Positions 1 through 64,000 of a stretch of DNA of 64,000 bases are shown in pieces. The DNA lies in contig KB906767.1 in the NCBI GenBank assembly GCA_000381625.1, positions 4,517,357-4,581,356 of the forward strand. The letters are read 5' to 3'. The position numbers and the translations under genes are program-made. Every line of letters starts with the position of its first letter. Position 1 is the stretch's first letter. This stretch comes from Bryobacterales bacterium KBS 96. GTDB lineage: Bacteria; Acidobacteriota; Terriglobia; Bryobacterales; Bryobacteraceae. The notes under the pieces were generated by a model. It saw nothing but the letters and a program-made list of their open reading frames with translations, ran no database searches and was not told the origin of the DNA.

Positions 1-1
1 G

Positions 2-2467
2 ACGGCGCGGCATCCGGATTTCCGCTTTAGCCTGGACGGCTCCTGGCCCCTGGACCAATTTATGAAGACGCGCACGGCCGCTCAGCAGCAGCGCGCGATT
101 GCAGCAATAAGAGATCAACAACTATTTGTTCCTGCAGATTATGCAAATCTGCTCACTGGTTTCCCGGCGGCGGAAACGCTGATTCGTTCGCTTTACGCCA
201 GCGCAAATTTCAGCCGCAAACACGGAACACCCTTCAACTACGCCACCATCACGGACGTTCCCTCCTACTCGTGGTCCTACGCTTCGGTGCTTGCATCGGC
301 GGGAATCCAGGCATTGCTCGGAGGCAGCAACAACTATCGTGCGCCGGTGCTATTACAAGGGAGGCTTAACGAAGATTCGCCCATTTGGTGGGTCGGCCCC
401 GACGGCAAAAAAGTGCTGCTATGGTACTCGCGCATTTATCAGCAGATGCAGATGCTGTTCGGCCTGCCGCCGTCGCTGAAGGCCGGGCACAGCACACTGC
501 CGCTGTTTCTGCAGCAGTACGAGCATCCGGGCTACCACGCGAAAGCGGTTATCTTATATGGCACACAAGTAGAAAATAGCGATCTGTTTCCAGAACAGGC
601 CGGGTTAGCGGAGCAGTGGAACCATAGGTACGCCTATCCGCGCATCCAATACTCCGGCTTCTACGATGCCATTGAAAACATTGCAAAACAATTCGGCGGC
701 GATATTCCCACAATGCGCGGCGATGGTGGCCCCTATTGGGAGGACGGCATCGCCGCCGACGCCTATTATCTCGCCATGGAACGCCAGAACGAAGATCGTG
801 CGCCGTCGGCGGAAAAGCTGGCCACGCTGAGCTCCCTGGTCAATCCTCTGCTGGCCGTCGACAAGGCCGGCTTGGACCGTATGTGGACGAATATGCTGCT
901 GATGGACGAGCACACATGGGACTCCTCCGACAGTGTTTCCAATCCAACCAGTATGGAGGCTGTGAAGCAGTTAGCGATCAAGGATCAATATGCCGTGGAG
1001 GCCCAAGCGATGGCTGACTCCATAGCACGTAACAGCATGGCGAGCCTGGCGAATTCGATCTCCGCAGGCCCCGGCAATCTGGTGGTGTTCAATACCTTGA
1101 ATTGGAAACGTAGCGGGCCGGTGTCCATCGACTTAAAAGATGAGGATGAGATCGTAGACCGGACGACAGGCAAAACGGCGCCAGTGGAAATTCTCGACAG
1201 CGGCGGTTTGCGTCACATCCGTTTCGTGGCGCAAGATGTGCCGGCGTCCGGTTATAAGGTATATGCGTTGCGGGCCGCGAAGAAAACACCGGCGCCGCCG
1301 GAAACGGAATACACGACCACGATCGAAAGCCCGTATTACCGCGTTACGCTTGACCCGGCCTCCGGCGCGGTACGCAGCATCTACGATAAGGAACTGCAGC
1401 GCGAGCTCGTGGACCAGCAGAGCTCTTACCGGTTCGGGCAATATCTTTATGTAACGGGGGGCGATAAGGCTCCCAACACCGTGTTGCAATACAGCCGCGT
1501 CTATCCGGCGCCGCATCTTCAGATCCATTCCGCACATGGCGGCAGCCTGGTATCGGTTACCCGCACACCCTCCGGATGGGTGGCGCGAATGAAAAGCCAG
1601 GACATGAACACTCCCGGCATAGCGACCGGGATCCGGCTCTTCGATCATGAAAAGAAGATCGAATTTGTGGAAGACGTAAACAAGAATCGGATCTCCAGTA
1701 AGGAGGCTGTCTACTTCGCCTTTCCGTTTGCCATGAAGCAGCCGGAGTTCCACTATGAGATTCAGAATGGAGTCGTCAATCCCGCCAAAGACATGTATCC
1801 CGGCGCAGGCCATGAGTGGTTCTCTGCCCAGCACTGGGTCTCGGTTGAACAGGCGGGGGTATCCGGAACGGTAATGCCTCTCGACGCGTCGCTCGTCACG
1901 CTGGGGGACGTTTTCCGCGGCGCATGGCCGGAGCAATTCGGAAAGCGTCCAGCGGCAATTTTTTCTTATGTAATGAACAACTACTGGGACACCAACTACG
2001 CCGCCAGCCAGGGAGGGCATTTTCGTTTCCGGTATGTCGTCACCAGCGCGCCGTCGACGGACGCCGCTGCATTAAGCCGAATGGGCTGGGAGGAGGCGAC
2101 GCCGCTGGAGGCGGACGAGGTGACGACGCAGGACAAGGCGTTGGACCAGTCGCGACCGCTTAAGGGAACGCAGGACAGCTTCCTCGCTGTTCAGGACCGG
2201 GACTTGCTGCTCGAAACTTGGAAGCCCGCTGAGGACGGCAACGGTACGATCCTCCGCTTCCTCGATCTCGGCGGTGAAACCCGGCCTGTCGCCGTGCATA
2301 CGAAACTCCTCAATTTAGAACATGCTTGGCAGACGAATGCCGTTGAGAGAGGCGCGAAGCCGTTATCGCTGCTTGGGCCGCACGGCTTCCAGTTCACCAT
2401 TCATCCGCACGAAATTGTAACCGTGCGGCTTATCGGAAAAGACGTGTTGGAAGCGCCTGCGCTGTAA
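2..2467 (+). CDS. GH38-like alpha-mannosidase, 5' end outside window
   Basis: Exported-type glycoside hydrolase related to GH38 alpha-mannosidases. The reading frame is open to the window edge: codons from base 2 encode residues that align with the internal part of the paralogue at 4104-7505 (both carry HPDFRFS.DGSW), so the ATG at 62 is internal and the gene starts upstream. The candidate catalytic Asp is in ITDVPSYS (visible residue about 85), matching the GH38 nucleophile position. The candidate zinc-ligand His is in DEHTW (about 304). The shared GDGGPYWEDG block follows the Asp. The C-terminal two thirds is the mannosidase beta-sandwich region, which is well conserved between the two copies. 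The N-terminal HxHxD zinc motif lies outside the window. It converges on the MFS transporter gene. Family assignment is inferred from motif order and the paralogue; the exact linkage cleaved is unknown. Confidence 0.85.
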   Translation, partial: TARHPDFRFSLDGSWPLDQFMKTRTAAQQQRAIAAIRDQQLFVPADYANLLTGFPAAETLIRSLYASANFSRKHGTPFNYATITDVPSYSWSYASVLASAGIQALLGGSNNYRAPVLLQGRLNEDSPIWWVGPDGKKVLLWYSRIYQQMQMLFGLPPSLKAGHSTLPLFLQQYEHPGYHAKAVILYGTQVENSDLFPEQAGLAEQWNHRYAYPRIQYSGFYDAIENIAKQFGGDIPTMRGDGGPYWEDGIAADAYYLAMERQNEDRAPSAEKLATLSSLVNPLLAVDKAGLDRMWTNMLLMDEHTWDSSDSVSNPTSMEAVKQLAIKDQYAVEAQAMADSIARNSMASLANSISAGPGNLVVFNTLNWKRSGPVSIDLKDEDEIVDRTTGKTAPVEILDSGGLRHIRFVAQDVPASGYKVYALRAAKKTPAPPETEYTTTIESPYYRVTLDPASGAVRSIYDKELQRELVDQQSSYRFGQYLYVTGGDKAPNTVLQYSRVYPAPHLQIHSAHGGSLVSVTRTPSGWVARMKSQDMNTPGIATGIRLFDHEKKIEFVEDVNKNRISSKEAVYFAFPFAMKQPEFHYEIQNGVVNPAKDMYPGAGHEWFSAQHWVSVEQAGVSGTVMPLDASLVTLGDVFRGAWPEQFGKRPAAIFSYVMNNYWDTNYAASQGGHFRFRYVVTSAPSTDAAALSRMGWEEATPLEADEVTTQDKALDQSRPLKGTQDSFLAVQDRDLLLETWKPAEDGNGTILRFLDLGGETRPVAVHTKLLNLEHAWQTNAVERGAKPLSLLGPHGFQFTIHPHEIVTVRLIGKDVLEAPAL

Positions 2468-2501
2468 AGACTATCGCGAAAGTAGATCTGCTGGACTGTG
2501 G

Positions 2502-2521
2502 CGGGTCGTTGTGACGATCCG
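2502..2521. terminator. Hairpin between convergent genes
   Basis: CGGGTCGT and ACGATCCG pair (one G-T wobble) around a TGTG loop, midway between two convergent stop codons. No T-run follows on either strand, so it may be only a weak or Rho-assisted bidirectional terminator. Confidence 0.4.
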
Positions 2522-2560
2522 AGTGAGAAACGATTCGAAGCCTGGATTTATCAATTTCTT

Positions 2561-3937
2561 CTATGCTGGCAGACGGCGTTTGGTTCGCAATTCCTTTGAC
2601 CAGATATGGCTAATCTCTTCGAGGGAATAGCCTTTCGTTTCGGGAACGAACAATAACACGAAGACGAAATTGACCGCCGCCAGTGCGGCGAAAAAAAAGA
2701 AAGTTCCGTAACTCCCCCAATGCGTCTGCATTAGCGGAAAAAACTGGTTTGCCAGATAGGCGAAAATCCACAAGGCCATGGTCGCTATGGACATTGCGGC
2801 GCCACGAACTTTCGTGGGGAATATTTCAGAGATGATGACCCAGCAGACAGCTCCATTACCTACGGCATGCCCCGCCACAAACACCATGACTCCGGCCAGC
2901 ACGCCAAGGTGTAATCCGCTGGTGAGATAGAGCACGGCAATTGTTGATAGCGCGATTGTCTGCGTTGCCGTGCCGAAAAGAATGAGCGTCCTGCGGCCGG
3001 ACTTGTCGACTAGCCAGATGGCGAGCACAGTGAAAAGAACATTTACGGCGCCGACTAGAACGGACTGAAAGAACGAATCCGCCACGTTCTGACCCGCAGT
3101 TTTGAAAACTTCCGGGAGAAATGAGAGGATTGCCGTGATGCCGCTTGTTTGCGACAGCGCCGCCAGTAGAAAACCAATGAGCAGCGCCATGCGAAAACGC
3201 CCGGTGAACAACTCTCCAATTCCGCCTTGTTCCTCCACGAGTGAGGCCCGTATAGAAGCTACTTGATCCTTAGCGGCTTCTTCTCCACTAACGGCCGCCA
3301 GCACACGCTCCGCTTCGTTTTCCCGGCCGGCTTTCATTAGCCAGCGTGGGCTTTCCTTTGAGAGTGCAATCATCACCCCAAAGAAAAGGGCGGGAATTGC
3401 GGCTACAAGAAACATAAATCGCCAGCCGTATTGTGCGTTCCAGGCCGCATCGCCAGCTCTTTCAATCAGCATGTTCACGGAAACAGCGGCAAGAATGCCG
3501 ATTACAATGCCTAACTGATAGAAAACCACTAGGCGTCCGCGAATATAAGCAGGCGCGATCTCTGCAATATACATAGGCGCGATGACCGAGGCGGCGCCTA
3601 TGCCGACGCCGCCCACAATGCGCCACGTCACGTATTGCGTGAAGCTTCCGGCTAGCCATACGCCCAGAGAGGACATGGCGAAACACCCGGCACAACAATA
3701 AAGAGCTTTTCGCAATCCGAATGTGTCGGCAACCCGGCCAGCCGTAGCTGCTCCGAATAGGCAGCCAACGAGAGCGCAACCTGCCGCCCAGCCGATGCCC
3801 GCCGAACCAAGCCCGTAGTGCGCCGCCAGATACGCGATCGCACCGCTGATAACGATGTTGTCGTAGCCAAACAAGAAACCGCCCAGGCAGGACACCAGAG
3901 TCGAAATCATCAGGACGCTGCGGGATATGCCGTTCAT
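2561..3937 (-). CDS. MFS sugar-porter family transporter
   Basis: Twelve-helix inner-membrane permease of the sugar porter family, about 458 aa, probably importing a hexose or oligosaccharide product by proton symport. Family signatures are visible: the N-terminal GGFLFGYD, the loop 2-3 motif GRVADTFGLRK, ESPRWL before the central loop, and PETKG at the end of helix 12. The frame could start 15 codons earlier at 3982. The ATG at 3937 is preferred because GGAAGGA lies just upstream and the protein then begins about ten residues before helix 1, as is usual in the family. It is divergent from the mannosidase gene at 4104 across a 166-bp gap and convergent with the first mannosidase, which suggests uptake of mannose or a manno-oligosaccharide. 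The substrate is inferred from context only. Confidence 0.88.
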   Translation of the reverse strand: MNGISRSVLMISTLVSCLGGFLFGYDNIVISGAIAYLAAHYGLGSAGIGWAAGCALVGCLFGAATAGRVADTFGLRKALYCCAGCFAMSSLGVWLAGSFTQYVTWRIVGGVGIGAASVIAPMYIAEIAPAYIRGRLVVFYQLGIVIGILAAVSVNMLIERAGDAAWNAQYGWRFMFLVAAIPALFFGVMIALSKESPRWLMKAGRENEAERVLAAVSGEEAAKDQVASIRASLVEEQGGIGELFTGRFRMALLIGFLLAALSQTSGITAILSFLPEVFKTAGQNVADSFFQSVLVGAVNVLFTVLAIWLVDKSGRRTLILFGTATQTIALSTIAVLYLTSGLHLGVLAGVMVFVAGHAVGNGAVCWVIISEIFPTKVRGAAMSIATMALWIFAYLANQFFPLMQTHWGSYGTFFFFAALAAVNFVFVLLFVPETKGYSLEEISHIWSKELRTKRRLPA

Positions 3938-4103
3938 TGGTCCTTCCGGATTAACTGTTGACAGGAGGTAACCTTCACTCATAGACTTTATCTTGACCGT
4001 AAACTAAGGTGTGCCGCCATTGTAGCGGGTGTGGAGACAGAGGCAAGCGCCGTCAATTTCCTCGCTGTCCGGCAGGCGGATCTACCAAGGAGACTTCTGG
4101 CCG

Positions 4104-7100
4104 ATGACTAGGCTCAACAATCTGTCATTATTGGTGGCGTTCGTGCCATTGATTTGTGCGCAGGCACAGACCCGGAGTGTCTGGCAGGTCGGCAAGTTCG
4201 ATCAATCGCCGGAAGGATTTGCCCCGCGCACGATCGAATCTGTCAGGTTTGAGATTGGTAAGAGCGACCCGGAAAAAGATTGGCCACGGAGCCAAGGGCT
4301 CGATCGCCCGTCGACGATCGTGTTCCCGCTAGATTCAATAGAGGGCGTGTATTCGCTGAAGATCGCCACATTGATCGACCGCCCTCGCGTGCCGGCTTTG
4401 AAGATTTCCGTGAATGGGCACGATGGCGTTTTTTTTCTTCACCCGCAGCTCAGCTATGCACGCGGCGATTTCTCGTTCGCGTTCGATCCGCACGAATCGC
4501 AGAGCACTTTGAAGATTGATCTTCCAACGTCTTTCTTGAAACGCGGGGAGAACACGATCGTGGTTGCTTGTGTCGATCTACCGGAATCGTCCGGCGATCA
4601 GGCAGTGTCCGGCATCAGCTATGACGCGTTAAGCCTGGAGCAGGATACGTCCAGAAAGTTCGATTCGAAGAGTGTGACAGCCGAGGCTGAGGCGACGATT
4701 TTTTACCGCCAAGTTCAAACCGGTCTTGCTGAAGTGGTCGACGCGTTTCTGCGCTTTAATCAGCCGCTCAAGGCCGGAACGGCGGAGTTGGCAATCAATG
4801 GCAAACGTTACACGGCGAACCTGAGCACGGCCGGCGATTATGGCGAGCAACGTGTTTCGTTCGAAGTGCCGGAGTGGACTGGAAAGGTCGACGCCAAGCT
4901 GTCGGTGCGCGCCGGGGAAAGACGGAGTTTCGACGTAACACTTACGCCTCAACGAAAATGGACCATCTTTGTTGTTCCACACACACACCTTGATGTCGGC
5001 TATACGGATTACCAGGGCAAGGTGGCGGAAGTGCAGCCCAGAGTATTAAATCAGGCTGCCGAACTGATCAAGGAACATCCGGACTTCCGCTTTTCGATGG
5101 ACGGGTCCTGGAATTTGCAGCAACTGCTCGACACGCGTTCGAAGGCGAAGCAAGAGGAGATCCTGAACTTGATTCGCGACGGCAAGATGGCGATGCCGGC
5201 GCAATATTGCAATCTGCTTACCGGGTATGCCTCACTCGAGACGCTTTATCGATCGCTGTATAAATCGAAGGAACTGTCGCAACGCTATGGTCTTCCGTTT
5301 GAATATGCAAACATCACTGACGTTCCAACCTACTCGGGGAGCTACCCTTCGATACTGGCCAGCAGCGGCGTGAAGTATTGGGTGGCTGCGGCGAACAATG
5401 ATCGCGCGCCGATCTTCAATTTCGATCACTGGAACGAAAAGTCGCCGTTCTGGTGGGAAGGCTCGGACGGCAAGAAGGTTTTGTTCTGGTATTCCCGCCA
5501 CTACATGCAAGTGCAGACATTGTTTGGCCTGCCGCCGGTGCAAGACGCTATTCGCGAATCGCTACCCATTTTTTTGCAGGCGTACTCGAAACCGGATTAC
5601 AAGCCGGATGCTGCGCTAATCTATGGGACGCAGGTCGAGAATACGGACCTGTTTCCGGCAACTGCGACGTTTGCCGATGAGTGGAACAAAAACTACGCAT
5701 ATCCCAAGCTGCGCTATGCAACTTTTCCCGATTTCTTTCACTACGTTGAAGAGCATTACGGTAAAGACCTGCCGGTATACAAAGGTGACGGCGGCGGCTA
5801 TTGGGAGGACGGAATCGGAAGCGATGCTTACTTTGCGGCCGAAGATCGCCGGAACCAGAACCGCGCGCTCTCCGCGGAGGTGCTCTCCACTCTTACGCAT
5901 TCCCTCTCTCCGGATCTGAACCCGCCGTCTGGTTTGTTCGACGATATTTGGCGGAACATCGTCCTCTTTTCGGAACATACGTGGGCGTCGTATAACTCGG
6001 TCTCACAGCCAAGCCATGAAGAAACTGTCCGGCAACTGAGAGTGAAGGACGATCGTGCGGATCGTGCGGCTTTGGAGATAGACGATGTCATGGACCGGTC
6101 GTTGAGTCAATTGGCGGACCAGATTCACGTTCCCGCAAACACACTTGTCGTCTTCAATTCTTTGAACTGGAAGCGCGATGCCGTTGTTGAAACAGATCTG
6201 TTCGAGCATCCAGCGCTAGTGGATCTTTCGACAAACCAAAGTGTTCCGCTTCAGGTGCTCTACGAAAAGGAGGGATTCCTTCACGTGCGGTTCCTCGCGA
6301 AGGATCTGCCGGCAGTCGGCTACAAGTGCTTCAGTATCGTGTACGGAAAGTCGGGCCGGCCGGAGGCTCAAAGTTCGAATGAGCGCACTGTTGAAAATTC
6401 TTTCTATCGCGTCAAGATAGACGAATCCACGGGTGCGTTGGCGAGCGTATATGACAAGCAGTTGCAACGAGAGTTGGTGGACGAAAAGAGCCCTTATAAA
6501 TTCGGCCAATATTTGTATGTCACAGGCGGCGATGGCGACACGCAGATGATTAACCCGTTTCCGTCTCTGCCGCCGGGGAAATTGACGATTCACCCCTCAT
6601 CGAGTGGCAAGTTCTTGGGTGTAGAGCAGTTGCCCTGGGGCACGTCCATTCGCATGAGCAGCTCGGATATCAATACGCCAAAAATCGAAACAGAAATCTT
6701 GCTTTTCAACAATCGAAAAAAGATCGAGTTCCGGTATCGAATACATAAGGACTATACGACTGCTAAAGAGGGCGTTTATTTCGCATTCCCGGTCGCGCTC
6801 TCGACTCCCGGGTTTACCTACTCGAATCAGCAAGGCTGGATCGATCCCGCCCGCGACATCATGAAAGGCGGGAGCCTGGAATGGTTCAACGTACAAGGAT
6901 GGATGGCGGCGCACGACTCTGACGTAGCGGTGGGAGTGGTTCCGCTTGACGCTTCTCTCGCAAGCTTCGGCGACATAAACCGAGGCCGATGGCCTGGCGC
7001 GTTTCAGCCAAAAACCAGCACGATGTTTTCTTACGCGATGAATAATTACTGGCACACCAATTACCGCGCCGGCCAAGGTGGAGATTTCGAATTTCGATAC

Positions 7101-7505
7101 GCGGTAACCAGCAGCGCCAAGCTGGATGGCGGCGCCCTAACCCAACTAGCGCTCGAAGAAATGCGCCCCGCTGAACTGAACTATGTCGTGAGCCAAGACA
7201 AGGCGGGCAATCCGCCTAGGCCCTTACCGCCAACTGGCGAAGGATTTCTTCAACCTACTGGAAAAGGAGTGGCCCTGGTGACCTGGAAAGAAGCTGAAAA
7301 CGGTAACGGAACAATTCTAAGGCTCGCGGAGATTGAGGGAAAGCCGACCGATACTGTGTTGCATTTCAACCATTTCAGTATCGACTCGGCTCACCTTGAT
7401 ACGGGTGTTGAGGACGACAAGCTCGACTTGCCAGTTGAGAATAACAGTATCCGCCTTTCATTCAAACCTTTTGAGGTAGTGACAGTGCGGATCGCGAAGA
7501 AATGA
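4104..7505 (+). CDS. Secreted GH38-like alpha-mannosidase
   Basis: Full-length paralogue of the gene at the left edge, 1133 aa. The start is the ATG at 4104: AAGGAG lies 11 bases upstream and the protein then opens with a signal peptide (MTRLNNLSLLVAF, cleavage near AQA). The frame also extends back to 4029. Residues about 25-285 are a beta-rich extension. The GH38 catalytic core starts at PHTHLDVGYTD, with His295 and Asp297 in the place of the zinc-binding HxD of GH38. Asp406 in NITDVPTYS fits the nucleophile, and His625 in EHTW is a candidate fourth zinc ligand. The beta-sandwich C-terminal half follows. It probably trims mannosyl residues in the periplasm or outside the cell. The ligand assignments come from motif order and are not structurally verified. 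Confidence 0.87.
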   Translation: MTRLNNLSLLVAFVPLICAQAQTRSVWQVGKFDQSPEGFAPRTIESVRFEIGKSDPEKDWPRSQGLDRPSTIVFPLDSIEGVYSLKIATLIDRPRVPALKISVNGHDGVFFLHPQLSYARGDFSFAFDPHESQSTLKIDLPTSFLKRGENTIVVACVDLPESSGDQAVSGISYDALSLEQDTSRKFDSKSVTAEAEATIFYRQVQTGLAEVVDAFLRFNQPLKAGTAELAINGKRYTANLSTAGDYGEQRVSFEVPEWTGKVDAKLSVRAGERRSFDVTLTPQRKWTIFVVPHTHLDVGYTDYQGKVAEVQPRVLNQAAELIKEHPDFRFSMDGSWNLQQLLDTRSKAKQEEILNLIRDGKMAMPAQYCNLLTGYASLETLYRSLYKSKELSQRYGLPFEYANITDVPTYSGSYPSILASSGVKYWVAAANNDRAPIFNFDHWNEKSPFWWEGSDGKKVLFWYSRHYMQVQTLFGLPPVQDAIRESLPIFLQAYSKPDYKPDAALIYGTQVENTDLFPATATFADEWNKNYAYPKLRYATFPDFFHYVEEHYGKDLPVYKGDGGGYWEDGIGSDAYFAAEDRRNQNRALSAEVLSTLTHSLSPDLNPPSGLFDDIWRNIVLFSEHTWASYNSVSQPSHEETVRQLRVKDDRADRAALEIDDVMDRSLSQLADQIHVPANTLVVFNSLNWKRDAVVETDLFEHPALVDLSTNQSVPLQVLYEKEGFLHVRFLAKDLPAVGYKCFSIVYGKSGRPEAQSSNERTVENSFYRVKIDESTGALASVYDKQLQRELVDEKSPYKFGQYLYVTGGDGDTQMINPFPSLPPGKLTIHPSSSGKFLGVEQLPWGTSIRMSSSDINTPKIETEILLFNNRKKIEFRYRIHKDYTTAKEGVYFAFPVALSTPGFTYSNQQGWIDPARDIMKGGSLEWFNVQGWMAAHDSDVAVGVVPLDASLASFGDINRGRWPGAFQPKTSTMFSYAMNNYWHTNYRAGQGGDFEFRYAVTSSAKLDGGALTQLALEEMRPAELNYVVSQDKAGNPPRPLPPTGEGFLQPTGKGVALVTWKEAENGNGTILRLAEIEGKPTDTVLHFNHFSIDSAHLDTGVEDDKLDLPVENNSIRLSFKPFEVVTVRIAKK

Positions 7506-7512
7506 GAGATCA

Positions 7513-7617
7513 CTATTGACTCCCGCATAATATAGAGACAACACTTGAGCCGGGAAAGCCTCCGAAGACACGGTGCCTCTGGGGTGGATCGACGCTATAT
7601 TATGCGGGCCTCAATAG
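7513..7617. repeat. 105-bp element with 23-bp near-perfect inverted ends
   Basis: The arms 7513-7535 and 7595-7617 are inverted copies matching at 21 of 23 positions (outer CTATTGA/TCAATAG, inner CCCGCATAATATAG). They enclose 59 bases. The element sits between convergent genes, and the right arm includes the stop codon of the ROK gene. It may be a long-stem bidirectional terminator or a small non-autonomous (MITE-like) element. No flanking target duplication is obvious. Confidence 0.6.
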
Positions 7618-8810
7618 GCGTTTCGTAGCTTTTTAGTTCGAAGGATGGTTCGTAGCGCGAGGGGGACGCCGCCGAATACGCTCGGACTTTCGACGCTGGC
7701 GCGCCGGAGTTGCGGTAAGGACATGCCTTCAATAAGATAGCCGCTCTTGAGCTCTTTTTTGAGCACCGGCTCAATCAACGGCCATGCCTCTGTAATTGCT
7801 CCACCAATGACAATCACCTCGGGAGCGAGGCCATGCGCTAAGCCTCGCAATCCTCTTCCGATGAGGGTTCCGGTCTTTAGGATGTGTTGCGTGGCATTCT
7901 TGTCGCCGTTGAGCGCGAGTGAGATAAGGTCATGAACGGAGCGAACTTCCAAGGACCTGCCGGGTTGGTCTTGATGAAATCGTTTCAGGGTAGCATCGTC
8001 GGACGCGAGCGCCTCCCAGCATCCGATGTTGCCGCAAGAACACGGCGGCCCTTCAGGGTCGAGGGGAATATGACCAAATCCGCCGGAGCCAACGCGTGTG
8101 CCAATGTGTAAATCGCCATTCAGAATAAAGCCGGTGCCAATGCCCTCGACAATCAGCACGAACAGCAAACTGTGAGCGCTCGAGACGTCCAATGGACCGT
8201 ACCAGAGCTCCGATAAAGCCGCGACGTTCGCGTCGTTCTCCACGAAAACTGGCAGCTTCAGCTCTTTTTCAAGCAACCGGCGAACCGGCACATTGTCCCA
8301 CTGCAAATTCGGCGAAAAGACTACCGTGCCATCCGCGCGATCGAGCAGTCCGGGCACGCTGACACCTACAGCCCAGAATCTGGCTTTCGCGTAATGGCAT
8401 TTCAAGTGGTTAGCAATCTCTTTCGAAAGATGTGTCAAGAAACGTTCCGCGTCACCTTCGGTACGAACAGTGTGTTGACTAAGCACTCTCCCGTTGAAGT
8501 CACTGACCATGTATATGGATTGATGGACTCCGATGCCGATGGCAACGGCATACGCCTTTTCGGCGTTCACCTGGAGATAAACTGCCCGGCGACCGCCGCT
8601 CGAAGGGGCCTCTTCCGCTTCGTAGACAAAGCCAGCCTTCATTAGTCGATTTACGACTACGGAAACGGTTCCGGGGCGAAGACCGGTTTCCTTCACGAGA
8701 TCCGTCCGTGACACGGGCTGGCGGTCTCGAATGAGATGCAGGAAGTGGGTTTCATTCGTGTCCCGCACATCTTCGACACCCAATATTCGCAATGTATTCG
8801 CCTTTGTCAA
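7611..8810 (-). CDS. ROK-family transcriptional repressor (NagC/XylR type)
   Basis: Sugar-responsive DNA-binding regulator, about 399 aa. A winged helix-turn-helix occupies roughly residues 18-75 (SRTDLVKETGLRPGTVSVVV). The ROK domain follows, with FVENDANVAAL and the zinc-binding CSCGNIGCWE cluster. The ExGH sugar motif reads GFGH, lacking the acidic residue of the kinases, which fits a sensor rather than an enzyme. The TTG at 8810 is preferred because AAAGGA lies six bases upstream. The frame can extend to a TTG at 8873 without a ribosome site. It is divergent from the TonB receptor at 8976, whose promoter lies in the gap, and probably controls that receptor and perhaps the mannosidases. 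The inducer is unknown. Confidence 0.87.
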   Translation of the reverse strand: MTKANTLRILGVEDVRDTNETHFLHLIRDRQPVSRTDLVKETGLRPGTVSVVVNRLMKAGFVYEAEEAPSSGGRRAVYLQVNAEKAYAVAIGIGVHQSIYMVSDFNGRVLSQHTVRTEGDAERFLTHLSKEIANHLKCHYAKARFWAVGVSVPGLLDRADGTVVFSPNLQWDNVPVRRLLEKELKLPVFVENDANVAALSELWYGPLDVSSAHSLLFVLIVEGIGTGFILNGDLHIGTRVGSGGFGHIPLDPEGPPCSCGNIGCWEALASDDATLKRFHQDQPGRSLEVRSVHDLISLALNGDKNATQHILKTGTLIGRGLRGLAHGLAPEVIVIGGAITEAWPLIEPVLKKELKSGYLIEGMSLPQLRRASVESPSVFGGVPLALRTILRTKKLRNAY

Positions 8811-8882
8811 CCGGTGTCCTTTCTTTGCGCGAGTTCGTAGTGTACCGCCAAGCGGCACTTTTATTTTGGTCAAAACAAAGTG

Positions 8883-8911
8883 TTGACCTCGATGTTGTTA
8901 CGCTCTATACT
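8883..8911 (+). promoter_or_regulatory. Sigma-70 promoter of the TonB receptor gene
   Basis: TTGACC, then 17 bases, then TATACT. An inverted pair CTATAC (8905-8910) / GTATAG (8930-8935) straddles the -10 and early transcribed region and could be the operator of the divergent ROK regulator; that role is inferred. Confidence 0.7.
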
Positions 8912-8975
8912 TGACGCTTCGGCGGCGGTGTATAGCGCTGTATTCTGGAAATTTAGTTGTTCATAGGGGTTGACA

Positions 8976-11900
8976 ATGCTGTTAACTAAGAAGCTGTGTG
9001 TTCTCATTCCAGCTTTGCTGTTTCTGATTATAAGTTTATCCGCTCAGACGACAACGGGATCTATAAACGGAACGATATTGGATCCTTCCGGGTCCCCTGT
9101 CGCCGGCGGACAAGTGGATGTGACCAACAAAGAGACTGGGCTCCATCGGTCGGCTCAAAGTTCCACCAATGGCACGTATATCATTCCGCAGTTGCCGCCA
9201 GGAACCTATGATGTCTCGCTTCAAAAACAGGGCTTCGCGAATGCGAGCCGGCCGAGTGTCCAGTTGCTTGTCAACCAGAACGCGACTATCGATTTCAAGT
9301 TGTCGTTGACCACTGTGTCGCAAACCGTTGAGGTGACGGGTGTGCCTCCGGCATTGAATACGACAAACGCAACGATCGGCCAAGTAATCCAGCATCAGCA
9401 AATTGTCGACTTGCCGTTGAATGGCCGGAGCTTCACCCAACTGGCGCTTCTTACTCCGGGCGCCGCTCCGCAGGAATCGGGGCAACAGGGCGCATTCACG
9501 GTCAAGCAGGGCGCAGGAGGCATCAGTCCGTCTGTGAATGGCCAACGGGGTCAGCAGAACAATTTCACAATGGACGGCGTTTTGAACAATGCCGTGTATA
9601 CGAATACTTGGGCAATTAGCCCGCCGCCCGATGCACTGCAGGAATTCAATGTCCAGTCGCACATCGTCGATACTCAGTTCTCCATCTCGTCGGGCGCCAA
9701 CATCAACATTGTCACCCGATCGGGTACGAACGAGTTTCACGGAGCCGCATGGGAGTTTTTGCGGAATAATGCACTGGACGCACGGAACTTTTTCGACCAG
9801 TCGAAAAACCCTTATAAACAGAATCAGTATGGCGTCACCTTTGGTGGCCCGGTTCGGCTTCCCCACTTCAACGGAAAAGATAATACCTGGTTTTCTGCCT
9901 ATTGGGAAGGATTCCGGGCCCGCCAGAGTCTAAGCTCGTTCGCGAGTGTCCCAACCGCGGCGATGCGCCAAGGTGATTTTTCGGGTCTGTTGGGGCCTCA
10001 AATGGGCACGGACAGCCTAGGCCGTCCCTTGTATAAAAACGAAATCTTCGATCCCAACACTAGCCGTCCAGATCCAAGTAATCCGGCTAACGTGATTCGC
10101 GATCCCTTCCCTGGGAACATAATTCCGGCAGGCCGGATCAATCCGTCTTCGCAACTTGTTTTGCAAAAATACTATCCGAATCCCAACTTGAACGTCGGGC
10201 CTGGAGTTTTACCGAACTATCAGTTTGTGGGTTCAACGAATACCGATACCGATCAGACTGGCATACGCGTGGATCATCGCTTTGGTGATAACGACACGAT
10301 CTTCGGCCGGTATAATCGGTCGAATTCGACGCTGCTTCGGCCTGAAGGCTTGCCCACCTATCAGCAATCGCTTGTGAACTATGCTCAGACGGCGGCCGTG
10401 GGCTACACGCATCTGTTTGGTCCCACCATCATCTTGAGTCTGCATTATGGCTACACCAACACCAATTTCGGACAGTTCGATGAGGCGGCGGGGCTCTCGT
10501 TTCTACAAGCGACTAATTACATTCAGCTCTCGCCGGTCCGGAATAATATCCCGTTAGGTCCGCAAATCGGCATATCGAACGGCTACACGGGCATCAGCCA
10601 GTTTGCCATTCCGCTAGGCCCTCAGCAGAATCATGATGGCCACGCCGATCTGTCCATTGTGCGAGGGAACCACACAATTGGCGTCGGAGGGATGGTCTAC
10701 CATATCCACAGTTTTGACGATGGCTGGGGCATGTCCACCAGTTTTACTCAAAACGCGACGTCGCAGGGCGGTCTGGTCAATGGCACTGGTTCCGGTCCGG
10801 CCAGCTTTTTACTGGGTCTTCCGGACAATCTTTCGGGATTCCTGGGAACTACGTCAGCCGACATCAACAGCTACTGGTTTGCCGGGTATGTTCAGGACCA
10901 ATGGCAGGTTTCGAAAAACCTGACCATCACGGCAGGTCTGCGATATGACTTTGTGCAGCCCGCATCGTATGCGAGCCCTGTTTCCGGGCTGGACATTCAA
11001 ACAGGAAACTTCCTGGTGTCGGCTCCGGCGCCGCCGCTGTTCAAAACGGCAAACGTTCGCAGCTCTTTCTTCGATCCTCATTACAACGGATTTCAGCCAC
11101 GCTTCGGCATTGCTTATCGCGCGTCGGAGAAGACGGTGTTCCGGACCGCCTTCGCAATATTCGACGACCACAACAACACGCTTGTTCAGCAGGCGCAGGA
11201 CCCGCGTATATCGTGGCCTCAAGGCGTCGGAATATCGGTTCCGGACTTAAATCGGGGAGTGCCGGACACTTACTTCAACAATTTACCGGCGGCGTCCACT
11301 TTCTTCAACCCTTTGCAACCCCTTGTCGATTTCGGCGCAAATCCGCGGAATAAGATTCCGTACGTGATGGAGTACAACGCGGGCGTTGAGCAGCAACTAT
11401 CGAACTCACTCGTGTTGAATCTCGATTACGTCGGGTCGGTAGGACGCCATCAGTTTATACAGCCAGCGGCGAACACCGCGCTTTATCCAGGGCCGGGAAC
11501 ACTCGCGTCGCGGGGGCAGCCATTTCCGCAATACGGCGGGGCATTCTCTTACGACGAAAACGCAGGAAACAGCAGCTACAACGCTCTACAAGCTAAGTTG
11601 CAGAAGTCATTGTCCTTTGGGCTCAACTTCCTTGCGTCCTATACATGGTCGAAGTCCCTCGATATTCAATCTGAAGGCCAATCGGGGTCAATCGCGACGA
11701 TTTACGACCTTCGCCGCGATTGGGGACCATCTGACTTCGATAGGAGGCACCTGTTTGTCTTCAGTGGCATCTATCAAGTTCCCGCGGGAAAGGGCAAAGC
11801 TCACCTGGCGGGTTCAAACCGATTCATGCAGACGCTGCTCGGCGATTGGAATGTTGGCACGATTGTAACGTTTAACTCCGGGCAGCCTTATAGCATTTCC

Positions 11901-12278
11901 GCGGGTGGCGATGTCGCGAATGTGGGTGGGGGCAGCCAGCGGGCGCAGGTTGTGGGCGATCCGCTGTCGGGATTCACCCAGAGCCGGTTGGAATGGTTCA
12001 ATACCGCGGCGTTTGTGACGCCCGAGCCTTATACATTTGGCAATGCAGGGCGGAACAACATGACCGGCCCCGCTCAAAAGAACGTCGATTTTGTCACTTT
12101 CAAGGACTTCCTTCTCACCGAGCGACTGAGGCTTCAGTTTCGAGGAGAGTTCTTCAACGTTTTCAATCATCCGAACTTCGGGTTGCCTGATGGTAATACC
12201 CAGAGTTCTTCGTTCGGCCAAATCAACAGCGCGAGTGCGCCGCGAGATATACAGTTCGGGCTGAAGCTACTATTTTAA
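8976..12278 (+). CDS. TonB-dependent receptor, carboxypeptidase-regulatory-like N-terminus
   Basis: Outer-membrane active importer, 1100 aa, of the large Oar-like class common in Acidobacteriota. A signal peptide ends near SLSAQ. A carboxypeptidase-regulatory-like beta-sandwich spans about residues 25-110 (GSINGTILDPSGSPVAGG). The plug follows (about 120-230, with LPLNGRSFTQL and MDGVLNN), then a long 22-strand-type barrel ending in LLF, the C-terminal aromatic that marks barrel proteins. ATG at 8976 is chosen because AGGGG lies six bases upstream; an in-frame TTG lies at 8970. It has its own promoter, is divergent from the ROK gene, and is followed by three TPR genes. It likely imports mannan- or glycan-derived oligosaccharides; the substrate is inferred from neighbours. 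Confidence 0.92.
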   Translation: MLLTKKLCVLIPALLFLIISLSAQTTTGSINGTILDPSGSPVAGGQVDVTNKETGLHRSAQSSTNGTYIIPQLPPGTYDVSLQKQGFANASRPSVQLLVNQNATIDFKLSLTTVSQTVEVTGVPPALNTTNATIGQVIQHQQIVDLPLNGRSFTQLALLTPGAAPQESGQQGAFTVKQGAGGISPSVNGQRGQQNNFTMDGVLNNAVYTNTWAISPPPDALQEFNVQSHIVDTQFSISSGANINIVTRSGTNEFHGAAWEFLRNNALDARNFFDQSKNPYKQNQYGVTFGGPVRLPHFNGKDNTWFSAYWEGFRARQSLSSFASVPTAAMRQGDFSGLLGPQMGTDSLGRPLYKNEIFDPNTSRPDPSNPANVIRDPFPGNIIPAGRINPSSQLVLQKYYPNPNLNVGPGVLPNYQFVGSTNTDTDQTGIRVDHRFGDNDTIFGRYNRSNSTLLRPEGLPTYQQSLVNYAQTAAVGYTHLFGPTIILSLHYGYTNTNFGQFDEAAGLSFLQATNYIQLSPVRNNIPLGPQIGISNGYTGISQFAIPLGPQQNHDGHADLSIVRGNHTIGVGGMVYHIHSFDDGWGMSTSFTQNATSQGGLVNGTGSGPASFLLGLPDNLSGFLGTTSADINSYWFAGYVQDQWQVSKNLTITAGLRYDFVQPASYASPVSGLDIQTGNFLVSAPAPPLFKTANVRSSFFDPHYNGFQPRFGIAYRASEKTVFRTAFAIFDDHNNTLVQQAQDPRISWPQGVGISVPDLNRGVPDTYFNNLPAASTFFNPLQPLVDFGANPRNKIPYVMEYNAGVEQQLSNSLVLNLDYVGSVGRHQFIQPAANTALYPGPGTLASRGQPFPQYGGAFSYDENAGNSSYNALQAKLQKSLSFGLNFLASYTWSKSLDIQSEGQSGSIATIYDLRRDWGPSDFDRRHLFVFSGIYQVPAGKGKAHLAGSNRFMQTLLGDWNVGTIVTFNSGQPYSISAGGDVANVGGGSQRAQVVGDPLSGFTQSRLEWFNTAAFVTPEPYTFGNAGRNNMTGPAQKNVDFVTFKDFLLTERLRLQFRGEFFNVFNHPNFGLPDGNTQSSSFGQINSASAPRDIQFGLKLLF

Positions 12279-12288
12279 TCTTGTTGGG

Positions 12289-12314
12289 AGGGCTCTTCCC
12301 GTAAGAAGAGCCCT
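12289..12314 (+). terminator. Intercistronic hairpin after the TonB receptor
   Basis: AGGGCTCTT and AAGAGCCCT form a perfect 9-bp stem with an 8-base loop, 10 bases after the receptor stop and 9 bases before the next ATG. There is no T-run, so it may be a leaky terminator or mRNA-stabilising hairpin that lowers expression of the TPR genes relative to the receptor. Confidence 0.55.
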
Positions 12315-12323
12315 GCACGTAGT

Positions 12324-13850
12324 ATGGTCGCGATCCCAACTCTTCTTTTCGCTGCCGCCCTGGCTGCCGGCGTCTGCGATAACAGTCTCAAGCCAGCGGC
12401 GTCGGCGATTCAGCACAACGACGCCGCGAGGGCGAAGTCCATTCTTGACTCGGTTCGTTCGGAGTGCGCCCAGTCGAGCGATTTCAACGAACTGGAGGGC
12501 GTGGTTAACGAACTATCTGGCAGGCCGGCAGAAGCCGAGGCGGCCTTTCGCAAAGCGGTTTCGCTGAATCCCCAGTCAGCCCGGTTGTGGTCCGACCTCG
12601 GACTCAGCTATCTGAAAAATCGAAACATTCAGGATGCCGCAAAAGCTCTCAGGCAGGCCCTGAAGCTGAATGCCGCCGATGAGAGGGCCGCGAAATACGC
12701 GCTTGGAATCTACGTTCAGTTGGGAGATTGGCAGCAAGCGCTGGCAGTGACGGGGCAAATTAACGCCACGACCAAAGCGAATCTCCTTCGCGATCCTGCA
12801 TTCTTTTTATGGGTTGCGCGAACACTACTTGAGGCGAAGCAGGCAACCCAGCTTGACCGTCTTCTCGCCGCGAACACGCAGCATCTCTCCCCGCCGCTCC
12901 TATTTTCACTGGGCACATTATTCGCGCAGCATCAACGGTATGAGAAGGCTGTTGAGTATCTAAAACGAATCCCGCCTTCATCGGCTGACGATGCAGTTTA
13001 CTTCAATCTGGGGCTGGCGTATTCGCATTTGAAGCAGTTTCGCCGGGCGCGTGAGAGCTATTATAATGCCATCGATAAAGACGCAACGAAACCTGAAGTC
13101 TATTTTCGCGTGGGTCTGGATTTCGCCACTCTCGGACAGGTAAGGAAAGCGTTGCCGTGGCTATTTCGAGCGCGGGAGCTGGCGCCACGCCGGGCTGATA
13201 TCGCGTATGCGCTGTGCGAGCAGTTATTGTTGTTGAACTATGTGGCGACCGCGAGAGACGTGATCGACGCTGCTCTCGAGATGAATCCAGGCGATGTGCT
13301 TCTTACAGTGGCGCGCGGAGATGTTGCGCAGGCGGACAATGACGCGACGTCTGCTGAGACGATGTATAAGCAGGCATTACAGCGGGAGCCCAAGTCTGTT
13401 CCGGCGCTAGTTGGACTTGCGCGCACGGCGCAACAGGGCGGCAAGGATGAGGAAGCCGTAAAATACCTGAAAACCGCGTTATCGATTGAGGCGAATGATC
13501 CAGCTTCCAATCGCCAAATGGGCATCATCGAAGCCCGGCGCGGTGATTGGGCGGCTGCCTCGTCACATCTCGAACGGGCATGGGCCGTCGATCAATCGAA
13601 TCCTGACGTGGGGCTGGATCTCGCGAGAGCGTTCCGGCATGATAACCGCCCATTGAAGGGGCTTGCGGTGCTGAACCTTGTTCAGCCGGCGCTGCGGGAT
13701 TCGGCCGATTTTCATTTTGAACTTGCTCAAGTCTATGCTCAGCTACAACGGCAAAAAGAAGCCCAGGCCGAGCGGGCCACCGTGCAAGCGCTTCGCGCAG
13801 CCGCAAGCGATGCGCTTCCTTTCGAAACCCCCAAGACCTATGTGTATTGA
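12324..13850 (+). CDS. Exported TPR-repeat protein
   Basis: 508-aa protein built almost entirely of tetratricopeptide repeats after a short hydrophobic leader (AIPTLLFAAALAAGV). Repeat units with the usual small/large pattern recur about every 34 residues, for example AEAAFRKAVSLNPQSA, AAKALRQALKLNAADE and ESYYNAIDKDATKP. TPR arrays bind peptides or act as scaffolds. SusD-type glycan-binding lipoproteins are also built on TPR helices, and this gene directly follows a TonB receptor, so a periplasmic or outer-membrane partner role is plausible. No lipobox is evident. No strong ribosome site precedes the ATG. Its stop codon overlaps the start of the next TPR gene by 11 bases. Confidence 0.85.
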   Translation: MVAIPTLLFAAALAAGVCDNSLKPAASAIQHNDAARAKSILDSVRSECAQSSDFNELEGVVNELSGRPAEAEAAFRKAVSLNPQSARLWSDLGLSYLKNRNIQDAAKALRQALKLNAADERAAKYALGIYVQLGDWQQALAVTGQINATTKANLLRDPAFFLWVARTLLEAKQATQLDRLLAANTQHLSPPLLFSLGTLFAQHQRYEKAVEYLKRIPPSSADDAVYFNLGLAYSHLKQFRRARESYYNAIDKDATKPEVYFRVGLDFATLGQVRKALPWLFRARELAPRRADIAYALCEQLLLLNYVATARDVIDAALEMNPGDVLLTVARGDVAQADNDATSAETMYKQALQREPKSVPALVGLARTAQQGGKDEEAVKYLKTALSIEANDPASNRQMGIIEARRGDWAAASSHLERAWAVDQSNPDVGLDLARAFRHDNRPLKGLAVLNLVQPALRDSADFHFELAQVYAQLQRQKEAQAERATVQALRAAASDALPFETPKTYVY

Positions 13851-15015
13851 GCGGAAACGCCTCGTCCTGCTTGCTTTCGTGTTTGGATTTCTCTGCCAAT
13901 TGGCAGCGGCGCAAACGAGATGTGACGCCAAGCGGCTTTTTGAACAGGCCAATACACTAATAGAAGGCAGAAAGTATAGCCAGGCAGCCGGAACGTTGAA
14001 TGAATTGAGGCTCTGCCGGAATATTTCGGCTGTCGAGCGCTTCAATATGGGCTGGCTTTACGGAAGAGCGCACGATTTCAAAACTGCGCTTACCGTGTTC
14101 AAAGCGGTTCCGGATGAGGTTCCCGACCGCCAAACCCATCAGTATGCCATCGCTTTAAGCTATTTCGAATTGAATGACTATCCGGCGGCTGTCGATGTCC
14201 TGACGAAGCTGAAATCGCAAAGTGCTCTTGATGCGAAGTGCGCCAACCTATTGGGAGTTGCTTACTCGAAGTTGGGCGCTTACGACAAGGCGTATAGCGC
14301 TTTAGAGGAAGCGATCCACGCCGATCCGGGGAATATGTCGGGCTATCTCAACCTGGTCACTCTTTGCGCCGACGGCGGAGATTTTGTCAAGGCTGCCAGC
14401 GTTGCCGCCGGCGCGGTACGAGCGTTTCCCAAATCGTCCGAAGCCTTGATCGTGGCCGGCGCCGCCAACACGCTGCTGGGGCGGTTGGATTCTGCTCATG
14501 ATAATTTCAGCAAGGCGGTTCAGCTTGCGCCCGAGAATGCGGACGCACTATTTTTCCTTGGGCTAACAGACTACAAGCAGGGGAAGTTCGGCGAGGCGAT
14601 TACGTTACTGCAATCGGCTGACGAGTCGGGCGTCGAAGATTCCGACCTGCACTATCTGCTTGCCGAATGTCTCTTGCGGGCCAGCCCCGATAAACCGGGG
14701 TTGGCGATAGCGGCGCTAAACCGCGCGATCGAGCTGAATAAGAATTCGATTTCGGCCAGAACTCTACGTGGCCGGTTGCTTCTGGATGCGGGGCAGGCGA
14801 AGAACGCATTGGAGGATCTGGAGTTGGCGGATCGTCTCGATCCTGGTTCGCGAAGTGCCGCTTACACGCTGGCGCGAGCGTATCGCGCGGTCGGCCGCGA
14901 TGCCGACGCGAGCGCGCTCTTTGAGAAAGTTCGCGCGCAAGCTACGGAGCCGCTTAAAGAAATGAGCGACCGGCGGTTGAATAGCACTTTGACCGAACTG
15001 GGCGCCCAAAAATGA
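13840..15015 (+). CDS. Exported TPR-repeat protein
   Basis: 391-aa second TPR protein of the run. The frame is open further upstream inside the previous gene. The ATG at 13840 is chosen because it overlaps the preceding stop (ATGTGTATTGA) and gives a clear signal peptide, RLVLLAFVFGFLCQLAAAQ. At least eight TPR units follow (DFKTALTVFKAVPDE, AYSALEEAIHADPGN, AHDNFSKAVQLAPEN, ALEDLELADRLDPGS). Translational coupling to the gene before and an ATGA overlap with the gene after suggest the three TPR proteins are made together. The specific function is unknown. Confidence 0.83.
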   Translation: MCIERKRLVLLAFVFGFLCQLAAAQTRCDAKRLFEQANTLIEGRKYSQAAGTLNELRLCRNISAVERFNMGWLYGRAHDFKTALTVFKAVPDEVPDRQTHQYAIALSYFELNDYPAAVDVLTKLKSQSALDAKCANLLGVAYSKLGAYDKAYSALEEAIHADPGNMSGYLNLVTLCADGGDFVKAASVAAGAVRAFPKSSEALIVAGAANTLLGRLDSAHDNFSKAVQLAPENADALFFLGLTDYKQGKFGEAITLLQSADESGVEDSDLHYLLAECLLRASPDKPGLAIAALNRAIELNKNSISARTLRGRLLLDAGQAKNALEDLELADRLDPGSRSAAYTLARAYRAVGRDADASALFEKVRAQATEPLKEMSDRRLNSTLTELGAQK

Positions 15016-15548
15016 AAGAATTCCTCATACTGCTTTCGTTTGGAACATTAGGCCTCTGCGCGCCCGATACGATGCACGTAAAGTCGGCGCTTTCAACGTA
15101 TGATGCTGCACAATCCGCGATACAGAAGAACCAGACTTCGGACGCCATCACATTACTTCGGAAGGCGATTGAAATTGAGCCAACCTTTCTCGATGCTCTT
15201 GAAGCATTAGCAGATCAACTCCTGAAAGGAGGCAGGTCTGCCGAAGCCGGAGCGGCCATGACGCAGTTGCTTGAGATCGATCCGGACGCCACTCATTATC
15301 GGGTGCTGCTCGGCGAACTTCTGCTGAAGGAAAAGCAAGCGCAGCGCGCGCTGGCGCAGTTTTCGCTGGCTTTGAAACATGAGCCCCGCAATGCGGAGGC
15401 GTTGTTGGGATTTGCGGCCGCAGCCAGGCAAGTGGGCATGAATGATCGAGCCGCACAAGCTCTTCGGCGCGGGCGGAAGCTATACCCATCCGACGATCGT
15501 TTCAAGGCCGCAGATGCCGGCCCTCATGATCGCGGTCTCCGGCCTTGA
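15012..15548 (+). CDS. Small TPR protein, C-terminus probably altered by an IS remnant
   Basis: 178-aa third TPR protein, starting in an ATGA overlap with the previous stop. The leader MKEFLILLSFGTLGLCA looks like a signal peptide; the Cys in GLCA could be a lipobox Cys but the motif is imperfect. About three TPR units are visible (AITLLRKAIEIEPTF, ALAQFSLALKHEPRN, AAQALRRGRKLYPSD). The last dozen or so codons run into DNA that encodes an IS21 istB remnant on the other strand. The native C-terminus was therefore probably replaced by read-through into the insertion. It may still be functional, since the repeats are intact. Confidence 0.7.
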   Translation: MKEFLILLSFGTLGLCAPDTMHVKSALSTYDAAQSAIQKNQTSDAITLLRKAIEIEPTFLDALEALADQLLKGGRSAEAGAAMTQLLEIDPDATHYRVLLGELLLKEKQAQRALAQFSLALKHEPRNAEALLGFAAAARQVGMNDRAAQALRRGRKLYPSDDRFKAADAGPHDRGLRP

Positions 15549-15549
15549 G

Positions 15550-15705
15550 GAAAGTTTTGGAAAAGCCTTTCCGGTCACTCCAGCGCAACTCGATTTCGCG
15601 CCTTTCCGTTTCGGCGAGCGGCGCCATGGCCCAGTCGTCGATCACCAGCACGTCGATGCGGCTCAAACGTACGAGCAAACTACCCAGACTCCCATCAGCG
15701 CAATC
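15550..15705 (-). pseudogene. istB: IS21-family istB remnant
   Basis: On the minus strand the frame encodes DGSLGSLLVRLSRIDVLVID followed by DWAMAPLAETERRE, the Walker B region of the IstB helper ATPase of IS21 elements. Only this central fragment, roughly 50 codons, is recognisable. Walker A, istA and both IS ends are absent. It is flanked by the truncated TPR gene and a sulfatase tail, so it marks an old insertion or deletion event. Confidence 0.75.
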
Positions 15706-15971
15706 CACATGAGATCTACCACCCGAAGATAAAGCTTGAACAAGAGCATCCCCCAACGGTTTCTCGCGCTGCCATGGTTTGCACACAGGATCACAAGCTG
15801 ATCTTGCGGCCCGGAGGCCAGAGTGAACTCTACTCATACCACCGCGATCCTAACCAACTGCAAAACTTGTACGGCGACTCGAATAGGGCGGATGTTCAGC
15901 GAAGTGGCCTGGAGAAACGGAGGTTAGGATACGATCGTCCAATAAATTCGCCCTTTACGGCTCTGGCTTAG
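15702..15971 (+). pseudogene. C-terminal fragment of an arylsulfatase
   Basis: The frame encodes HEIYHPKIKLEQEHPPTVSR and then TQDHKLILRPGGQSELYSYH, the C-terminal subdomain typical of S1 arylsulfatases (R/D-x-KLI ... ELYD...DP.E..NLYGD). The catalytic N-terminal two thirds with the CxPxR site is missing; the left neighbour is the istB remnant instead. The fragment ends at a TAG at 15969. It is not expected to be functional. Confidence 0.6.
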
Positions 15972-16754
15972 TTGTATCTGTGTAACGCATTCAAATGAAG
16001 TCGGCTACGCGCAACGGACAGTCTTTCAAAGAGGAACCCCCATGGAGGAACTCGAAAAAATGATACATACTCGCAAGGTCCACCCTACAGGTTGCCGGGC
16101 GGGGCAACGTCAATATAGCGATTAACCTGGGTCTAGGCCGGACCTGCCATGGTGCGGTCCCTCGTTGAATATCGGATCCGCATTGGGAGGAACGCGTAAC
16201 TGCTCAATCCGATTTACAAGCCATCGATCAAGACCTCGCGGCATCGCTCTCTCGTCATATTTTACGGGCCAAACTGTGTTGGGCGAGATCGGGATGGGTT
16301 CGTTCTCCGATCTACTAACGAAAGAGAACTTGCAAATCCTTTCGTTGGCTGATGCGATAACGAAAAGATGTCAGAACTCACAGCCTCGCCGAAGTTTTTG
16401 GCCTAGCCCGTTCATTGGGTCACGCTTGTCGCATTCAATGTGAAGGGACTCAGTAGACAACTTCCATTTCTCATCGCGGCATATCGGCTTGCTTTTTCGT
16501 GGCTACTGTCTACTGACGCCCAGAATTCCGACATCATTTGAAATGTCTGCGTGGGATGAGGAATTCCAGCGGCCCGCGCTAATCTCGGCAAACACCAATT
16601 CCCATTCCGGCCAGGCGGTTGTTGCCTATGCTTTGGTATTGAAGCGAATCCCCGGCCCGTGGACCCGCTACTGCTGCTAACCTCATCGAGTTTGGAAAGA
16701 TAGCTTAGAAGCTTGCGTATTCCGGATCGAGATTGTGCATCTGAATCCAGTTTC
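15972..16754. other. Long non-coding or decayed stretch
   Basis: About 780 bases without a convincing gene. Short open frames here have no recognisable motifs, signal peptides or good starts. Given the istB and sulfatase debris on the left, the stretch probably consists of eroded former genes. I see no tRNA or clear regulatory RNA. Confidence 0.5.
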
Positions 16755-16783
16755 TTGACAGCCCGGCAGAATGCCTGTTTAAA
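16755..16783 (+). promoter_or_regulatory. Promoter of the GntR regulator gene
   Basis: Consensus TTGACA, 17-base spacer, TTTAAA. The double operator begins at the base after the -10 box, so bound regulator would block transcription initiation of its own gene. Confidence 0.65.
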
Positions 16784-16806
16784 TGACTAGACTTATGGTA
16801 TATACC
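16784..16806. promoter_or_regulatory. Double GntR-type operator (autoregulatory)
   Basis: Two sites with centres 13 bp apart: TGACTAGACT (16784-16793) and the perfect palindrome GGTATATACC (16797-16806). The latter fits GT-N-TA-N-AC, the HutC-subfamily GntR operator pattern. The same arrangement occurs at 21692-21715 and 27904-27924. Confidence 0.65.
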
Positions 16807-16848
16807 GGCTGAGGCCCTTTGCTGGGCCGTGAAGGAGATACATCCGTT

Positions 16849-17661
16849 ATGGCGACGATGCCAGTGACCTTGAAGCGTCTACCCGGAAATGTGCGCGAAG
16901 ATGTAGCCACGCCTGTGTACATTCAGATTGCCTCCATATTGGCGAATTGGATTAACAGCGGCATGCTCCAGTCCGGCACGTTGCTCCCGGCGGAGCGTAC
17001 AATGTGCGAGCATTTCGGAGTCAGCCGGATGACCCTGCGCGAGGCATACGACATCCTCGAGCGAGACCGGCTGATTGAACGGCATCGTGGGCGTGGAACG
17101 TTCGTCGCGGTGCGGCGAGTTTATAAACAGCAACAGGAGATGCGGAGTTTCACAGAGGAACTCAAGGCGCGGGGCGTACGGCCTTCGTCGAAACTCCTCG
17201 ATTTTCGCCGAGGCCGGCTGTCGCCGCTCGCTGGGCAATTTTTTGTAATCGCCGACACGGAGATGGCCTATTTGATAAAGCGCCTGCGATTCGGCGATGG
17301 CGAGCCCCTTGCCATTGAGACTATTGAACTTCCCTGTTATCTCTGTCCCGATCTCGAACGCTTCGATCTGGCTACGTCTTCTCTCTATTCCATTCTTGAA
17401 GAACATTGTGGACTCGATCTGGCTTATTGTGTAGAAGAAGTTTCCGCTCAACTCGCCGACCGGTCGCAGAAAAAGCTTCTGCAATTAGAGGGAGCTGCGG
17501 CGGTCCTTGTAATCGACCGGAAGACGTATACCAAGGATGGCGTCCCTGTAGAAGTTGCAACGACTGTTTACCGCGCCGATCGCTATCGCGCCGTCGTGCA
17601 TGCCACACGAACTCATCGGACACCCTCGGATATAGATGCGCAAATCCAGACAACTAAATAA
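16849..17661 (+). CDS. GntR-family regulator, HutC/NagR subfamily
   Basis: 270-aa repressor. The N-terminal winged helix is at about residues 20-90 (PAERTMCEHFGVSRMTLREA, then RGRGTFVA), followed by a UTRA effector domain (about 100-245; SFTEELKARGVRPSSK opens it). The UTRA domain in this subfamily senses phosphorylated sugars such as GlcNAc-6-P. The ATG at 16849 has AAGGAG 11 bases upstream; a TTG extension to 16819 is less likely. Its promoter carries a double GT-N-TA-N-AC operator, and the same double site precedes the GH20-like/TonB receptor pair and the RhaT-like/NanE-kinase operon. It is therefore the probable local regulator of an amino-sugar regulon. It is followed after 41 bases by the 725-aa gene. 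Confidence 0.88.
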   Translation: MATMPVTLKRLPGNVREDVATPVYIQIASILANWINSGMLQSGTLLPAERTMCEHFGVSRMTLREAYDILERDRLIERHRGRGTFVAVRRVYKQQQEMRSFTEELKARGVRPSSKLLDFRRGRLSPLAGQFFVIADTEMAYLIKRLRFGDGEPLAIETIELPCYLCPDLERFDLATSSLYSILEEHCGLDLAYCVEEVSAQLADRSQKKLLQLEGAAAVLVIDRKTYTKDGVPVEVATTVYRADRYRAVVHATRTHRTPSDIDAQIQTTK

Positions 17662-17702
17662 GGGCCTCAGAACGCCGTGTTGTCCGGCTCAGGGGGATTT
17701 CT

Positions 17703-19880
17703 ATGCTCAAAGATAATGCCGCCTCAAATACGGAAGCCCGAGATAACCCTACGGTGCGGTGGCGCGAGAAGATCACGAGAAGGAGCATCTGCCTTGCATC
17801 GTCGCAGGCCATAGCGGCGGCGTTATTTGCCGCTCCGCCTCGCACAGAGTTGCTGTTCTGCTGTGATGCTACAAACGACGTTTTCCAAGCGGCCGGAGGC
17901 CGCTATCCACGATATGCAACCGCAACGGATACCATTCGTAATGCGCCGCGCGGCTCCAGCGTTCTGATCTTGTCGGATGGCTATCCTGCGCTCACGACGC
18001 CGCTCTCGTCCGAATTGTTCGATGAAGCGCTCGAGAAACAATTGCGTCTCTATGTCGAGTATCCATCGTTTCTCCCGGATTTGGCGTGTGGCGCCCCCAG
18101 GAGTACAACATGGGAACGGGCGGTTGTTGCCTCGGAGTTGTTCGGGCCGGAATTAAAGCCATCGCGCATTCTGGCGATCCACGGTTGCCGCTATGTTCCC
18201 GTAGAGAGCGTCAAAGCCGACATCCTGTTGGCGCGCGTCGCCGGATTCGATACGGCGGTATACGGCCTGCCACAAACTGGCGTATCGCCGATTCTTTTCG
18301 AGCATCCTTCCGCTCCCGTGTTGGTCGCCACGACCAAGCTGAGCCAGTTCGTTACGGGGCGATATGCTCCCATCGATGCTTGGGACGTTGTGTGGAAGCG
18401 AATTCTTAGATGGCTCAGCGGCGGAAATAACTCTACGGCGCTACATTGGTCGCCTGTTGTCAGGCCATCGTACTCGCGTTCTGCGCGGCTGCCGTCAGGA
18501 GTGGAAGGCGAGGCATTCCAGCGTGGAGCCATGTGGTATGGGAATGCGCGCCTGTTCATTCATCGTTCTTGGGCGCAAAAGGAAGTGGAAGCGCGCAGCC
18601 ACAACGACCGGGTGGCGGAGGCGCCTAAGCTCGCATGGCCTCTGGGTGATGGAAGCCTGGGTATGTTGGAAGGCTTCAGTTCGTCCATTCAGCCGGACGG
18701 CTCCCAGCCTGTGCGATGGTGGCTTCGCGCAGATTGTATGGGAGAGTCGTCGTTTGCCATGGCGCTATCGGAGGGCGGGCGCCAGATCGCTGCCAATCTG
18801 AATGACTTTATTTACGTGCGTTCGAATCTCGCACAAGGCCCGCGTGCGAGCCCCGACAGCGCGTCTTTTGGCCTGGTCGGCTGGAACACCAGCCAGGACG
18901 GCGTTTATTACGGCGATGACAACGCCCGCATGATGTTGGGCACAATGGGAACAGCTTCTGCGCTGCGATCGAGTGCGTGGGATCAGCCGCTCTTACGTTG
19001 TCTGGTTGCCAATCTGCGCACTACCGGGCCGCTTGGGTTCCGGGGGAACCGGCTGGAAGAAGCCGATGTCCAAAAGAACGGTTGGCGGCATTATTTTACT
19101 CTCGGGCGCGTGAACTACGCGCCGCATTTTGAGTGCTACCTGTGGGCGGCTTACCTATGGGCCTGGGACAAAACCCGGAGCCGGCCATTTCTCGACTGCG
19201 CCAAGCGTGGCATCACTGCGATGATGTCTGCCTACCCTCATGAATGGCGCTGGACAAACGGCATTCAGCAGGAACGCGCCAGAATGCTCCTGCCTCTGGC
19301 ATGGCTGGTTCGCGTGGAGCCCACGGCGGAGCACCGCGGCTGGCTGCGGCATATGGCGAGCGAATTACTCGCGTTTCAAGATGCGTCGGGCGCGATTCGG
19401 GAAGAGGTTGGATCCGCGGGCAAAGGCCGCTACGGGCCTCCGAAAACGAACGCCGTGTATGGAGCTACCGAGGCGCCGCTCATTCAGAATAACGGCGATT
19501 TGTTGAGCGATTTGTTATACACCACGAATTTTGCTTTCCTCGGGTTGCATGAAGCGAGCGCCGCCACGGGAGATCGTCTTTACCACGACGCCGAAACGAA
19601 GCTGGCCGAATTTCTGTGCCGCATCCAGGTCCGCTCGACGCAAAGGCGGGAGTTGGATGGAGCATGGTTTCGTGCATTCGATTTTGGCAGATGGGAATAC
19701 TGGGCTAGCAACTCAGATGTGGGGTGGGGCGCGTGGTCGATTGAGACCGGATGGACGCAGGCGTGGATTACCGCAGTGCTTGGCATGCGTGGCAAGGGCT
19801 CCTCGCTATGGAGCCTGACGGCGGATAGCAAAATTGGAGATCACAAAGACATGATCCAGGAAATGCTTCCGGACGTTTAG
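17703..19880 (+). CDS. Exported protein of unknown function with helical-barrel-like C-terminal half
   Basis: 725 aa, start supported by AGGGGGA six bases before the ATG. An N-terminal twin-arginine-like stretch (KITRRSICLASSQAIAAAL) suggests export. Residues about 45-260 alternate strands and helices (ELLFCCDATNDVF, SSVLILSDGYPA, SRILAIHGCRYVP) and recall a glutamine-amidotransferase-like fold often attached to glycan-active proteins. Residues about 430-700 are rich in Trp and Tyr with repeated helix pairs (HYFTLGRVNYAPHFECYLWA, WGAWSIETGWTQAWI), as in (alpha/alpha)6 glycosidases and lyases. I cannot name the family. It is co-transcribed with the GntR regulator, so a role in breakdown of the module-2 glycan is likely. 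Catalytic residues are not identified. Confidence 0.75.
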   Translation: MLKDNAASNTEARDNPTVRWREKITRRSICLASSQAIAAALFAAPPRTELLFCCDATNDVFQAAGGRYPRYATATDTIRNAPRGSSVLILSDGYPALTTPLSSELFDEALEKQLRLYVEYPSFLPDLACGAPRSTTWERAVVASELFGPELKPSRILAIHGCRYVPVESVKADILLARVAGFDTAVYGLPQTGVSPILFEHPSAPVLVATTKLSQFVTGRYAPIDAWDVVWKRILRWLSGGNNSTALHWSPVVRPSYSRSARLPSGVEGEAFQRGAMWYGNARLFIHRSWAQKEVEARSHNDRVAEAPKLAWPLGDGSLGMLEGFSSSIQPDGSQPVRWWLRADCMGESSFAMALSEGGRQIAANLNDFIYVRSNLAQGPRASPDSASFGLVGWNTSQDGVYYGDDNARMMLGTMGTASALRSSAWDQPLLRCLVANLRTTGPLGFRGNRLEEADVQKNGWRHYFTLGRVNYAPHFECYLWAAYLWAWDKTRSRPFLDCAKRGITAMMSAYPHEWRWTNGIQQERARMLLPLAWLVRVEPTAEHRGWLRHMASELLAFQDASGAIREEVGSAGKGRYGPPKTNAVYGATEAPLIQNNGDLLSDLLYTTNFAFLGLHEASAATGDRLYHDAETKLAEFLCRIQVRSTQRRELDGAWFRAFDFGRWEYWASNSDVGWGAWSIETGWTQAWITAVLGMRGKGSSLWSLTADSKIGDHKDMIQEMLPDV

Positions 19881-19912
19881 CCGCGGACGCACGGGGCGAC
19901 GCAGGCTGAGTA

Positions 19913-19945
19913 GTTGATGCCGGCGCTTGGTCCGGCGGTATCAAC
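19913..19945. terminator. Hairpin between convergent genes
   Basis: GTTGATGCCGG pairs with CCGGC and ATCAAC (3-base bulge) around an 8-base loop, between the convergent stops of the 725-aa gene and the GH20-like gene. No T-run follows; it could be a weak bidirectional terminator. Confidence 0.4.
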
Positions 19946-19986
19946 ACTCCGGCAAAATTAAGTGGGCCGTAAAAGTTGGCGTCCGC

Positions 19987-21543
19987 CTAATTGACGTTTT
20001 CCAGGTATGGATTGAATGCCGAACGGAGGTACTTCTCAGGGCTACGATTGGGATTCCAGAGCATCTCACCGAGCAGAGCCGCGCTTGGCTGTATCCGTTC
20101 TTCAAAGAGTCCATCTTCGATCAGGCCTTGGACCGTCATCGGTCCCTTGACGGTTTCCCGCAGTTCACGGTAAAAACGCAAGGCGAACGGGTAATGGGCC
20201 ATCCACTGCGCATTCACAAAATCCCAGCGTGGCTGACGTTCACGCGCCCGGTTCTGAATAAAGGCCTGTGAACGCTCACCCAATATAAAAGGTTGGTGAT
20301 GTTCAAATTCGTCGGACCAACGCAAGGTTGTCCAACCCTTGGCGATCATCGCGAACTCCGATCCCGGCCGGAAGGTAGCGATCTTTTTTGAATAGTCAAT
20401 TGTTGCCGATGGATTCGCAGGCCGGTCTTTCTCTTGCCCGTGAGAGGCAGTTACTCCTGGCTCATAGGAGTAGGGTATGACACCGGCGTCTTCCCAGGTA
20501 ATCACGATCCTTGGATCCAGAGACCCGAGATCCGGGTAATGTTCCTGGATTGAGGTGGCATGCAGTCCGAACTCGATGCGCAGCCGGGGATTCTGTTGCA
20601 GAAGCGGCCGAGCTATCTCATTCACCCACTTTGCGGCGAGAGAAGCGATCGTATGATCGCCTTGAACCGTATGGTTGTGCTCCGTCAGCGTTTGGAAATA
20701 AATTCCGTCAAGTCCTAAGCCGCGATAATTGTGCTTGTAATCCCGGAGCACCTGTTTTTTCACATCGGCTAAATCCTTCTCGCTTGCCAAGTTCAATTTG
20801 GTTCCCCAACCCCACTGAAAGCCAAAAATTACTTGGATCCCACGGTCATGAGCGTATTGAATCAATTCCTTGCTGTTAATGGGAGGCGTATCGTTCCAAA
20901 TCGTCAAACGATTCATCTTCAAACGAGCCATGTTGTCGAGAAAACGCCGGTAATCGTAGATGACGTAGCCCCAAGTCCAAAGGCCGCGATTCTCGATTAC
21001 GGGAGCGTCCGTCTCGCTGAAGAACGCCAAATTGTCCAAAGCGGGCCGGATGCCGGCGGGATCATCGGGAATGAAGGCGCCGAGCCGCTTATTAAACTCA
21101 ACGACGCCAAAGAGAACACCCGATTCGTCGGCGCCGCTAATGACGGCTATGCGCATGTTCCGTTGCCAAGGAGACGGTAGGCAGGCGATCGTGTATGACT
21201 GCGGCTGATGAGGATGCTGTACGAGGCCCTTTGCCTCGAGTTCCGCGATCAGGCGGTTTTCAGCGGCAGTTCCCACGAAAATGAGGTTGGCGCCTGTTGG
21301 ATCGAGTTCTGCGGCAGGCCGCGTTTCAATGACGTAAGGAAGATATTGTTGGAGCGCGCGCTGGAGTTCGTTCACCGCAAAACGTTGTGGTCCCTCGTAA
21401 GAGGCGTAGGCGATTTTCCAGCGCGGGCCGCCATACCTGCCGGACTGCAAGGGCGGCTCCTGAGCCCAAGCGCTCGTAGAAACTAAAGCCAGACAACAAA
21501 GCATCAAGCCATAACGCGAGGAGCCGCAATATCGAAGAAGCAT
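19987..21543 (-). CDS. Secreted GH20-like glycosidase
   Basis: About 518 aa. The start is placed at ATG 21543, which yields a signal peptide (LMLCCLALVSTSAWA, then QEPP) and lies downstream of the minus-strand promoter. The frame extends back to 21654, but that ATG overlaps the promoter zone. Residues about 30-170 resemble the zincin-like N-terminal domain found before GH20, GH84 and GH67 catalytic barrels (NLIFVGTAAENR, IAVISGADESGVLFGVVEF). A TIM-barrel-like region then begins (ENRGLWTWGYVIYDYRR, MNRLTIWNDT, GIQVIFGFQWGWG). The classic GH20 Asp-Glu pair is not obvious to me, so the exact family is unsure. With a NanE-kinase and NagR-type regulator nearby, N-acetylhexosaminidase or a related activity is a reasonable guess. 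Confidence 0.72.
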   Translation of the reverse strand: MLLRYCGSSRYGLMLCCLALVSTSAWAQEPPLQSGRYGGPRWKIAYASYEGPQRFAVNELQRALQQYLPYVIETRPAAELDPTGANLIFVGTAAENRLIAELEAKGLVQHPHQPQSYTIACLPSPWQRNMRIAVISGADESGVLFGVVEFNKRLGAFIPDDPAGIRPALDNLAFFSETDAPVIENRGLWTWGYVIYDYRRFLDNMARLKMNRLTIWNDTPPINSKELIQYAHDRGIQVIFGFQWGWGTKLNLASEKDLADVKKQVLRDYKHNYRGLGLDGIYFQTLTEHNHTVQGDHTIASLAAKWVNEIARPLLQQNPRLRIEFGLHATSIQEHYPDLGSLDPRIVITWEDAGVIPYSYEPGVTASHGQEKDRPANPSATIDYSKKIATFRPGSEFAMIAKGWTTLRWSDEFEHHQPFILGERSQAFIQNRARERQPRWDFVNAQWMAHYPFALRFYRELRETVKGPMTVQGLIEDGLFEERIQPSAALLGEMLWNPNRSPEKYLRSAFNPYLENVN

Positions 21544-21647
21544 CGGTTTCTCTCTTTCCAGTCGATTACGCACGTTTATAAGGGAAGAACAGTGAAAGCC
21601 GGAGGAATCTCCTTGCAAATCCGGCAGTTTCTGTTCTCCAAATTTTC

Positions 21648-21677
21648 TTGACAAGCTGGAGCTTAATCGAGTATACC
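21648..21677 (+). promoter_or_regulatory. Promoter of the module-2 TonB receptor
   Basis: Consensus TTGACA, 18-base spacer, TATACC. The double operator lies 15-38 bases downstream of the -10 box. A long leader of about 220 bases separates it from the receptor ATG at 21902; no riboswitch-like fold was recognised in the leader. Confidence 0.6.
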
Positions 21678-21698
21678 TATCTAAAGTTAGTGTGTCTA
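21670..21698 (-). promoter_or_regulatory. Divergent promoter of the GH20-like gene
   Basis: Read on the minus strand: TAGACA, 17 bases, TATACT. Its -35 box lies inside the left half of the double operator, so one regulator could shut both divergent promoters. Confidence 0.6.
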
Positions 21699-21715
21699 GA
21701 TCTTTGGTCTAGACC
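21692..21715. promoter_or_regulatory. Double GntR-type operator between GH20-like and TonB receptor genes
   Basis: TGTCTAGATC centred at 21697.5 and the perfect palindrome GGTCTAGACC (21706-21715), centres 13 bp apart. GGTCTAGACC is the core of the NagR/DasR-type site. Confidence 0.75.
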
Positions 21716-21901
21716 TATAACTGCAGCTCGAATCGTTGTGGAGCGAGATGTCGAGTTGCTGTGGGACAGGCGGTCGTGCGGTTGGGCAAGCGACCGGCAG
21801 AGAAGCCAAACTCCGTTTATCGATCTAGCGTCTAGGGACTACTGACGAGTTCAGCGGCGCGCGAGCGACGAGGCGGAAAACAAGATTTTCCAAGAGGGAC
21901 T

Positions 21902-24900
21902 ATGCGCGGTCGTATTCAATACGTATTCTGTTGTCTGGGGATTTTGACGCTTTGGGCGCCGTTGCAGGCGCAAACGGTCGCAAGCGGCAGCATTACGGGC
22001 GTTATCTCAGACGCCTCCAACGCCGTCGTGGCCGGCGCTCCCGTCGCCTTGACGAATGTAGAAACAGGGCTGAATCTGGAAACGACCACGAACACGCAAG
22101 GCGCGTACACGTTCACCAATTTGGATCCGGGCACCTACACCATCACCGCCGAGGTGAGCGGCTTTTCACCGACACGAGTGAATGGCGTCCGTATCGCTGT
22201 CGCTCAGAATGCGCGCGTGGACATCAAGCTGAAAATAGGATCAGTCGCAGAACAAGTAGAGGTTACGGCCAGCGCCGGCGTCGTGGAGACCGAAAGCCCA
22301 ACGCTCTCCGCGGTAATCAACCATAAACAAATTACCGAACTTCCGTTCAACGGCCGCTACAGCATTGCCGGGCTCATCGCCTTGGCGCCGGGAGTGCAAA
22401 ATAACGGCTCGTTTGCATCGGGCGGCTTTGCAAAGGGCGGTCTGAACGTCACGGTCGATGGAGCCACCAACCTGGATATGCAGAATGGCACTCGCAGCGA
22501 AGCGACGCCGCCTTTCGATGCGATCGAAGAGTTTCGCTTCATTTCAAACTCGGCATCGGCTGAATATACCAGCGGATCATCCCAACTCGTGCTGGTCACG
22601 CGATCCGGCACAAACGATCTGCATGGGAGCGCGTTTTGGTTTAACAGAAACAGAGTTTTTGCTTCCAAATACATCCTCGACCATCGCGATAAGCCGCCAT
22701 TTAACCGCAATGAGTTCGGCGGAACACTCGGTGGGCCTATTAAAAAGGACAAGTTGTTCTATTTTGCCAGTTTTGAACAATTGAGCCAGCGCACGTCAAA
22801 CCAGGCCACATTTAATATGCCGACCGTGGCGATGAAATCCGGCGACTTCACCGGGCTGGGCGTGATTACCGATCCGCTTAATAACAACGAGGCATTCAAC
22901 AACAATAAAATTGATCCGACCCGCATTTCTCCAGTCGCTCAGGCGATTATGCAGTATATGGAGGACCCAAACCTGCCTGGAAGCGGTCCCGCGGGCACGG
23001 GCGTCAACCTTGTGGCCGCGCCTCCTACGATTCAAGATTCTCCCCGCTTCACTGGAAAGGTGGACTATCGGCCGACAGGCAATGACATGATCGCCGGCGG
23101 ATTCAAAATATTTAACGACGGACCGTATCTGCGAGGAAACGGTACGGATCTGGATGGGAGTTATACCCAGGGCTTTAAGCAGCGCCAGGTGCACGGATCG
23201 TGGACGCGGATTTTATCGCCTCAAATGACCAATGAGTTGCAAGGCGCATTTTCAACATACGGTTATCACCTAACCGACAGGAACAACGATTTGGATCCGG
23301 GGATCATTTTGCCGGCCCTCGACGGCCAATGCTGTTCGGAAAAGACCAGCGTCGATAAATCCGAGGCCGGGCGATTTGGCGGAGGATTGCCGACCATCAC
23401 TTTCAACGGCTACTACGGAGTCACGAATCAAGCGCAGACGAAAGACAACCGTCATGATTTGAATATTTCCAATAACCTGACCTATATAAAAGGGCCTCAC
23501 CAGTTGAAAGTTGGCGGATATTTCTATCGTTACCAGGGCTATTGGGGCGGTATGTACAATACCGGCGCCGGCGTATTCAATTTCACGGGCCGATATACCG
23601 GCGATGCATTTGCCGATTTCCTTCTCGGCTATGCGAACACGAGCACTCGTGGCCCCGCCTATCAATTTGGAGACTTCAACGAGAAGCGCTTTGGCGGTTT
23701 TGTGCAAGACGACTGGCAAGTCAGCCGCCGGTTGACGGTCAACCTTGGCCTTCGTTGGGACGCGGAAACTCCTTTTGTGGAGAAAAAGTTACGGCAAGCG
23801 AATTACGATCCACAGCTAAACGCGCTCGTCACCTACAGCGGAAGCGACCAATATCCTCCGGAAGTCGTAAAGAGTCTACTCGGCTATCCGGTGATTACGA
23901 GCGATCAGGCGGGACTGGGCAACACCAGATACACAAGAAATACGAACTGGAAAAACCTGCAGCCCCGAATCGGTTTTGCGTTCCGGCCTTTCGACGACAA
24001 TAAGACGGTTGTTCGCGCGGGAGCAGGCGTCTACTACGCATACGAGTCATCCAACCAACTTGGTTTACGGCAAGTGCTCTACGCGCCTTTCGCGCTCATC
24101 GAAACCTTCAATGCAGCGCCTGGGGCCTCGCCGACCGTCACATTCGCTAATCCATTTCCCGGGAGCGCCAGCGCCCCGTCGGCTCCCTCCGTGCTCGGAT
24201 ATCCAAGGGATTATCCCGATCCGAAGAGCTACCAGTGGAACTTCACGGTGGAGCGGGAAATCCTGAAAAATACGTCCTTTCGCATCAGCTACGTCGGCAA
24301 CAGGACGACAAACGCTTCTCAGGAATATGACCTGAATACGCCCCGTGTATTCGGGCCCGGCAACACTCAGAGTCTCCGGCCCTTTCAACCCTGGGGTGAA
24401 ATTCGCTGGGTAGATCCTCGCGGCAATGCAGTTACGCATCAATTACAAATCGGATCCCAGCGTCGTTCCGGAGACTTGAGCTACGCGATCGAATATCAAT
24501 ACACGAGCGCCTTATCCGACGGCGCCGGCGCTAACGTGGGTTGGGGTTCGATTGGCGCGATAGATTGGCCATTCGACGCGAAGCGGAATTGGGGGAAAGT
24601 GGAAGGGATCCAGGGCCAGCGGGTAGTCGCTAACTGGGTATACGACATGCCGTTTGGGCGAAATAGACGCTTTTTCAACCGAATCGGCAAAGTGGGAGAT
24701 TTGTTGGTTGGAGGGTGGCAGTTTACCGGTATTGGCACAATCGCATCGGGCACTCCATTTAATGTCACTTACAGTAGCCGGCTTGTCGGATACCCGGCGA
24801 GCGGAAGGGCCGATGTGATCGGAGATCCTTCGGTGGATCATCCAAGCGTGAATGGATGGTTCAATACTGCGGCATTCGCCGCGCCCGCTCCATTTACTCT

Positions 24901-25144
24901 CGGCAATTCCGGCAGAAATAACCTCTGGGGGCCTGGCATGTGGAACTTTGATGCCGGTCTGATGAAAAACATGAAATTTGGAGAACGCTTTTCAACCCAA
25001 CTCCGAACGGAGTGGTTTAACGCGTTCAATCATGCGAACCCCGCAAATCCAGGCGCATCGCTGGCGACGCCGAGCACTTTTGGGAAAATCACCAGCTTCA
25101 GCTCTGCAAGGGTAATTCTATTTGGCTTGAAGATGGCCTTTTAG
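21902..25144 (+). CDS. TonB-dependent receptor, carboxypeptidase-regulatory-like N-terminus
   Basis: 1080-aa outer-membrane importer. AGAGGGA precedes the ATG. Signal peptide about 1-24 (ending PLQAQ), regulatory-like beta-sandwich about 28-110 (GSITGVISDASNAVVAGAPV), plug about 125-235 (ITELPFNGRYSIAGL, TVDGATNLDM), then a barrel with many aromatic-bordered strands ending in KMAF. It shares the architecture of the two other receptors in the window but is clearly divergent in sequence, so it probably carries a different ligand. It lies beside a GntR double operator and opposite the GH20-like gene, which points to uptake of an N-acetylamino-sugar oligomer. Unlike the other two receptors it has no TPR gene downstream; it ends at a strong terminator. 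Confidence 0.92.
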   Translation: MRGRIQYVFCCLGILTLWAPLQAQTVASGSITGVISDASNAVVAGAPVALTNVETGLNLETTTNTQGAYTFTNLDPGTYTITAEVSGFSPTRVNGVRIAVAQNARVDIKLKIGSVAEQVEVTASAGVVETESPTLSAVINHKQITELPFNGRYSIAGLIALAPGVQNNGSFASGGFAKGGLNVTVDGATNLDMQNGTRSEATPPFDAIEEFRFISNSASAEYTSGSSQLVLVTRSGTNDLHGSAFWFNRNRVFASKYILDHRDKPPFNRNEFGGTLGGPIKKDKLFYFASFEQLSQRTSNQATFNMPTVAMKSGDFTGLGVITDPLNNNEAFNNNKIDPTRISPVAQAIMQYMEDPNLPGSGPAGTGVNLVAAPPTIQDSPRFTGKVDYRPTGNDMIAGGFKIFNDGPYLRGNGTDLDGSYTQGFKQRQVHGSWTRILSPQMTNELQGAFSTYGYHLTDRNNDLDPGIILPALDGQCCSEKTSVDKSEAGRFGGGLPTITFNGYYGVTNQAQTKDNRHDLNISNNLTYIKGPHQLKVGGYFYRYQGYWGGMYNTGAGVFNFTGRYTGDAFADFLLGYANTSTRGPAYQFGDFNEKRFGGFVQDDWQVSRRLTVNLGLRWDAETPFVEKKLRQANYDPQLNALVTYSGSDQYPPEVVKSLLGYPVITSDQAGLGNTRYTRNTNWKNLQPRIGFAFRPFDDNKTVVRAGAGVYYAYESSNQLGLRQVLYAPFALIETFNAAPGASPTVTFANPFPGSASAPSAPSVLGYPRDYPDPKSYQWNFTVEREILKNTSFRISYVGNRTTNASQEYDLNTPRVFGPGNTQSLRPFQPWGEIRWVDPRGNAVTHQLQIGSQRRSGDLSYAIEYQYTSALSDGAGANVGWGSIGAIDWPFDAKRNWGKVEGIQGQRVVANWVYDMPFGRNRRFFNRIGKVGDLLVGGWQFTGIGTIASGTPFNVTYSSRLVGYPASGRADVIGDPSVDHPSVNGWFNTAAFAAPAPFTLGNSGRNNLWGPGMWNFDAGLMKNMKFGERFSTQLRTEWFNAFNHANPANPGASLATPSTFGKITSFSSARVILFGLKMAF

Positions 25145-25147
25145 GCT

Positions 25148-25169
25148 GCTCGGGTAAATTTACCCGAGC
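25148..25169. repeat. 22-bp perfect palindrome after the receptor stop
   Basis: GCTCGGGTAAA joined to its exact inverse TTTACCCGAGC, three bases after the TonB receptor stop codon. It may form the first hairpin of a tandem terminator. Confidence 0.6.
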
Positions 25170-25240
25170 CTGGGACCAATTGGATGCTGGAGGCGCCGCG
25201 AACCGTTCGCCTCAGTAACGATTGGTCCCAAGCTTTTTTT
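25168..25240 (+). terminator. Rho-independent terminator with long branched stem
   Basis: TGGGACCAAT (25171-25180) pairs with ATTGGTCCCA (25221-25230). An inner GAGGCG/CGCCTC pair lies within the loop, and a T7 run follows at 25234-25240. It ends the TonB receptor transcript directly before the convergent stop of the NanE-kinase gene. Confidence 0.75.
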
Positions 25241-26855
25241 ATCCTCGATAAATGTGTTCCATGGCCACAGCGGCGGCGCCCAATACGCCGCCGTGGTAGC
25301 CAAGCGGCGATGGCAAAATCTGAAGTCGCCGCGCCGCCCATGCTGAGGTGGCGACTGCCAGGTGTTCTTGCAGAATTTCGTAGAGCAACGGATTATTTTG
25401 AGCTAGACCGCCCGAAAAGATGAGCGCTTCCGGATCCAGTAGGTGCAGCAACAGCGAGCATCCTTGGGCAAGATATTCGCCAAACGTCCGCAAAGCACTC
25501 GTTGCGGCGATGGTTCCGCTGTTGGCCGAGCGGATTACTTCCTCGGCGGTGGAGAAGCTGTCGCCGGCGTACCGGAGCAGCGCGTTGGCGTTGCAATAGG
25601 CTTCAAGACACCCTCGCTGCCCGCAATTGCAGGGGAGTCCGTTCGGAACGATCTTCAGATGTCCGACGGCGTTTGCAAAAAAATGGGCGCCGCGATTCAA
25701 GTCCCCGCGGACATAGCAGCCTCCGCCGACGCCCGTGCCGAGCGTGATGCAAACGAAATCCCGAAACTGCCGTCCGGCGCCGAAATGTTTCTCGGCTACA
25801 GCCAAAGCGTTTGCGTCGTTTTCGATGGCGACGGGAATCCGGATATCCTTTCTCAGGATGTCGGCAATGGGTGTTCCGGTCCAGCCGGGAAGATTCTCAG
25901 TGGCGTAAGCCACCTTGCCTGTATCGGAGTCCACCCAGCCCGCCGTCGCGACGCCCAGTCCCGCGACGGAGTATCCCATTTCATCGGCGCGTTGCAGCGA
26001 CGATTGGGCAACTCGCTTCAAATGATCTAACAGGGCCTGCCGACCGGAGGAAGCGGGTGTCACAATGTGAGTTTTGAAAACTAGCCCCTCTTTTTTTGAA
26101 ACAAGTCCAAACTTGGTATTGGTTCCGCCTAGGTCGATCCCGATAAAGACCCGGTTGCTGTGTTCCATCGCATATTGCTTCTCTATTGCTTTGGCGAAGC
26201 TGCGCGCTATTTCGCGCGGCCGTGTGATGGCCGTCCCAACTACTACGGAAAAAGCTCCGGCGGCGATCGCCTGACGCGCCTGGTCGGGAGAGTGGATGTG
26301 TCCTTCGGCGATCACCGGCGCCGGAGACGCCTGCGCCAATAACTGAACAAAGCTGGGCTCAAAATCGGCGACATGATTGGTTTGGGCGGTATAACCTCTC
26401 AGAGTCGATAAGACAAAATCGGCTCCTGCGCCGGCCGCGGCAAGAGCTTCCTCTATGGTTGCAATGTCCGCCAATACGGGAACGCCCAAATCTTCTCGAA
26501 TTTGGCGAATGCGCTCGAGTGCGCCGTAACTCTGGCCACGAACCGTCGCATCGAGAGCAACCATACTGGCCCCTGCCTCCACCAGCGAGTGCGCTTCCTG
26601 GAAGGATCCTGTGATGAGTACGCGGCCATCGGCGTGAATTGTTTTCTGAATGCCGATAATGGGCGCATCTGTCACCTTGCGAATGGCTCTGATGTCGTCC
26701 GGGCCGTTGGCTCGGATTCCTGCGGCCCCTCCCGCCAGCGCCGCTTGCGCAAAGCGCGCCATGGATTCAGGATTGCGGAATAGATCGTTCTCCGGAGCCT
26801 GGCAAGACGCAATGAGCCGTCCCTCCAAAGCGCGACAGACCGGCGGAATACTCAC
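25239..26855 (-). CDS. nanEK: Fused ManNAc-6-phosphate 2-epimerase / ROK sugar kinase
   Basis: Bifunctional cytosolic enzyme of about 538 aa. Residues 1-230 are NanE (LIASCQ, IGIQKT with candidate catalytic Lys71, ALDAT, VVGTAITRP), which converts ManNAc-6-P to GlcNAc-6-P. Residues 236-538 are a ROK kinase with the ATP motif DLGGTNTK (241-248), ENDANA with catalytic Asp347, and the zinc cluster CNCGQRGCLEAY. The kinase would supply the epimerase substrate. The usual ExGH sugar motif reads AVGH, an odd loss of the Glu. The GTG at 26855 overlaps the permease stop (GTGA) and gives the normal NanE leader length; an ATG at 26882 is the alternative. It is the second gene of an operon under a GntR double operator. 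Confidence 0.88.
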   Translation of the reverse strand: MSIPPVCRALEGRLIASCQAPENDLFRNPESMARFAQAALAGGAAGIRANGPDDIRAIRKVTDAPIIGIQKTIHADGRVLITGSFQEAHSLVEAGASMVALDATVRGQSYGALERIRQIREDLGVPVLADIATIEEALAAAGAGADFVLSTLRGYTAQTNHVADFEPSFVQLLAQASPAPVIAEGHIHSPDQARQAIAAGAFSVVVGTAITRPREIARSFAKAIEKQYAMEHSNRVFIGIDLGGTNTKFGLVSKKEGLVFKTHIVTPASSGRQALLDHLKRVAQSSLQRADEMGYSVAGLGVATAGWVDSDTGKVAYATENLPGWTGTPIADILRKDIRIPVAIENDANALAVAEKHFGAGRQFRDFVCITLGTGVGGGCYVRGDLNRGAHFFANAVGHLKIVPNGLPCNCGQRGCLEAYCNANALLRYAGDSFSTAEEVIRSANSGTIAATSALRTFGEYLAQGCSLLLHLLDPEALIFSGGLAQNNPLLYEILQEHLAVATSAWAARRLQILPSPLGYHGGVLGAAAVAMEHIYRG

Positions 26856-27853
26856 AAGCCCACCTTTGTCGCCAATGCGCAAATCACGATCGCAATAAGA
26901 AGCGTCAACACGCCGAAATTCATCCTCCTGGCCGCCGGACGGCTCACTTCACGCCATTCGCCAAGCAGCACTCCCATCAAATTCGCAACCAGAAGCCCAA
27001 CAGCGAGGCTCAATGGCCAGCCGATCGACGGCCCGATGTCGCCCAGGCGCGGAGTGGCCGCTCCATACAGAAAGATGCTGCCTCCCCAAAGTAAGCCCAT
27101 TACGATGCTGCGCATCCAAGACCAACCGGTATCGAATGAGCGCATTAGGTGTGTGGTCCGATTGCGGAACATCAAAAAAAGGCAATAGGCGATATTCGGA
27201 ATCGATCCTGCTCCTAACATCAGCAGCCAGATGCAGTTTGTGGAAGCGAAGAGGGAGTGCCCCAACTCCACGCCCGTGCTGGCGATGGGAAGGGCCAAGG
27301 TGTAGCCGATATTAAACACAGCGGACATAATCCCGGAGCAAAGCGCGAAGAGATAGCCACTGGGCATTCCCCGTGGGGCAGTCCCCTCGCCGGCATCGCG
27401 CAATCGGCCAGCCTGGCCGCACAGCCAAACTCCCAACAGGAACGTCGCGATTCCGATGAGAAGAACAGTCTGTTTCCTGTCCAGCCGAAAAGCGCCTGAA
27501 ATGAGTAGCGGAACCAGCGATCCCAAGGCTGAACTTAATCCGATGATCAGGCTATTGGCAATGGATACGCCAAGTCTGTCGACGCTGAGGCCGAAACAGA
27601 TCGCGCCAAACCCCCAGGCAAACCCAAAGGTCAGCGCGCTAATTACCGCTCCGGACGGCGCAGCCGCGAAAATTCGTCCTGGATTTGGAATAGCGGGATA
27701 CACCATGAGCGCCGGCATTATTATGCAGGCCATCAAAATGAACGTAAACCAGATGTTTTCCCATTTCCAGCGCCGTTCAAGCCGCATTGGCGCTGAAAAG
27801 AGACCGTTACAGATTCCGGAGAAGACTGCAAGCAGAAGGCCGGTAGTGATCAT
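26852..27853 (-). CDS. RhaT-like (DMT superfamily) sugar permease
   Basis: 333-aa inner-membrane protein with about ten hydrophobic helices, resembling the L-rhamnose-proton symporter RhaT family (opening TGLLLAVFSGICNGLFSAPM; GFAWGFGAICFGLSVDRLG; ANSLIIGLSSALGSLVPLL). Members of this family are found in sugar operons for substrates other than rhamnose. Here the gene is co-transcribed with the NanE-kinase fusion (4-base overlap if GTG 26855 is used), so import of ManNAc, GlcNAc or a related product is inferred. Its promoter and double operator lie 50-100 bases upstream of the ATG. Confidence 0.82.
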   Translation of the reverse strand: MITTGLLLAVFSGICNGLFSAPMRLERRWKWENIWFTFILMACIIMPALMVYPAIPNPGRIFAAAPSGAVISALTFGFAWGFGAICFGLSVDRLGVSIANSLIIGLSSALGSLVPLLISGAFRLDRKQTVLLIGIATFLLGVWLCGQAGRLRDAGEGTAPRGMPSGYLFALCSGIMSAVFNIGYTLALPIASTGVELGHSLFASTNCIWLLMLGAGSIPNIAYCLFLMFRNRTTHLMRSFDTGWSWMRSIVMGLLWGGSIFLYGAATPRLGDIGPSIGWPLSLAVGLLVANLMGVLLGEWREVSRPAARRMNFGVLTLLIAIVICALATKVGL

Positions 27854-27903
27854 GGCGTCACAAAAGAAGAGATGGCAGGATAGTGCGTCAAACGCGGTAT
27901 ATG

Positions 27904-27924
27904 TCTAGACCATTAGACTATACA
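27904..27924. promoter_or_regulatory. Double GntR-type operator of the permease/NanE-kinase operon
   Basis: TGTCTAGACC centred at 27907.5 and AGACTATACA centred at 27920.5, again 13 bp apart, immediately downstream of the -10 box of the minus-strand promoter. Confidence 0.7.
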
Positions 27925-27953
27925 TTATAGCCGAGAGTTGGCGCGTTCTCGAA
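27925..27953 (-). promoter_or_regulatory. Promoter of the permease/NanE-kinase operon
   Basis: On the minus strand: TCGAGA, 17 bases, then the exact consensus TATAAT. The operator begins at the next base, mirroring the GntR gene promoter. Confidence 0.65.
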
Positions 27954-28166
27954 ATCGCTTCGATAGATCACTCGGGAGATGCGTTGGCCGATTCCGATAC
28001 AAATCGTTCGATGGCGGCGGGCGGCTTCCTCTGCGTTCAAACGAGCAAAGGCATCCTGCATTCGAGCGCTGATCATTCTCAAATTCATTCGCAAGTGTTT
28101 TCGACACTTGCGGCCAAGCCTGAACGTAGGGGCCGTTGTCAGTGCGCGGTTCCGCCTTGACCGACG
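27931..28166. other. Region downstream of the replication genes, with a hairpin
   Basis: Two overlapping minus-strand short frames run through here; neither has a recognised motif. One, beginning near ATG 28096 (MNLRMISARMQDAFARLNAE), could be a small gene ending at about 27919, but it would run into the permease promoter. A perfect 9-bp stem CGCAAGTGT/ACACTTGCG with a 5-base loop lies at 28090-28112 and may be a terminator or a structural signal of the replication module. Confidence 0.35.
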
Positions 28167-28409
28167 TCAAGGATTTTCTCCGTCCGCGATATTCGCGAAT
28201 CGAGTTACCTGCCTTGGCATTATGGTGCTGAGACTATTCTGAACAACCGGCGGTGCTGGCTTGCTTGGCAGTAAGGAGACCTGCTGGAGCTCAGCTACCC
28301 GGAATAATTCCTCGGCTGATTCCCGCTCTGACCGTCGCAAAGGATATTCCTCAAACCCAAGAATAGGATCATCCCAGTTTTTTGTCGATGATGCCAGTTC
28401 AACAGCCAT
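28167..28409 (-). CDS. Small hypothetical protein in the replication cluster
   Basis: 80 aa from ATG 28409, overlapping the end of the DnaA-domain-IV gene by 11 bases. A longer start at 28427 is possible. No domain, signal peptide or membrane segment is seen; the sequence is hydrophilic at the start and Pro/Ser-rich near the middle (LLPSKPAPPVV). Support comes only from its tight position behind repA and the DnaA-like gene, so it may not be real. Confidence 0.3.
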   Translation of the reverse strand: MAVELASSTKNWDDPILGFEEYPLRRSERESAEELFRVAELQQVSLLPSKPAPPVVQNSLSTIMPRQVTRFANIADGENP

Positions 28410-28878
28410 CGCCCCGACCGTTTTCATCCGAGATTATTCGTTTCTCAATACGCGCATATACCCGCTCAGCGATCAGGTCCGCCAACGTTTGAAGATCGCA
28501 ATGGCCGAGGCGCACAGAACCATGCGGCTTTATATCCGGCTTCTCCGCCGGCGAATCGATGGGAACGTTGAGCTCGTGTTTTAAGTCGGTGATCAGAGCA
28601 TCCACGTCGGGGTCGCTTTCGCGAAGCGCCTCGATTCGTTGGATGCCGTAACAAACTGTCGAGTGATCGCGACCGTTGTAGAAGCGCCCAATCACGGTTG
28701 TGCTCCATCGACCCACGTGTCTTGCCAGGTACATCCCGACTTGCCGGTTGAAGCAAGCGGGTTGCGAGTTGCCGAGTCCTCGTGTTGGACCCAGGCGGGC
28801 GGAAACCGCTGCGTCGATATCGGCCAGAGAGATCCGGCGGCGAGAAAAGACATCCGGTGCGAATTGAGATGAGGCCAT
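28399..28878 (-). CDS. Stand-alone DnaA domain-IV-like DNA-binding protein
   Basis: 159 aa. The first 110 residues match the origin-binding domain IV of the replication initiator DnaA: RRRISLADIDAAVSARLG, then RQVGMYLARHVGRWSTTVIG and the signature YNGRDHSTVCYGIQRIE. There is no AAA+ ATPase domain, so it can bind DNA but not act as a full initiator. The ATG follows the TAG of the RepA-like gene directly, with GAGGAG upstream, so the two are co-translated. The pair looks like a replication module of a plasmid or integrative element. It may recruit the host replisome to an element origin, or act as a repressor; both are inference. Confidence 0.78.
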   Translation of the reverse strand: MASSQFAPDVFSRRRISLADIDAAVSARLGPTRGLGNSQPACFNRQVGMYLARHVGRWSTTVIGRFYNGRDHSTVCYGIQRIEALRESDPDVDALITDLKHELNVPIDSPAEKPDIKPHGSVRLGHCDLQTLADLIAERVYARIEKRIISDENGRGDGC

Positions 28879-29610
28879 CTATTTCTGCTCCTCTGTGACA
28901 GCCAACGCTGGGGCGACTAGGATATAGTTGCCATCCGAACTGATTCTGGCCGGGCAGGCAGGCCACAGCGCCCGGACCAAGTCCAGCCACTGGTCCAGCC
29001 GCTCTCGAAACTTACGTGGGCGAGCGTATTCGGCGCTGCCTAACTGATTTGCGAGACCGAAATCACCGAAAATTGAAACTCGCTCCTTCCCTTGGGCGGT
29101 AAAGCAACGGTAAGAAAGCCACATGAATAAATCCAGCGCGGCCGGAGAACACGAGAGCGCTTTGGCAGCTTCCAGATCTGCTGGAATCGGATGGCCCAGA
29201 ATCTCGCGGTAGAACTCATCACTGAGAACAACCTCATTCTCAAAGCCGCCGGGCAGCATTTCTTGATCGGGATTTCGCGAATACCAAATCCGAGCCTCGC
29301 GCATGAAGTTGAACCGTCCACGATGCATCACCATCGCCTTCTCCCGTTGCGTGTCGGTTCCGAAGAATATTGTGGCGCCGAAAACCCGTTGGAAGGCAGA
29401 AATGAGACGCCGGTATTGCGATCCGCCCTGTTGCATGCCAAACAAGTCCAGCATCTCCGCCGCACTTCGAAATACAATTCTTTGGCTCTTTTGACGAACC
29501 GCGAGCGTGGCAAGAAAGATGGGCACCAACCGATCTTGTCCCCAGGGAACCCCATATTGCGGATGCCCCGTTACTTGGAGCAGGAATTGACCGTTGCGGC
29601 GTTCATGCAA
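28879..29610 (-). CDS. RepA-like plasmid replication initiator, C-terminal part
   Basis: 243 aa resembling the plasmid-encoded RepA family: ERRNGQFLLQVTGHP, YGVPWGQDRLVPIFLATLA, then QGGSQYRRLISAFQRVFGAT and SPAALDLFMWLSYRC, the winged-helix region. The frame opens at a TTG with AAAGGAG five bases upstream. The family segment that normally precedes ERRNG (LGFASRPFVLCGLP) is encoded in another frame just upstream, overlapping by 8 bases. The gene is thus either frameshifted at the GCTTTTG run or naturally split into two coupled polypeptides. It lies upstream of the DnaA-domain-IV gene in one operon. Confidence 0.75.
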   Translation of the reverse strand: MHERRNGQFLLQVTGHPQYGVPWGQDRLVPIFLATLAVRQKSQRIVFRSAAEMLDLFGMQQGGSQYRRLISAFQRVFGATIFFGTDTQREKAMVMHRGRFNFMREARIWYSRNPDQEMLPGGFENEVVLSDEFYREILGHPIPADLEAAKALSCSPAALDLFMWLSYRCFTAQGKERVSIFGDFGLANQLGSAEYARPRKFRERLDQWLDLVRALWPACPARISSDGNYILVAPALAVTEEQK

Positions 29611-29914
29611 AAGCGCTCCTTTGGGTGGCCTTCACCGGAAGCCCGCATAACACGAATGGGCGTGATGCGAACCCGAGGTTCTGGTTCGCGCTCTCGCGCC
29701 GGGTACGGACCAGTTCAATAATTTCTATGCGCTTCCGGGTTTGCCGTGAGATGGAAAACCCGAAATTCGATTGCTTCGATATCTCGCGAGCGCTTTGAAA
29801 ACCAGAATGAGTAGAATGATGTTGTTTAGCAGATACGCACTGAGACAATGACCACCTCGAAGCTGCAAAGAGCAGCCGATTCAGGGCAGTCCGAAAGGAG
29901 GAAAGGGCAGGCAA
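29603..29914 (-). pseudogene. Upstream part of the RepA-like gene in a different frame
   Basis: The frame ends with NLGFASRPFVLCGLPVKATQ, the segment that in RepA proteins directly precedes the ERRNG block found in the next frame. Moving by one base at the GCTTTTG run would join the two. The first 60 codons have no recognisable motif, and the true start is unclear. Either this is the 5' part of a broken repA or a short coupled upstream gene. Confidence 0.55.
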
Positions 29915-30040
29915 TCGTTGTACGCCGATTACGCTGTTAGTGCGCTAAAATCGGCAGCAACCGTGTAACTATCTGAAAACTAATGGTCGGATTTAAACGC
30001 CGTAGACGCCTTTATCCTTTGTTTTCAATTTAGCTACAAT

Positions 30041-30085
30041 CTTCCAAGCTGTTGGTTGCGAGTTCGATTCTCGTCTCTCGCTCCA
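30041..30085 (+). other. 3' half of tRNA-Gly(UCC): probable attachment-site remnant
   Basis: From the anticodon loop (CTTCCAA, anticodon TCC) through the T-arm (GCGAG-TTCGATT-CTCGT) to the acceptor strand CTCTCGC, discriminator T and CCA. No matching 5' half (expected start GCGAGAG) or 5' anticodon stem lies upstream, so it is not a functional tRNA. Such 3' tRNA halves are left by tyrosine-recombinase integration. It lies next to the RepA/DnaA-like module. No integrase is present in the window. Confidence 0.72.
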
Positions 30086-30128
30086 TGTTTTCAACAGCTT
30101 GCAAGGGTTGGGTTTCACGATTGAACTC

Positions 30129-30287
30129 CGATTACCCTAGCGGATAATCCACCGTGATCATCATCGCTCCATTCCCCGGAAATTCCGTAAAGATCCTTCG
30201 ACATAAGCGGTGTGACCTTTGCCTCCTGCGCCATCAACGTGCTGTTGAAGAGAACGGTCAGCGCCCAGATTGGTTTTAGCTGACCAT
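30129..30287 (-). pseudogene. Cupin gene remnant, frameshifted
   Basis: The minus strand encodes LMAQEAKVTPLMSKDL followed, after a frame change, by GNGAMMITVDYPLG and a stop. This is the N-terminal end of small exported cupins (KVTPLLSKDLxxIPGKEGLMITVEYPPG). The histidine-bearing cupin core is missing. It sits directly behind the NmrA-like SDR gene. Confidence 0.55.
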
Positions 30288-31090
30288 CACTTACTGCCCG
30301 CCGCCGTTTCTTTTTCAGGCTGTCGAGTAGTAGTCGGAATTTGATTTGCGGACTGGCTGAGCCACGTTTCGAAACGCGTCTCTCCGAGTCGCGCGTCATG
30401 GCTGGGAATGAGCATGGTCTCGCTCAGCTTAATGCCGTAGTAGCGCGCCTCCGGGTCGACGATAACCTCACGCGGATCGTTGCGCGCCGCAAGAGCTCGC
30501 CGGACCAGTTCATCCAGACAAAACTGTTCCGGCCCCCCGACTTCAACTGCGCCATTCAGGGGTGAGCCCAGTGCTACGCGGCACACGGCACTGGCGACAT
30601 CGTCGGCCGCCATGGGCTGGATGAGGGCAGTGGGCAGGCGTACAGTATTCCCGTCGGTGGAAAAATCGGCGATGCCTTTGATGAATTCGAAGAACTGTGT
30701 CGCGCGAACGATTGAGTAGGGGCTTGAGGAACTCTTGATCAAATTCTCCTGAGCGATTTTTGCACGGAAGTAACCGCTGTCCAGCAGACGCTCAGATCCC
30801 ACAACCGACAATGCAACGTGATGTCCAACCCCTGCCGCCGCTTCATTGGCGAGAAGATTGCGGGTTGATGTCTCGAAAAACTCCATCACTGCGGTGTCCT
30901 CCCATGAGGGGGAGTTCGATACGTCAACAGCTACCGACGCGCCTTTCAGTACGTCAGAGAGTCCCTCGCCTGTGAGCGTGTTGACCCCGTAACTTGGTGA
31001 TGCTGCAACTGCTTCATGGCCGTGCTCACGAAGCTTGGTGACGAGCTTTGATCCGATGAGGCCACTGCCTCCAATGACTACGATTTTCAC
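30287..31090 (-). CDS. NmrA-like NAD(P)-binding SDR protein
   Basis: 267-aa atypical short-chain dehydrogenase. The nucleotide loop GGSGLIG (Gly7, Gly10, Gly13) opens a Rossmann fold; VVGSERLLDSGYFRAKIAQE carries the Tyr-x-x-x-Lys-like segment; QPMAADDVASAVCRVAL is typical of NmrA/SDR_a5 members, which reduce quinone-type compounds or act as redox sensors. The last 30 residues are Ser/Thr/Gln-rich and may be altered by the adjoining cupin remnant. An ECF41-type promoter lies 54-80 bases upstream, and an ECF41 sigma gene follows nearby on the other strand. ECF41 genes are typically linked to oxidoreductase, epimerase or carboxymuconolactone decarboxylase genes, so it is the likely target. Confidence 0.85.
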   Translation of the reverse strand: MKIVVIGGSGLIGSKLVTKLREHGHEAVAASPSYGVNTLTGEGLSDVLKGASVAVDVSNSPSWEDTAVMEFFETSTRNLLANEAAAGVGHHVALSVVGSERLLDSGYFRAKIAQENLIKSSSSPYSIVRATQFFEFIKGIADFSTDGNTVRLPTALIQPMAADDVASAVCRVALGSPLNGAVEVGGPEQFCLDELVRRALAARNDPREVIVDPEARYYGIKLSETMLIPSHDARLGETRFETWLSQSANQIPTTTRQPEKETAAGSK

Positions 31091-31143
31091 GATTGTCTCC
31101 TTAGTTGTTTTGACTTCTGCATTTCAAACTTGCTACTCGCTAC

Positions 31144-31170
31144 GACCGGACACGCCACCGTTTTGTGACA
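31144..31170 (-). promoter_or_regulatory. ECF41-type promoter of the SDR gene
   Basis: Minus strand: TGTCACA (31170-31164), 16 bases, GGTC (31147-31144). The known ECF41 target promoter is TGTCACA with a CGTC -10, so 10 of 11 positions agree. No comparable site precedes the sigma gene itself. Confidence 0.6.
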
Positions 31171-31207
31171 GCAATTTTGTCTTCGTGATCGAATCGTGAG
31201 GTTCAGC

Positions 31208-31345
31208 TTACCTGGCGAGATGCCTTTCAATGCGCCGGTCGGGAATCAGCCAAAGCAAGGCAGCGGCCACGAACACCGCGTCCGAGATCCGCGGCGAACT
31301 CAGCGCCACCATGATCGCCACGAGGTAAAGCACCACTGTCACCGG
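31208..31345 (-). pseudogene. C-terminal fragment of a TMEM175/DUF1211 channel-like protein
   Basis: The minus strand encodes VTVVLYLVAIMVALSSPRIS then VAAALLWLIPDRRIERHLAR and a stop, the last two helices and tail typical of bacterial TMEM175-family proteins (WLIPDRRIE). The rest of the gene is absent; an unrelated gene tail begins at once on the other side. Confidence 0.55.
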
Positions 31346-31349
31346 ATTT

Positions 31350-31622
31350 CCTGCCTGGGTGATGCACCGCGGCTACCACGTTCTCGCCATCGCCACATGG
31401 GAACGCAAAATCCGCGTCTTGGCGGTCTGGTTGACAGCGCTCCTGTTCGGCCGCGACATCGCCTCTCTGGAATCAGCCCGGAACCCGCGTACCGCGTTCG
31501 TCAGCGGAGAACCCGACGTGTCTTGCGATCATGCTGTGACTGTTTGGCTTTCATCCAAACAATTCCCGGCGGTAAAGACTAAAACAGTAAAATTGACCAG
31601 TGGAGCCCAAAGCACAAGGTGA
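31350..31622 (+). pseudogene. C-terminal fragment of an NDH-2-type NAD(P)/FAD oxidoreductase
   Basis: The frame encodes HRGYHVLAIATWERKIRVLA and LTALLFGRDIASLESARNPR, matching the membrane-anchoring tail of NADH dehydrogenase type 2 proteins. The FAD and NAD domains are missing. It abuts the TMEM175 fragment head to head and its frame overlaps the sigma factor start, suggesting a deletion junction near 31348. Confidence 0.5.
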
Positions 31623-32511
31623 CGCGCTATCGCAATTCGTCAAAGTACGCCCTCGTCTATTCGGCATCGCATACCGCATCCTTGGAAGTGCGGCTGAGGC
31701 CGAGGATATCGTCCAAGATGTTTGGTTGCGGTGGCAGGGCGCCAATCGCAGTGCCGTCCTGGATCCGCCGGCATTCCCGGCGGCGGCAACAACACGATTG
31801 GCGATCAATCTCGCTCAGTCCGCGCGTTCACGCCGCGAAACGTACGTCGGGCCGTGGCTCCCGGAACCGGTTGATACCAGCGCCGATCCCCAGTTAGGAG
31901 CAGAACGGGGCGAAGCGTTGGAGTTCGCGGTCTTGTTACTGCTCGAGAAACTCTCGCCTACGGAGCGAGCTGCGTATGTTCTCCGCGAGGCGTTCGACTA
32001 CCCCTACCGGCAGATTGCCGAAATCCTGCAACTCGAAGAAGCAAATACCCGCCAATTGGTCACCCGGGCTCGCCAGCATATCACCGACGGACGTCGCGCG
32101 CCCGTTAGTTCGGCCGAGCAACGACGCCTTCTCGAAGCGTTCATCGCCGCCGCCCAGAAAGGAGACCTCGCCGCACTGGAAACTCTCTTTGCATCGGATG
32201 TGGTTTCCTATTCCGATGGCGGCGGAGTTGTGAATGCAGCGCGTGCCCCAATTGCCGGTCGCGAGCGTGTCGCGAAGTTCATTACCGCGTTCGCCTCACA
32301 CTTCTGGACCGGTGTGACGCTCACGTCTATCCAAACAAATGGACAATCATCGGTGCTCATCTCGCGCGATGGCGCGGTGGTTACGGTCGCGACGATTGAC
32401 GCATCTGCGGAGGGCATCGGCCAGATCCTCTGGATGATGAGACCCAGCAAGCTGAACGCGATAGCAAAGTCATACGAAACAAGAATCAACCGTGATCTTC
32501 AAACGCCCTGA
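31600..32511 (+). CDS. ECF41-family RNA polymerase sigma factor
   Basis: 303 aa. Sigma region 2 spans about residues 10-80 (RPRLFGIAYRILGSAAEAED then IVQDVWLRW) and region 4 about 110-165 (LSPTERAAYVLREAFDYPYR, TRQLVTRARQH). A C-terminal SnoaL-like extension (about 175-300) carries DGGG (in YSDGGGVV), the hallmark of ECF41, in which the extension controls activity in place of an anti-sigma factor. The start is GTG at 31600 with no clear ribosome site, inside the tail of the NDH-2 fragment. It is convergent with the SDR/MFS operon. A matching promoter precedes the NmrA-like SDR gene on the opposite strand. Confidence 0.88.
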   Translation: MEPKAQGDALSQFVKVRPRLFGIAYRILGSAAEAEDIVQDVWLRWQGANRSAVLDPPAFPAAATTRLAINLAQSARSRRETYVGPWLPEPVDTSADPQLGAERGEALEFAVLLLLEKLSPTERAAYVLREAFDYPYRQIAEILQLEEANTRQLVTRARQHITDGRRAPVSSAEQRRLLEAFIAAAQKGDLAALETLFASDVVSYSDGGGVVNAARAPIAGRERVAKFITAFASHFWTGVTLTSIQTNGQSSVLISRDGAVVTVATIDASAEGIGQILWMMRPSKLNAIAKSYETRINRDLQTP

Positions 32512-32585
32512 TAGGTCGATCCGGCAATGGTTGGCACTGATGACGGCTGGCGCAGAGCAGCAATCTGAATGCGCTTTGGCGGTCG

Positions 32586-33368
32586 TTAGAATCGCGGCTG
32601 CTCGCCTTTGATGCTCATACCACCATCCACGGGGATGTTCGCCCCATTGATCAGCGACGATTGATCGGAAGCGAGAAAGGCGACGACATTAACAACTTCT
32701 TCGATAGTTCCCACTCGTCCTCTCGGCTGGACGGCATCGAACACACGGCGTGTCCGTTCGGGATCGGGTTGCGCCGCGACGAATTCATGCAGCATGGGCG
32801 AGTCGATTGTGCCGGGCGCAATTGAATTCGCGCGAATACCTTCCGAGGCGTGGTCGATTGCCAGGGCGCGCGCGAGAGCGATCAACGCTCCTTTCGTGCC
32901 GGAGTAGGCGGCCAATCCAGGAAGTCCATTGATGCCGGTAATGGACGCCATCAGGATAATGGAACCTGTTCCGGCCGATCGCATGTGCGGGATAACCTGC
33001 CGGCAGGCGAGAAACGCTCCTTTCACGTTGACGTCGTAAACACGGTCCCAATCTTCCTCCGTCGTCTCCAGGATTGTTCCAGTCGGCATCACTCCGGCGG
33101 TGTGAGCGAGAATTGTCGGACGTCCGAAAGTACTAAGCACATGTACGACAGACTCCTCCACGCCGGACGCGTGGCTAACATCAGCCGGCAACGCGACTGC
33201 GCGCTGTCCGGACTCCAATATCTCGCGCACGACTCGATCGCAGCCCGCTGCGTTCTTGTCGAGCACTCCTACTGCGGCGCCTTCCCGGGCGAATCTCAGT
33301 GCTATCCCGCGGCCAATACCGCCGCCGCCACCGGTGACGATCGCAACTTTGCCTTCCAGTTGACGCAT
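32586..33368 (-). CDS. Classical SDR oxidoreductase
   Basis: 260-aa cytosolic NAD(P)-dependent dehydrogenase of the FabG/glucose-dehydrogenase type. Visible signatures: TGGGGGIG (12-19), Asn114 in DVNVKG, Ser142, Tyr155 and Lys159 (YSGTK), and the C-terminal NGANIPVDGG. It is the last gene of a minus-strand operon behind a sugar-porter MFS (16-base gap) and a Tat-exported glycosidase-like protein, so it probably oxidises or reduces a sugar or uronic acid taken up by that transporter. The exact substrate cannot be read from the sequence. Confidence 0.88.
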   Translation of the reverse strand: MRQLEGKVAIVTGGGGGIGRGIALRFAREGAAVGVLDKNAAGCDRVVREILESGQRAVALPADVSHASGVEESVVHVLSTFGRPTILAHTAGVMPTGTILETTEEDWDRVYDVNVKGAFLACRQVIPHMRSAGTGSIILMASITGINGLPGLAAYSGTKGALIALARALAIDHASEGIRANSIAPGTIDSPMLHEFVAAQPDPERTRRVFDAVQPRGRVGTIEEVVNVVAFLASDQSSLINGANIPVDGGMSIKGEQPRF

Positions 33369-33384
33369 ACTACTAATTTCCTTC

Positions 33385-34722
33385 TCATGATCGAACTAGC
33401 CATTGGCGCTCAATCATTTCGAGCGTCTGCCCTTTCGTTTCGGGCACAGCGCGCCACACGAAAATGAACGTAAAGAAAGACAGAATGGCATACAACCAGA
33501 ACGCTCCAGTGATCGAGATCAGTTTCACGATACTAAGGAAGGAAGACGTGATCGCGAGGCAAGCGATCCATAGACTGATGGTTGCAATCGACATCGCCCT
33601 TCCGCGGATGTGTGTGGGAAAGAGTTCAGAAATTAAAACCCATACTCCGGGGCCCAAGCCGACCGCAAAGAAGCCGACGTAGCCGAGAATCAGGCAGAGC
33701 GTCAAGGTCGGTGACGGGACATGCGAACGGAACAGAAAGCCCACGAGGAGCAGGCACATGCCCATTCCGGCCGATGCAATCATCAGCAAAGGCTTCCTGC
33801 CGACTCTATCGATGGTGAATATTGCAAAAACCGTGCAGAGCAGGATGACGACTCCGATGACGACGTTGGCCCAAAGCGCAGCCGAGGCGCTGCCGGCCCC
33901 AAGCTGTTCCGTGAAAATGATGGAGCCGTAGTAAAGGATCGTGTTAATTCCTGTGATCTGCTGCAAAACAGCAAGCACGACGCCAATGATCAGTGGACGG
34001 CGTAGCGACCGATGAAAGAGATTGACGTTTGCTTCTTCAACCAGCGCGCGTCTTATTTCAGCCAGACGCGATTTGGGTTCGCCTGACCGATCTAGGACAG
34101 CAAGTGCTTGGTTGTCGCGGTGCATCTTGACCAGCCAGCGCGGGCTTTCGGGCACGGCGAACAGAGCGAAATAGAAGAGTAGCGAGGGAATGGCCATGGA
34201 CGCAAACATCCAGCGCCATGCCGCGGGGCCGGTGAACGATAGTGCCCAACCGATTACGTAGGAAAGTAGAATGCCGATGGTGATTGCGAGTTGATTCAGA
34301 CTCACTAGGCGCCCACGCATGTGCTCCGGAGATATCTCTGCGATATAAAGCGGCGACAACATGGAAGCGATGCCGATGGCGATTCCACCTGCTATGCGGG
34401 CCAGTGAGAACCAGATAAGGCTATTGGGAAGAGCCGTCGCTGCTGAGGATAGGGCAAAGATGGCTGCGGAAATGAGCAGTGTCTGTTTCCTGCCACGTCG
34501 ATCGCTAATGGTGCCGGCAATACTTGCCCCGAGGACGCATCCCGCAAGCAGACTGCTGGCGGCGAGTTCAGTTTGCCAATCGTTCCAGGCGAATTGCCGC
34601 TTAAGAAAGACAATAGCGCCATTGATGATCGCTGTGTCGTAGCCGAAGAGAAGCCCCCCGAGCGCGCCCACTGAGGCAATCCGGTAGACATAGGCTCGGT
34701 CGATTTGGGTAGCTTGCTGCAT
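33385..34722 (-). CDS. MFS sugar-porter family transporter
   Basis: 445 aa, twelve predicted helices. Sugar-porter signatures: GGLLFGYDTAIINGA at helix 1, GTISDRRGRKQTL after helix 2, PESPRWL before the central loop, and PETKGQTLE after helix 12. It is a second sugar porter, clearly diverged from the one at 2561-3937. It lies 45 bases behind the glycosidase-like gene and 16 bases before the SDR, so it likely imports the product released by the former. The operon promoter carries the LacI-type operator at 37411-37426. Confidence 0.88.
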   Translation of the reverse strand: MQQATQIDRAYVYRIASVGALGGLLFGYDTAIINGAIVFLKRQFAWNDWQTELAASSLLAGCVLGASIAGTISDRRGRKQTLLISAAIFALSSAATALPNSLIWFSLARIAGGIAIGIASMLSPLYIAEISPEHMRGRLVSLNQLAITIGILLSYVIGWALSFTGPAAWRWMFASMAIPSLLFYFALFAVPESPRWLVKMHRDNQALAVLDRSGEPKSRLAEIRRALVEEANVNLFHRSLRRPLIIGVVLAVLQQITGINTILYYGSIIFTEQLGAGSASAALWANVVIGVVILLCTVFAIFTIDRVGRKPLLMIASAGMGMCLLLVGFLFRSHVPSPTLTLCLILGYVGFFAVGLGPGVWVLISELFPTHIRGRAMSIATISLWIACLAITSSFLSIVKLISITGAFWLYAILSFFTFIFVWRAVPETKGQTLEMIERQWLVRS

Positions 34723-34767
34723 TAGTGCGTCGTTTCGATGAATACCTATTGCGTCTCCCCCACGACT

Positions 34768-37275
34768 CTAGAGCAGAGTGACGAGATAGGGTTCATCGGG
34801 ACCACTGACGGGCGCAACGTGCTTCGATTCTCCAATGGAGGCCGAGACGTAGTATTCGGCCAATTCTTTGCCAGAATCGAACGAACCCACTCTCGCCCGA
34901 TACGTTCTACGGCCCATCAGGGTTGCGGGAGTAGAACTCCACGCGCGAGATCCTCTGACGCGCGTGTGAAGGGCAACATTCCGAACCGCCGCGGTTCCTG
35001 TCGCGATGATCATGATCCTGAAATCAGATCCCTTCTCGATAATCCCAGGACGGGTTGGGACGACAAGCCGGGCTGGGACATCTGGCGCGGGCTGAACAAC
35101 CTGACGATAGAGCGCCTCGACCTGCGGGGGCAGTTCACCCAGGTATTCCTGCATCGACAACCGGAGGCGCACCAGCGCCAGCCGTACATATTTGTTATGC
35201 ATGGAGGCCAATTGGCCGATGTCCTCGCGAGTTGCAATGATCCCCTGGTAGCGAAGGATGGTTTCGCGAACCAAAGGCGCTAGCTTGTTCCACAGCGGCA
35301 GCGCGTCATCGGCGATTTTTCGACGAGCTTCGTCGATCTGCTTCTCCGCTTTTAGTTTCGAGGCTTCGTCCAGGATTCCTTGCAGTTGGTGCGCTAAAAT
35401 CCACGAGTCTGTATACGGCACGGTGAACCCGAGAAAGCCGGCAAGATAGGCTAGCCGCTCGCGCTCGACCGCGGATCCTGCCGAAGAACCAATTTGTTGC
35501 AATTGGGAAGCGATGTTGGCCTGAGCAGCTACAAGCTCTTTCGATGGTTCGTACTTACTCCAGTACAGAAACCCCTCGTCGTAATCGGCTGCATATTCGT
35601 GCGTAACAACATGCCCGTTTTCGACACGATTTGTTCCGGTGTGCAGCAGCTTTTGATGCAAGTCCATGTCGTTAAGAACAGCGCCTAGCTGGGAAGCCCG
35701 CGGCGCGGACGCTTGAGATTTCGCGTAGGCTTCGAAGTGCGACGCGGGAGTCAAGGAACTGTCCCAAGTTGACTTCGCCAGATATCCAGCCGTTGCGTCC
35801 ATAATGCGATTGCGCCAATGGATGCCTAGAATGCCTTGACAGCCATACTTCGCCGCTAGCTCCACGTCTCGCTGTGTCCGATTGACATGAAACTGCGGCA
35901 ACCACATCGCGGGATCGTCTTCGAGCCACGGTATGGGCCAGCGTACGCGGTTTCCCAGTTGCCCGAATACTTCATCTACAGGATCCCAACCAAGAGAGTC
36001 GTTCAGACAGGAGAATACAACGTCTTCCGGTATTCGTTTGTGCAGATCGGGGAAATGGCGCACCACTCCACCCCAGCCGGAAAGCACCAGACGTTTCTTG
36101 GGAGCATTCCTTCGAAGAAAATCATGAGCCTGCAGAAAGGGAGTAGCCGAGAGCGGGACGCCTGTCTTACGACTCTCCCAGTTCATGTTCTCGTCTTCCC
36201 AAAGCCAGACATACTCGACTTCCGGATAGGACTCCAGAAGATCCGCCAGTCGCGCCTCAAGCATTTTTCGTGCAGTAACGGATTCGATATCGAATCGGGC
36301 GCCTCCTGGATATTTGTTCTTCTCTTCGGGCCTGGCCGTTACCTCCGGCGGAAGTGCGCGAAAAATCTCATCGGGAATCGAATAAGGCTCAAACCCGACA
36401 CCGGTCGCAATGCCGAATGTGTTCGCATATCGCAGTGCTTTGTGGAGGGCTGCCTTCGTCCGCTCCGCGATTTCCCAAGGATTTTGAGAATGAATGGTTG
36501 CATCGGTGCCGAATACTTCACCTTCGAAGAATTGGGGCGCGCCCATGCCGAGGCGTGAGATCCGTTGCGGGATATAGCCCCAGCGGTTGCTGGCGGTGTT
36601 ATCGAGATAGGCCAGGTGACCGGCGCCTGCGTATTCAAACGACAGGAACGATTCAGCCCATTGCCGTGCGCCGGTGTACACATGTACGCCGAAGAGATTG
36701 AAGCGCATGCGCAACATCGCTTCGAAATAAGCCTGAAAGTCTTCGTCGTTGTAGACCGAGATGCAATTCAGGAAATCCGGCCACGGTAATAGTCCCCGCA
36801 CGGCAAAACGAGGCGAGGATTGCCAGGGCCGGTTCATGGCCGGAAGAACCAACCGGCCTGGTAGTTCTGGCGGATAATTCTCTCCATCGAGACCGAAATA
36901 AACGCCCTGATGTTCCAGAAAATCGAATACCGCATAGAGAAGAGCAAGGTCGGTTGCGGCCGATACTGTAATCTCGCTATCTCGAACGGAAATCGAATAG
37001 GATTCCTTGTTTTTGAAGCTGTCGGCATCTGTGCGTAGCCGAAAAACGGGGCCGGTTTCGGAAGAGCTTGGGGATGCAGTGAACTTGATCTCGGCCGCTG
37101 GCTGAAGGCGAGTCATTCCTCGCAAGAGTTCCCGTTCGGCCAGGCGCCGATGCAGAGAACCGGAAGGCAAGGATTCGATCAGAAGGCTATTCGATTCCGC
37201 CGCCGACAGTAGAAAGGCGGCTCCTCCCGCCACGGCGCATCCTTGCAAGAACTGGCGTCGATTTTGGCTTGACAC
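34768..37275 (-). CDS. Tat-exported glycosidase-like protein (GH20/GH67/GH115-like N-terminus)
   Basis: 835 aa. The leader NRRQFLQGCAVAGGAAFLLS is a twin-arginine signal; the Cys could be lipidated. Residues about 60-150 resemble the zincin-like domain that precedes GH20, GH67 and GH115 barrels (YSISVRDSEITVSAATDLAL then FDFLEHQGVYF). The middle has TIM-barrel-like strands (FNLFGVHVYTGARQW, VEYVWLWEDENMNW, KRLVLSGWGG, GCQGILGIHWR), with the acidic WEDEN cluster a candidate catalytic site. The C-terminal third is helical, followed by a small beta domain (about 740-835). It is first in the operon with MFS and SDR. Alpha-glucuronidase- or hexosaminidase-like activity is possible; the family is not settled. 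Confidence 0.75.
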   Translation of the reverse strand: MSSQNRRQFLQGCAVAGGAAFLLSAAESNSLLIESLPSGSLHRRLAERELLRGMTRLQPAAEIKFTASPSSSETGPVFRLRTDADSFKNKESYSISVRDSEITVSAATDLALLYAVFDFLEHQGVYFGLDGENYPPELPGRLVLPAMNRPWQSSPRFAVRGLLPWPDFLNCISVYNDEDFQAYFEAMLRMRFNLFGVHVYTGARQWAESFLSFEYAGAGHLAYLDNTASNRWGYIPQRISRLGMGAPQFFEGEVFGTDATIHSQNPWEIAERTKAALHKALRYANTFGIATGVGFEPYSIPDEIFRALPPEVTARPEEKNKYPGGARFDIESVTARKMLEARLADLLESYPEVEYVWLWEDENMNWESRKTGVPLSATPFLQAHDFLRRNAPKKRLVLSGWGGVVRHFPDLHKRIPEDVVFSCLNDSLGWDPVDEVFGQLGNRVRWPIPWLEDDPAMWLPQFHVNRTQRDVELAAKYGCQGILGIHWRNRIMDATAGYLAKSTWDSSLTPASHFEAYAKSQASAPRASQLGAVLNDMDLHQKLLHTGTNRVENGHVVTHEYAADYDEGFLYWSKYEPSKELVAAQANIASQLQQIGSSAGSAVERERLAYLAGFLGFTVPYTDSWILAHQLQGILDEASKLKAEKQIDEARRKIADDALPLWNKLAPLVRETILRYQGIIATREDIGQLASMHNKYVRLALVRLRLSMQEYLGELPPQVEALYRQVVQPAPDVPARLVVPTRPGIIEKGSDFRIMIIATGTAAVRNVALHTRVRGSRAWSSTPATLMGRRTYRARVGSFDSGKELAEYYVSASIGESKHVAPVSGPDEPYLVTLL

Positions 37276-37410
37276 TGAGTGCTCCTGATATCTGAATCTG
37301 CAGCCGGGCGTGGATCACGCAACGCTAGGCCTTGCGAGGCAACCGAATTCTTGGTCAACCAGCCGCACTTGACAGGAAAACGAGTATCGGTGTAGCGCAA
37401 AACATGGTTA

Positions 37411-37426
37411 CGTTACCGTACACGGA
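37411..37426. promoter_or_regulatory. LacI-type operator of the glycosidase/MFS/SDR operon
   Basis: CGTTACCGTACACGGA, identical over 16 bases to the core of the site at 43158-43179 before the TonB receptor. It lies directly downstream of the minus-strand promoter and between the operon and the lacI-type gene. Confidence 0.7.
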
Positions 37427-37434
37427 CTTGGATT

Positions 37435-37463
37435 ATAGTATCTTCCTCGATACTTGGTGTCAA
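37435..37463 (-). promoter_or_regulatory. Promoter of the glycosidase/MFS/SDR operon
   Basis: Minus strand TTGACA, 17 bases, TACTAT. A consensus TATAAT overlaps three bases further on (20-base spacing). Confidence 0.55.
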
Positions 37464-37562
37464 GCCGAATCCGCAGGCGCACTAGAGGAACACGTCATGC
37501 CTTGGACACAATCGAGTTGAGATCCTATAAGTGCGCTTGGTCTGGATAAGTACCATTCTCTT

Positions 37563-38642
37563 ATGAAGAGGATTGGAGTTCGGGAACTCGCCAAATTGGC
37601 GAATGTTTCTGTCGGCACTGTCGATCGCGCGCTGCATGGCCGGAAGGAAGTCAACGAACAAACTCGGAAGCTGATTCTGCGGATTGCGGCAGAGCATGGT
37701 TATACGCCCAACCTGACGGCGCGTGCTCTGTCCGTAGGTCGAGCAAACGTCCGTATCGGCGTATGCATTCCCAAAGAAATTCGCTACTTCTACGATCAAA
37801 TGCGAGACGGCATCTTCGATGAGGCGCGCCACTTCGAGCATGTTGGCGTGGAATTGATTTATCGCCCGGTAAAACGACTAGGCTCCAAGAGCGCAACGAC
37901 AATCAAGAGTTTACTCAATGACAACATTCGTGCGTTGATTCTGGTGCCCGGCGACCCGATTGAAGTTGCGCCGCTGATTGAAATTGCCGAGAAGCAAAGG
38001 AACGTTCGCGTGATCTGCCTGGCGACCGACGACTCGCTTAGTTGCCGGTCGACCGCCATCTCCGTGGAGCCGAAGCTCAACGGCAGATTGGCAGCGGAAT
38101 TAATGGCGAAATTCGTACCGCGAAGTTCCAAAGTTGCGATTGTCACCGGCATGGTCGCTACAGAAGACAACGGGAGGAAGGTTGAGGGCTTTTCCGAAGT
38201 ATTCCATGCCGAGTGCCGCAATGGCAGCATTGTGCAGGTGATTGAAGGACATGAAGATGAAGAAGAGACATACAACAAGTGCGTGCAGCTACTTCGCAAG
38301 CACCGCGATCTCTCGGGAATCTATATCAGCACGGTGAATTGTATTCCGGTCTGCAAAGCAATCAGGGAGAGTGGACGCGCGGAAGGCATCAGAGTTGTCG
38401 CAACCGATCTTTTTGCTGAAGCTGTGCCCTATTTTATGGACAACACGCTTTCCGCTTCCATATACCAGAACCCCTATCGTCAGGGGCAAACGGCGGTGCG
38501 TCTGGTCGTGGATCATGTGTTACACGCCAAAGCTTTTCCTCCGACCATATATCTGAATCCCGCGATCATCATGCGGTCGAATTTGAACCTGTTTCGAGAG
38601 CTACAGCCGCACGATCGGAAAACTCGATCCGAATTCGAATAG
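37563..38642 (+). CDS. LacI-family transcriptional regulator
   Basis: 359 aa. The N-terminal LacI helix-turn-helix is complete (VRELAKLANVSVGTVDRALH then the hinge-side segment YTPNLTARALS). A periplasmic-binding-protein-like sensor follows (about 65-345; NVRIGVCIPKEIRYFYDQMR, AGR-type loops, ASIYQNPYRQGQTAVRLV near the end), of the class that binds simple sugars such as ribose, xylose or galacturonate. It is divergent from the glycosidase operon; the shared gap holds the operator at 37411-37426, and an identical core precedes the TonB receptor at 43099. It is therefore the likely common repressor of module 3. The effector is unknown. Confidence 0.9.
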   Translation: MKRIGVRELAKLANVSVGTVDRALHGRKEVNEQTRKLILRIAAEHGYTPNLTARALSVGRANVRIGVCIPKEIRYFYDQMRDGIFDEARHFEHVGVELIYRPVKRLGSKSATTIKSLLNDNIRALILVPGDPIEVAPLIEIAEKQRNVRVICLATDDSLSCRSTAISVEPKLNGRLAAELMAKFVPRSSKVAIVTGMVATEDNGRKVEGFSEVFHAECRNGSIVQVIEGHEDEEETYNKCVQLLRKHRDLSGIYISTVNCIPVCKAIRESGRAEGIRVVATDLFAEAVPYFMDNTLSASIYQNPYRQGQTAVRLVVDHVLHAKAFPPTIYLNPAIIMRSNLNLFRELQPHDRKTRSEFE

Positions 38643-38651
38643 AGAGGGAAG

Positions 38652-39800
38652 CTACGGCGCCGGTGGAGTTTCCTGGCGACTAATCCGCGTGGCTTGTCCG
38701 ATCCAATCGTCTGCCACGCTGTCCCTGTAAAGATTCCGGCTGCGGTCGAATTGAGCAGCAGCTTTGTCAGCCCATCCTAACTTCCGGTAGGTTTGCGCTA
38801 GCAGGATACTGGTCTGTTTCGACTTTGGATTCGCACGACTCGCGGATTCGAGCAGCTCGGCTGCCCGGCTCAACTCGCCATTTAGGAGACACCAGCGTCC
38901 CATTTCGAATTGAGTGAGAGCGTCGTGGGGCCGCATGCTTAACGAACGCGCAAGATATGGCTCCGCTTCTCGGTATCGTCCGATCTCCGAATAGAGGCTT
39001 CCCAACGCGAATGCCGCTGGAAAGTATTGCGGATCGGCGCGTACCGCGAGCTTCCAGGCGTCAATCGCTCGATCGAATTGCCGTTGCTTAAAATAGGTTG
39101 CGCCCAAATAGAAGCGGCTGTCGGCCCTATTGGGCGCCAGGCGCAGCGCCTTTCCAAAAGAGATTCGGGCCCGCTCATAGTCTTGCCGCGCATATTCAGC
39201 CAGCCCCATGAGGAAATGCACCTCCTGGGCGTCTGGATCAGCGCTCAGCAAATCCGTCAGAAGTTTGTCCGAATCTTTCGTCTTTCCCAGGTTCCGATAG
39301 GCGGTAGCTAACCCGATAAGGATGCTCGGATCGTTGCTGGGAAGCAACTCCCGATACGTTGCGGCAGCTTCCGTGAAGCGTCCCGACTCGCTGTAGCAGA
39401 TGGCCAGCAATTGGAGAAATCGACGGTCGTGCGGATTCGCCTGAAGTACTGCACGCATGGCAACGATGGCATCATTCCAGGCCCCCAGACGGTAGTATGC
39501 TAACGCCAGATCAATCTTTACCGGGAGCGCCTCGGGAGCGATGGAGAGAGCTTTCCGGTAAGTCTTGACGGCCTCATGGAATCGGCCTTGGTGGGCGAGA
39601 ACAACTCCCAGATTGGCCAAAGCGGGAACTGAGCGAGGCTCTTGGTGGAGAAACGTCCGATACGATTGCTCAGCGGCTGAATAGTCTCCGCGCCTCTGCC
39701 GTTCGCGTCCGGCATCAAACGCCGATTCGGCGTAGATACCGGTTCCTGCCGCCAATATGAACAGGAGCGCGACTATCGATAACTGTGAAAACCTGGCCAT
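38652..39800 (-). CDS. Exported TPR-repeat protein downstream of a TonB receptor
   Basis: 382 aa, start at ATG 39800 (an in-frame TTG lies two codons upstream). The signal peptide is LSIVALLFILAAGTGIYA. About ten TPR units fill the rest (AEQSYRTFLHQEPRSVPALA, AVKTYRKALSIAPEALP, ARISFGKALRLAPNRAD, AIDAWKLAVRADPQYF). It begins 29 bases after the TonB receptor stop with no hairpin between, so both are on one transcript. This repeats the receptor-then-TPR order of module 1. A role as a glycan- or receptor-binding partner, comparable to SusD, is inferred from synteny only. Confidence 0.85.
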   Translation of the reverse strand: MARFSQLSIVALLFILAAGTGIYAESAFDAGRERQRRGDYSAAEQSYRTFLHQEPRSVPALANLGVVLAHQGRFHEAVKTYRKALSIAPEALPVKIDLALAYYRLGAWNDAIVAMRAVLQANPHDRRFLQLLAICYSESGRFTEAAATYRELLPSNDPSILIGLATAYRNLGKTKDSDKLLTDLLSADPDAQEVHFLMGLAEYARQDYERARISFGKALRLAPNRADSRFYLGATYFKQRQFDRAIDAWKLAVRADPQYFPAAFALGSLYSEIGRYREAEPYLARSLSMRPHDALTQFEMGRWCLLNGELSRAAELLESASRANPKSKQTSILLAQTYRKLGWADKAAAQFDRSRNLYRDSVADDWIGQATRISRQETPPAP

Positions 39801-39829
39801 CCGCAACGTGCGGCCGACAATGCCTAATT

Positions 39830-42800
39830 CTAGAATTCTATTTTCATGCTCACCTGGAGGACTCGCGCTTCATGAGCACTCGTCACTTGCCCGAAGTTTC
39901 CCGATCCGAGCGAATTGCTGACGTCCCATAAGTTCGTGTGATTGAATGCATTGAAAGCATCACCGCGCAACTGATAGTTTACGTGTTCCCCAAACTTAAA
40001 GGTTTTAAAAAGCGACAGATCCCAGGTCTGAATACCGGGTCCTCGAATCAGGTTTCTCCCCGCATTGCCGAAGAACCCGAATGACGGAGCCGTAAACGCC
40101 GCTGGATTGAACCAGGATGCGGCTGTTTGAGCGCCGGACGTCGGATCAATGCCCGGCACGACGTCCGGTCTGCTTGCCAATCCGACCGTACCGCCCGTTA
40201 TACCAATATTGATGGGCTGCCCGCTTTGGAACTGCGTGATGCCCGATAGCTCCCAGCCTCCCAATGCTTCTCCCAGGAAGCCCCGTTGCGATCGGAAGAA
40301 CGGCAGATCGTATATGTAATTGAAAACGAGCACATGCGGGCGATCGAATGCGGCCAGGCCACGCTCCGCTCGCAGATCATAACTGTTCTGAGGAGTCTCG
40401 CCGAACCCACTCGCATCGGTAATCGCTTTTGACCAGGTGTATGCCGCTTCAAACAACAAGCCTCTGGACAGGCGGCGCTTGAACGAGACCTGGAGCGAGT
40501 TATACGTTGAAGAAGCCGTGTTCTCTTGCTGTCTAATGGACGAATAACCGGCGTACGGTGCTATCAACGCTGCCGGAATAGAGTTCGTATTCAGGAGAGG
40601 ATTGAAATCAAATCCGTTTTCTGGAAACGGTTGATTGATGTCGCGGGCACGATCAAGGTGGCGGCCCTGTGTCCCGACATAACCGACGTCGATGACAGTG
40701 CCGGGGACGATCTCTCTCTGTACATCGAGGCTATAAGTTTGCACCATCGGATTCTTGTAACTGTAATCTAGCGTCGTCAGCGACACGGGATTCTGCGCAC
40801 CGGCTTTGCCGGCGGCCGGATCGCTCAACAGCGGATTAAACACCTGGACCACGCCACCATTCGGAGGATTGCCGACCATTCCGTAAATGTCGTTTCCTTG
40901 TACGCGATAATAGCCGATTCCATACCCAGCTCGGACAGACCACTTCTGTTGTCCGGTTGGATCCCAGGCCAATCCGATCCTGGGTCCGAAATCCCAGGGA
41001 TGGTTTTGCACTAAGCCTCTTGGCAAGCCCGATTGCGGAGTCTCGATGCCATTTAGGGCGTTTCCGGAACCTGGCTGAATAGTGCCGTCCGGGAGGATGG
41101 TCACCGCTTGGGAAGGATTGTACGCGCTAGGAATGAAATTGCTTATCAAATTATTCTCTTCGTACACATGAGGCATATAGAAATAGCGAACACCCAAGGT
41201 AACGGTCAGCCGCTGAGTTGCCTTCCATGTATCTTGCGCATAGAGCTCAAGCTGGTTGTATACGTAGTTCGGCGTGATCACCTTCGCCAACTCACTATAA
41301 GAAGCGCCGTAGCCTAACATGAAATCGGCAATGGGATCGTTTGTGAAGACGCCTGTGAAATTGAATCCACCCTGATAAGCCGGATTCACTTGGGATTGAA
41401 CGGGCGTCACGGAATGTTGAAAGGTTCCGCCGAATTTGAGCGAATGAGTTCCCAGTATTTTGGAAAAGTTATCAGTTACAGACTGGATGTCGTGATGGGC
41501 CCACCAGGGGTAATAGCTGGTGTCGATTTGCCCCCAGCCTCCGCTGAAGCTTAGATTTGGAATCTTATTGGGAGCCCCCGCAGGTGAGGGGAACAGGCGC
41601 GGAATATTCAGTCCGTCCGGCGCCAGGAAGGCTCCCTGTAGCGTGACTGCGCCTTGGTCCTTTGACCCGTAATTGCTTGCGTAATCATAAGAAACTTCGT
41701 TGAGCATGGACGAACTGATGCTGGTGGTTGCCTTTGCGAGGAAGCTATGACCAGGCAGATTGGCGGTGGATCCGATATTTGGAAACGACTGACCTGACCA
41801 CAGGACGCCGGACTGTTGCTGCACTTCGGTGTCCTGAATATAGCGAACCTGGAGTTGCGTATTCGTGACAAGCTGATGCGTAACGTTTACCGTTTCCTGA
41901 CGCCAATCGTCAGAATCTGGAGCATTTGCGTTGTAGTTTAGAAACCCTGAGGTATTCGGTTGAGGAAAGTTTTGTTGAAGGAGAAGCAAAGCGTTCGGAT
42001 CAAGCCGATTGATTGGAATCTGGTTATTGGCAAATTGCTGATGCGTGACAGGGTCGATAATCGGCATGCCGATCCGCGCCGCTTCGGCGGAAAAGTCTCC
42101 CGCTCGCATGGCGGGAGTGGGTGTCGCGGCGAGGAAGGTGTCCTGAGTGCGTTTCTTTCGCCATTCTTCGGCAAAAAAGAAGAACGTCCGCGAGCGATTG
42201 GTATTGTACAGCCGGGGAATGAAGACAGGGCCACCGACGCGATACCCGAAGTTGTTGTACCGCAAAGTAGGAATGTTGTTCGCAAAGGAGTAACGGGCGT
42301 CCAACGCGTCATTCCGGAAGAAGTCGTAAGCGGCCCCGTGAAAATCCCTTGTGCCAGTGCGTGTGACGACCAACAGGTTTGCTCCGCCAGCGTTGCCATA
42401 TTCAGCTGAATAATTGCTGGTTTGCATTTTGAATTCGCCGATGGTTTCCATCCCGGGAGAAGTCAACAGCCCGACTCCGTTCCCCATATCGGTGTTTTCG
42501 ACACCATCGACTTGGAACCCAGAGGACTCCTGGCGCTGGCCATTGATAGCAAAGCCGCGGCTACTATTGAAACCGGTGCCACCCTCGTCGCCCATTGTCC
42601 GGGCCGCACCTGGAATGAGTTGCTGCAGACTAGTGAATTCCCGGCCGTTTGTGGCGAGATCCGTCATCTGCCGTGACGAAACTACGGTGCTGATATCGGC
42701 TTGTTGTGTCTGCACGGTGGGCGTTGCTCCCGACACCTCTACGGTTTCGGAAGCTGCGCCAACCTGAAGCGAGAAGTTGACGGCGAGTTGATCGGCGACG

Positions 42801-43099
42801 TTGAGTTGTATGTCGGAGTGAGCGGCCTTTTTGAATCCTGCAGCTGTGACAGTGATGTCGTACCGTCCAACCGGCAGTGCGTAAGCCGCATAGATCCCGC
42901 TACTGTTCGTCTCGAATCTGCGTTTTTCGCCAGTTCCGGTGCTTTTTACAACCACGGCCGCATTAGGAACCACGGCGCCGCTAGGATCGCTAACCGTTCC
43001 CGTGATGACGCCTGTTGTTTGAGCGTTGAGGAAGTGTGCGGAAGACAACAGCAAGAGCATCTGGACTAGCCGTTTAGTCCAAAAGTCGGACGTGGACAT
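39830..43099 (-). CDS. TonB-dependent receptor, carboxypeptidase-regulatory-like N-terminus
   Basis: 1089-aa outer-membrane importer with GGAGG eight bases before the ATG. Signal peptide about 1-27 (ending LNAQ), regulatory-like domain about 28-115 (GVITGTVSDPSGAVVPNAAV), plug about 125-240 (MTDLATNGREFTSLQQLIPG, FQVDGVENTD), and barrel ending in MKIEF. The plug and barrel differ from the other two receptors, suggesting another substrate. A strong promoter and a LacI-type operator precede it, matching the operator before the glycosidase/MFS/SDR operon, so it likely imports the oligosaccharide handled by module 3. The TPR gene follows on the same transcript. Confidence 0.92.
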   Translation of the reverse strand: MSTSDFWTKRLVQMLLLLSSAHFLNAQTTGVITGTVSDPSGAVVPNAAVVVKSTGTGEKRRFETNSSGIYAAYALPVGRYDITVTAAGFKKAAHSDIQLNVADQLAVNFSLQVGAASETVEVSGATPTVQTQQADISTVVSSRQMTDLATNGREFTSLQQLIPGAARTMGDEGGTGFNSSRGFAINGQRQESSGFQVDGVENTDMGNGVGLLTSPGMETIGEFKMQTSNYSAEYGNAGGANLLVVTRTGTRDFHGAAYDFFRNDALDARYSFANNIPTLRYNNFGYRVGGPVFIPRLYNTNRSRTFFFFAEEWRKKRTQDTFLAATPTPAMRAGDFSAEAARIGMPIIDPVTHQQFANNQIPINRLDPNALLLLQQNFPQPNTSGFLNYNANAPDSDDWRQETVNVTHQLVTNTQLQVRYIQDTEVQQQSGVLWSGQSFPNIGSTANLPGHSFLAKATTSISSSMLNEVSYDYASNYGSKDQGAVTLQGAFLAPDGLNIPRLFPSPAGAPNKIPNLSFSGGWGQIDTSYYPWWAHHDIQSVTDNFSKILGTHSLKFGGTFQHSVTPVQSQVNPAYQGGFNFTGVFTNDPIADFMLGYGASYSELAKVITPNYVYNQLELYAQDTWKATQRLTVTLGVRYFYMPHVYEENNLISNFIPSAYNPSQAVTILPDGTIQPGSGNALNGIETPQSGLPRGLVQNHPWDFGPRIGLAWDPTGQQKWSVRAGYGIGYYRVQGNDIYGMVGNPPNGGVVQVFNPLLSDPAAGKAGAQNPVSLTTLDYSYKNPMVQTYSLDVQREIVPGTVIDVGYVGTQGRHLDRARDINQPFPENGFDFNPLLNTNSIPAALIAPYAGYSSIRQQENTASSTYNSLQVSFKRRLSRGLLFEAAYTWSKAITDASGFGETPQNSYDLRAERGLAAFDRPHVLVFNYIYDLPFFRSQRGFLGEALGGWELSGITQFQSGQPINIGITGGTVGLASRPDVVPGIDPTSGAQTAASWFNPAAFTAPSFGFFGNAGRNLIRGPGIQTWDLSLFKTFKFGEHVNYQLRGDAFNAFNHTNLWDVSNSLGSGNFGQVTSAHEARVLQVSMKIEF

Positions 43100-43157
43100 T
43101 CTGATTCCTCCCGGACTCCGAAATGGCGATACGAGACAGCTACTTCATGCAATAAGT

Positions 43158-43179
43158 GTTCCGTTACCGTACACGGAAC
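43158..43179. promoter_or_regulatory. LacI-type operator of the TonB receptor
   Basis: Inverted arms GTTCCGT and ACGGAAC around TACCGTAC. The inner 16 bases (43162-43177) are identical to 37411-37426. It lies 14 bases downstream of the -10 box, a repressing position. Confidence 0.75.
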
Positions 43180-43192
43180 CTATCCCCGGAAT

Positions 43193-43220
43193 GTTATACC
43201 GAGGGCGGTTGATGTGTCAA
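43193..43220 (-). promoter_or_regulatory. Promoter of the module-3 TonB receptor
   Basis: Minus strand TTGACA, 16 bases, TATAAC. Confidence 0.65.
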
Positions 43221-43295
43221 GAAGAAGAATCAATTTTGTCCGCGCAATGCGGCCGTGGGATCTCTCTTCAGATTGACAGATGTTGCAACTAAACA

Positions 43296-43311
43296 AGATG
43301 CATATACATCT
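43296..43311. promoter_or_regulatory. Palindrome upstream of the MarR gene
   Basis: AGATG-CATATA-CATCT, symmetric at its arms, 9 bases before the GTG start. MarR proteins usually bind such palindromes at their own promoters; autoregulation is inferred. Confidence 0.45.
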
Positions 43312-43319
43312 ATCGTTTC

Positions 43320-43760
43320 GTGAACAAGTCTCCTGCGGCATTTCCCGATTTGCCCTGTATGTGCGCCAACTTCCGGCGAGCATCGCGGGCGCTGGCGCAA
43401 CTGTATGACGATGCTTTGCGCCCGCTTGGTATCCGAGCGACTCAGTTCACGATTCTGCAAGTGCTTTCGCGCGCCGGAGAAGTATCCCAAGGCGCTTTGG
43501 GACGGATGCTTTCGATGGACAGCACGACTTTGACCCGAACGCTGGAGATCATGGACCGCCACGGCTGGATCGCGAAGCAGGAAGGTAAAGACCGGCGGGA
43601 ACGGCGGATACGGCTTGCGAAAGCCGGAGAAGTGCAACTTCAGCGTGGCGTTTCTCGATGGGAGAAAGTGCAAGCTCAATTGCGCCGCCAATTAGGAGAC
43701 GAGCGCTGGGACAACCTTCTGAAACTTACCAGCGAAGTAACGAATGTAGCAACGCAATAA
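43320..43760 (+). CDS. MarR-family transcriptional regulator
   Basis: 146 aa, GTG start. The winged helix is complete: GALGRMLSMDSTTLTRTLEI is the recognition region and KDRRERRIRLAKAGE the wing. A flanking N-terminal helix carries CMCANFRRASRALAQLYDDA; the Cys-x-Cys pair could be redox-sensitive. It precedes a truncated membrane gene and a methyltransferase on the same strand, with 12 and 33 base gaps, so it probably regulates that small operon in response to a toxic or redox compound. A palindrome near its start is a candidate autoregulatory site. Confidence 0.85.
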   Translation: MNKSPAAFPDLPCMCANFRRASRALAQLYDDALRPLGIRATQFTILQVLSRAGEVSQGALGRMLSMDSTTLTRTLEIMDRHGWIAKQEGKDRRERRIRLAKAGEVQLQRGVSRWEKVQAQLRRQLGDERWDNLLKLTSEVTNVATQ

Positions 43761-43772
43761 GGGAACTGTTTT

Positions 43773-43994
43773 ATGGCAAACACACCTTATCGGAAGCTCG
43801 CCGTTGGGCTGATCTTTAGCTGGTTCCTTCTTTCGCTTTTGGGTTCGGCGCGAAAAGTATACAGAAACAATTCAGACCTGCCAGCCCTCTCGCTTGCACT
43901 GGCGGCAATGGGCCCGTCAAGAGTCCGAGCGGCAGAATTCTTGTTTAGAGGACAGTCTCGTTTAGAGGCGCAATTATCGTCTTCGACCGTGTAG
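43773..43994 (+). pseudogene. Truncated membrane protein, N-terminal helix only
   Basis: 73 codons. The start is similar to small multi-helix membrane proteins found beside MarR genes (KLAVGLIFSWFLLSLLGSAR then NNSDLPALSLALAAMGP, one transmembrane helix and the start of a second). After about residue 48 the sequence becomes polar (SRVRAAEFLFRGQSRLEAQL) and stops, so the remaining helices are lost. Whether the short peptide is still made is unknown. Confidence 0.45.
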
Positions 43995-44027
43995 ATCTCA
44001 ATATGGGGATGACAAAGGATTCAAACA

Positions 44028-44690
44028 ATGACGAACGTTCAAAGAAGCTATCTTCCCGCCGCGGGCCGCGACTGGATGCTGCCGCTTTACGATCCGCTCG
44101 TGAAATTGCTCGGTGGCGATAAGACACGAAAGGCGCTGCTCGAGCAAGCGGCCGTCCGGCCCGGGGATCGCGTACTCGATATTGGCTGCGGCACGGGAAC
44201 ACTGGCCGCAGTAATCAAACGCCTTCACCCAGGCATCGAGGTCGTTGGGCTCGATCCCGATCCGAGAGCGCTCGCGCGAGCTAGACGAAAGGCGCAACAA
44301 GCAGAGATCGGTGTTCAATTCGATCAGGGTTTTTCAGACAACCTGCCGTATGCCGCCGCGTCTTTCGATCGAGTGTTCTCGTCCTTTATGTTTCACCACC
44401 TCCCAGAGGGCGAGAGAGGAAACACGTTGCGCGAAATCCGGCGGGTTCTTAAGCCCGGCGCCTCCCTTCATATGGTCGATTTCGCCGGGCCGGGAAGCCG
44501 CCCGCATGGCTCGCTTGCGCGCATGCTTCATTCAAGCGAGCGCCTGAAAGGCAACTCGGAGGACCGGATTCTCACGATGCTGAAACAAGCCGGATTTTCA
44601 CATGCGGCGCAAGTGATGCGTGGAACCATGCTCTTTGGGCGCCTGAACGTCAATTACTTTCAGGCTTCCGTACCCTCGGGGCAAGCGTAA
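44028..44690 (+). CDS. SAM-dependent methyltransferase, class I
   Basis: 220-aa cytosolic methyltransferase. Motif I is VLDIGCGTGT (49-58), followed by the acidic residue at the end of strand 2 (VVGLDPDP) and post-I motifs (NLPYAAASFDRVFSSFMFHH, then LKPGASLHMVDFAGPG). This is the UbiE/Methyltransf_11-like subgroup acting on small molecules. It is placed behind the MarR gene and the truncated membrane gene, suggesting inducible modification or detoxification of a small compound. The substrate is not determinable. Confidence 0.87.
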   Translation: MTNVQRSYLPAAGRDWMLPLYDPLVKLLGGDKTRKALLEQAAVRPGDRVLDIGCGTGTLAAVIKRLHPGIEVVGLDPDPRALARARRKAQQAEIGVQFDQGFSDNLPYAAASFDRVFSSFMFHHLPEGERGNTLREIRRVLKPGASLHMVDFAGPGSRPHGSLARMLHSSERLKGNSEDRILTMLKQAGFSHAAQVMRGTMLFGRLNVNYFQASVPSGQA

Positions 44691-44757
44691 TAATCCCCTG
44701 AAGTGCAGTTCAGGTTGAGTTCTACTGGTAACGCGCCTTCAATTTTCGATTGAAAAC

Positions 44758-46167
44758 ATGCAGCGACGAACATTTTTACAATTAGCGACAGGCGGGCTCG
44801 CGGCCGTGACAACAGCGGCCAGCAAACCGGCGTGGAACATCCTGTTCATCCTGATGGATGACCTCGGCTGGCACGACACCGGGCCATACGGCAACGCGTT
44901 TATCGACACTCCGAACTTGGATCGATTTGCGACGGAGAGCGCGCGGTTCACGAACGCCTATGCGGCGTGTCCTGTTTGCTCGCCGACACGGGCAAGCATC
45001 CTGACCGGCAAGTATCCCGCGCGGCTTCATCTCACGGATTGGATTCCCGGCCGCAAGCAATGGCCTTACGCGAAGTTGCTCACTCCCTCGTTTAATCAGG
45101 AATTGCCGCTCGGCGAAACGACTATTGCGGAAGCGCTGCATCCGGCTGGCTACAAGGCCGCTGCCATTGGCAAATGGCATCTTGGCGGAACAGGCTATTT
45201 ACCAACCGACCAGGGGTTCGACATCAATATCGGTGGAACCGCTGCCGGAAGTCCGCCGACGTACTTCGGCCCGTTGACGTTGCCTGGTCTCAAACTGGAG
45301 CCGGGCGAGTTTCTCACACAGCGCTTGACGTTGGAAGGCTCGCGATTCATACGGGAAAACCCTTCACGGCCATTCTTCCTGTACGAATCGCACTTCACTG
45401 TACATATGCCGTTGCAAGCGCCGGATGAGTTAGTCGATAAGTATCGCAAGCGAAATACGGCGGATGTCGACCCAATCTATTGCGCCATGGTCGAAACCGC
45501 CGATCTTTCGGTGGGACGTTTACTCAAGGCGTTGGACGACTCGGGGAAAGCGAAGAACACCATTGTTGTGTTCTTCTCCGACAATGGCGGCGTTCGCTAT
45601 CAGAGCAGGCGTCCCCGGCCTGTCACTAACAATTCGCCGCTGCGCGCGGGCAAAGGACACGTGTATGAAGGGGGAATTCGCGAGCCGCTCATGATTCGGT
45701 GGCCGGGCACGACCCGCGCCGGGAGCGTGATCAACGACCCTATTTCGAGCGTCGATCTTGCCCCAACGTTGTGTGAAGCCGCCGGCGCGCGACTCGGAAA
45801 GGTCGACGGCGTTTCCATTCGTCCGCTGTTGCGGAGCGGTCATCTCACCGAGCGTCCGCTTTTCTGGCATTATCCCCATTACAGCGACCAAGGCGGCAAA
45901 CCGGCAGGCGCGGTTCGGCTCGGGGAATGGAAATTAATTGAGTTCTATGAAGACAGCCGTCTCGAACTATTTCACCTCGCCGACGATCCCGGCGAACGAC
46001 GCAATCTCGTTCGCCGGGAACCTGCGCGAGCGAAGAAGTTACACGAGCTATTGGCCGATTGGCGAACATCGGTGAATGCGTCGATGCCAAGGCCAAATCC
46101 AAATTACGATCCCGCTCGTGCGAGCGAAGGGTTGACCGGTTACGAACCCCCAACTCCGCCCGCATAG
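44758..46167 (+). CDS. Tat-exported arylsulfatase (S1 family)
   Basis: 469 aa. The leader MQRRTFLQLATGGLAAVTTA is a twin-arginine signal. The sulfatase core has the metal pair Asp34-Asp35 (ILMDDLGWHD), the formylglycine site CSPTR with Cys74, GKWHLGG, and the C-terminal metal site FSDNGG. The C-terminal subdomain ends with ELFHLADDPGERRNLV. It hydrolyses sulfate esters, probably on a polysaccharide, in the periplasm or outside. Activation needs a formylglycine-generating enzyme or anSME, neither of which is in the window. No strong ribosome site is seen before the ATG. The decayed tail at 15702-15971 belongs to another member of the family. Confidence 0.92.
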   Translation: MQRRTFLQLATGGLAAVTTAASKPAWNILFILMDDLGWHDTGPYGNAFIDTPNLDRFATESARFTNAYAACPVCSPTRASILTGKYPARLHLTDWIPGRKQWPYAKLLTPSFNQELPLGETTIAEALHPAGYKAAAIGKWHLGGTGYLPTDQGFDINIGGTAAGSPPTYFGPLTLPGLKLEPGEFLTQRLTLEGSRFIRENPSRPFFLYESHFTVHMPLQAPDELVDKYRKRNTADVDPIYCAMVETADLSVGRLLKALDDSGKAKNTIVVFFSDNGGVRYQSRRPRPVTNNSPLRAGKGHVYEGGIREPLMIRWPGTTRAGSVINDPISSVDLAPTLCEAAGARLGKVDGVSIRPLLRSGHLTERPLFWHYPHYSDQGGKPAGAVRLGEWKLIEFYEDSRLELFHLADDPGERRNLVRREPARAKKLHELLADWRTSVNASMPRPNPNYDPARASEGLTGYEPPTPPA

Positions 46168-46221
46168 CGGATGGCGCTCGCGTATATGAGCGAGAGCCAT
46201 GCCTCAAAGGTTACGATGCGA

Positions 46222-48051
46222 TCAGCCTGCGCCCTGACTGGGAAAGGCAACTGGAGCAGCCCACGGAGCAACGCCCGATACATTCATCCGGCGCCTGAAA
46301 ACCTGTGCGCCGTCGGTGACGTAGAGGAAATCGAAATGCTCGCCTCCAAAGCAGAGGCCGCGTACGGGACCGCTCGGCGAAGGCAGTGGTAGGATGGCGC
46401 GGACGCGACCGTTCTGGTCAGATATCTGAACTCCCATCCGGGTCGCTACATATAGATTTCCGTGCGTATCTACCGCAATATCCTGAGCGCCGCTGTCATT
46501 GGGGATGTCGGTCATGTGCAGCCAATAAAAAGCTTGTTTGTCTTCGAGAAAGCCGTCGGGTTGAACGACATAGCTGTAAATCCATTTCGTGGTGTTCTCG
46601 GCGGCGTAGAAAAGCGAACCATCCGGTGAAAAAGCGATCCCGGAAGCGGACCGAAGTCCTTGATCGACAACTCTCTTTTCGCCGCCCGGTTTGATCTGCC
46701 AGATCCGGCTAGGCATGTCGTTGTGCGCGCCAGGTTCGCTGACGTAGAGAGTACCGGCATGTGTCACGACGATGCCGCGGCCTACAATGCCTTTGGCGAC
46801 GGTGCGGCTGGCGCCCTGCGCATCCAGCTTGACGATTCTTCTCTCTCCGGGAACAATGCCGAAGAGCGTACCGTTTGGACCAAAAGCTTGACCGGCAACC
46901 GCGATCCGCTTGCGGAAGATGGCCGGCTTGCCGCCGGCGCCGATACGATAGATGGTCATCGCGGAAGGGTCGCTTAGATAGACATCGCCCTCGGCGTTGG
47001 CCGCGAGCCCGGCCGCGGCCTGGAAGGACTGCGGGATTTTGTGCCAGCCCTCATCCGAGATGGTGATTTCCTGAAGTGTGCTGTTCTGTGACACGCCGGC
47101 GTTGATCGGGGCCGGGTAGTCACGCCAAAGCCACCGCATCACATCGGGAAAAATCACTTTGCCGGGGCGGTCATCATGGCCGTGGTGGCCCCAGGCATGA
47201 GCAATATCATAGCCGGCGAACGTCAGGGCGGACTCCATACTGAGATTGGCTTCGTACCAGGAGCCGAAAAGTGGGTTCCACGCATCGGTCGAACCGTCTT
47301 CGAGGAAAATACGAATCGGCTTGGGAGCGGTCTTGCGAATGAGCGCCGGGTATTCATGGCCGCCGCGCATGGAAACAAACGTTCCAATCATGGAATAGAC
47401 ACGGGTAAATTGGTCGGGTCTCCGCCACGCTAACGTGAATGAACCGATGCCGCCGGTGCTGCCCCCGGTGACGGCATGGTCATTACCGTTCGGCGAAAGA
47501 TTGATCGGCCGTCCCTCATGAGTCTTCAACTTTCGCACGGCCGGAAGCAATTCATTCAGCACGAAGTCGGGAAAATGATCGTTCATGCTGTCGAACTCGT
47601 AGGAACGGTTGAAGCGAACTGCGCGGCGGTTCGGCGTTCCGGCCGGATCTTTCCAGATTGTGCCCGGCGTGATGCCGACGCCAATGATGACCGGCACTGC
47701 CTGCTTAGCGATGAGATTGTCGAGCACGGTCCCCTCGTAACTGCCCAAGCCGTCGAGTTTCAGCAACAGGCACGCTGGCCGCGCCGGATCGTACTGAGCG
47801 GGGATATAGACTTGAAAGTCATTTTCCGTGCCCGGATAGATTTTCGAATTCGTGATTGTGCCGTGGAGGAATTCGCCGTGCGGAACGTTGGGATTGGGCT
47901 TGCCGTCATTGATCACAGGTCCGGAAAGTTCGTCCTGGATTTTCTTCACCAGAGCTTTCGGATTGACCGGCGCGAGCGCCTGCGCATTGAGCGTCGAAAA
48001 GGCCGTGAGAATCAGAGCGGCGGACAAAGTTGGACGAACTGTAGAGAACAT
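46222..48051 (-). CDS. Exported esterase fused to an SMP-30-like beta-propeller
   Basis: About 609 aa. ATG 48051 is chosen because it opens a signal peptide (TLSAALILTAFSTLNAQA); the frame extends to 48093. Residues 60-330 are an alpha/beta hydrolase of the esterase D/Fes type: GYxxF-like Y-I-P-A-Q-Y-D segment, nucleophile Ser198 in GGSTGG, Asp in LEDGSTDAW and His in HAWGHHGHDD. Residues 350-609 repeat the SMP-30/gluconolactonase/LRE-like propeller pattern (GLAANAEGDVYLSD, GIVVTHAGTLYVSEPG, GIAFSPDGSLFYAAEN, DIAVDTHGNLYVATR). One chain could thus cleave an ester and open or hydrolyse a lactone. It is adjacent to the beta-lactamase-like gene and convergent with the sulfatase. Confidence 0.86.
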   Translation of the reverse strand: MFSTVRPTLSAALILTAFSTLNAQALAPVNPKALVKKIQDELSGPVINDGKPNPNVPHGEFLHGTITNSKIYPGTENDFQVYIPAQYDPARPACLLLKLDGLGSYEGTVLDNLIAKQAVPVIIGVGITPGTIWKDPAGTPNRRAVRFNRSYEFDSMNDHFPDFVLNELLPAVRKLKTHEGRPINLSPNGNDHAVTGGSTGGIGSFTLAWRRPDQFTRVYSMIGTFVSMRGGHEYPALIRKTAPKPIRIFLEDGSTDAWNPLFGSWYEANLSMESALTFAGYDIAHAWGHHGHDDRPGKVIFPDVMRWLWRDYPAPINAGVSQNSTLQEITISDEGWHKIPQSFQAAAGLAANAEGDVYLSDPSAMTIYRIGAGGKPAIFRKRIAVAGQAFGPNGTLFGIVPGERRIVKLDAQGASRTVAKGIVGRGIVVTHAGTLYVSEPGAHNDMPSRIWQIKPGGEKRVVDQGLRSASGIAFSPDGSLFYAAENTTKWIYSYVVQPDGFLEDKQAFYWLHMTDIPNDSGAQDIAVDTHGNLYVATRMGVQISDQNGRVRAILPLPSPSGPVRGLCFGGEHFDFLYVTDGAQVFRRRMNVSGVAPWAAPVAFPSQGAG

Positions 48052-48094
48052 ACACTTTACGATGGCTCCAGCTTTCGTTGAGAAATTACCCACA

Positions 48095-49639
48095 TTACCG
48101 GCCGGTTCGGGTGAAAACCCCGTTCCCTTCGAGCGCCAGATTCTCGATCAGCATATGAGGAACACCGCTTAGAGTGAATACGACTCCCCGTGTGCCGATA
48201 GACTGTTCGGCTTCGAATCGGTAGGTGAAGGTTTTCCCATTCCAGTGTGTAAGAGTGTACAGGGCGCCTTGGTCTGGCAGACGCAGCCATAACGACCCGC
48301 CTTTTTCGTTGACTTCAATGTTGCCGTAGTAGTCATTCCTGTAAGTTCCCACATATGCAGACAGAGGGCCGCTGGGAGTGGGGGAAGCGGGAGGGGTCAG
48401 CTTGGAATAATCGGTACTGGCGTTATTATCGTTGTCGATCATGGACTTAAAGAGTTGGCTGTATAAGGTGAGCCAATCCTGAGACGGCTTCCCTTGCCTA
48501 TACAAGTCGAAAAATGTACTGGTGATCGCCTCGGCCAATCCCGTCGGCAATGCATTAGTAAGTACTACGATTCCAAGCCGATCGGACGGTGAGAGCCTGA
48601 CAGCTGTGCCGGCGCCTAGAAAGAAAGCGCCACTATGGCTGAGAATCAGCTTGCCGGACAGGTCGTAGTTCACGTTCCATCCCAGACCGTAATATGAGGT
48701 TCCCCCGGTAACGTGATCTTTACCAGTCGCGATTTGAGGGGAGTGGGTCTCTTTTAGCGCCTGAGCCGCCACGATCTCTTTGCCGTTCCAAGTGCCGCCG
48801 TCCAGTTGCAGGCGCAACCATTGCGCAAGGTCTCGCACTGAAGAACTGGCGGCTCCGGCTGGAGCTTCGGCGTCAGGATTGCGTTGATAGCGGGCTACGG
48901 CCTTTCCGTCGACAATGACGTGGATAGCGGCTTTGTCGATGGCGTCTCTGTAATCGGACCAGCGATAGCTGGTAGAGGTCATTCCCAATGGCTTGAAGAG
49001 GCGCTCCCCGGCAAGATCCTCCCATCGCTCGTGCGCTCCTTTCGAGGCGGCGATAGCTCCTTCGGTATATCCGAAATTGCTGTACTCATAGTGCTTTCGA
49101 AATACCCCAACCAAGGGCAACAGGCGCATTCGATGCAATATCTCGGGGCGTGAGAATCCAAGGTCCTCGAGCACATCTCCCGAAGAAGTCGGCAAACCAC
49201 TGCGATGAGACAAGAGGTCGCGTATGGTCAACCGCTGCGTAACTTCCGGATTAGATAACCGGAATCCCGGATCGAGGTCGACAATCCTGTCATCCCATTT
49301 GATCTCTCGCTTGCCAACAAGATTGGCCACTATTGTAGAGGCTATCGGTTTCGACACCGACGCCAATTGAAAGATAGTGTCTGGATCGACGCGCGCTGGT
49401 TGTCCGGCCTTGCGAACGCCGAAGCCCTTCAGGTACACGATCTTGTCCCGATAAACGATCGCCACGGCGACTCCCGGCGCGCCGGTCTTGTCCATCCCTT
49501 TCTCGATGAAGCGTTCGATCTGATTTATCGGTGCACGGATTGAACGATCTTGATGCAGCGTGTTCGACATTTGAGCGGGAAGCAGTGCAATTGAACTCAA
49601 GAAGGCAAGCGCCAGGCGGATTTGGGACGATGTGCGCAT
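48095..49639 (-). CDS. Exported serine hydrolase, beta-lactamase/transpeptidase-like
   Basis: About 514 aa. ATG 49639 gives the signal peptide RLALAFLSSIALLPAQ; GTG 49651 and a more distant start at 49699 are alternatives. The penicillin-recognising fold has SVSK (Ser94-Lys97), YSN (Tyr186-Asn188) and HSG (LSHSGAFF), as in class C-like esterases and peptidases. The C-terminal 110 residues are a separate beta-barrel-like domain (SAYVGTYRNDYYGNIEV) common in this family in soil bacteria. These proteins are more often esterases or D-aminopeptidases than true beta-lactamases. It lies 43 bases upstream of the esterase-propeller gene, so the two are probably one operon. Confidence 0.87.
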   Translation of the reverse strand: MRTSSQIRLALAFLSSIALLPAQMSNTLHQDRSIRAPINQIERFIEKGMDKTGAPGVAVAIVYRDKIVYLKGFGVRKAGQPARVDPDTIFQLASVSKPIASTIVANLVGKREIKWDDRIVDLDPGFRLSNPEVTQRLTIRDLLSHRSGLPTSSGDVLEDLGFSRPEILHRMRLLPLVGVFRKHYEYSNFGYTEGAIAASKGAHERWEDLAGERLFKPLGMTSTSYRWSDYRDAIDKAAIHVIVDGKAVARYQRNPDAEAPAGAASSSVRDLAQWLRLQLDGGTWNGKEIVAAQALKETHSPQIATGKDHVTGGTSYYGLGWNVNYDLSGKLILSHSGAFFLGAGTAVRLSPSDRLGIVVLTNALPTGLAEAITSTFFDLYRQGKPSQDWLTLYSQLFKSMIDNDNNASTDYSKLTPPASPTPSGPLSAYVGTYRNDYYGNIEVNEKGGSLWLRLPDQGALYTLTHWNGKTFTYRFEAEQSIGTRGVVFTLSGVPHMLIENLALEGNGVFTRTGR

Positions 49640-49996
49640 TCGCGTTTTCACGTGTTTCTCTTTCAACGAGGCATTGCAGGAGCCGGCCACCAGAGACACT
49701 ATCGCGAATACGGTGACTACTCTCTCGGCTCCCGTTCGATGGCAAGCATTGGTGCTACCAGCGATGCTGAAGATGATGGTCCTCCCTGTCCGGAAGGCAA
49801 TGGGCTTAGCGATGTAATTACGGGCTCTTCCGCCTGTGGAATCACTCGACCTTGTCCTATCTCACCCAGGGATGCCGCCAATTTCCGGCCCTCAATGATA
49901 ATACAAATCTCCGCGGGCTGGGCGCTTTCGCGTTCTAGGAGCGAATCTGCCGGCTGCGGCGAACGATACCGGCGAAACACGTGCTATTTCTATCGA
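49640..49996. other. Gap without a recognisable gene
   Basis: Upstream of the beta-lactamase-like gene. Open frames on both strands show no motif, leader or good start. The neighbouring permease remnant suggests decayed coding DNA. No strong promoter for the minus-strand operon was identified. Confidence 0.4.
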
Positions 49997-50290
49997 TTAT
50001 TCCTGTCGCAACGCAATCAATCGGTCCAGTTTGGCCGCGCGCCGCGCGGGGAGATAGGTTGCCGGCAACACAACCACGCCCAGCACGACCGCAACTCCGG
50101 CGTAGGTAATGGGATCACTCGGCTTCACTTCAAAGAGCAGGCTGCTCATCAACCGTGTTCCGACGAATGAACCTGCGAACCCAAGCGTCATGCCCACGAC
50201 CGCAACGCCCCACGCTGTGCCGAAGAATCAGGCGGAGCACATCGCCCGGCGTATTGGCGCAGGGCCGAGCGCCATCACCAACGCTGCGAG
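49997..50290 (-). pseudogene. C-terminal remnant of an ADOP/MacB-type ABC permease
   Basis: The minus strand encodes GMTLGFAGSFVGTRLMSSLL then SDPITYAGVAVVLGVVVLPA and TYLPARRAAKLDRLIALRQE, the last two helices and tail of the Acidobacterial duplicated permease class. Just upstream, in another frame, GDVLRLILRHSVG is the segment that normally precedes it, so a frameshift is present. The rest of the ~800-aa gene is absent. Confidence 0.65.
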
Positions 50291-50438
50291 CAGCGCAAAC
50301 CCCGGATTCCTCCGCCGGCCGGCAGCTAATGAATTTGAATTTACTAATTCTTCTCCAGCATCTCTGGACGGTTCGGCTGCATCTTGAGATAGGTAACCGC
50401 TTTCGCGGCAGCGGAAGAGGACAAGCCGTTGTCAACGC

Positions 50439-52010
50439 ATGACCGCACAACAGGATATTTCTGTCCAAAATCGAAAGCCAGGAGTGAATCCCTGGCTAAT
50501 CGCGGCCGCAGTGGTGCTTCCGGCTTTCATGGAAGTCATCGACACCTCAATCGCGGCTGTTTGTATCCCTTACATTGCCGGCAGCCTTTCGGCATCGACC
50601 GATGAAGCTACCTGGGTACTTACGTTTTATCTGCTATCGAACGCGGTAGTGCTTCCAGCCAGTGCGTGGTTCTCGCTTCGCTTTGGCCGCAAACGCTTTC
50701 TAATCGCGTCAATTGTCATATTTACGATTTCTTCATTCTTCTGCGGAGCCGCGGGCAGCCTGCTGGTAATCCTGATCGCGAGGTTGATGCAGGGCGCGGG
50801 CGGAGGCGCGCTACAACCTCTATCGCAAGCGATTCTCACGGAAAGCTTTCCGCCTGAGAAGCGTGGCATGGCCATGGGCCTGTTCGGACTCGGCGTAGTC
50901 GTTGCCCCCGTGCTCGGGCCGACCCTCGGCGGATGGCTTACCGACACTTACTCCTGGCGGTGGGCCTTTTATATCAATATCCCCATTGGCGTCTTAGCGA
51001 TATTCATGATTTCCCGCTTTATTGAGGACCCTCCGTATATCGCGAACGCCAAGCCGGGCAAACTGGACAGCATCGGCTTCGGGCTGCTGGCTCTTTGGCT
51101 AGGCTGCATGCAACTTATCCTCGATCGCGGCCAGGAGGACGACTGGTTCGGCTCCACCTGGATTCGCTGGGCTTTCATCGTGATGGTTGTCTGCTTCGTC
51201 CTGTTCGTCATTTCGCAGCTCAAAAAGAAATACCCACTGGTTGATTTGACCATCTTCCGCAACCGCAACTTTACCGTAGGCTGCGTGCTTATCTTTATGT
51301 TCGGCGCCGCCATTTATGGAGCCGTTACGCTGTTGCCGTTGTTCTACCAAACCATGATGGATTATTCGGCATTTGCCGCCGGATTCATCGTGTCTCCGCG
51401 CGGCATCGGGTCTATTATTGCCATGCCCCTGGTGGGTTTTCTCGTTTCAAAACTCGATACGCGCGTGCTTGTGTCTCTTGGCTTCACCGTCTTTGGAATT
51501 TGCAGTTTTATATGGGGAGGACTCACTCTGCAAATATCGCCTTGGTCCTTGCTGTGGCCCATCGTAATCAGCGGTTTTTCGCTCGGCCTCGTATTCGTTC
51601 CCCTATCGACGACAACACTCGGAGATCTGGCCCCGGAGAAGATCGGGAATGGAAGCGGATTATTCAATCTGATGCGCAATGTCGGCGGCAGCGTTGGCAT
51701 CTCGCTCGTCAACACCATTCTGGTCCGGCATCAGCAACTGCATCAAAACGAACTGGTGCAGCACCTTTCCCCGACGGAACCTGCCGTACAGCACTCCCTG
51801 GACGCCTTTGCCCAGGCACTCGCCGGACAAAGCGGGGCGGCTACGGCGCACCAGCAGGCGTATGGCATGCTCCAGAATGCCGTCTCTCAACAGGCCGCGC
51901 TCTGGTCCTATATTGACGATTTCCGGTATATGGCGCTCGCCTGTTTCGCGTGTGTGCCTATTGTCTGGCTTTTGAAACGCGTGAAAGGCGGCCCGATCGC
52001 GGCGGAATAG
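50439..52010 (+). CDS. DHA2-family MFS drug exporter (EmrB/QacA-like)
   Basis: 523-aa inner-membrane protein with fourteen helices. DHA2 markers: FMEVIDTSIAAVCIPYIAGS in helix 1, RFGRKRFL in loop 2-3, motif C-like GLGVVVAPVLGPTLGGWL in helix 5, and PIGVLAIFM. It exports hydrophobic toxic compounds by proton antiport, usually with a membrane-fusion partner (EmrA) and a TolC-type channel. Neither is present here. The start codon overlaps a stop in an ATGA arrangement, hinting at a lost upstream gene such as an HlyD/EmrA protein. The upstream DNA is decayed permease sequence on the other strand. The substrate is unknown. Confidence 0.9.
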   Translation: MTAQQDISVQNRKPGVNPWLIAAAVVLPAFMEVIDTSIAAVCIPYIAGSLSASTDEATWVLTFYLLSNAVVLPASAWFSLRFGRKRFLIASIVIFTISSFFCGAAGSLLVILIARLMQGAGGGALQPLSQAILTESFPPEKRGMAMGLFGLGVVVAPVLGPTLGGWLTDTYSWRWAFYINIPIGVLAIFMISRFIEDPPYIANAKPGKLDSIGFGLLALWLGCMQLILDRGQEDDWFGSTWIRWAFIVMVVCFVLFVISQLKKKYPLVDLTIFRNRNFTVGCVLIFMFGAAIYGAVTLLPLFYQTMMDYSAFAAGFIVSPRGIGSIIAMPLVGFLVSKLDTRVLVSLGFTVFGICSFIWGGLTLQISPWSLLWPIVISGFSLGLVFVPLSTTTLGDLAPEKIGNGSGLFNLMRNVGGSVGISLVNTILVRHQQLHQNELVQHLSPTEPAVQHSLDAFAQALAGQSGAATAHQQAYGMLQNAVSQQAALWSYIDDFRYMALACFACVPIVWLLKRVKGGPIAAE

Positions 52011-52030
52011 ACCCCAGCGCGACCCGCCAT

Positions 52031-52582
52031 CTATCCCAGGTTGAGTGTCTTCTTCAGGCTGCCCCGTTCGTTCGCGATCTTCTCCTGCAAAAGCATCAGC
52101 GAGTAGATCAACTGCTCCGGCCGGGGAGGACAGCCCGGCACGAACACGTCGACGGGAACTACTTGATTGACCGGCACCAGCGCATAGTTGTTGAACACGC
52201 CGGTGGAAGTGGCGCAGGCGCCCATTGAAATCACCCATTTGGGCTCGGGCATCTGCCGATAAAGCTGCCGGATGACCGGCGCCATCTTGTTCGCCACGCG
52301 GCCGGCGATGATCATCAGGTCCGATTGGCGCGGCGAGCCCCGGAAAACTTCGGCGCCGAAGCGCGAAACGTCATAGCGCGCATCGGTCATCGACATCATT
52401 TCGATGGCGCAGCACGCAAGACCGAACGTCATGGGCCAAATTGAGTTCTTCCGCGCCCAATTCAGCGCCTTGTCTAGCGTGGTCGTGAGGACAGCATCGC
52501 CAAGTGCATTTTCAGGGTCCTCATCAATGCGCGCGTAAAGCTCTTCGGGCTGGTTTAGCTCAAACTTCTCAGCAGTCTCCAC
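52031..52582 (-). CDS. nuoB: NADH-quinone oxidoreductase subunit B, stand-alone
   Basis: 183-aa peripheral-arm subunit of respiratory complex I that holds Fe-S cluster N2. The cluster ligands are all present: Cys57-Cys58 ([11 protein letters not shown]), Cys123 (MGACATSTG) and Cys151 (VPGCPPRPE). The length fits the family, with a slightly extended N-terminus ([20 protein letters not shown]). No other nuo gene lies next to it: its neighbours are a drug exporter (convergent, 20-base gap) and the DUF1501 gene. It is either a second copy separated from a main nuo operon or the sole copy in a split arrangement. Confidence 0.93.
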
Positions 52583-52633
52583 GTTCCGATTATCCCATGC
52601 GGAGTGGGATTCTTTCGGTGGAGCTAAAGCGGT

Positions 52634-52678
52634 CGAGGCATGCCTCGGTCCTACAACAGACTATGAATTTCCTGTAGG
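52634..52678. repeat. Intergenic palindromic repeat-like sequence
   Basis: A perfect 14-bp palindrome CGAGGCATGCCTCG (52634-52647) is followed by an inverted pair CCTACA (52650-52655) / TGTAGG (52673-52678). The style resembles REP-like interspersed repeats, but only one copy is in the window. Confidence 0.4.
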
Positions 52679-52742
52679 GCCAGGCTTTCGAGAGAGCCGC
52701 ATCGCGTCAGCGAGCGGGTCCGGACAGCCGCAAAACCGGCGT

Positions 52743-54203
52743 TTACGCAAGCGCCTTCTTGATGACGTTGCCAGCTACGTCCGTCAGGCGGAAATGCCGT
52801 CCCTGGAACTTGTAGGTGAGGCGTGTGTGATCGATTCCCAGGTTGTAAAGAATGGTCGCCTGCAGATCGTGAATGGGCACCGGATCGGAAATCGAATTAT
52901 AGGAATAGTCGTCGGTTTCGCCCAAAACGAACCCGCGTTTCATGCCCGCGCCAGCCAGCCACATGGCGAAGCAGCGTGGATGATGGTCGCGTCCATAATT
53001 CGTTTTGGTGAGGTGGCCCTGGCAGTACACGGTCCGCCCGAATTCTCCGCCCCAGACAATCAGAGTATCGTCCAGCAGTCCTCGCTGTTTCAGGTCGGCC
53101 ACCAGCGCGGCTGAAGACTGGTCGGTCCCTTTGCATTGCAGCGCGATATCGCGGGGCAGATCGTTGTGCTGATCCCAGCCGCGATGATAGAGCTGGATGA
53201 AACGCACGCCGCGCTCGGCCAGACGGCGAGCCATCAGGCAGTTGGCTGCGTATGTCCCAGGTTTGCGCGAATCCGGCCCGTACAGCTCGAAGGTGCTGTC
53301 TGGCTCCTTAGATAAGTCCGTCAGATCGGGAACCGAGGACTGCATCCGGTACGCCATCTCGTATTGCGTGATGCGCGTCGAAATCTCCGGATCTCCAAAG
53401 CTCTGCTCAGTGATATGGTTCAGTTCGGCGAGGCTATCGAGCATCGTCCGGCGGGTCTGCCCGTCGATGCCTTCCGGATTTGCCAGATAAAGAACCGGGT
53501 CCCCGGACGCACGGAACCGTACACCTTGATATTTGGAGGGCAAGAAACCGCTCGACCACAGCCGCGTGAACAACGGCTGGTCGCGATTCAATGCATTTGC
53601 CTGCGAGATTAGAACGACAAACGACGGCAGATTCTGATTTTCGCTTCCCAAGCCGTACGTAATCCAGGAGCCCATGCTTGCGCGGCCTGGCTGAGGAAAG
53701 CCTGTTTGGATGAATGTGATCGCCGGATCGTGATTGATAGCGTCGGTGTTCATCGTCTTGATCAGCGTGATGTCGTCGATGACCTTCGCCGTATGTGGCA
53801 GCAGTTCGCTGATCCAGGTCCCGTTCTCGCCCGCGCGCTGGAATTTGAACATCGACGGCGCAACCGGCAACGAGTTCTGGTTCGATGTCATGCCCGTGAT
53901 GCGCTGTCCTTTTCGCACCGAATCGGGCAGCTCCGTTCCGGCAAGCTCCGCCAGCTTGGGCTTGTAATCGAAGAGATCGATCTGCGACGGCGCGCCGGAT
54001 TGATGCAGAAATATGACTCGTTTCGCTTTCGGCGCGAAGTGCGGCAGACCAACCAATCCGCCCGTCTTCGGGTCTCTCGCTTCGGCGGCAAACAACTCCG
54101 GATTTAGCAACGACGCCAGCGCCATTACGCCGATGCCCTTACTTGTGCGGCCGAACAACTGCCGCCGTGTCATGATTAATTCCTGTTCCCGAATCGGCTC
54201 CAT
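52743..54203 (-). CDS. DUF1501 protein, Tat-exported
   Basis: About 486 aa. The start at ATG 54203 gives the family's usual leader (MEPIREQELIMTRRQLFGRT) with a twin-arginine motif; ATG 54173 is a second candidate with AGGA upstream. The fold is sulfatase/alkaline-phosphatase-like: KRVIFLHQSGAPSQIDLFDY near the N-terminus, YHRGWDQHNDLPR, and TLIVWGGEFGRT with HHPRCFAMWLAGAG near the end. DUF1501 genes almost always pair with DUF1549/DUF1553 cytochrome-like genes, as here (8-base gap). The biochemical role of the pair is not established; links to polysaccharide or sulfated-glycan use have been suggested from genome context. Confidence 0.9.
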   Translation of the reverse strand: MEPIREQELIMTRRQLFGRTSKGIGVMALASLLNPELFAAEARDPKTGGLVGLPHFAPKAKRVIFLHQSGAPSQIDLFDYKPKLAELAGTELPDSVRKGQRITGMTSNQNSLPVAPSMFKFQRAGENGTWISELLPHTAKVIDDITLIKTMNTDAINHDPAITFIQTGFPQPGRASMGSWITYGLGSENQNLPSFVVLISQANALNRDQPLFTRLWSSGFLPSKYQGVRFRASGDPVLYLANPEGIDGQTRRTMLDSLAELNHITEQSFGDPEISTRITQYEMAYRMQSSVPDLTDLSKEPDSTFELYGPDSRKPGTYAANCLMARRLAERGVRFIQLYHRGWDQHNDLPRDIALQCKGTDQSSAALVADLKQRGLLDDTLIVWGGEFGRTVYCQGHLTKTNYGRDHHPRCFAMWLAGAGMKRGFVLGETDDYSYNSISDPVPIHDLQATILYNLGIDHTRLTYKFQGRHFRLTDVAGNVIKKALA

Positions 54204-54211
54204 GCTACGCC

Positions 54212-57200
54212 TCAGTTCTTTGTAATCGCTTCGTCCATGTTGAGAATTGTACTGGTCACCAGCGTCCATGCCGCCAGTTGGCTTTGATCGACCTGGGAGT
54301 TTGCCTTCGATTCGCCCACGGCCACGAGTTTTTGCGCGCTGCTCTTGTCGGATTGATAGTGCGCAAGCTCCTTTTTGTAGAGCGCCTCCAGAATGCTTAA
54401 TTCCTGCGGCGACGGATCTCGATCTGTCGCAAGCCGGAACGCATACCGGATACGGTCCGCATCCGTGGTCCCTCCCTCGCGTAAATCGCGCTCGGCCAAA
54501 GCGCGCGAAGCTTCGATATAGGTCGGGTCGTTCATCAGCACCAGGGCCTGCAATGGCGTATTCGTTGTGCCACGGCGCGCCGTGCATTTCTCCCGATCGG
54601 GAGCGTCGAGTGTGTTCAGCTCCGGCGGCGGAACCGTGCGTTTCCAAAATGTATACATGCCGCGGCGATACAGGTCCTTGCCGTGGCTCTGCACATACGT
54701 CTGAGCAGAGAAGTTGCCGCCAAATGCCATCTCTTCCCAAATACCCTTTGGCTGGTACGGAAAGACGCTCGGGCCGCCGATTTTCTCGTTCATCAAACCG
54801 CTGACTGCGAGCGCGTTGTCTCGAACCATTTCGGCCGGCAGGCGGACACGCGGGCCCCTTGCAAGCAGCCGATTTTCAGGGTCTTTCTCGAGCATTTCCG
54901 GACTTACTTTCGAAACCTGCCGATACGTCGCGGAGGTGACAATCAGCCGCTGCATCGCCTTGACGTTCCATCTTGTCCGCATGAACTCCGTCGCGAGCCA
55001 GTCGAGCAGTTGCTGGTTACTCGGCGGATCGCCCTGCGAGCCAAAATCTTCGGCCGTCTTTACGATGCCGATGCCAAAATACATTTGCCAGAAATGATTC
55101 ACCGCTACACGCGCGGTCAGCGGATTTCCCGAATCGACAAGCCACTTCGCCAGCGTCAGCCGGTTTGCCGGCTCGTCTTTCGGCAGCGGCGGCAGAACGG
55201 AAGGCGTGTTCGGAAAGACCTGTTCGCCGCGATTGCGGTAATCGCCCCGCGCCAGAATGAAGGTTTCACGCGGCTTCTGCATTTCGCCCATAATCATGGT
55301 CGATGGAATTTCGCGGTTGATCTCATCCAGGCCTTTGTTGAGGGCTTCCAGATCCGTCTGTTTCTGTTTTTCCGTGTTGTTCGCAACGTCGCTCAGGAAA
55401 TAGGCCCGCAGCCACTTCTTCTGGTCCTCGGACCGCCGATCGCCGGCAATTGCAAGCACCGTATGAACCGGATTCAACAATCCAAGTTGCATCGCTTCGC
55501 TGCTATACAGGCGCCGGTTATAGATGCGCAGATCGCTGAGTTGGCCTTTAAACGCCGTCCCCCAATCTTTGTTGCCGATTTGCAGTTCACCGCCGCTCGC
55601 AAAATCGCCCGCTAATTTGTTCTGCACGATCTCAATGGGGCTATTGCGCCCATCGATATAAATCTGTACACCCGTGGCTCTTCCCGACCCGTCGTAGGAC
55701 ACCACAACGTGGCTCCAGCCGTCGACCTCGACCCCGGCCTTCGATTTCACCGCAATCCCTGAATCCGGCCCCGTACCCCGCAGCCGCACAATCACCGCGC
55801 AGCGATCCTTATTCGCATAATCGAGCGCAATCTCGTACCCTGGTCCTTCTTTCGGCGATTTCTCATAGCGTTGCATCACTTCCATGCCGGAAGGTCCATC
55901 CGGCCTCAGCCATAACGCCACGGTAAAGGGACTCGTCTTAGTAAACCGGCCCAAGTCGCCAAATGATAAATGGGGTTCTTGGTCGAGATCGGCCGCCCTG
56001 CCGAGCCGCCCGTCTGTGTAACTCAATTTCCCGCTTACTACCTTCGCCGGAGCATCTGCCGTCAGGGCGTTGGCAAGCGTGTCGTCGAATGTGTATTCGC
56101 TTATCAGGCCCGATGTTACGTCGGAAACCGGCATTTCGCGCTGGCGCTGCTCCCAAGCAGTTTCCGCCAAGTCAAGCTCCGCATCTTTGGCCTCAATCGC
56201 CTTCACCAAAATACTTTTCATGTCGGCTTGTTTGGCGTCCGGGACTTGCAGGAACGGAACCGCATTACCCTTCTGGCCGTCAAGCCCTTTTTCGGGCACT
56301 CCGTTGAAGAACGCGCCAAAACTATAGAAGTCTTTCTGGGTAAGCGGGTCGTACTTGTGGTTATGGCAGCGAGCGCAGCCGAGCGTAATGCCGAGCCAGG
56401 TGGTGGATGTCGCCTCAATCCGATCCACAATATATTCGTTCTGGTATTCGTCCGGGATCGCGCCGCCCTCGAAATTGATCATGTGATTGCGGTTGAAGCC
56501 GGTCGCGATCAATTGGGATTGGGTGGGATGCGGCAGCAGATCGCCCGCGAGTTGCTCGATCGTGAACTGGTCATAGGGCATGTTGGTGTTGAACGCCTTG
56601 ATCACCCAGTCACGCCACAGCCACATCTCTCTCGCGCTGTCGATGTGATAGCCATGGGTATCGGCATAGCGCGCAAAGTCCAGCCACTGCATCGCCATTC
56701 GCTCGCCATAATGCGGCGACGCGAGCAAGCGATCGACTACTTTTTCATAGGCATCGGGCGACTTGTCGGCCAGAAAAGCGTTGAGTTCGGCAGCGGTCGG
56801 CGGCAAGCCCGTCAGATCGAACGTTACGCGGCGGAGCAACGTCGGCTTGTCGGCCTCGGGTGAAGGTTGCAGGCCCTGCGACTCCAGCTTTGCCAGAACG
56901 AACTGATCAATGGGAGTACGTACCCACTTCGCGTCCTTGACAACCGGCGCATCCGGTCGTTTTGGAGGCACGAACGCCCAATGCGTTTCCCACTTCGCCC
57001 CGGAGTCGATCCAATTCTTAATCGTTTCAATTTGTTCCGGCGTGAGCTTGCGGTTGGCGTAGGCCGGCGGCATGCGCAATGCCGGGTTCGGATTGCTGAC
57101 CCGCCAGTACATCTTGCTGTGGGCCGAATCGCCCGGCACAATCACGCCCTGCTTCGAAAAAGCGCCTTCTTTCGTATCGAAATGGAGGCCGGCCATGCGG

Positions 57201-57349
57201 TGCTTCTCGTCGGGACCATGGCAAGTGAAGCAGTTGTCGGAGAGGATCGGGCGGATCTGCCGGTCGAAATCGATTGCCGGAGCCGCCGCGTGCAGCAGCG
57301 GCAAATAGCCCATAGCCAGGGCAGCGGGTAGAAGAAAGCTCGTACGCAT
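54212..57349 (-). CDS. Planctomycete-type cytochrome c, DUF1549/DUF1553 with inserted LamG domain
   Basis: 1045-aa exported protein. After a signal peptide (ending LLHAAA), a PSCyt1 heme-binding domain carries CFTCH (Cys40, Cys43, His44). DUF1549 follows (about 135-345; LLRRVTFDLTGLPPTAAELN), containing CARCHNHKYDPL, a second CxxCH. Residues about 410-630 form a LamG/concanavalin-like insert (GLISEYTFDDTLANALTADA, ELQIGNKDWGTAFKGQLSDL) that may bind a glycan. DUF1553 fills about 735-1000 (NRLTLAKWLVDSGNPLTARV; DAPDREKCTARRGTTNTPLQ). It is first in the operon with DUF1501. A redox role in extracellular polymer handling is plausible but unproven. Confidence 0.9.
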   Translation of the reverse strand: MRTSFLLPAALAMGYLPLLHAAAPAIDFDRQIRPILSDNCFTCHGPDEKHRMAGLHFDTKEGAFSKQGVIVPGDSAHSKMYWRVSNPNPALRMPPAYANRKLTPEQIETIKNWIDSGAKWETHWAFVPPKRPDAPVVKDAKWVRTPIDQFVLAKLESQGLQPSPEADKPTLLRRVTFDLTGLPPTAAELNAFLADKSPDAYEKVVDRLLASPHYGERMAMQWLDFARYADTHGYHIDSAREMWLWRDWVIKAFNTNMPYDQFTIEQLAGDLLPHPTQSQLIATGFNRNHMINFEGGAIPDEYQNEYIVDRIEATSTTWLGITLGCARCHNHKYDPLTQKDFYSFGAFFNGVPEKGLDGQKGNAVPFLQVPDAKQADMKSILVKAIEAKDAELDLAETAWEQRQREMPVSDVTSGLISEYTFDDTLANALTADAPAKVVSGKLSYTDGRLGRAADLDQEPHLSFGDLGRFTKTSPFTVALWLRPDGPSGMEVMQRYEKSPKEGPGYEIALDYANKDRCAVIVRLRGTGPDSGIAVKSKAGVEVDGWSHVVVSYDGSGRATGVQIYIDGRNSPIEIVQNKLAGDFASGGELQIGNKDWGTAFKGQLSDLRIYNRRLYSSEAMQLGLLNPVHTVLAIAGDRRSEDQKKWLRAYFLSDVANNTEKQKQTDLEALNKGLDEINREIPSTMIMGEMQKPRETFILARGDYRNRGEQVFPNTPSVLPPLPKDEPANRLTLAKWLVDSGNPLTARVAVNHFWQMYFGIGIVKTAEDFGSQGDPPSNQQLLDWLATEFMRTRWNVKAMQRLIVTSATYRQVSKVSPEMLEKDPENRLLARGPRVRLPAEMVRDNALAVSGLMNEKIGGPSVFPYQPKGIWEEMAFGGNFSAQTYVQSHGKDLYRRGMYTFWKRTVPPPELNTLDAPDREKCTARRGTTNTPLQALVLMNDPTYIEASRALAERDLREGGTTDADRIRYAFRLATDRDPSPQELSILEALYKKELAHYQSDKSSAQKLVAVGESKANSQVDQSQLAAWTLVTSTILNMDEAITKN

Positions 57350-57458
57350 GAGGCTAGTGTCTAAGTGCTAGTGAGTATATCCCAAACGACTGACACGCCG
57401 CTTGCCCGAAATTTGACTGGGGACGTCCGCCGCCGTCAGTTTATCCTCGTGTTGAGGG

Positions 57459-57995
57459 ATGCATAAAACAAAACCGGCAGCTTACGTTTTGGCTGTAGTA
57501 TCGCTAGGGTTGGTTTCGTGCCGTGTGCCGGCCCGAAGTCCAGGCGCGCTGGAACCTGGATCGCTCCCAGCGAGGGGCCGTACGCCGGGAGCCACAATGG
57601 CGGTTTCCAAGGACGATGTCTGCACGCCCGGATACACAAAGAAGGTACGGTCTGTGCCGGCATCTCTCAAGCGCAGAGTATTCGCGGAATATGGCGTAGT
57701 GAACCCTCCGCTCCGGGCTTACGAGGTGGATCATCTGATCAGTCTCGAACTTGGCGGCTCTAATAGCATTCGGAATCTCTGGCCGCAGCCTTATTCCGGT
57801 CTTGAATGGAACGCACACGTCAAAGACGCGCTGGAGGACCGGCTTCATGTCATGGTGTGCAATGGCGATATCGAAATGTCAGCCGCCCAGGACGCGATCT
57901 CGACGGACTGGATCGCGGCCTATAAACTGTATTTCCACACAAACGCGCCGTTGCCGAAACGGCAGCGGCAAAGACATCGAAAACGGAGGACCTAA
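57459..57995 (+). CDS. Lipoprotein with HNH-like nuclease features
   Basis: 178 aa. The leader AAYVLAVVSLGLVSC ends in a lipobox (LVSC), so it should be anchored in the envelope. The conserved part is about residues 50-150: VCTPGYTKKVRSVP, then YEVDHLISLELGGSNSIRNL and WPQPY, followed by VKDALEDRLHVMVC. The DH...LGG...N..NLWPQ pattern resembles the His-Asn core of HNH nucleases, and similar small exported proteins are often annotated so. Catalysis is not shown; the usual second His is not certain. The tail is very basic (KRQRQRHRKRR), which could bind nucleic acid. It is followed after five bases by a 60-aa gene. Confidence 0.7.
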   Translation: MHKTKPAAYVLAVVSLGLVSCRVPARSPGALEPGSLPARGRTPGATMAVSKDDVCTPGYTKKVRSVPASLKRRVFAEYGVVNPPLRAYEVDHLISLELGGSNSIRNLWPQPYSGLEWNAHVKDALEDRLHVMVCNGDIEMSAAQDAISTDWIAAYKLYFHTNAPLPKRQRQRHRKRRT

Positions 57996-58000
57996 TTAAA

Positions 58001-58183
58001 ATGGCGGCTAATCACAAACTCACGAATTTGATCCACGAAAGAATCGTGAAGGCGGCCCGGCAGGACGACGCGAGTTTGTACATCGATTTCGAAGACGGCT
58101 CAACGCTCACGGTGAAGACGGCGGAACCGGCATCGAGCGTGATGCTGCGCGATAGCCAGAATAAGCTAGAGTATGCGGATTGA
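58001..58183 (+). CDS. Small conserved-looking protein of unknown function
   Basis: 60 aa, acidic-basic mixed, no leader. Predicted as a helix (KLTNLIHERIVKAAR) followed by a small beta-meander (ASLYIDFEDGSTLTVKTA), the look of small SH3-like or KTSC-type domains. It starts 5 bases after the lipoprotein stop and ends 25 bases before the APC permease, so it is likely part of the operon. No function can be assigned. Confidence 0.6.
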   Translation: MAANHKLTNLIHERIVKAARQDDASLYIDFEDGSTLTVKTAEPASSVMLRDSQNKLEYAD

Positions 58184-58208
58184 TCGGTAATCCGCCTTCT
58201 GCCACCGC

Positions 58209-59540
58209 ATGCCTGAACAGACCGTGGAACTCAGACGCGAACTCGGCCTGCGCGACCTGGTTCTGTTCAACGTTGCCGCAATCGTCAGCACGCGCTGGAT
58301 CGCCGCCGCGGCGCACGCCGGCTCCGGATCGTTATCGCTCTGGCTGCTTGCGGCGATTTTCTTTCTGGTCCCCTCGGCGTTCGTGGTCGCGCGCCTGTCC
58401 CGCCTTTTTCCCCAACAAGGCGGGTTCTACATCTGGACTCGCGAAGCCTTTGGCGAATGGCACGGGTTCGCCTGCGCGTGGTTTTACTACGTAAACAATC
58501 TTTTTTGGGTTCCTAGCGTTCTAATTGCCACCATCGGCATGCTCGCTTCCTCTTTTCCGCAAACCGCGCCGTACGCCGAAAACTCAAAAATCGTGCTACC
58601 GGCCGCCCTTGTACTTCTGGTCTTCATTGTGGCCGCGAACTATGCGGGGCTTCGTGTGGCCAAATGGGTGGACAATCTCGGGGGAGCGGGAGTCTATCTC
58701 ATTTGGGTGATTCTGGCGATCGCCGCGATCGTTTTCGTTTTTCGTTATGGCTCGGCAACTCACTTTCGAATTCTGCCGAACTGGCACTGGAGCAAGCTGA
58801 ACTTCTGGTCCCAACTCGCGTTCGGCATGACAGGGCTGGAACTCAGCCCCATACTCAGTGGTGAAATACGCGATCCGAAATGCACGATCTTCCGGGCGAC
58901 CTGGATCAGCACAGCTCTTGTCGTGCTCTTTTACGTCGTAGGCACGGCCTCTATCCTGGTGTTTCTCTCTCCCGATAACGTTAGCCCTGTGATTGGTCTT
59001 ACCCAGGCGGGAACGCAAGCCGCCGGCAGAATTGGCTGGACCTGGGCGCCGGTTGCGATTGCGGCCTGCATTCTATTGAGCGTCGGCGGCCAGCTCGGAA
59101 CCTACATCGGCGCCTCCGCCCGATTGCCTTTCGTGCTGGGCATCGGAAACCTGCTGCCTCCCGCATTCGGAAAGCTGCATCCACGCTACGGCACGCCTTA
59201 TCTTTCCATTTTAGTGTTGGGCATCGGTTCCGGCATTCTTCTAGTCATCAGCCAGTTGGGAGAAACGTTTCGCGCGGCTTACCAGATCACGGTCGATATG
59301 TCCGTGATTACGCTCTTCATTCCATTTCTGTACATATTCGGCGCTGCCTGGAAATTCAAGCAGCGCTTCGCCGCGCTGGCAGGACTCGGCGTGTCGGTTC
59401 TTGCAATCGGATTCTCGTTTATTCCGACCGGGGACGTGAAAGCCCCATGGTTGTTCGAAGCAAAACTACTCGGTGGCTGCGCTCTTTTATATGTCATAGC
59501 CCTCGTGTTTTATCGCCGGTACCGGAGCGTTACGCCGTGA
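58209..59540 (+). CDS. APC-superfamily amino-acid permease
   Basis: 443 aa with about twelve hydrophobic segments. The first helix is LRDLVLFNVAAIVSTRW, with the unwound-helix position reading VSTRW instead of the usual GxG loop. Other APC traits are FPQQGGFYIWTREAFGEWHG after helix 2, AFGMTGLELSPILSGEIRDP at helix 6 and PRYGTPYLSIL after helix 8. It probably moves amino acids or amines. Its stop codon overlaps the GTG of folC (GTGA), so the permease, folC and plsC are translated as a coupled set. The substrate is unknown. Confidence 0.85.
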   Translation: MPEQTVELRRELGLRDLVLFNVAAIVSTRWIAAAAHAGSGSLSLWLLAAIFFLVPSAFVVARLSRLFPQQGGFYIWTREAFGEWHGFACAWFYYVNNLFWVPSVLIATIGMLASSFPQTAPYAENSKIVLPAALVLLVFIVAANYAGLRVAKWVDNLGGAGVYLIWVILAIAAIVFVFRYGSATHFRILPNWHWSKLNFWSQLAFGMTGLELSPILSGEIRDPKCTIFRATWISTALVVLFYVVGTASILVFLSPDNVSPVIGLTQAGTQAAGRIGWTWAPVAIAACILLSVGGQLGTYIGASARLPFVLGIGNLLPPAFGKLHPRYGTPYLSILVLGIGSGILLVISQLGETFRAAYQITVDMSVITLFIPFLYIFGAAWKFKQRFAALAGLGVSVLAIGFSFIPTGDVKAPWLFEAKLLGGCALLYVIALVFYRRYRSVTP

Positions 59541-60832
59541 GCTATCCCGATTCCGTCCGCTATCTCTATTCGCTCGGCAACGAACTGAAGGCCGGCGCCA
59601 AATTCGGCATCGAGCGCATGCAAAAGTTGCTCGGCGCACTCGGCAATCCCGAACGGCCCCAGCGCTTCATTCATGTAGCGGGCACAAACGGCAAGGGATC
59701 GACGTGCGCCATGATCGCCTCCGCTCTTCAATTCGCCGGCCTGCGAACGGGGCTGTACACGTCACCGCACCTCATCTCCCCCACCGAACGGATACAAATC
59801 GACGGCCGCCCTATCTCTGAGTCCCGGTTCGTCGAGATATTCGAAATCGTGCATCGCCGGGCCGAGGCCATGCTCGACGCCGGAGAACTCGACGCGCACC
59901 CTTCGTATTTCGAAACCGTCACCGCGATGGCCTTTCTCGCCTTCCAGGATCAAACCGATGCGGTGGTTCTCGAAGTAGGGCTCGGTGGGCGTCTGGATGC
60001 AACAAATGTGGTGATGCCCTCACTGTGCGTCATCACGCCGGTCGACTACGACCACGAGGTTTTCCTGGGCAAAACGCTCATATCGATCGCTTCGGAGAAA
60101 GCCGGCATTCTGAAGCCGGGCGTACCGGTCGTGGTCGGCCGGCAGCACCCCGCGGCCGAACAGGTGATTCTTGCACGGGCGGCGGAACTCGGCTGCAAGA
60201 TCATTTCGGCGGAAGATCACAAGATCGGCGACATTGCGCTCTCGCCATACGGCTCAAGCTTCACCTTCAATGGAAATCGCTTCGATTGCCCGCTGCCCGG
60301 ACGGCATCAGACCGATAACGCGCTAAATGCAATCCTCGCGTGCCGGGAGTTGAGTATTCCGACGAGCGCCATTGCCGCCGGGCTCGCCAGAACGCGCTGG
60401 CCGGGGCGCCTGGAATTTGTCTCGCGTCATCCGGATTTCGTGCTCGACGGCGCTCATAATCCTTCCGGCGCCGGCGCCCTTGCTTCTTACATTCGTGAAT
60501 TCCACAAAGATCGCCCCGTATGGATCGTCTATGGCGCTATGCGGGATAAGGCGATCGACGAAGTAACCGGCCAACTTTTCCCGCTGGCTTCGAAACTGAT
60601 CGTGACGGCGCCGAATTTTCCGCGTGCGCTCCGTCCGGAGGCGATTCTGCAAATGACCGGCCATCCGAACGCAATCGCGGCGGCCACCATCGAGGAAGCG
60701 ATTGAACTTGCCCGGCAAGCCCCTGGTGACGCAGCCGTCTTCTTTACGGGCTCATTATTCGTCGTCGGGGAAGCGCGCGCGCTTTTGAAACCGGCGGAGT
60801 CGAACGCCGTGCCTCATACAATAGTCCCTTGA
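59537..60832 (+). CDS. folC: Bifunctional folylpolyglutamate / dihydrofolate synthase
   Basis: 431-aa cytosolic Mur-ligase-family enzyme that adds glutamate to dihydropteroate and to folates. The start is GTG 59537, overlapping the permease stop by four bases; it places the family N-terminus (YLYSLGNELKAGAKFGIERM) correctly. An upstream ATG at 59447 would lie inside the permease gene. Signatures: P-loop GTNGKGST (49-56), TSPHLISPTERIQIDG, EVGLGGRLDATN, the SEKAGILKPGVP segment with the carbamylated-Lys region, and DGAHNPSGA in the ligand domain. Its stop overlaps the TTG start of plsC. Confidence 0.95.
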   Translation: MSYPDSVRYLYSLGNELKAGAKFGIERMQKLLGALGNPERPQRFIHVAGTNGKGSTCAMIASALQFAGLRTGLYTSPHLISPTERIQIDGRPISESRFVEIFEIVHRRAEAMLDAGELDAHPSYFETVTAMAFLAFQDQTDAVVLEVGLGGRLDATNVVMPSLCVITPVDYDHEVFLGKTLISIASEKAGILKPGVPVVVGRQHPAAEQVILARAAELGCKIISAEDHKIGDIALSPYGSSFTFNGNRFDCPLPGRHQTDNALNAILACRELSIPTSAIAAGLARTRWPGRLEFVSRHPDFVLDGAHNPSGAGALASYIREFHKDRPVWIVYGAMRDKAIDEVTGQLFPLASKLIVTAPNFPRALRPEAILQMTGHPNAIAAATIEEAIELARQAPGDAAVFFTGSLFVVGEARALLKPAESNAVPHTIVP

Positions 60833-61554
60833 TCGCCCGTTTACGCGCTTACCTTTTCTCGGATCCGCTAATCATTCTTTCGACCATCTTTTTCGGATCG
60901 ATCAGCATCGCTGCCTCGCTGTTCGACAAAAAGGGTAATACCCTAATGCGTGCAGCGCGAGTTTGGGCGAGATCTCTTCTGTCGGTGAGCGGCGTGCGTG
61001 TCATAGTCGAAGGATTGGAGCACATCGATCCCGCGGGCAGTTATGTATTCGCAACGAATCATGCAAGCTACATGGACACGCCAGTCGTGTTGTCGAGCAT
61101 TCCAATCCAATTCCGTTTCCTCGCGAAACGCGGCTTATTCAAAATCCCGTTTTTAGGCACGCACCTCGGCCAGGCCGGGCACATTCCGGTTCCGCGCGAC
61201 GATCCGCGAGCTTCCGTCAAAACGATGCAAATGGCCGCCGACGTCGTGCAAAAGCGCGGTATTTCGCTACTGATTTTCCCGGAAGGCGGCCGCTCCCATA
61301 ACGGCGTCATGCAGCCGTTCAAAGAGGGGGCCGCCTACATCGCAATCCGCGCGGGCGTACCGATAGTCCCGGCGGCGCTCATCGGCACGCATAAAATTCT
61401 GCCCTACGGTTCCGGCACGCCGCTGCCGGGGACGGTGACGTTGCGCATTATGAAGCCGATTGAAACTTCGGGAATGAGTTTGAAGGACCGGCACGCGCTA
61501 ACCGAGCGTGTGCACGCGCTGATCCTTCAAGCGATGAACGGCGAGGCCGGTTGA
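60829..61554 (+). CDS. plsC: 1-acyl-sn-glycerol-3-phosphate acyltransferase
   Basis: 241-aa membrane-associated enzyme that makes phosphatidic acid from lysophosphatidic acid. Catalytic motif NHASYMD (Asn77-Asp83) and the substrate motif FPEGGRS (150-156) are present; GHIPVPRDD and VPIVPAALIGT complete the family blocks. An N-terminal hydrophobic segment (PLIILSTIFFGSISIAASLF) anchors it. Translation starts at TTG 60829 in a TTGA overlap with the folC stop. Confidence 0.93.
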   Translation: MIARLRAYLFSDPLIILSTIFFGSISIAASLFDKKGNTLMRAARVWARSLLSVSGVRVIVEGLEHIDPAGSYVFATNHASYMDTPVVLSSIPIQFRFLAKRGLFKIPFLGTHLGQAGHIPVPRDDPRASVKTMQMAADVVQKRGISLLIFPEGGRSHNGVMQPFKEGAAYIAIRAGVPIVPAALIGTHKILPYGSGTPLPGTVTLRIMKPIETSGMSLKDRHALTERVHALILQAMNGEAG

Positions 61555-61574
61555 AATGGGCCGGCGCCGAGGGG

Positions 61575-62048
61575 TCAGCGCGTTACGGTGTTGACGATAT
61601 CGAGCACGTCGGCGATAACTCGCGTGGTCGGGTTATAACAAACCGCATAACCGTCGATGTATCCAAACTGGTAACCAGGAGGAGGCGGAGGTAATTGGCG
61701 GATGACCACTACCGGAACGGGCCGCATGCGGCTGCGCCAATCGTTGGACAGGTATTGGCCGCGCTCGAAGCGGGGCCGGGCGCCTTTGAATTTGCGAGGG
61801 CCTTTATACTGTTTCCGTAGCTCTCCATAATCGTTGCCGCGGAAGCGGTAATCCGAATCGTGCTTGTACTGGCCGTAGTAATTGCCATTATCGTGCCGGT
61901 CATCGTGCTTACCGCGACCGTCATGATGGTCGTCATGGTCGTCATCGTCCCGATGATCGGGCCAGTAGGGAACGGGGCGCGAAAACAAGGGCAGAGACGA
62001 TGCTGCCGTTGCCCCAAGAGCAAATACGAAGAATTTTCTCCGATTCAT
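61575..62048 (-). CDS. RcnB-like exported protein, Asp/His-rich
   Basis: 157 aa. A leader with Arg-Arg (NRRKFFVFALGATAASSLPLF) suggests Tat or Sec export. Residues about 30-65 are very rich in Asp and His (HRDDDDHDDHHDG), a likely metal-binding tract. The C-terminal part (PPPPPGYQFGYIDGYAVCYN then TRVIADVLDIV) matches the tail of RcnB-family periplasmic proteins, linked to nickel/cobalt homeostasis in enterobacteria. AGGTGAAC precedes the ATG. It is convergent with plsC and downstream of purF on the same strand. Confidence 0.75.
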   Translation of the reverse strand: MNRRKFFVFALGATAASSLPLFSRPVPYWPDHRDDDDHDDHHDGRGKHDDRHDNGNYYGQYKHDSDYRFRGNDYGELRKQYKGPRKFKGARPRFERGQYLSNDWRSRMRPVPVVVIRQLPPPPPGYQFGYIDGYAVCYNPTTRVIADVLDIVNTVTR

Positions 62049-62150
62049 ATATGTTCACCTGCAAAGAAGGACGTAACCGTCCTTAGTCGCTGTTTCAAAG
62101 TTAAAGAAATTTAAAAGCGCACGGCCGCGCCGGAAGGCGCTTACCCGGAG

Positions 62151-63569
62151 TTAGCACTTCGAGTAAGCAAGATCTTCAATTTGAACGAGAGGCGTGGGAT
62201 ACTGTCCCGTGTAGCAGGCATAGCAGAAGCGCTGATTTTTGTCGTCCACCGCTTTGTGCAGCGATTCCAGCGACAAATATCCCAACGAATCCGCTTCCAC
62301 ATACTGCCGGATGCCTTCAACCGAGTGCCGCGCCGCTATCAGTTCGTTTTGCGAAGGCGTATCCACGCCGTAATAGCACGGTGAAATAGTCGGCGGGCAC
62401 GAAATGCGCAGATGTACTTCCCGCGCGCCCGCCTGCCGTACCATGCGGACGATTTTACGGCTGGTGGTGCCGCGCACAAGGGAATCATCCACAAGGATTA
62501 CGCGCTTGCCTTCGAGAAGATGCCGCACGGGATTCAGCTTCAGCTTGACTCCGAAATCGCGAATCGCCTGCGACGGCTCGATGAAGGTGCGACCCACATA
62601 GTGATTGCGAATCAGTGCCTGCTGATAGGGAATATTTGATTCGGCGGCATATCCGATGGCCGCCGATACTCCCGAATCCGGCACCGGGACAACCACGTCG
62701 GCTTCCACCGGATACTCGCGAGCGAGCAGGCGTCCCATCATTTCCCGCGATTGAGCAACCGAGCGCCCAAAGACAAGCGAGTCGGGGCGCGAGAAATAGA
62801 CATGTTCAAAGACGCATTGCGCCGGAGCTTTGGCGGGCGTGTAGCGTTCGCGCGTTACGCCTTCCGGGCCGACAATCACCATCTCGCCCGGAGCAACCTC
62901 GCCAATATAGGCGGCGCTGATCAGATCGAATGCGCAGGTTTCCGAAGCGAAGACATAGCTCGTGCGGCCGTCGCTCAATTCAAGCTGGCCCATTGCAAGC
63001 GGCCGGAAACCGTGCGGATCGCGAGCGACGATGATGCGATCTTCCGCAATAAACACCAGTGAAAAGGCGCCCTCAAGCTGCAGCAATGCATCGCGCAATG
63101 CCGCCGACAGCGTCCGTTCACGGGAGCGAGCCACCAGGTGCAATACGACCTCGGTGTCGCTGGTTGCCTGAAAAATGGAGCCTTCGCGCTCAAGCTCGCT
63201 CCTCAGCTCCGCCGCGTTAGTGATGTTGCCGTTGTGAGCGACTGCGATCTGCCCTTTGTTGCACGCGACCGAGAGTGGCTGGGCGTTCAAAATAACCGTG
63301 TCGCCCGTTGTTGAGTAGCGGGTATGGCCGATCGCCAGTTCGCCCGGCAGTTGGTTCAGGGCATCCGGAGTGAAGATGTCGGCGACGTGCCCCATCTTCC
63401 GGATACAGTGGATCTTCCGGCCGTCGCTGGACGCAATTCCTGCGCTTTCTTGACCGCGGTGCTGCAGCGCATATAGCCCTAAGTACGCGAGATTGGCTGC
63501 CTCGGGGTGGCCATAGATGGCGAATACCCCGCACTCCTCATGAAGTTTGTCGAAGGTCAGATCAGGCAT
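62151..63569 (-). CDS. purF: Amidophosphoribosyltransferase
   Basis: 472-aa enzyme of the first committed step of purine synthesis (PRPP + glutamine to phosphoribosylamine). A 12-residue propeptide precedes the N-terminal nucleophile Cys13 (EECGVFAIYGH), as in the Bacillus-type enzyme. Glutaminase features: LQHRGQESAG, GHTRYSTTG, AHNGNITN. The phosphoribosyltransferase loop is VILVDDSLVRGTTSRKIV. The ATG shares one base with the stop of purL (TAATG), so the two purine genes are coupled. Confidence 0.96.
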   Translation of the reverse strand: MPDLTFDKLHEECGVFAIYGHPEAANLAYLGLYALQHRGQESAGIASSDGRKIHCIRKMGHVADIFTPDALNQLPGELAIGHTRYSTTGDTVILNAQPLSVACNKGQIAVAHNGNITNAAELRSELEREGSIFQATSDTEVVLHLVARSRERTLSAALRDALLQLEGAFSLVFIAEDRIIVARDPHGFRPLAMGQLELSDGRTSYVFASETCAFDLISAAYIGEVAPGEMVIVGPEGVTRERYTPAKAPAQCVFEHVYFSRPDSLVFGRSVAQSREMMGRLLAREYPVEADVVVPVPDSGVSAAIGYAAESNIPYQQALIRNHYVGRTFIEPSQAIRDFGVKLKLNPVRHLLEGKRVILVDDSLVRGTTSRKIVRMVRQAGAREVHLRISCPPTISPCYYGVDTPSQNELIAARHSVEGIRQYVEADSLGYLSLESLHKAVDDKNQRFCYACYTGQYPTPLVQIEDLAYSKC

Positions 63570-64000
63570 TATTCCACCGAAACGGGGGTGTGGTGAGGGC
63601 TGTGGAGGAGGTGTTCAAGTGAATTTTCCCAGACATCCTTCAACTCCTGGACGGCACAGTCCAGCAATGTTTCAGTCTGGTTGCTTACGGCCATTCTTGA
63701 CTTGAGTGTAGCGCCAATACGGATCGCTTCGACGGAATTCTTCCGGGCGGCCTCAAATACCGCCTCCGGATTCCCGGTCGAGACGATCACCCGCGAAGGC
63801 CCTTCATGAAACAGAAGAAACTCCTTACTTAACGCCGAGTTCATCCGCGCCTCAACGCCAATTTCATCCCTCCCGAAACAGCATTCGGCCAGCGCAACTG
63901 CTAGTCCGCCTTCGCCAACGTCGTGAGCCGATTCGACTGCGCGCGCCCGAACCAATTCGCGAATTGTCGTCTGGACGCGTTTTTCATAGTTCATGTCGAG
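63569..64000 (-). CDS. purL: Phosphoribosylformylglycinamidine synthase II, C-terminal part
   Basis: The last ~143 residues of PurL, which makes FGAM in purine synthesis. The frame remains open to the window edge (codons L, D before the Met at 63994), so the gene continues beyond it. ARAVESAHDVGEGGLAVALA and FLLFHEGPSRVIVST match the C-terminal AIRS-like domain with its metal/ATP-binding DVGEGG loop. It sits immediately upstream of purF, the usual purL-purF order. Confidence 0.93.
   Translation of the reverse strand, partial: LDMNYEKRVQTTIRELVRARAVESAHDVGEGGLAVALAECCFGRDEIGVEARMNSALSKEFLLFHEGPSRVIVSTGNPEAVFEAARKNSVEAIRIGATLKSRMAVSNQTETLLDCAVQELKDVWENSLEHLLHSPHHTPVSVE

Follow-up and report, generated by a model that had tools for sequence, protein, structure and literature searches.

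A half tRNA-Gly(UCC) in a Bryobacterales genome as a probable right-end scar of a decayed RepA-bearing integrative element

Why does one half of a tRNA gene stand alone in this DNA, and by what process did it arrive there? The window analysed here is the whole stretch of 64,000 nucleotides (G000:C1:4517357-4581356) from the 6.69-Mb genome G000, and the half gene, site D, occupies window positions 30041-30085. Its sequence, CTTCCAAGCTGTTGGTTGCGAGTTCGATTCTCGTCTCTCGCTCCA, comprises the anticodon loop, 3' anticodon stem, T arm, 3' acceptor strand and CCA of tRNA-Gly(UCC). When the bases on its 5' side were read directly, no tRNA continuation was seen. No tRNA in the window was called by ARAGORN or by Rfam at gathering scores, as is to be expected for a half gene. 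The features discussed below are as follows.

1-30040, no strand: window part of the segment between copies C and D (coordinates of C and D; Pfam)
28399-28878, minus strand: DnaA C-terminal helix-turn-helix protein, 159 aa, downstream of RepA (Pfam Bac_DnaA_C 2.3e-11)
28879-29914, minus strand: RepA/RPA replication initiator, pseudogene in two frames, 28879-29610 and 29603-29914 (Pfam)
29921-29939, plus strand: paired-repeat remnant TACGCCGATTACGCTGTTA, counterpart of TTACTCCGTTTACTCCGTTA elsewhere (alignment of 15 half sites)
29983-30040, plus strand: left arm of the putative attachment (att) site at D, with TTTTCAA at 30022-30028 and then 12 nt to the core (left-arm profile)
30041-30048, plus strand: putative recombination core CTTCCAAG, the first 8 bp of site D
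30041-30085, plus strand: site D, 3' half of tRNA-Gly(UCC) (direct reading, copy C, intact homologues in relatives)
30086-30106, plus strand: right-arm-like stretch TGTTTTCAACAGCTTGCAAGG (match with C and alignment of half sites; right-arm profile E=0.4)

The half gene and its copy

A second half, C, is located at G000:C1:4515479-4515523, 31.9 kb left of D and 1.8 kb before window base 1. It has 44 of 45 bases in common with site D, and the match between the two spans 105 bp at 86% identity. When the whole genome was searched with the pattern, allowing up to 3 mismatches, C and D were the only matches. Among the 29 loci of relatives retrieved with C (L056-L084), 27 hold an intact tRNA-Gly(UCC) whose 3' half is 91-98% identical to C, and the remaining two (L062 and L065) are half sites. 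The first-pass annotation had described D as a half tRNA-Gly(UCC) that keeps the anticodon loop to the CCA end and lacks the 5' half; direct reading and copy C confirm this, and the ARAGORN and Rfam results agree with its statement that no intact tRNA-Gly is present in the window. Two other identities of D were rejected: a complete tRNA missed by the callers, by the direct reading together with ARAGORN and Rfam, and a chance match, by copy C and the independent left-arm profile.

To the left of both C and D, within 300 bp, lies a RepA gene transcribed away from the half. It is intact (343 aa) at C and broken at D, where the two frames, with 1 TGA in the match, are 69% identical to the RepA beside C; the larger piece matches Pfam RepA_C (1.4e-11) and RPA (1.9e-9). 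As two scars are present and D comes after C, window positions 1-30040 fall within the segment that the two enclose. According to a Pfam scan of 10 of its ORFs, the cargo consists of two GH38 alpha-mannosidases, a sugar transporter, ROK and GntR regulators, a NanE-ROK fusion and RhaT, followed by DnaA_C and RepA. The whole segment is probably delimited as one element. The DNA to the right of D may belong to the host or to another element, between which the right-arm profile is too weak to distinguish.

Arms, RepA and integrase in an element family

Half sites like C and D are present in relatives too. The left side of each half is formed by a conserved arm, whose terminal TTTTCAA is separated from the core by 12 nt, and C and D share this arrangement. 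With a left-arm profile built from 18 half sites (15 in relatives and 3 from the tRNA-Gly(CCC) island of G000; C and D excluded), the two best matches in 175 kb were C (E=1.8e-13) and D (29983-30031, E=7.8e-6), followed by one at E=4.4. The right-arm profile is weak at D, yet D is its top match in 175 kb. Paired repeats like TTACTCCGTTTACTCCGTTA are seen farther out at many sites, on the left, the right or both sides; several intact tRNA-Gly(CCC) genes and halves also have similar pairs on their right. They may represent arm-type integrase sites or RepA sites.

The RepA clade, defined by at least 50% identity over at least 100 aligned aa, contains 13 copies, one of which runs off its contig on the side in question; five fragments of 39-94 aa were not counted. 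A half tRNA-Gly stands at the 5' side of RepA in 11 of the 12 assessable copies, at a distance of 109-267 bp from where the RepA match begins, the exception being the copy on G015:C1. Distant RepA (at most 35% identity) had a full half tRNA-Gly at none of the 16 fetched loci, out of 19 matches. The RepA/DnaA-like module, which the first-pass annotation had taken as cargo, is linked to the scar as stated there, but it is not loose cargo, as RepA lies at the element end in those 11 copies. A RepA query against genome contigs confirmed no relatives. RepA had matches in 0 of 50,697 phage records, and RepA-like proteins, all below 60% identity, were found on 194 of 72,556 plasmid records. The element may be of phage or satellite nature. 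As a separate observation, L093:2323-8263 (G005:C5) contains a 5.9-kb unit between two half tRNA-Gly sites, carrying a TOTE-type primase-helicase and a Schlafen AlbA_2 protein, which are possible defence cargo.

The integrase end can be seen at tRNA-Gly(CCC) loci. At 2310.9 kb of G000, the end of a gene for a 405-aa integrase is separated by 26 bp from a half tRNA-Gly(CCC), and at 2483.4 kb an integrase 94% identical to it adjoins the intact tRNA-Gly(CCC). Additionally, an integrase adjoins halves in G008 and G023, with a remnant in G022, and an integrase or its remnant adjoins the intact tRNA-Gly(CCC) in G001, G005 and G008; overall, 4 of the 5 intact loci examined have an integrase beside them. 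An integrase match also stands beside the half at 3 of the 12 loci fetched for half sites, L085-L096 (L089, L095 and, as a remnant, L094). In CCC members the target tRNA is intact, as for ordinary tRNA islands. The stretch G000:C1:2310929-2483437 (L095, L138, L179, L180) forms a second island in this genome, in which an intact tRNA-Gly(CCC) with its integrase is followed by three halves. Each of the three lies beside an unbroken RepA frame, and in two of them the 3' half differs from that of the host's own gene.

Around B, C and D, the situation is different. G000 has 24 matches to PF00589, none of them between 4,386,120 and 5,196,279, and neither PF00589 nor tblastn of one family integrase (best E 0.32) detected an integrase at 4445-4620 kb. 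The absence of an integrase reported for the window by the first-pass annotation extends over this larger region. A reading frame at L127:7025-7330, right of B in G001, includes PVMEILGHS, which we take, on an unscored resemblance to a tyrosine recombinase C-terminal motif, to be a possible integrase remnant.

Where halves and target, intact or split, are on one contig, 7 of 7 halves share the strand of the target and are downstream of it, a count made up of 3 CCC and 2 UCC halves in G000 and 2 in G008, which are not independent cases. C and D are 54 and 86 kb to the right of the UCC target A, on the plus strand. Copies often neighbour one another, at distances of 3.8 kb (G008), 5.9 kb (G005), 20 and 27 kb (CCC island of G000) and 32 kb (C to D).

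By comparison among these genomes, an element family can be recognized with a common left arm and core position, a RepA end and, in the CCC members, an integrase end. The interpretation of D as an att scar of such RepA/Int elements is supported by copy C, the left-arm profile, the linkage of RepA with the half in 11 of 12 copies, and the integrases beside some halves and beside four of five CCC genes. Site D would be of the attR type, composed of left arm, core and tRNA 3' half. In an intact member, the RepA initiator and a tyrosine integrase would mark opposite ends, and recombination would take place at the anticodon loop of Bryobacteraceae tRNA-Gly genes (CCC or UCC). Comparison at tRNA-Gly(CCC) suggests that the usual attP carries the tRNA 3' half, by which the tRNA would be restored beside the integrase, with the displaced half marking the far end.

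The split host gene and its replacement

An intact tRNA-Gly was expected by the first-pass annotation to lie leftward on this strand, and a search upstream for an intact tRNA-Gly(UCC) with an adjacent integrase was proposed. A partner does exist on the left and on the same strand, but the host gene there, A (4461715), consists of a 5' half only; the complete gene behind it, B, is a different one, a replacement, and no integrase is present. A lies beside glnE (named from its sequence), 85.7 kb left of D and 53.7 kb left of C, and corresponds to the 5' half, as far as the core CTTCCAAG, of the tRNA-Gly(UCC) that is standard in the family. Many relatives have intact genes with an identical 5' half, and the stems of A pair with the 3' half of C. 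The core common to A and C is the 8 bp CTTCCAAG in the anticodon loop. After the core of A there is a 66-bp spacer and then B (4461819-4461889), a complete tRNA-Gly(UCC) of another type without an encoded CCA. The order on the plus strand is glnE, A, core, 66-bp spacer, B, 54 kb, left arm and half C, 32 kb, left arm and half D. The split of A joins copy C, the left-arm profile and the RepA linkage in support of the earlier proposal that D is an attachment-site scar at the anticodon loop. The stretch from B to C also holds a large serine recombinase of 689 aa (L037:3452-5521), an IS21 helper (L037:575-1324) and an IS110 transposase (L036:18132-19184), which are signs of later insertions.

No restored intact target tRNA was found at the UCC locus, where A is only a 5' half and B has a different sequence. 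B as an ordinary restored host tRNA was rejected, as it differs from the C/D type in D arm, anticodon stem and T arm. A pattern of UCC anticodon loop and T loop has 6 matches in G000, namely B, C, D, a poor array copy (38 bits) and two outside Rfam tRNA matches. Of the tRNA-Gly(UCC) genes found in this genome, B alone scores well. Among the matches listed for 61 genomes, the B-type carriers G000, G001, G014, G030, G034 and G036 have no intact A-type gene, and some genomes have neither. The B-type tRNA (GCGGG..GGCCTA) is an ordinary gene in several genera (L266-L271, L273, L274, L099, L101, L102, L104), and viral contigs searched with one exact pattern contained none. Two further tRNA observations can be recorded. 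G030, which has the B type, also has an additional tRNA-Gly(UCC)-like match of neither common type (G030:C78:34606-34663). In G000, the stretch C1:2135037-2142440 (L040, L028, L032, L035) holds 28 Rfam tRNA matches (27 above cut-off) in 7.4 kb, many of them low-scoring and including the poor tRNA-Gly(UCC), and looks like a mobile tRNA array.

In a promoter consensus scan from glnE to the end of B (L031:1301-1640), one promoter-like site was found, that of A itself, with 0.2 expected; its -10 region is unchanged in G001. As the scan showed none ahead of B itself, B would be read from the promoter of A. The leader from A to B (L031:1397-1572) folds somewhat better than shuffles (z -2.29) and has spacer hairpins, a modest signal not used as evidence.

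Two draft assemblies, G001 and G172, were compared with this locus. Among 237 family genomes (G000 included, E at most 1e-15), the spacer-B unit was found in G000, in G001 of the same genus and in G172 of another genus. G001 has glnE, A, core, spacer and B in the same order as G000, within a 3.25-kb stretch of 84% identity. The spacer is identical at 61 of 66 positions, B is unchanged over 71 nt, and A has a 6-bp deletion in the anticodon stem. The collinearity of the two genomes stops at the end of B, and neither C nor D was seen in the G001 assembly, which is 88% complete. In G001:C145, only 107 bp separate the blocks that correspond to window positions -1139..15591 (8955-15591 within it) and 32577..43230, and the intervening 17 kb, including D, are absent there. 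The 107-bp joint holds a RepA-like remnant in the same orientation, which scores 30 with the RepA of C, as compared to a maximum of 20 in 300 random pieces, and this suggests that a RepA end was formerly at that joint in G001 too. With the RepA of D the remnant scores 20, the chance level, so an orthologous D in G001 is unproven.

In G172, the element left arm, 12 nt from the core, precedes core, spacer and B in place of the 5' half of A. By a left-arm matrix made from 15 sites (C and D included), the 32-nt stretch ahead of the core ranks 1 of 39,936 windows with a score of 20.5, the next being 8.1 and the 5' half of A -32. A left-arm profile HMM gave E=0.25 exactly at the core, its sole match at E of at most 1 in 20 kb, and the local score of the spacer match, 20, was above 1000 of 1000 shuffles (maximum 14). 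A tRNA-Gly(UCC) of the A type is intact about 210 bp upstream, with a right-arm-like stretch (E=0.033) behind it; the copy of B has decayed stems. One spacer-B unit therefore has two different left flanks that meet exactly at the anticodon-loop core, the pattern expected from site-specific exchange. Comparison with empty sites in relatives, also proposed in the first-pass annotation, yielded no UCC-type empty site: of the 66 loci obtained with a glnE query, some cut by contig ends, only the G001 contig has tRNA-Gly(UCC) adjoining, and thus no empty site from another genus was obtained.

The best explanation, and a strongly favoured one, is that a decayed integrative element left D as its right-end scar, that a B-bearing element split A, that an ordinary element lay between C and D, and that the integrases were lost. 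Most likely, A was cut in two by the integration of an element that brought a tRNA of its own, B, and no more than the 8-bp core, after which B would have taken over, read from the surviving promoter of A. C would be the far scar of this B-bearing element or of a tandem neighbour, and a second, ordinary element would have occupied the space between C and D. The integrases of the UCC locus would have disappeared afterwards. In G172, the simplest history would be that A was split as in G000 and then restored by an ordinary element with its own 3' half, so that B might have become free to decay. Against this explanation, C and D carry full 3' halves, which makes the B-bearing element exceptional in its family, and the right end and integrase of that element are unseen. 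The absence of an integrase at the locus, the UCC-type empty site that did not come to light, the three integrase matches and nine missing RepA matches among the 12 half-site loci, the weakly recognised right arm of D, the E=0.25 of the profile HMM in G172 and the occurrence of B-type tRNA as an ordinary gene in several genera also count against it.

A more far-reaching formulation, to which we give even chances, is that a plasmid-like RepA/Int element of Acidobacteriota used tRNA-dependent integration with promoter capture. It would have cut A at an 8-bp core and placed a promoterless B behind the host promoter, leading to lasting dependence of the host, and in another genus a later element with a 3' half would have restored the host gene while the replacement decayed.

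Three other explanations were weighed. In the first, which is unlikely, A was initially restored by the 3' half of the element, B arrived separately, the 3' part of A decayed, and the 8-bp core match is coincidental. The usual attP of the family, carrying a 3' half, fits such ordinary restoration; B-type genes occupy different loci in different genera, and the A half of G001 has decayed further. However, decay would not yield what is seen in G172, where spacer-B meets the element left arm, with its 12-nt spacing, exactly at the core.

Considerably less probable is that the half tRNAs form a conserved part of a RepA replication origin (repeats plus tRNA-like piece) spread by replicon insertion, for which the persistent association of RepA, repeats and half tRNA could be cited. 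Halves with the same arms occur without a RepA match at 9 of the 12 half-site loci (for one of these, L092, the sequence reaches just 0.3 kb in the direction of RepA), some halves and four of the five examined intact tRNA-Gly(CCC) genes have a tyrosine integrase next to them, and the 7 of 7 downstream, same-strand geometry likewise argues against an origin. The first-pass annotation had counted conservation of the fragment in relatives without the replication genes against a scar; the nine loci do show halves lacking RepA, but these belong to other genomes or other insertions. Finally, the joining in trans of the 5' half of A with C or D as an expressed split tRNA, to which the complementary acceptor and anticodon stems would lend themselves, is hardly credible with a complete tRNA-Gly(UCC), B, unchanged between two species, with 6 bp including anticodon-stem bases missing from A in G001, and with no C/D-type half in that assembly; we know of no bacterial precedent.

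Comparison with known integration systems

No description of the RepA/half-tRNA-Gly family was found in the mostly open-access literature on tRNA attachment sites, integrative elements of Acidobacteria and mobile elements of Bryobacter/Solibacter, or among the matches listed for tRNA-dependent lysogeny and accretion. Ordinary tRNA islands restore their target and leave a displaced fragment (PMC4383910). Islander-type islands resemble the present family in having a tyrosine integrase, an intact tRNA at one end and a displaced 3' fragment in the same orientation at the other, an anticodon-centred site class and tandem arrays. The UCC locus differs in having neither integrase nor restored tRNA, and the RepA end is a feature of the present family. 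As it has no integrase, the UCC locus would be rejected by the integrase filter of Islander. It is the CCC members that fit ordinary tRNA islands, and the UCC locus fits in part.

In tRNA-dependent lysogeny, exemplified by Fionnbharth (10-bp core) and Gaia (8-bp core), cores are 8-17 bp, the host tRNA is not restored, and the phage carries a tRNA of the same isotype (PMC10865867). The short core, the host tRNA that is broken and unrestored and the coexistence of related elements with full 3' halves are similar to the UCC locus, and a complete cognate tRNA supplied by the element would be a further likeness. Unlike those actinobacteriophages, the present case concerns Acidobacteriota and a RepA-bearing family that is only possibly of phage nature, with B 66 bp from the core; B appears to use the host promoter, and the split is common to two species. 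By analogy, the UCC locus would follow the logic of tRNA-dependent lysogeny and may be a member of that class; no complete B-bearing element was seen.

Replacement of a host tRNA by a prophage-borne one is also discussed for Sinorhizobium meliloti (PMC11476347), and, as cited in PMC10865867, for Lj965 of Lactobacillus johnsonii. Other Sinorhizobium prophages restore the tRNA, according to PMC12429752. In the S. meliloti and Lj965 cases, as in the present one, the host tRNA is unrestored or substituted by one that the element carries; these are other phyla, and prophages rather than RepA-bearing elements.

If the present explanation is true, tRNA-dependent integration would be extended from actinobacteriophages and a few prophages (Sinorhizobium, Lactobacillus) to Acidobacteriota and to a RepA-bearing family. 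It would also provide a concrete route by which an essential tRNA gene could be exchanged for a foreign one. Moreover, the relatives would form a comparative series of an intact host gene, a split gene with a conserved replacement, and a re-restored gene with a decaying replacement. The relation of tRNA-dependent systems to ordinary tRNA-restoring integration is called unclear in the 2024 paper (PMC10865867), and it is on this relation that the series would bear.
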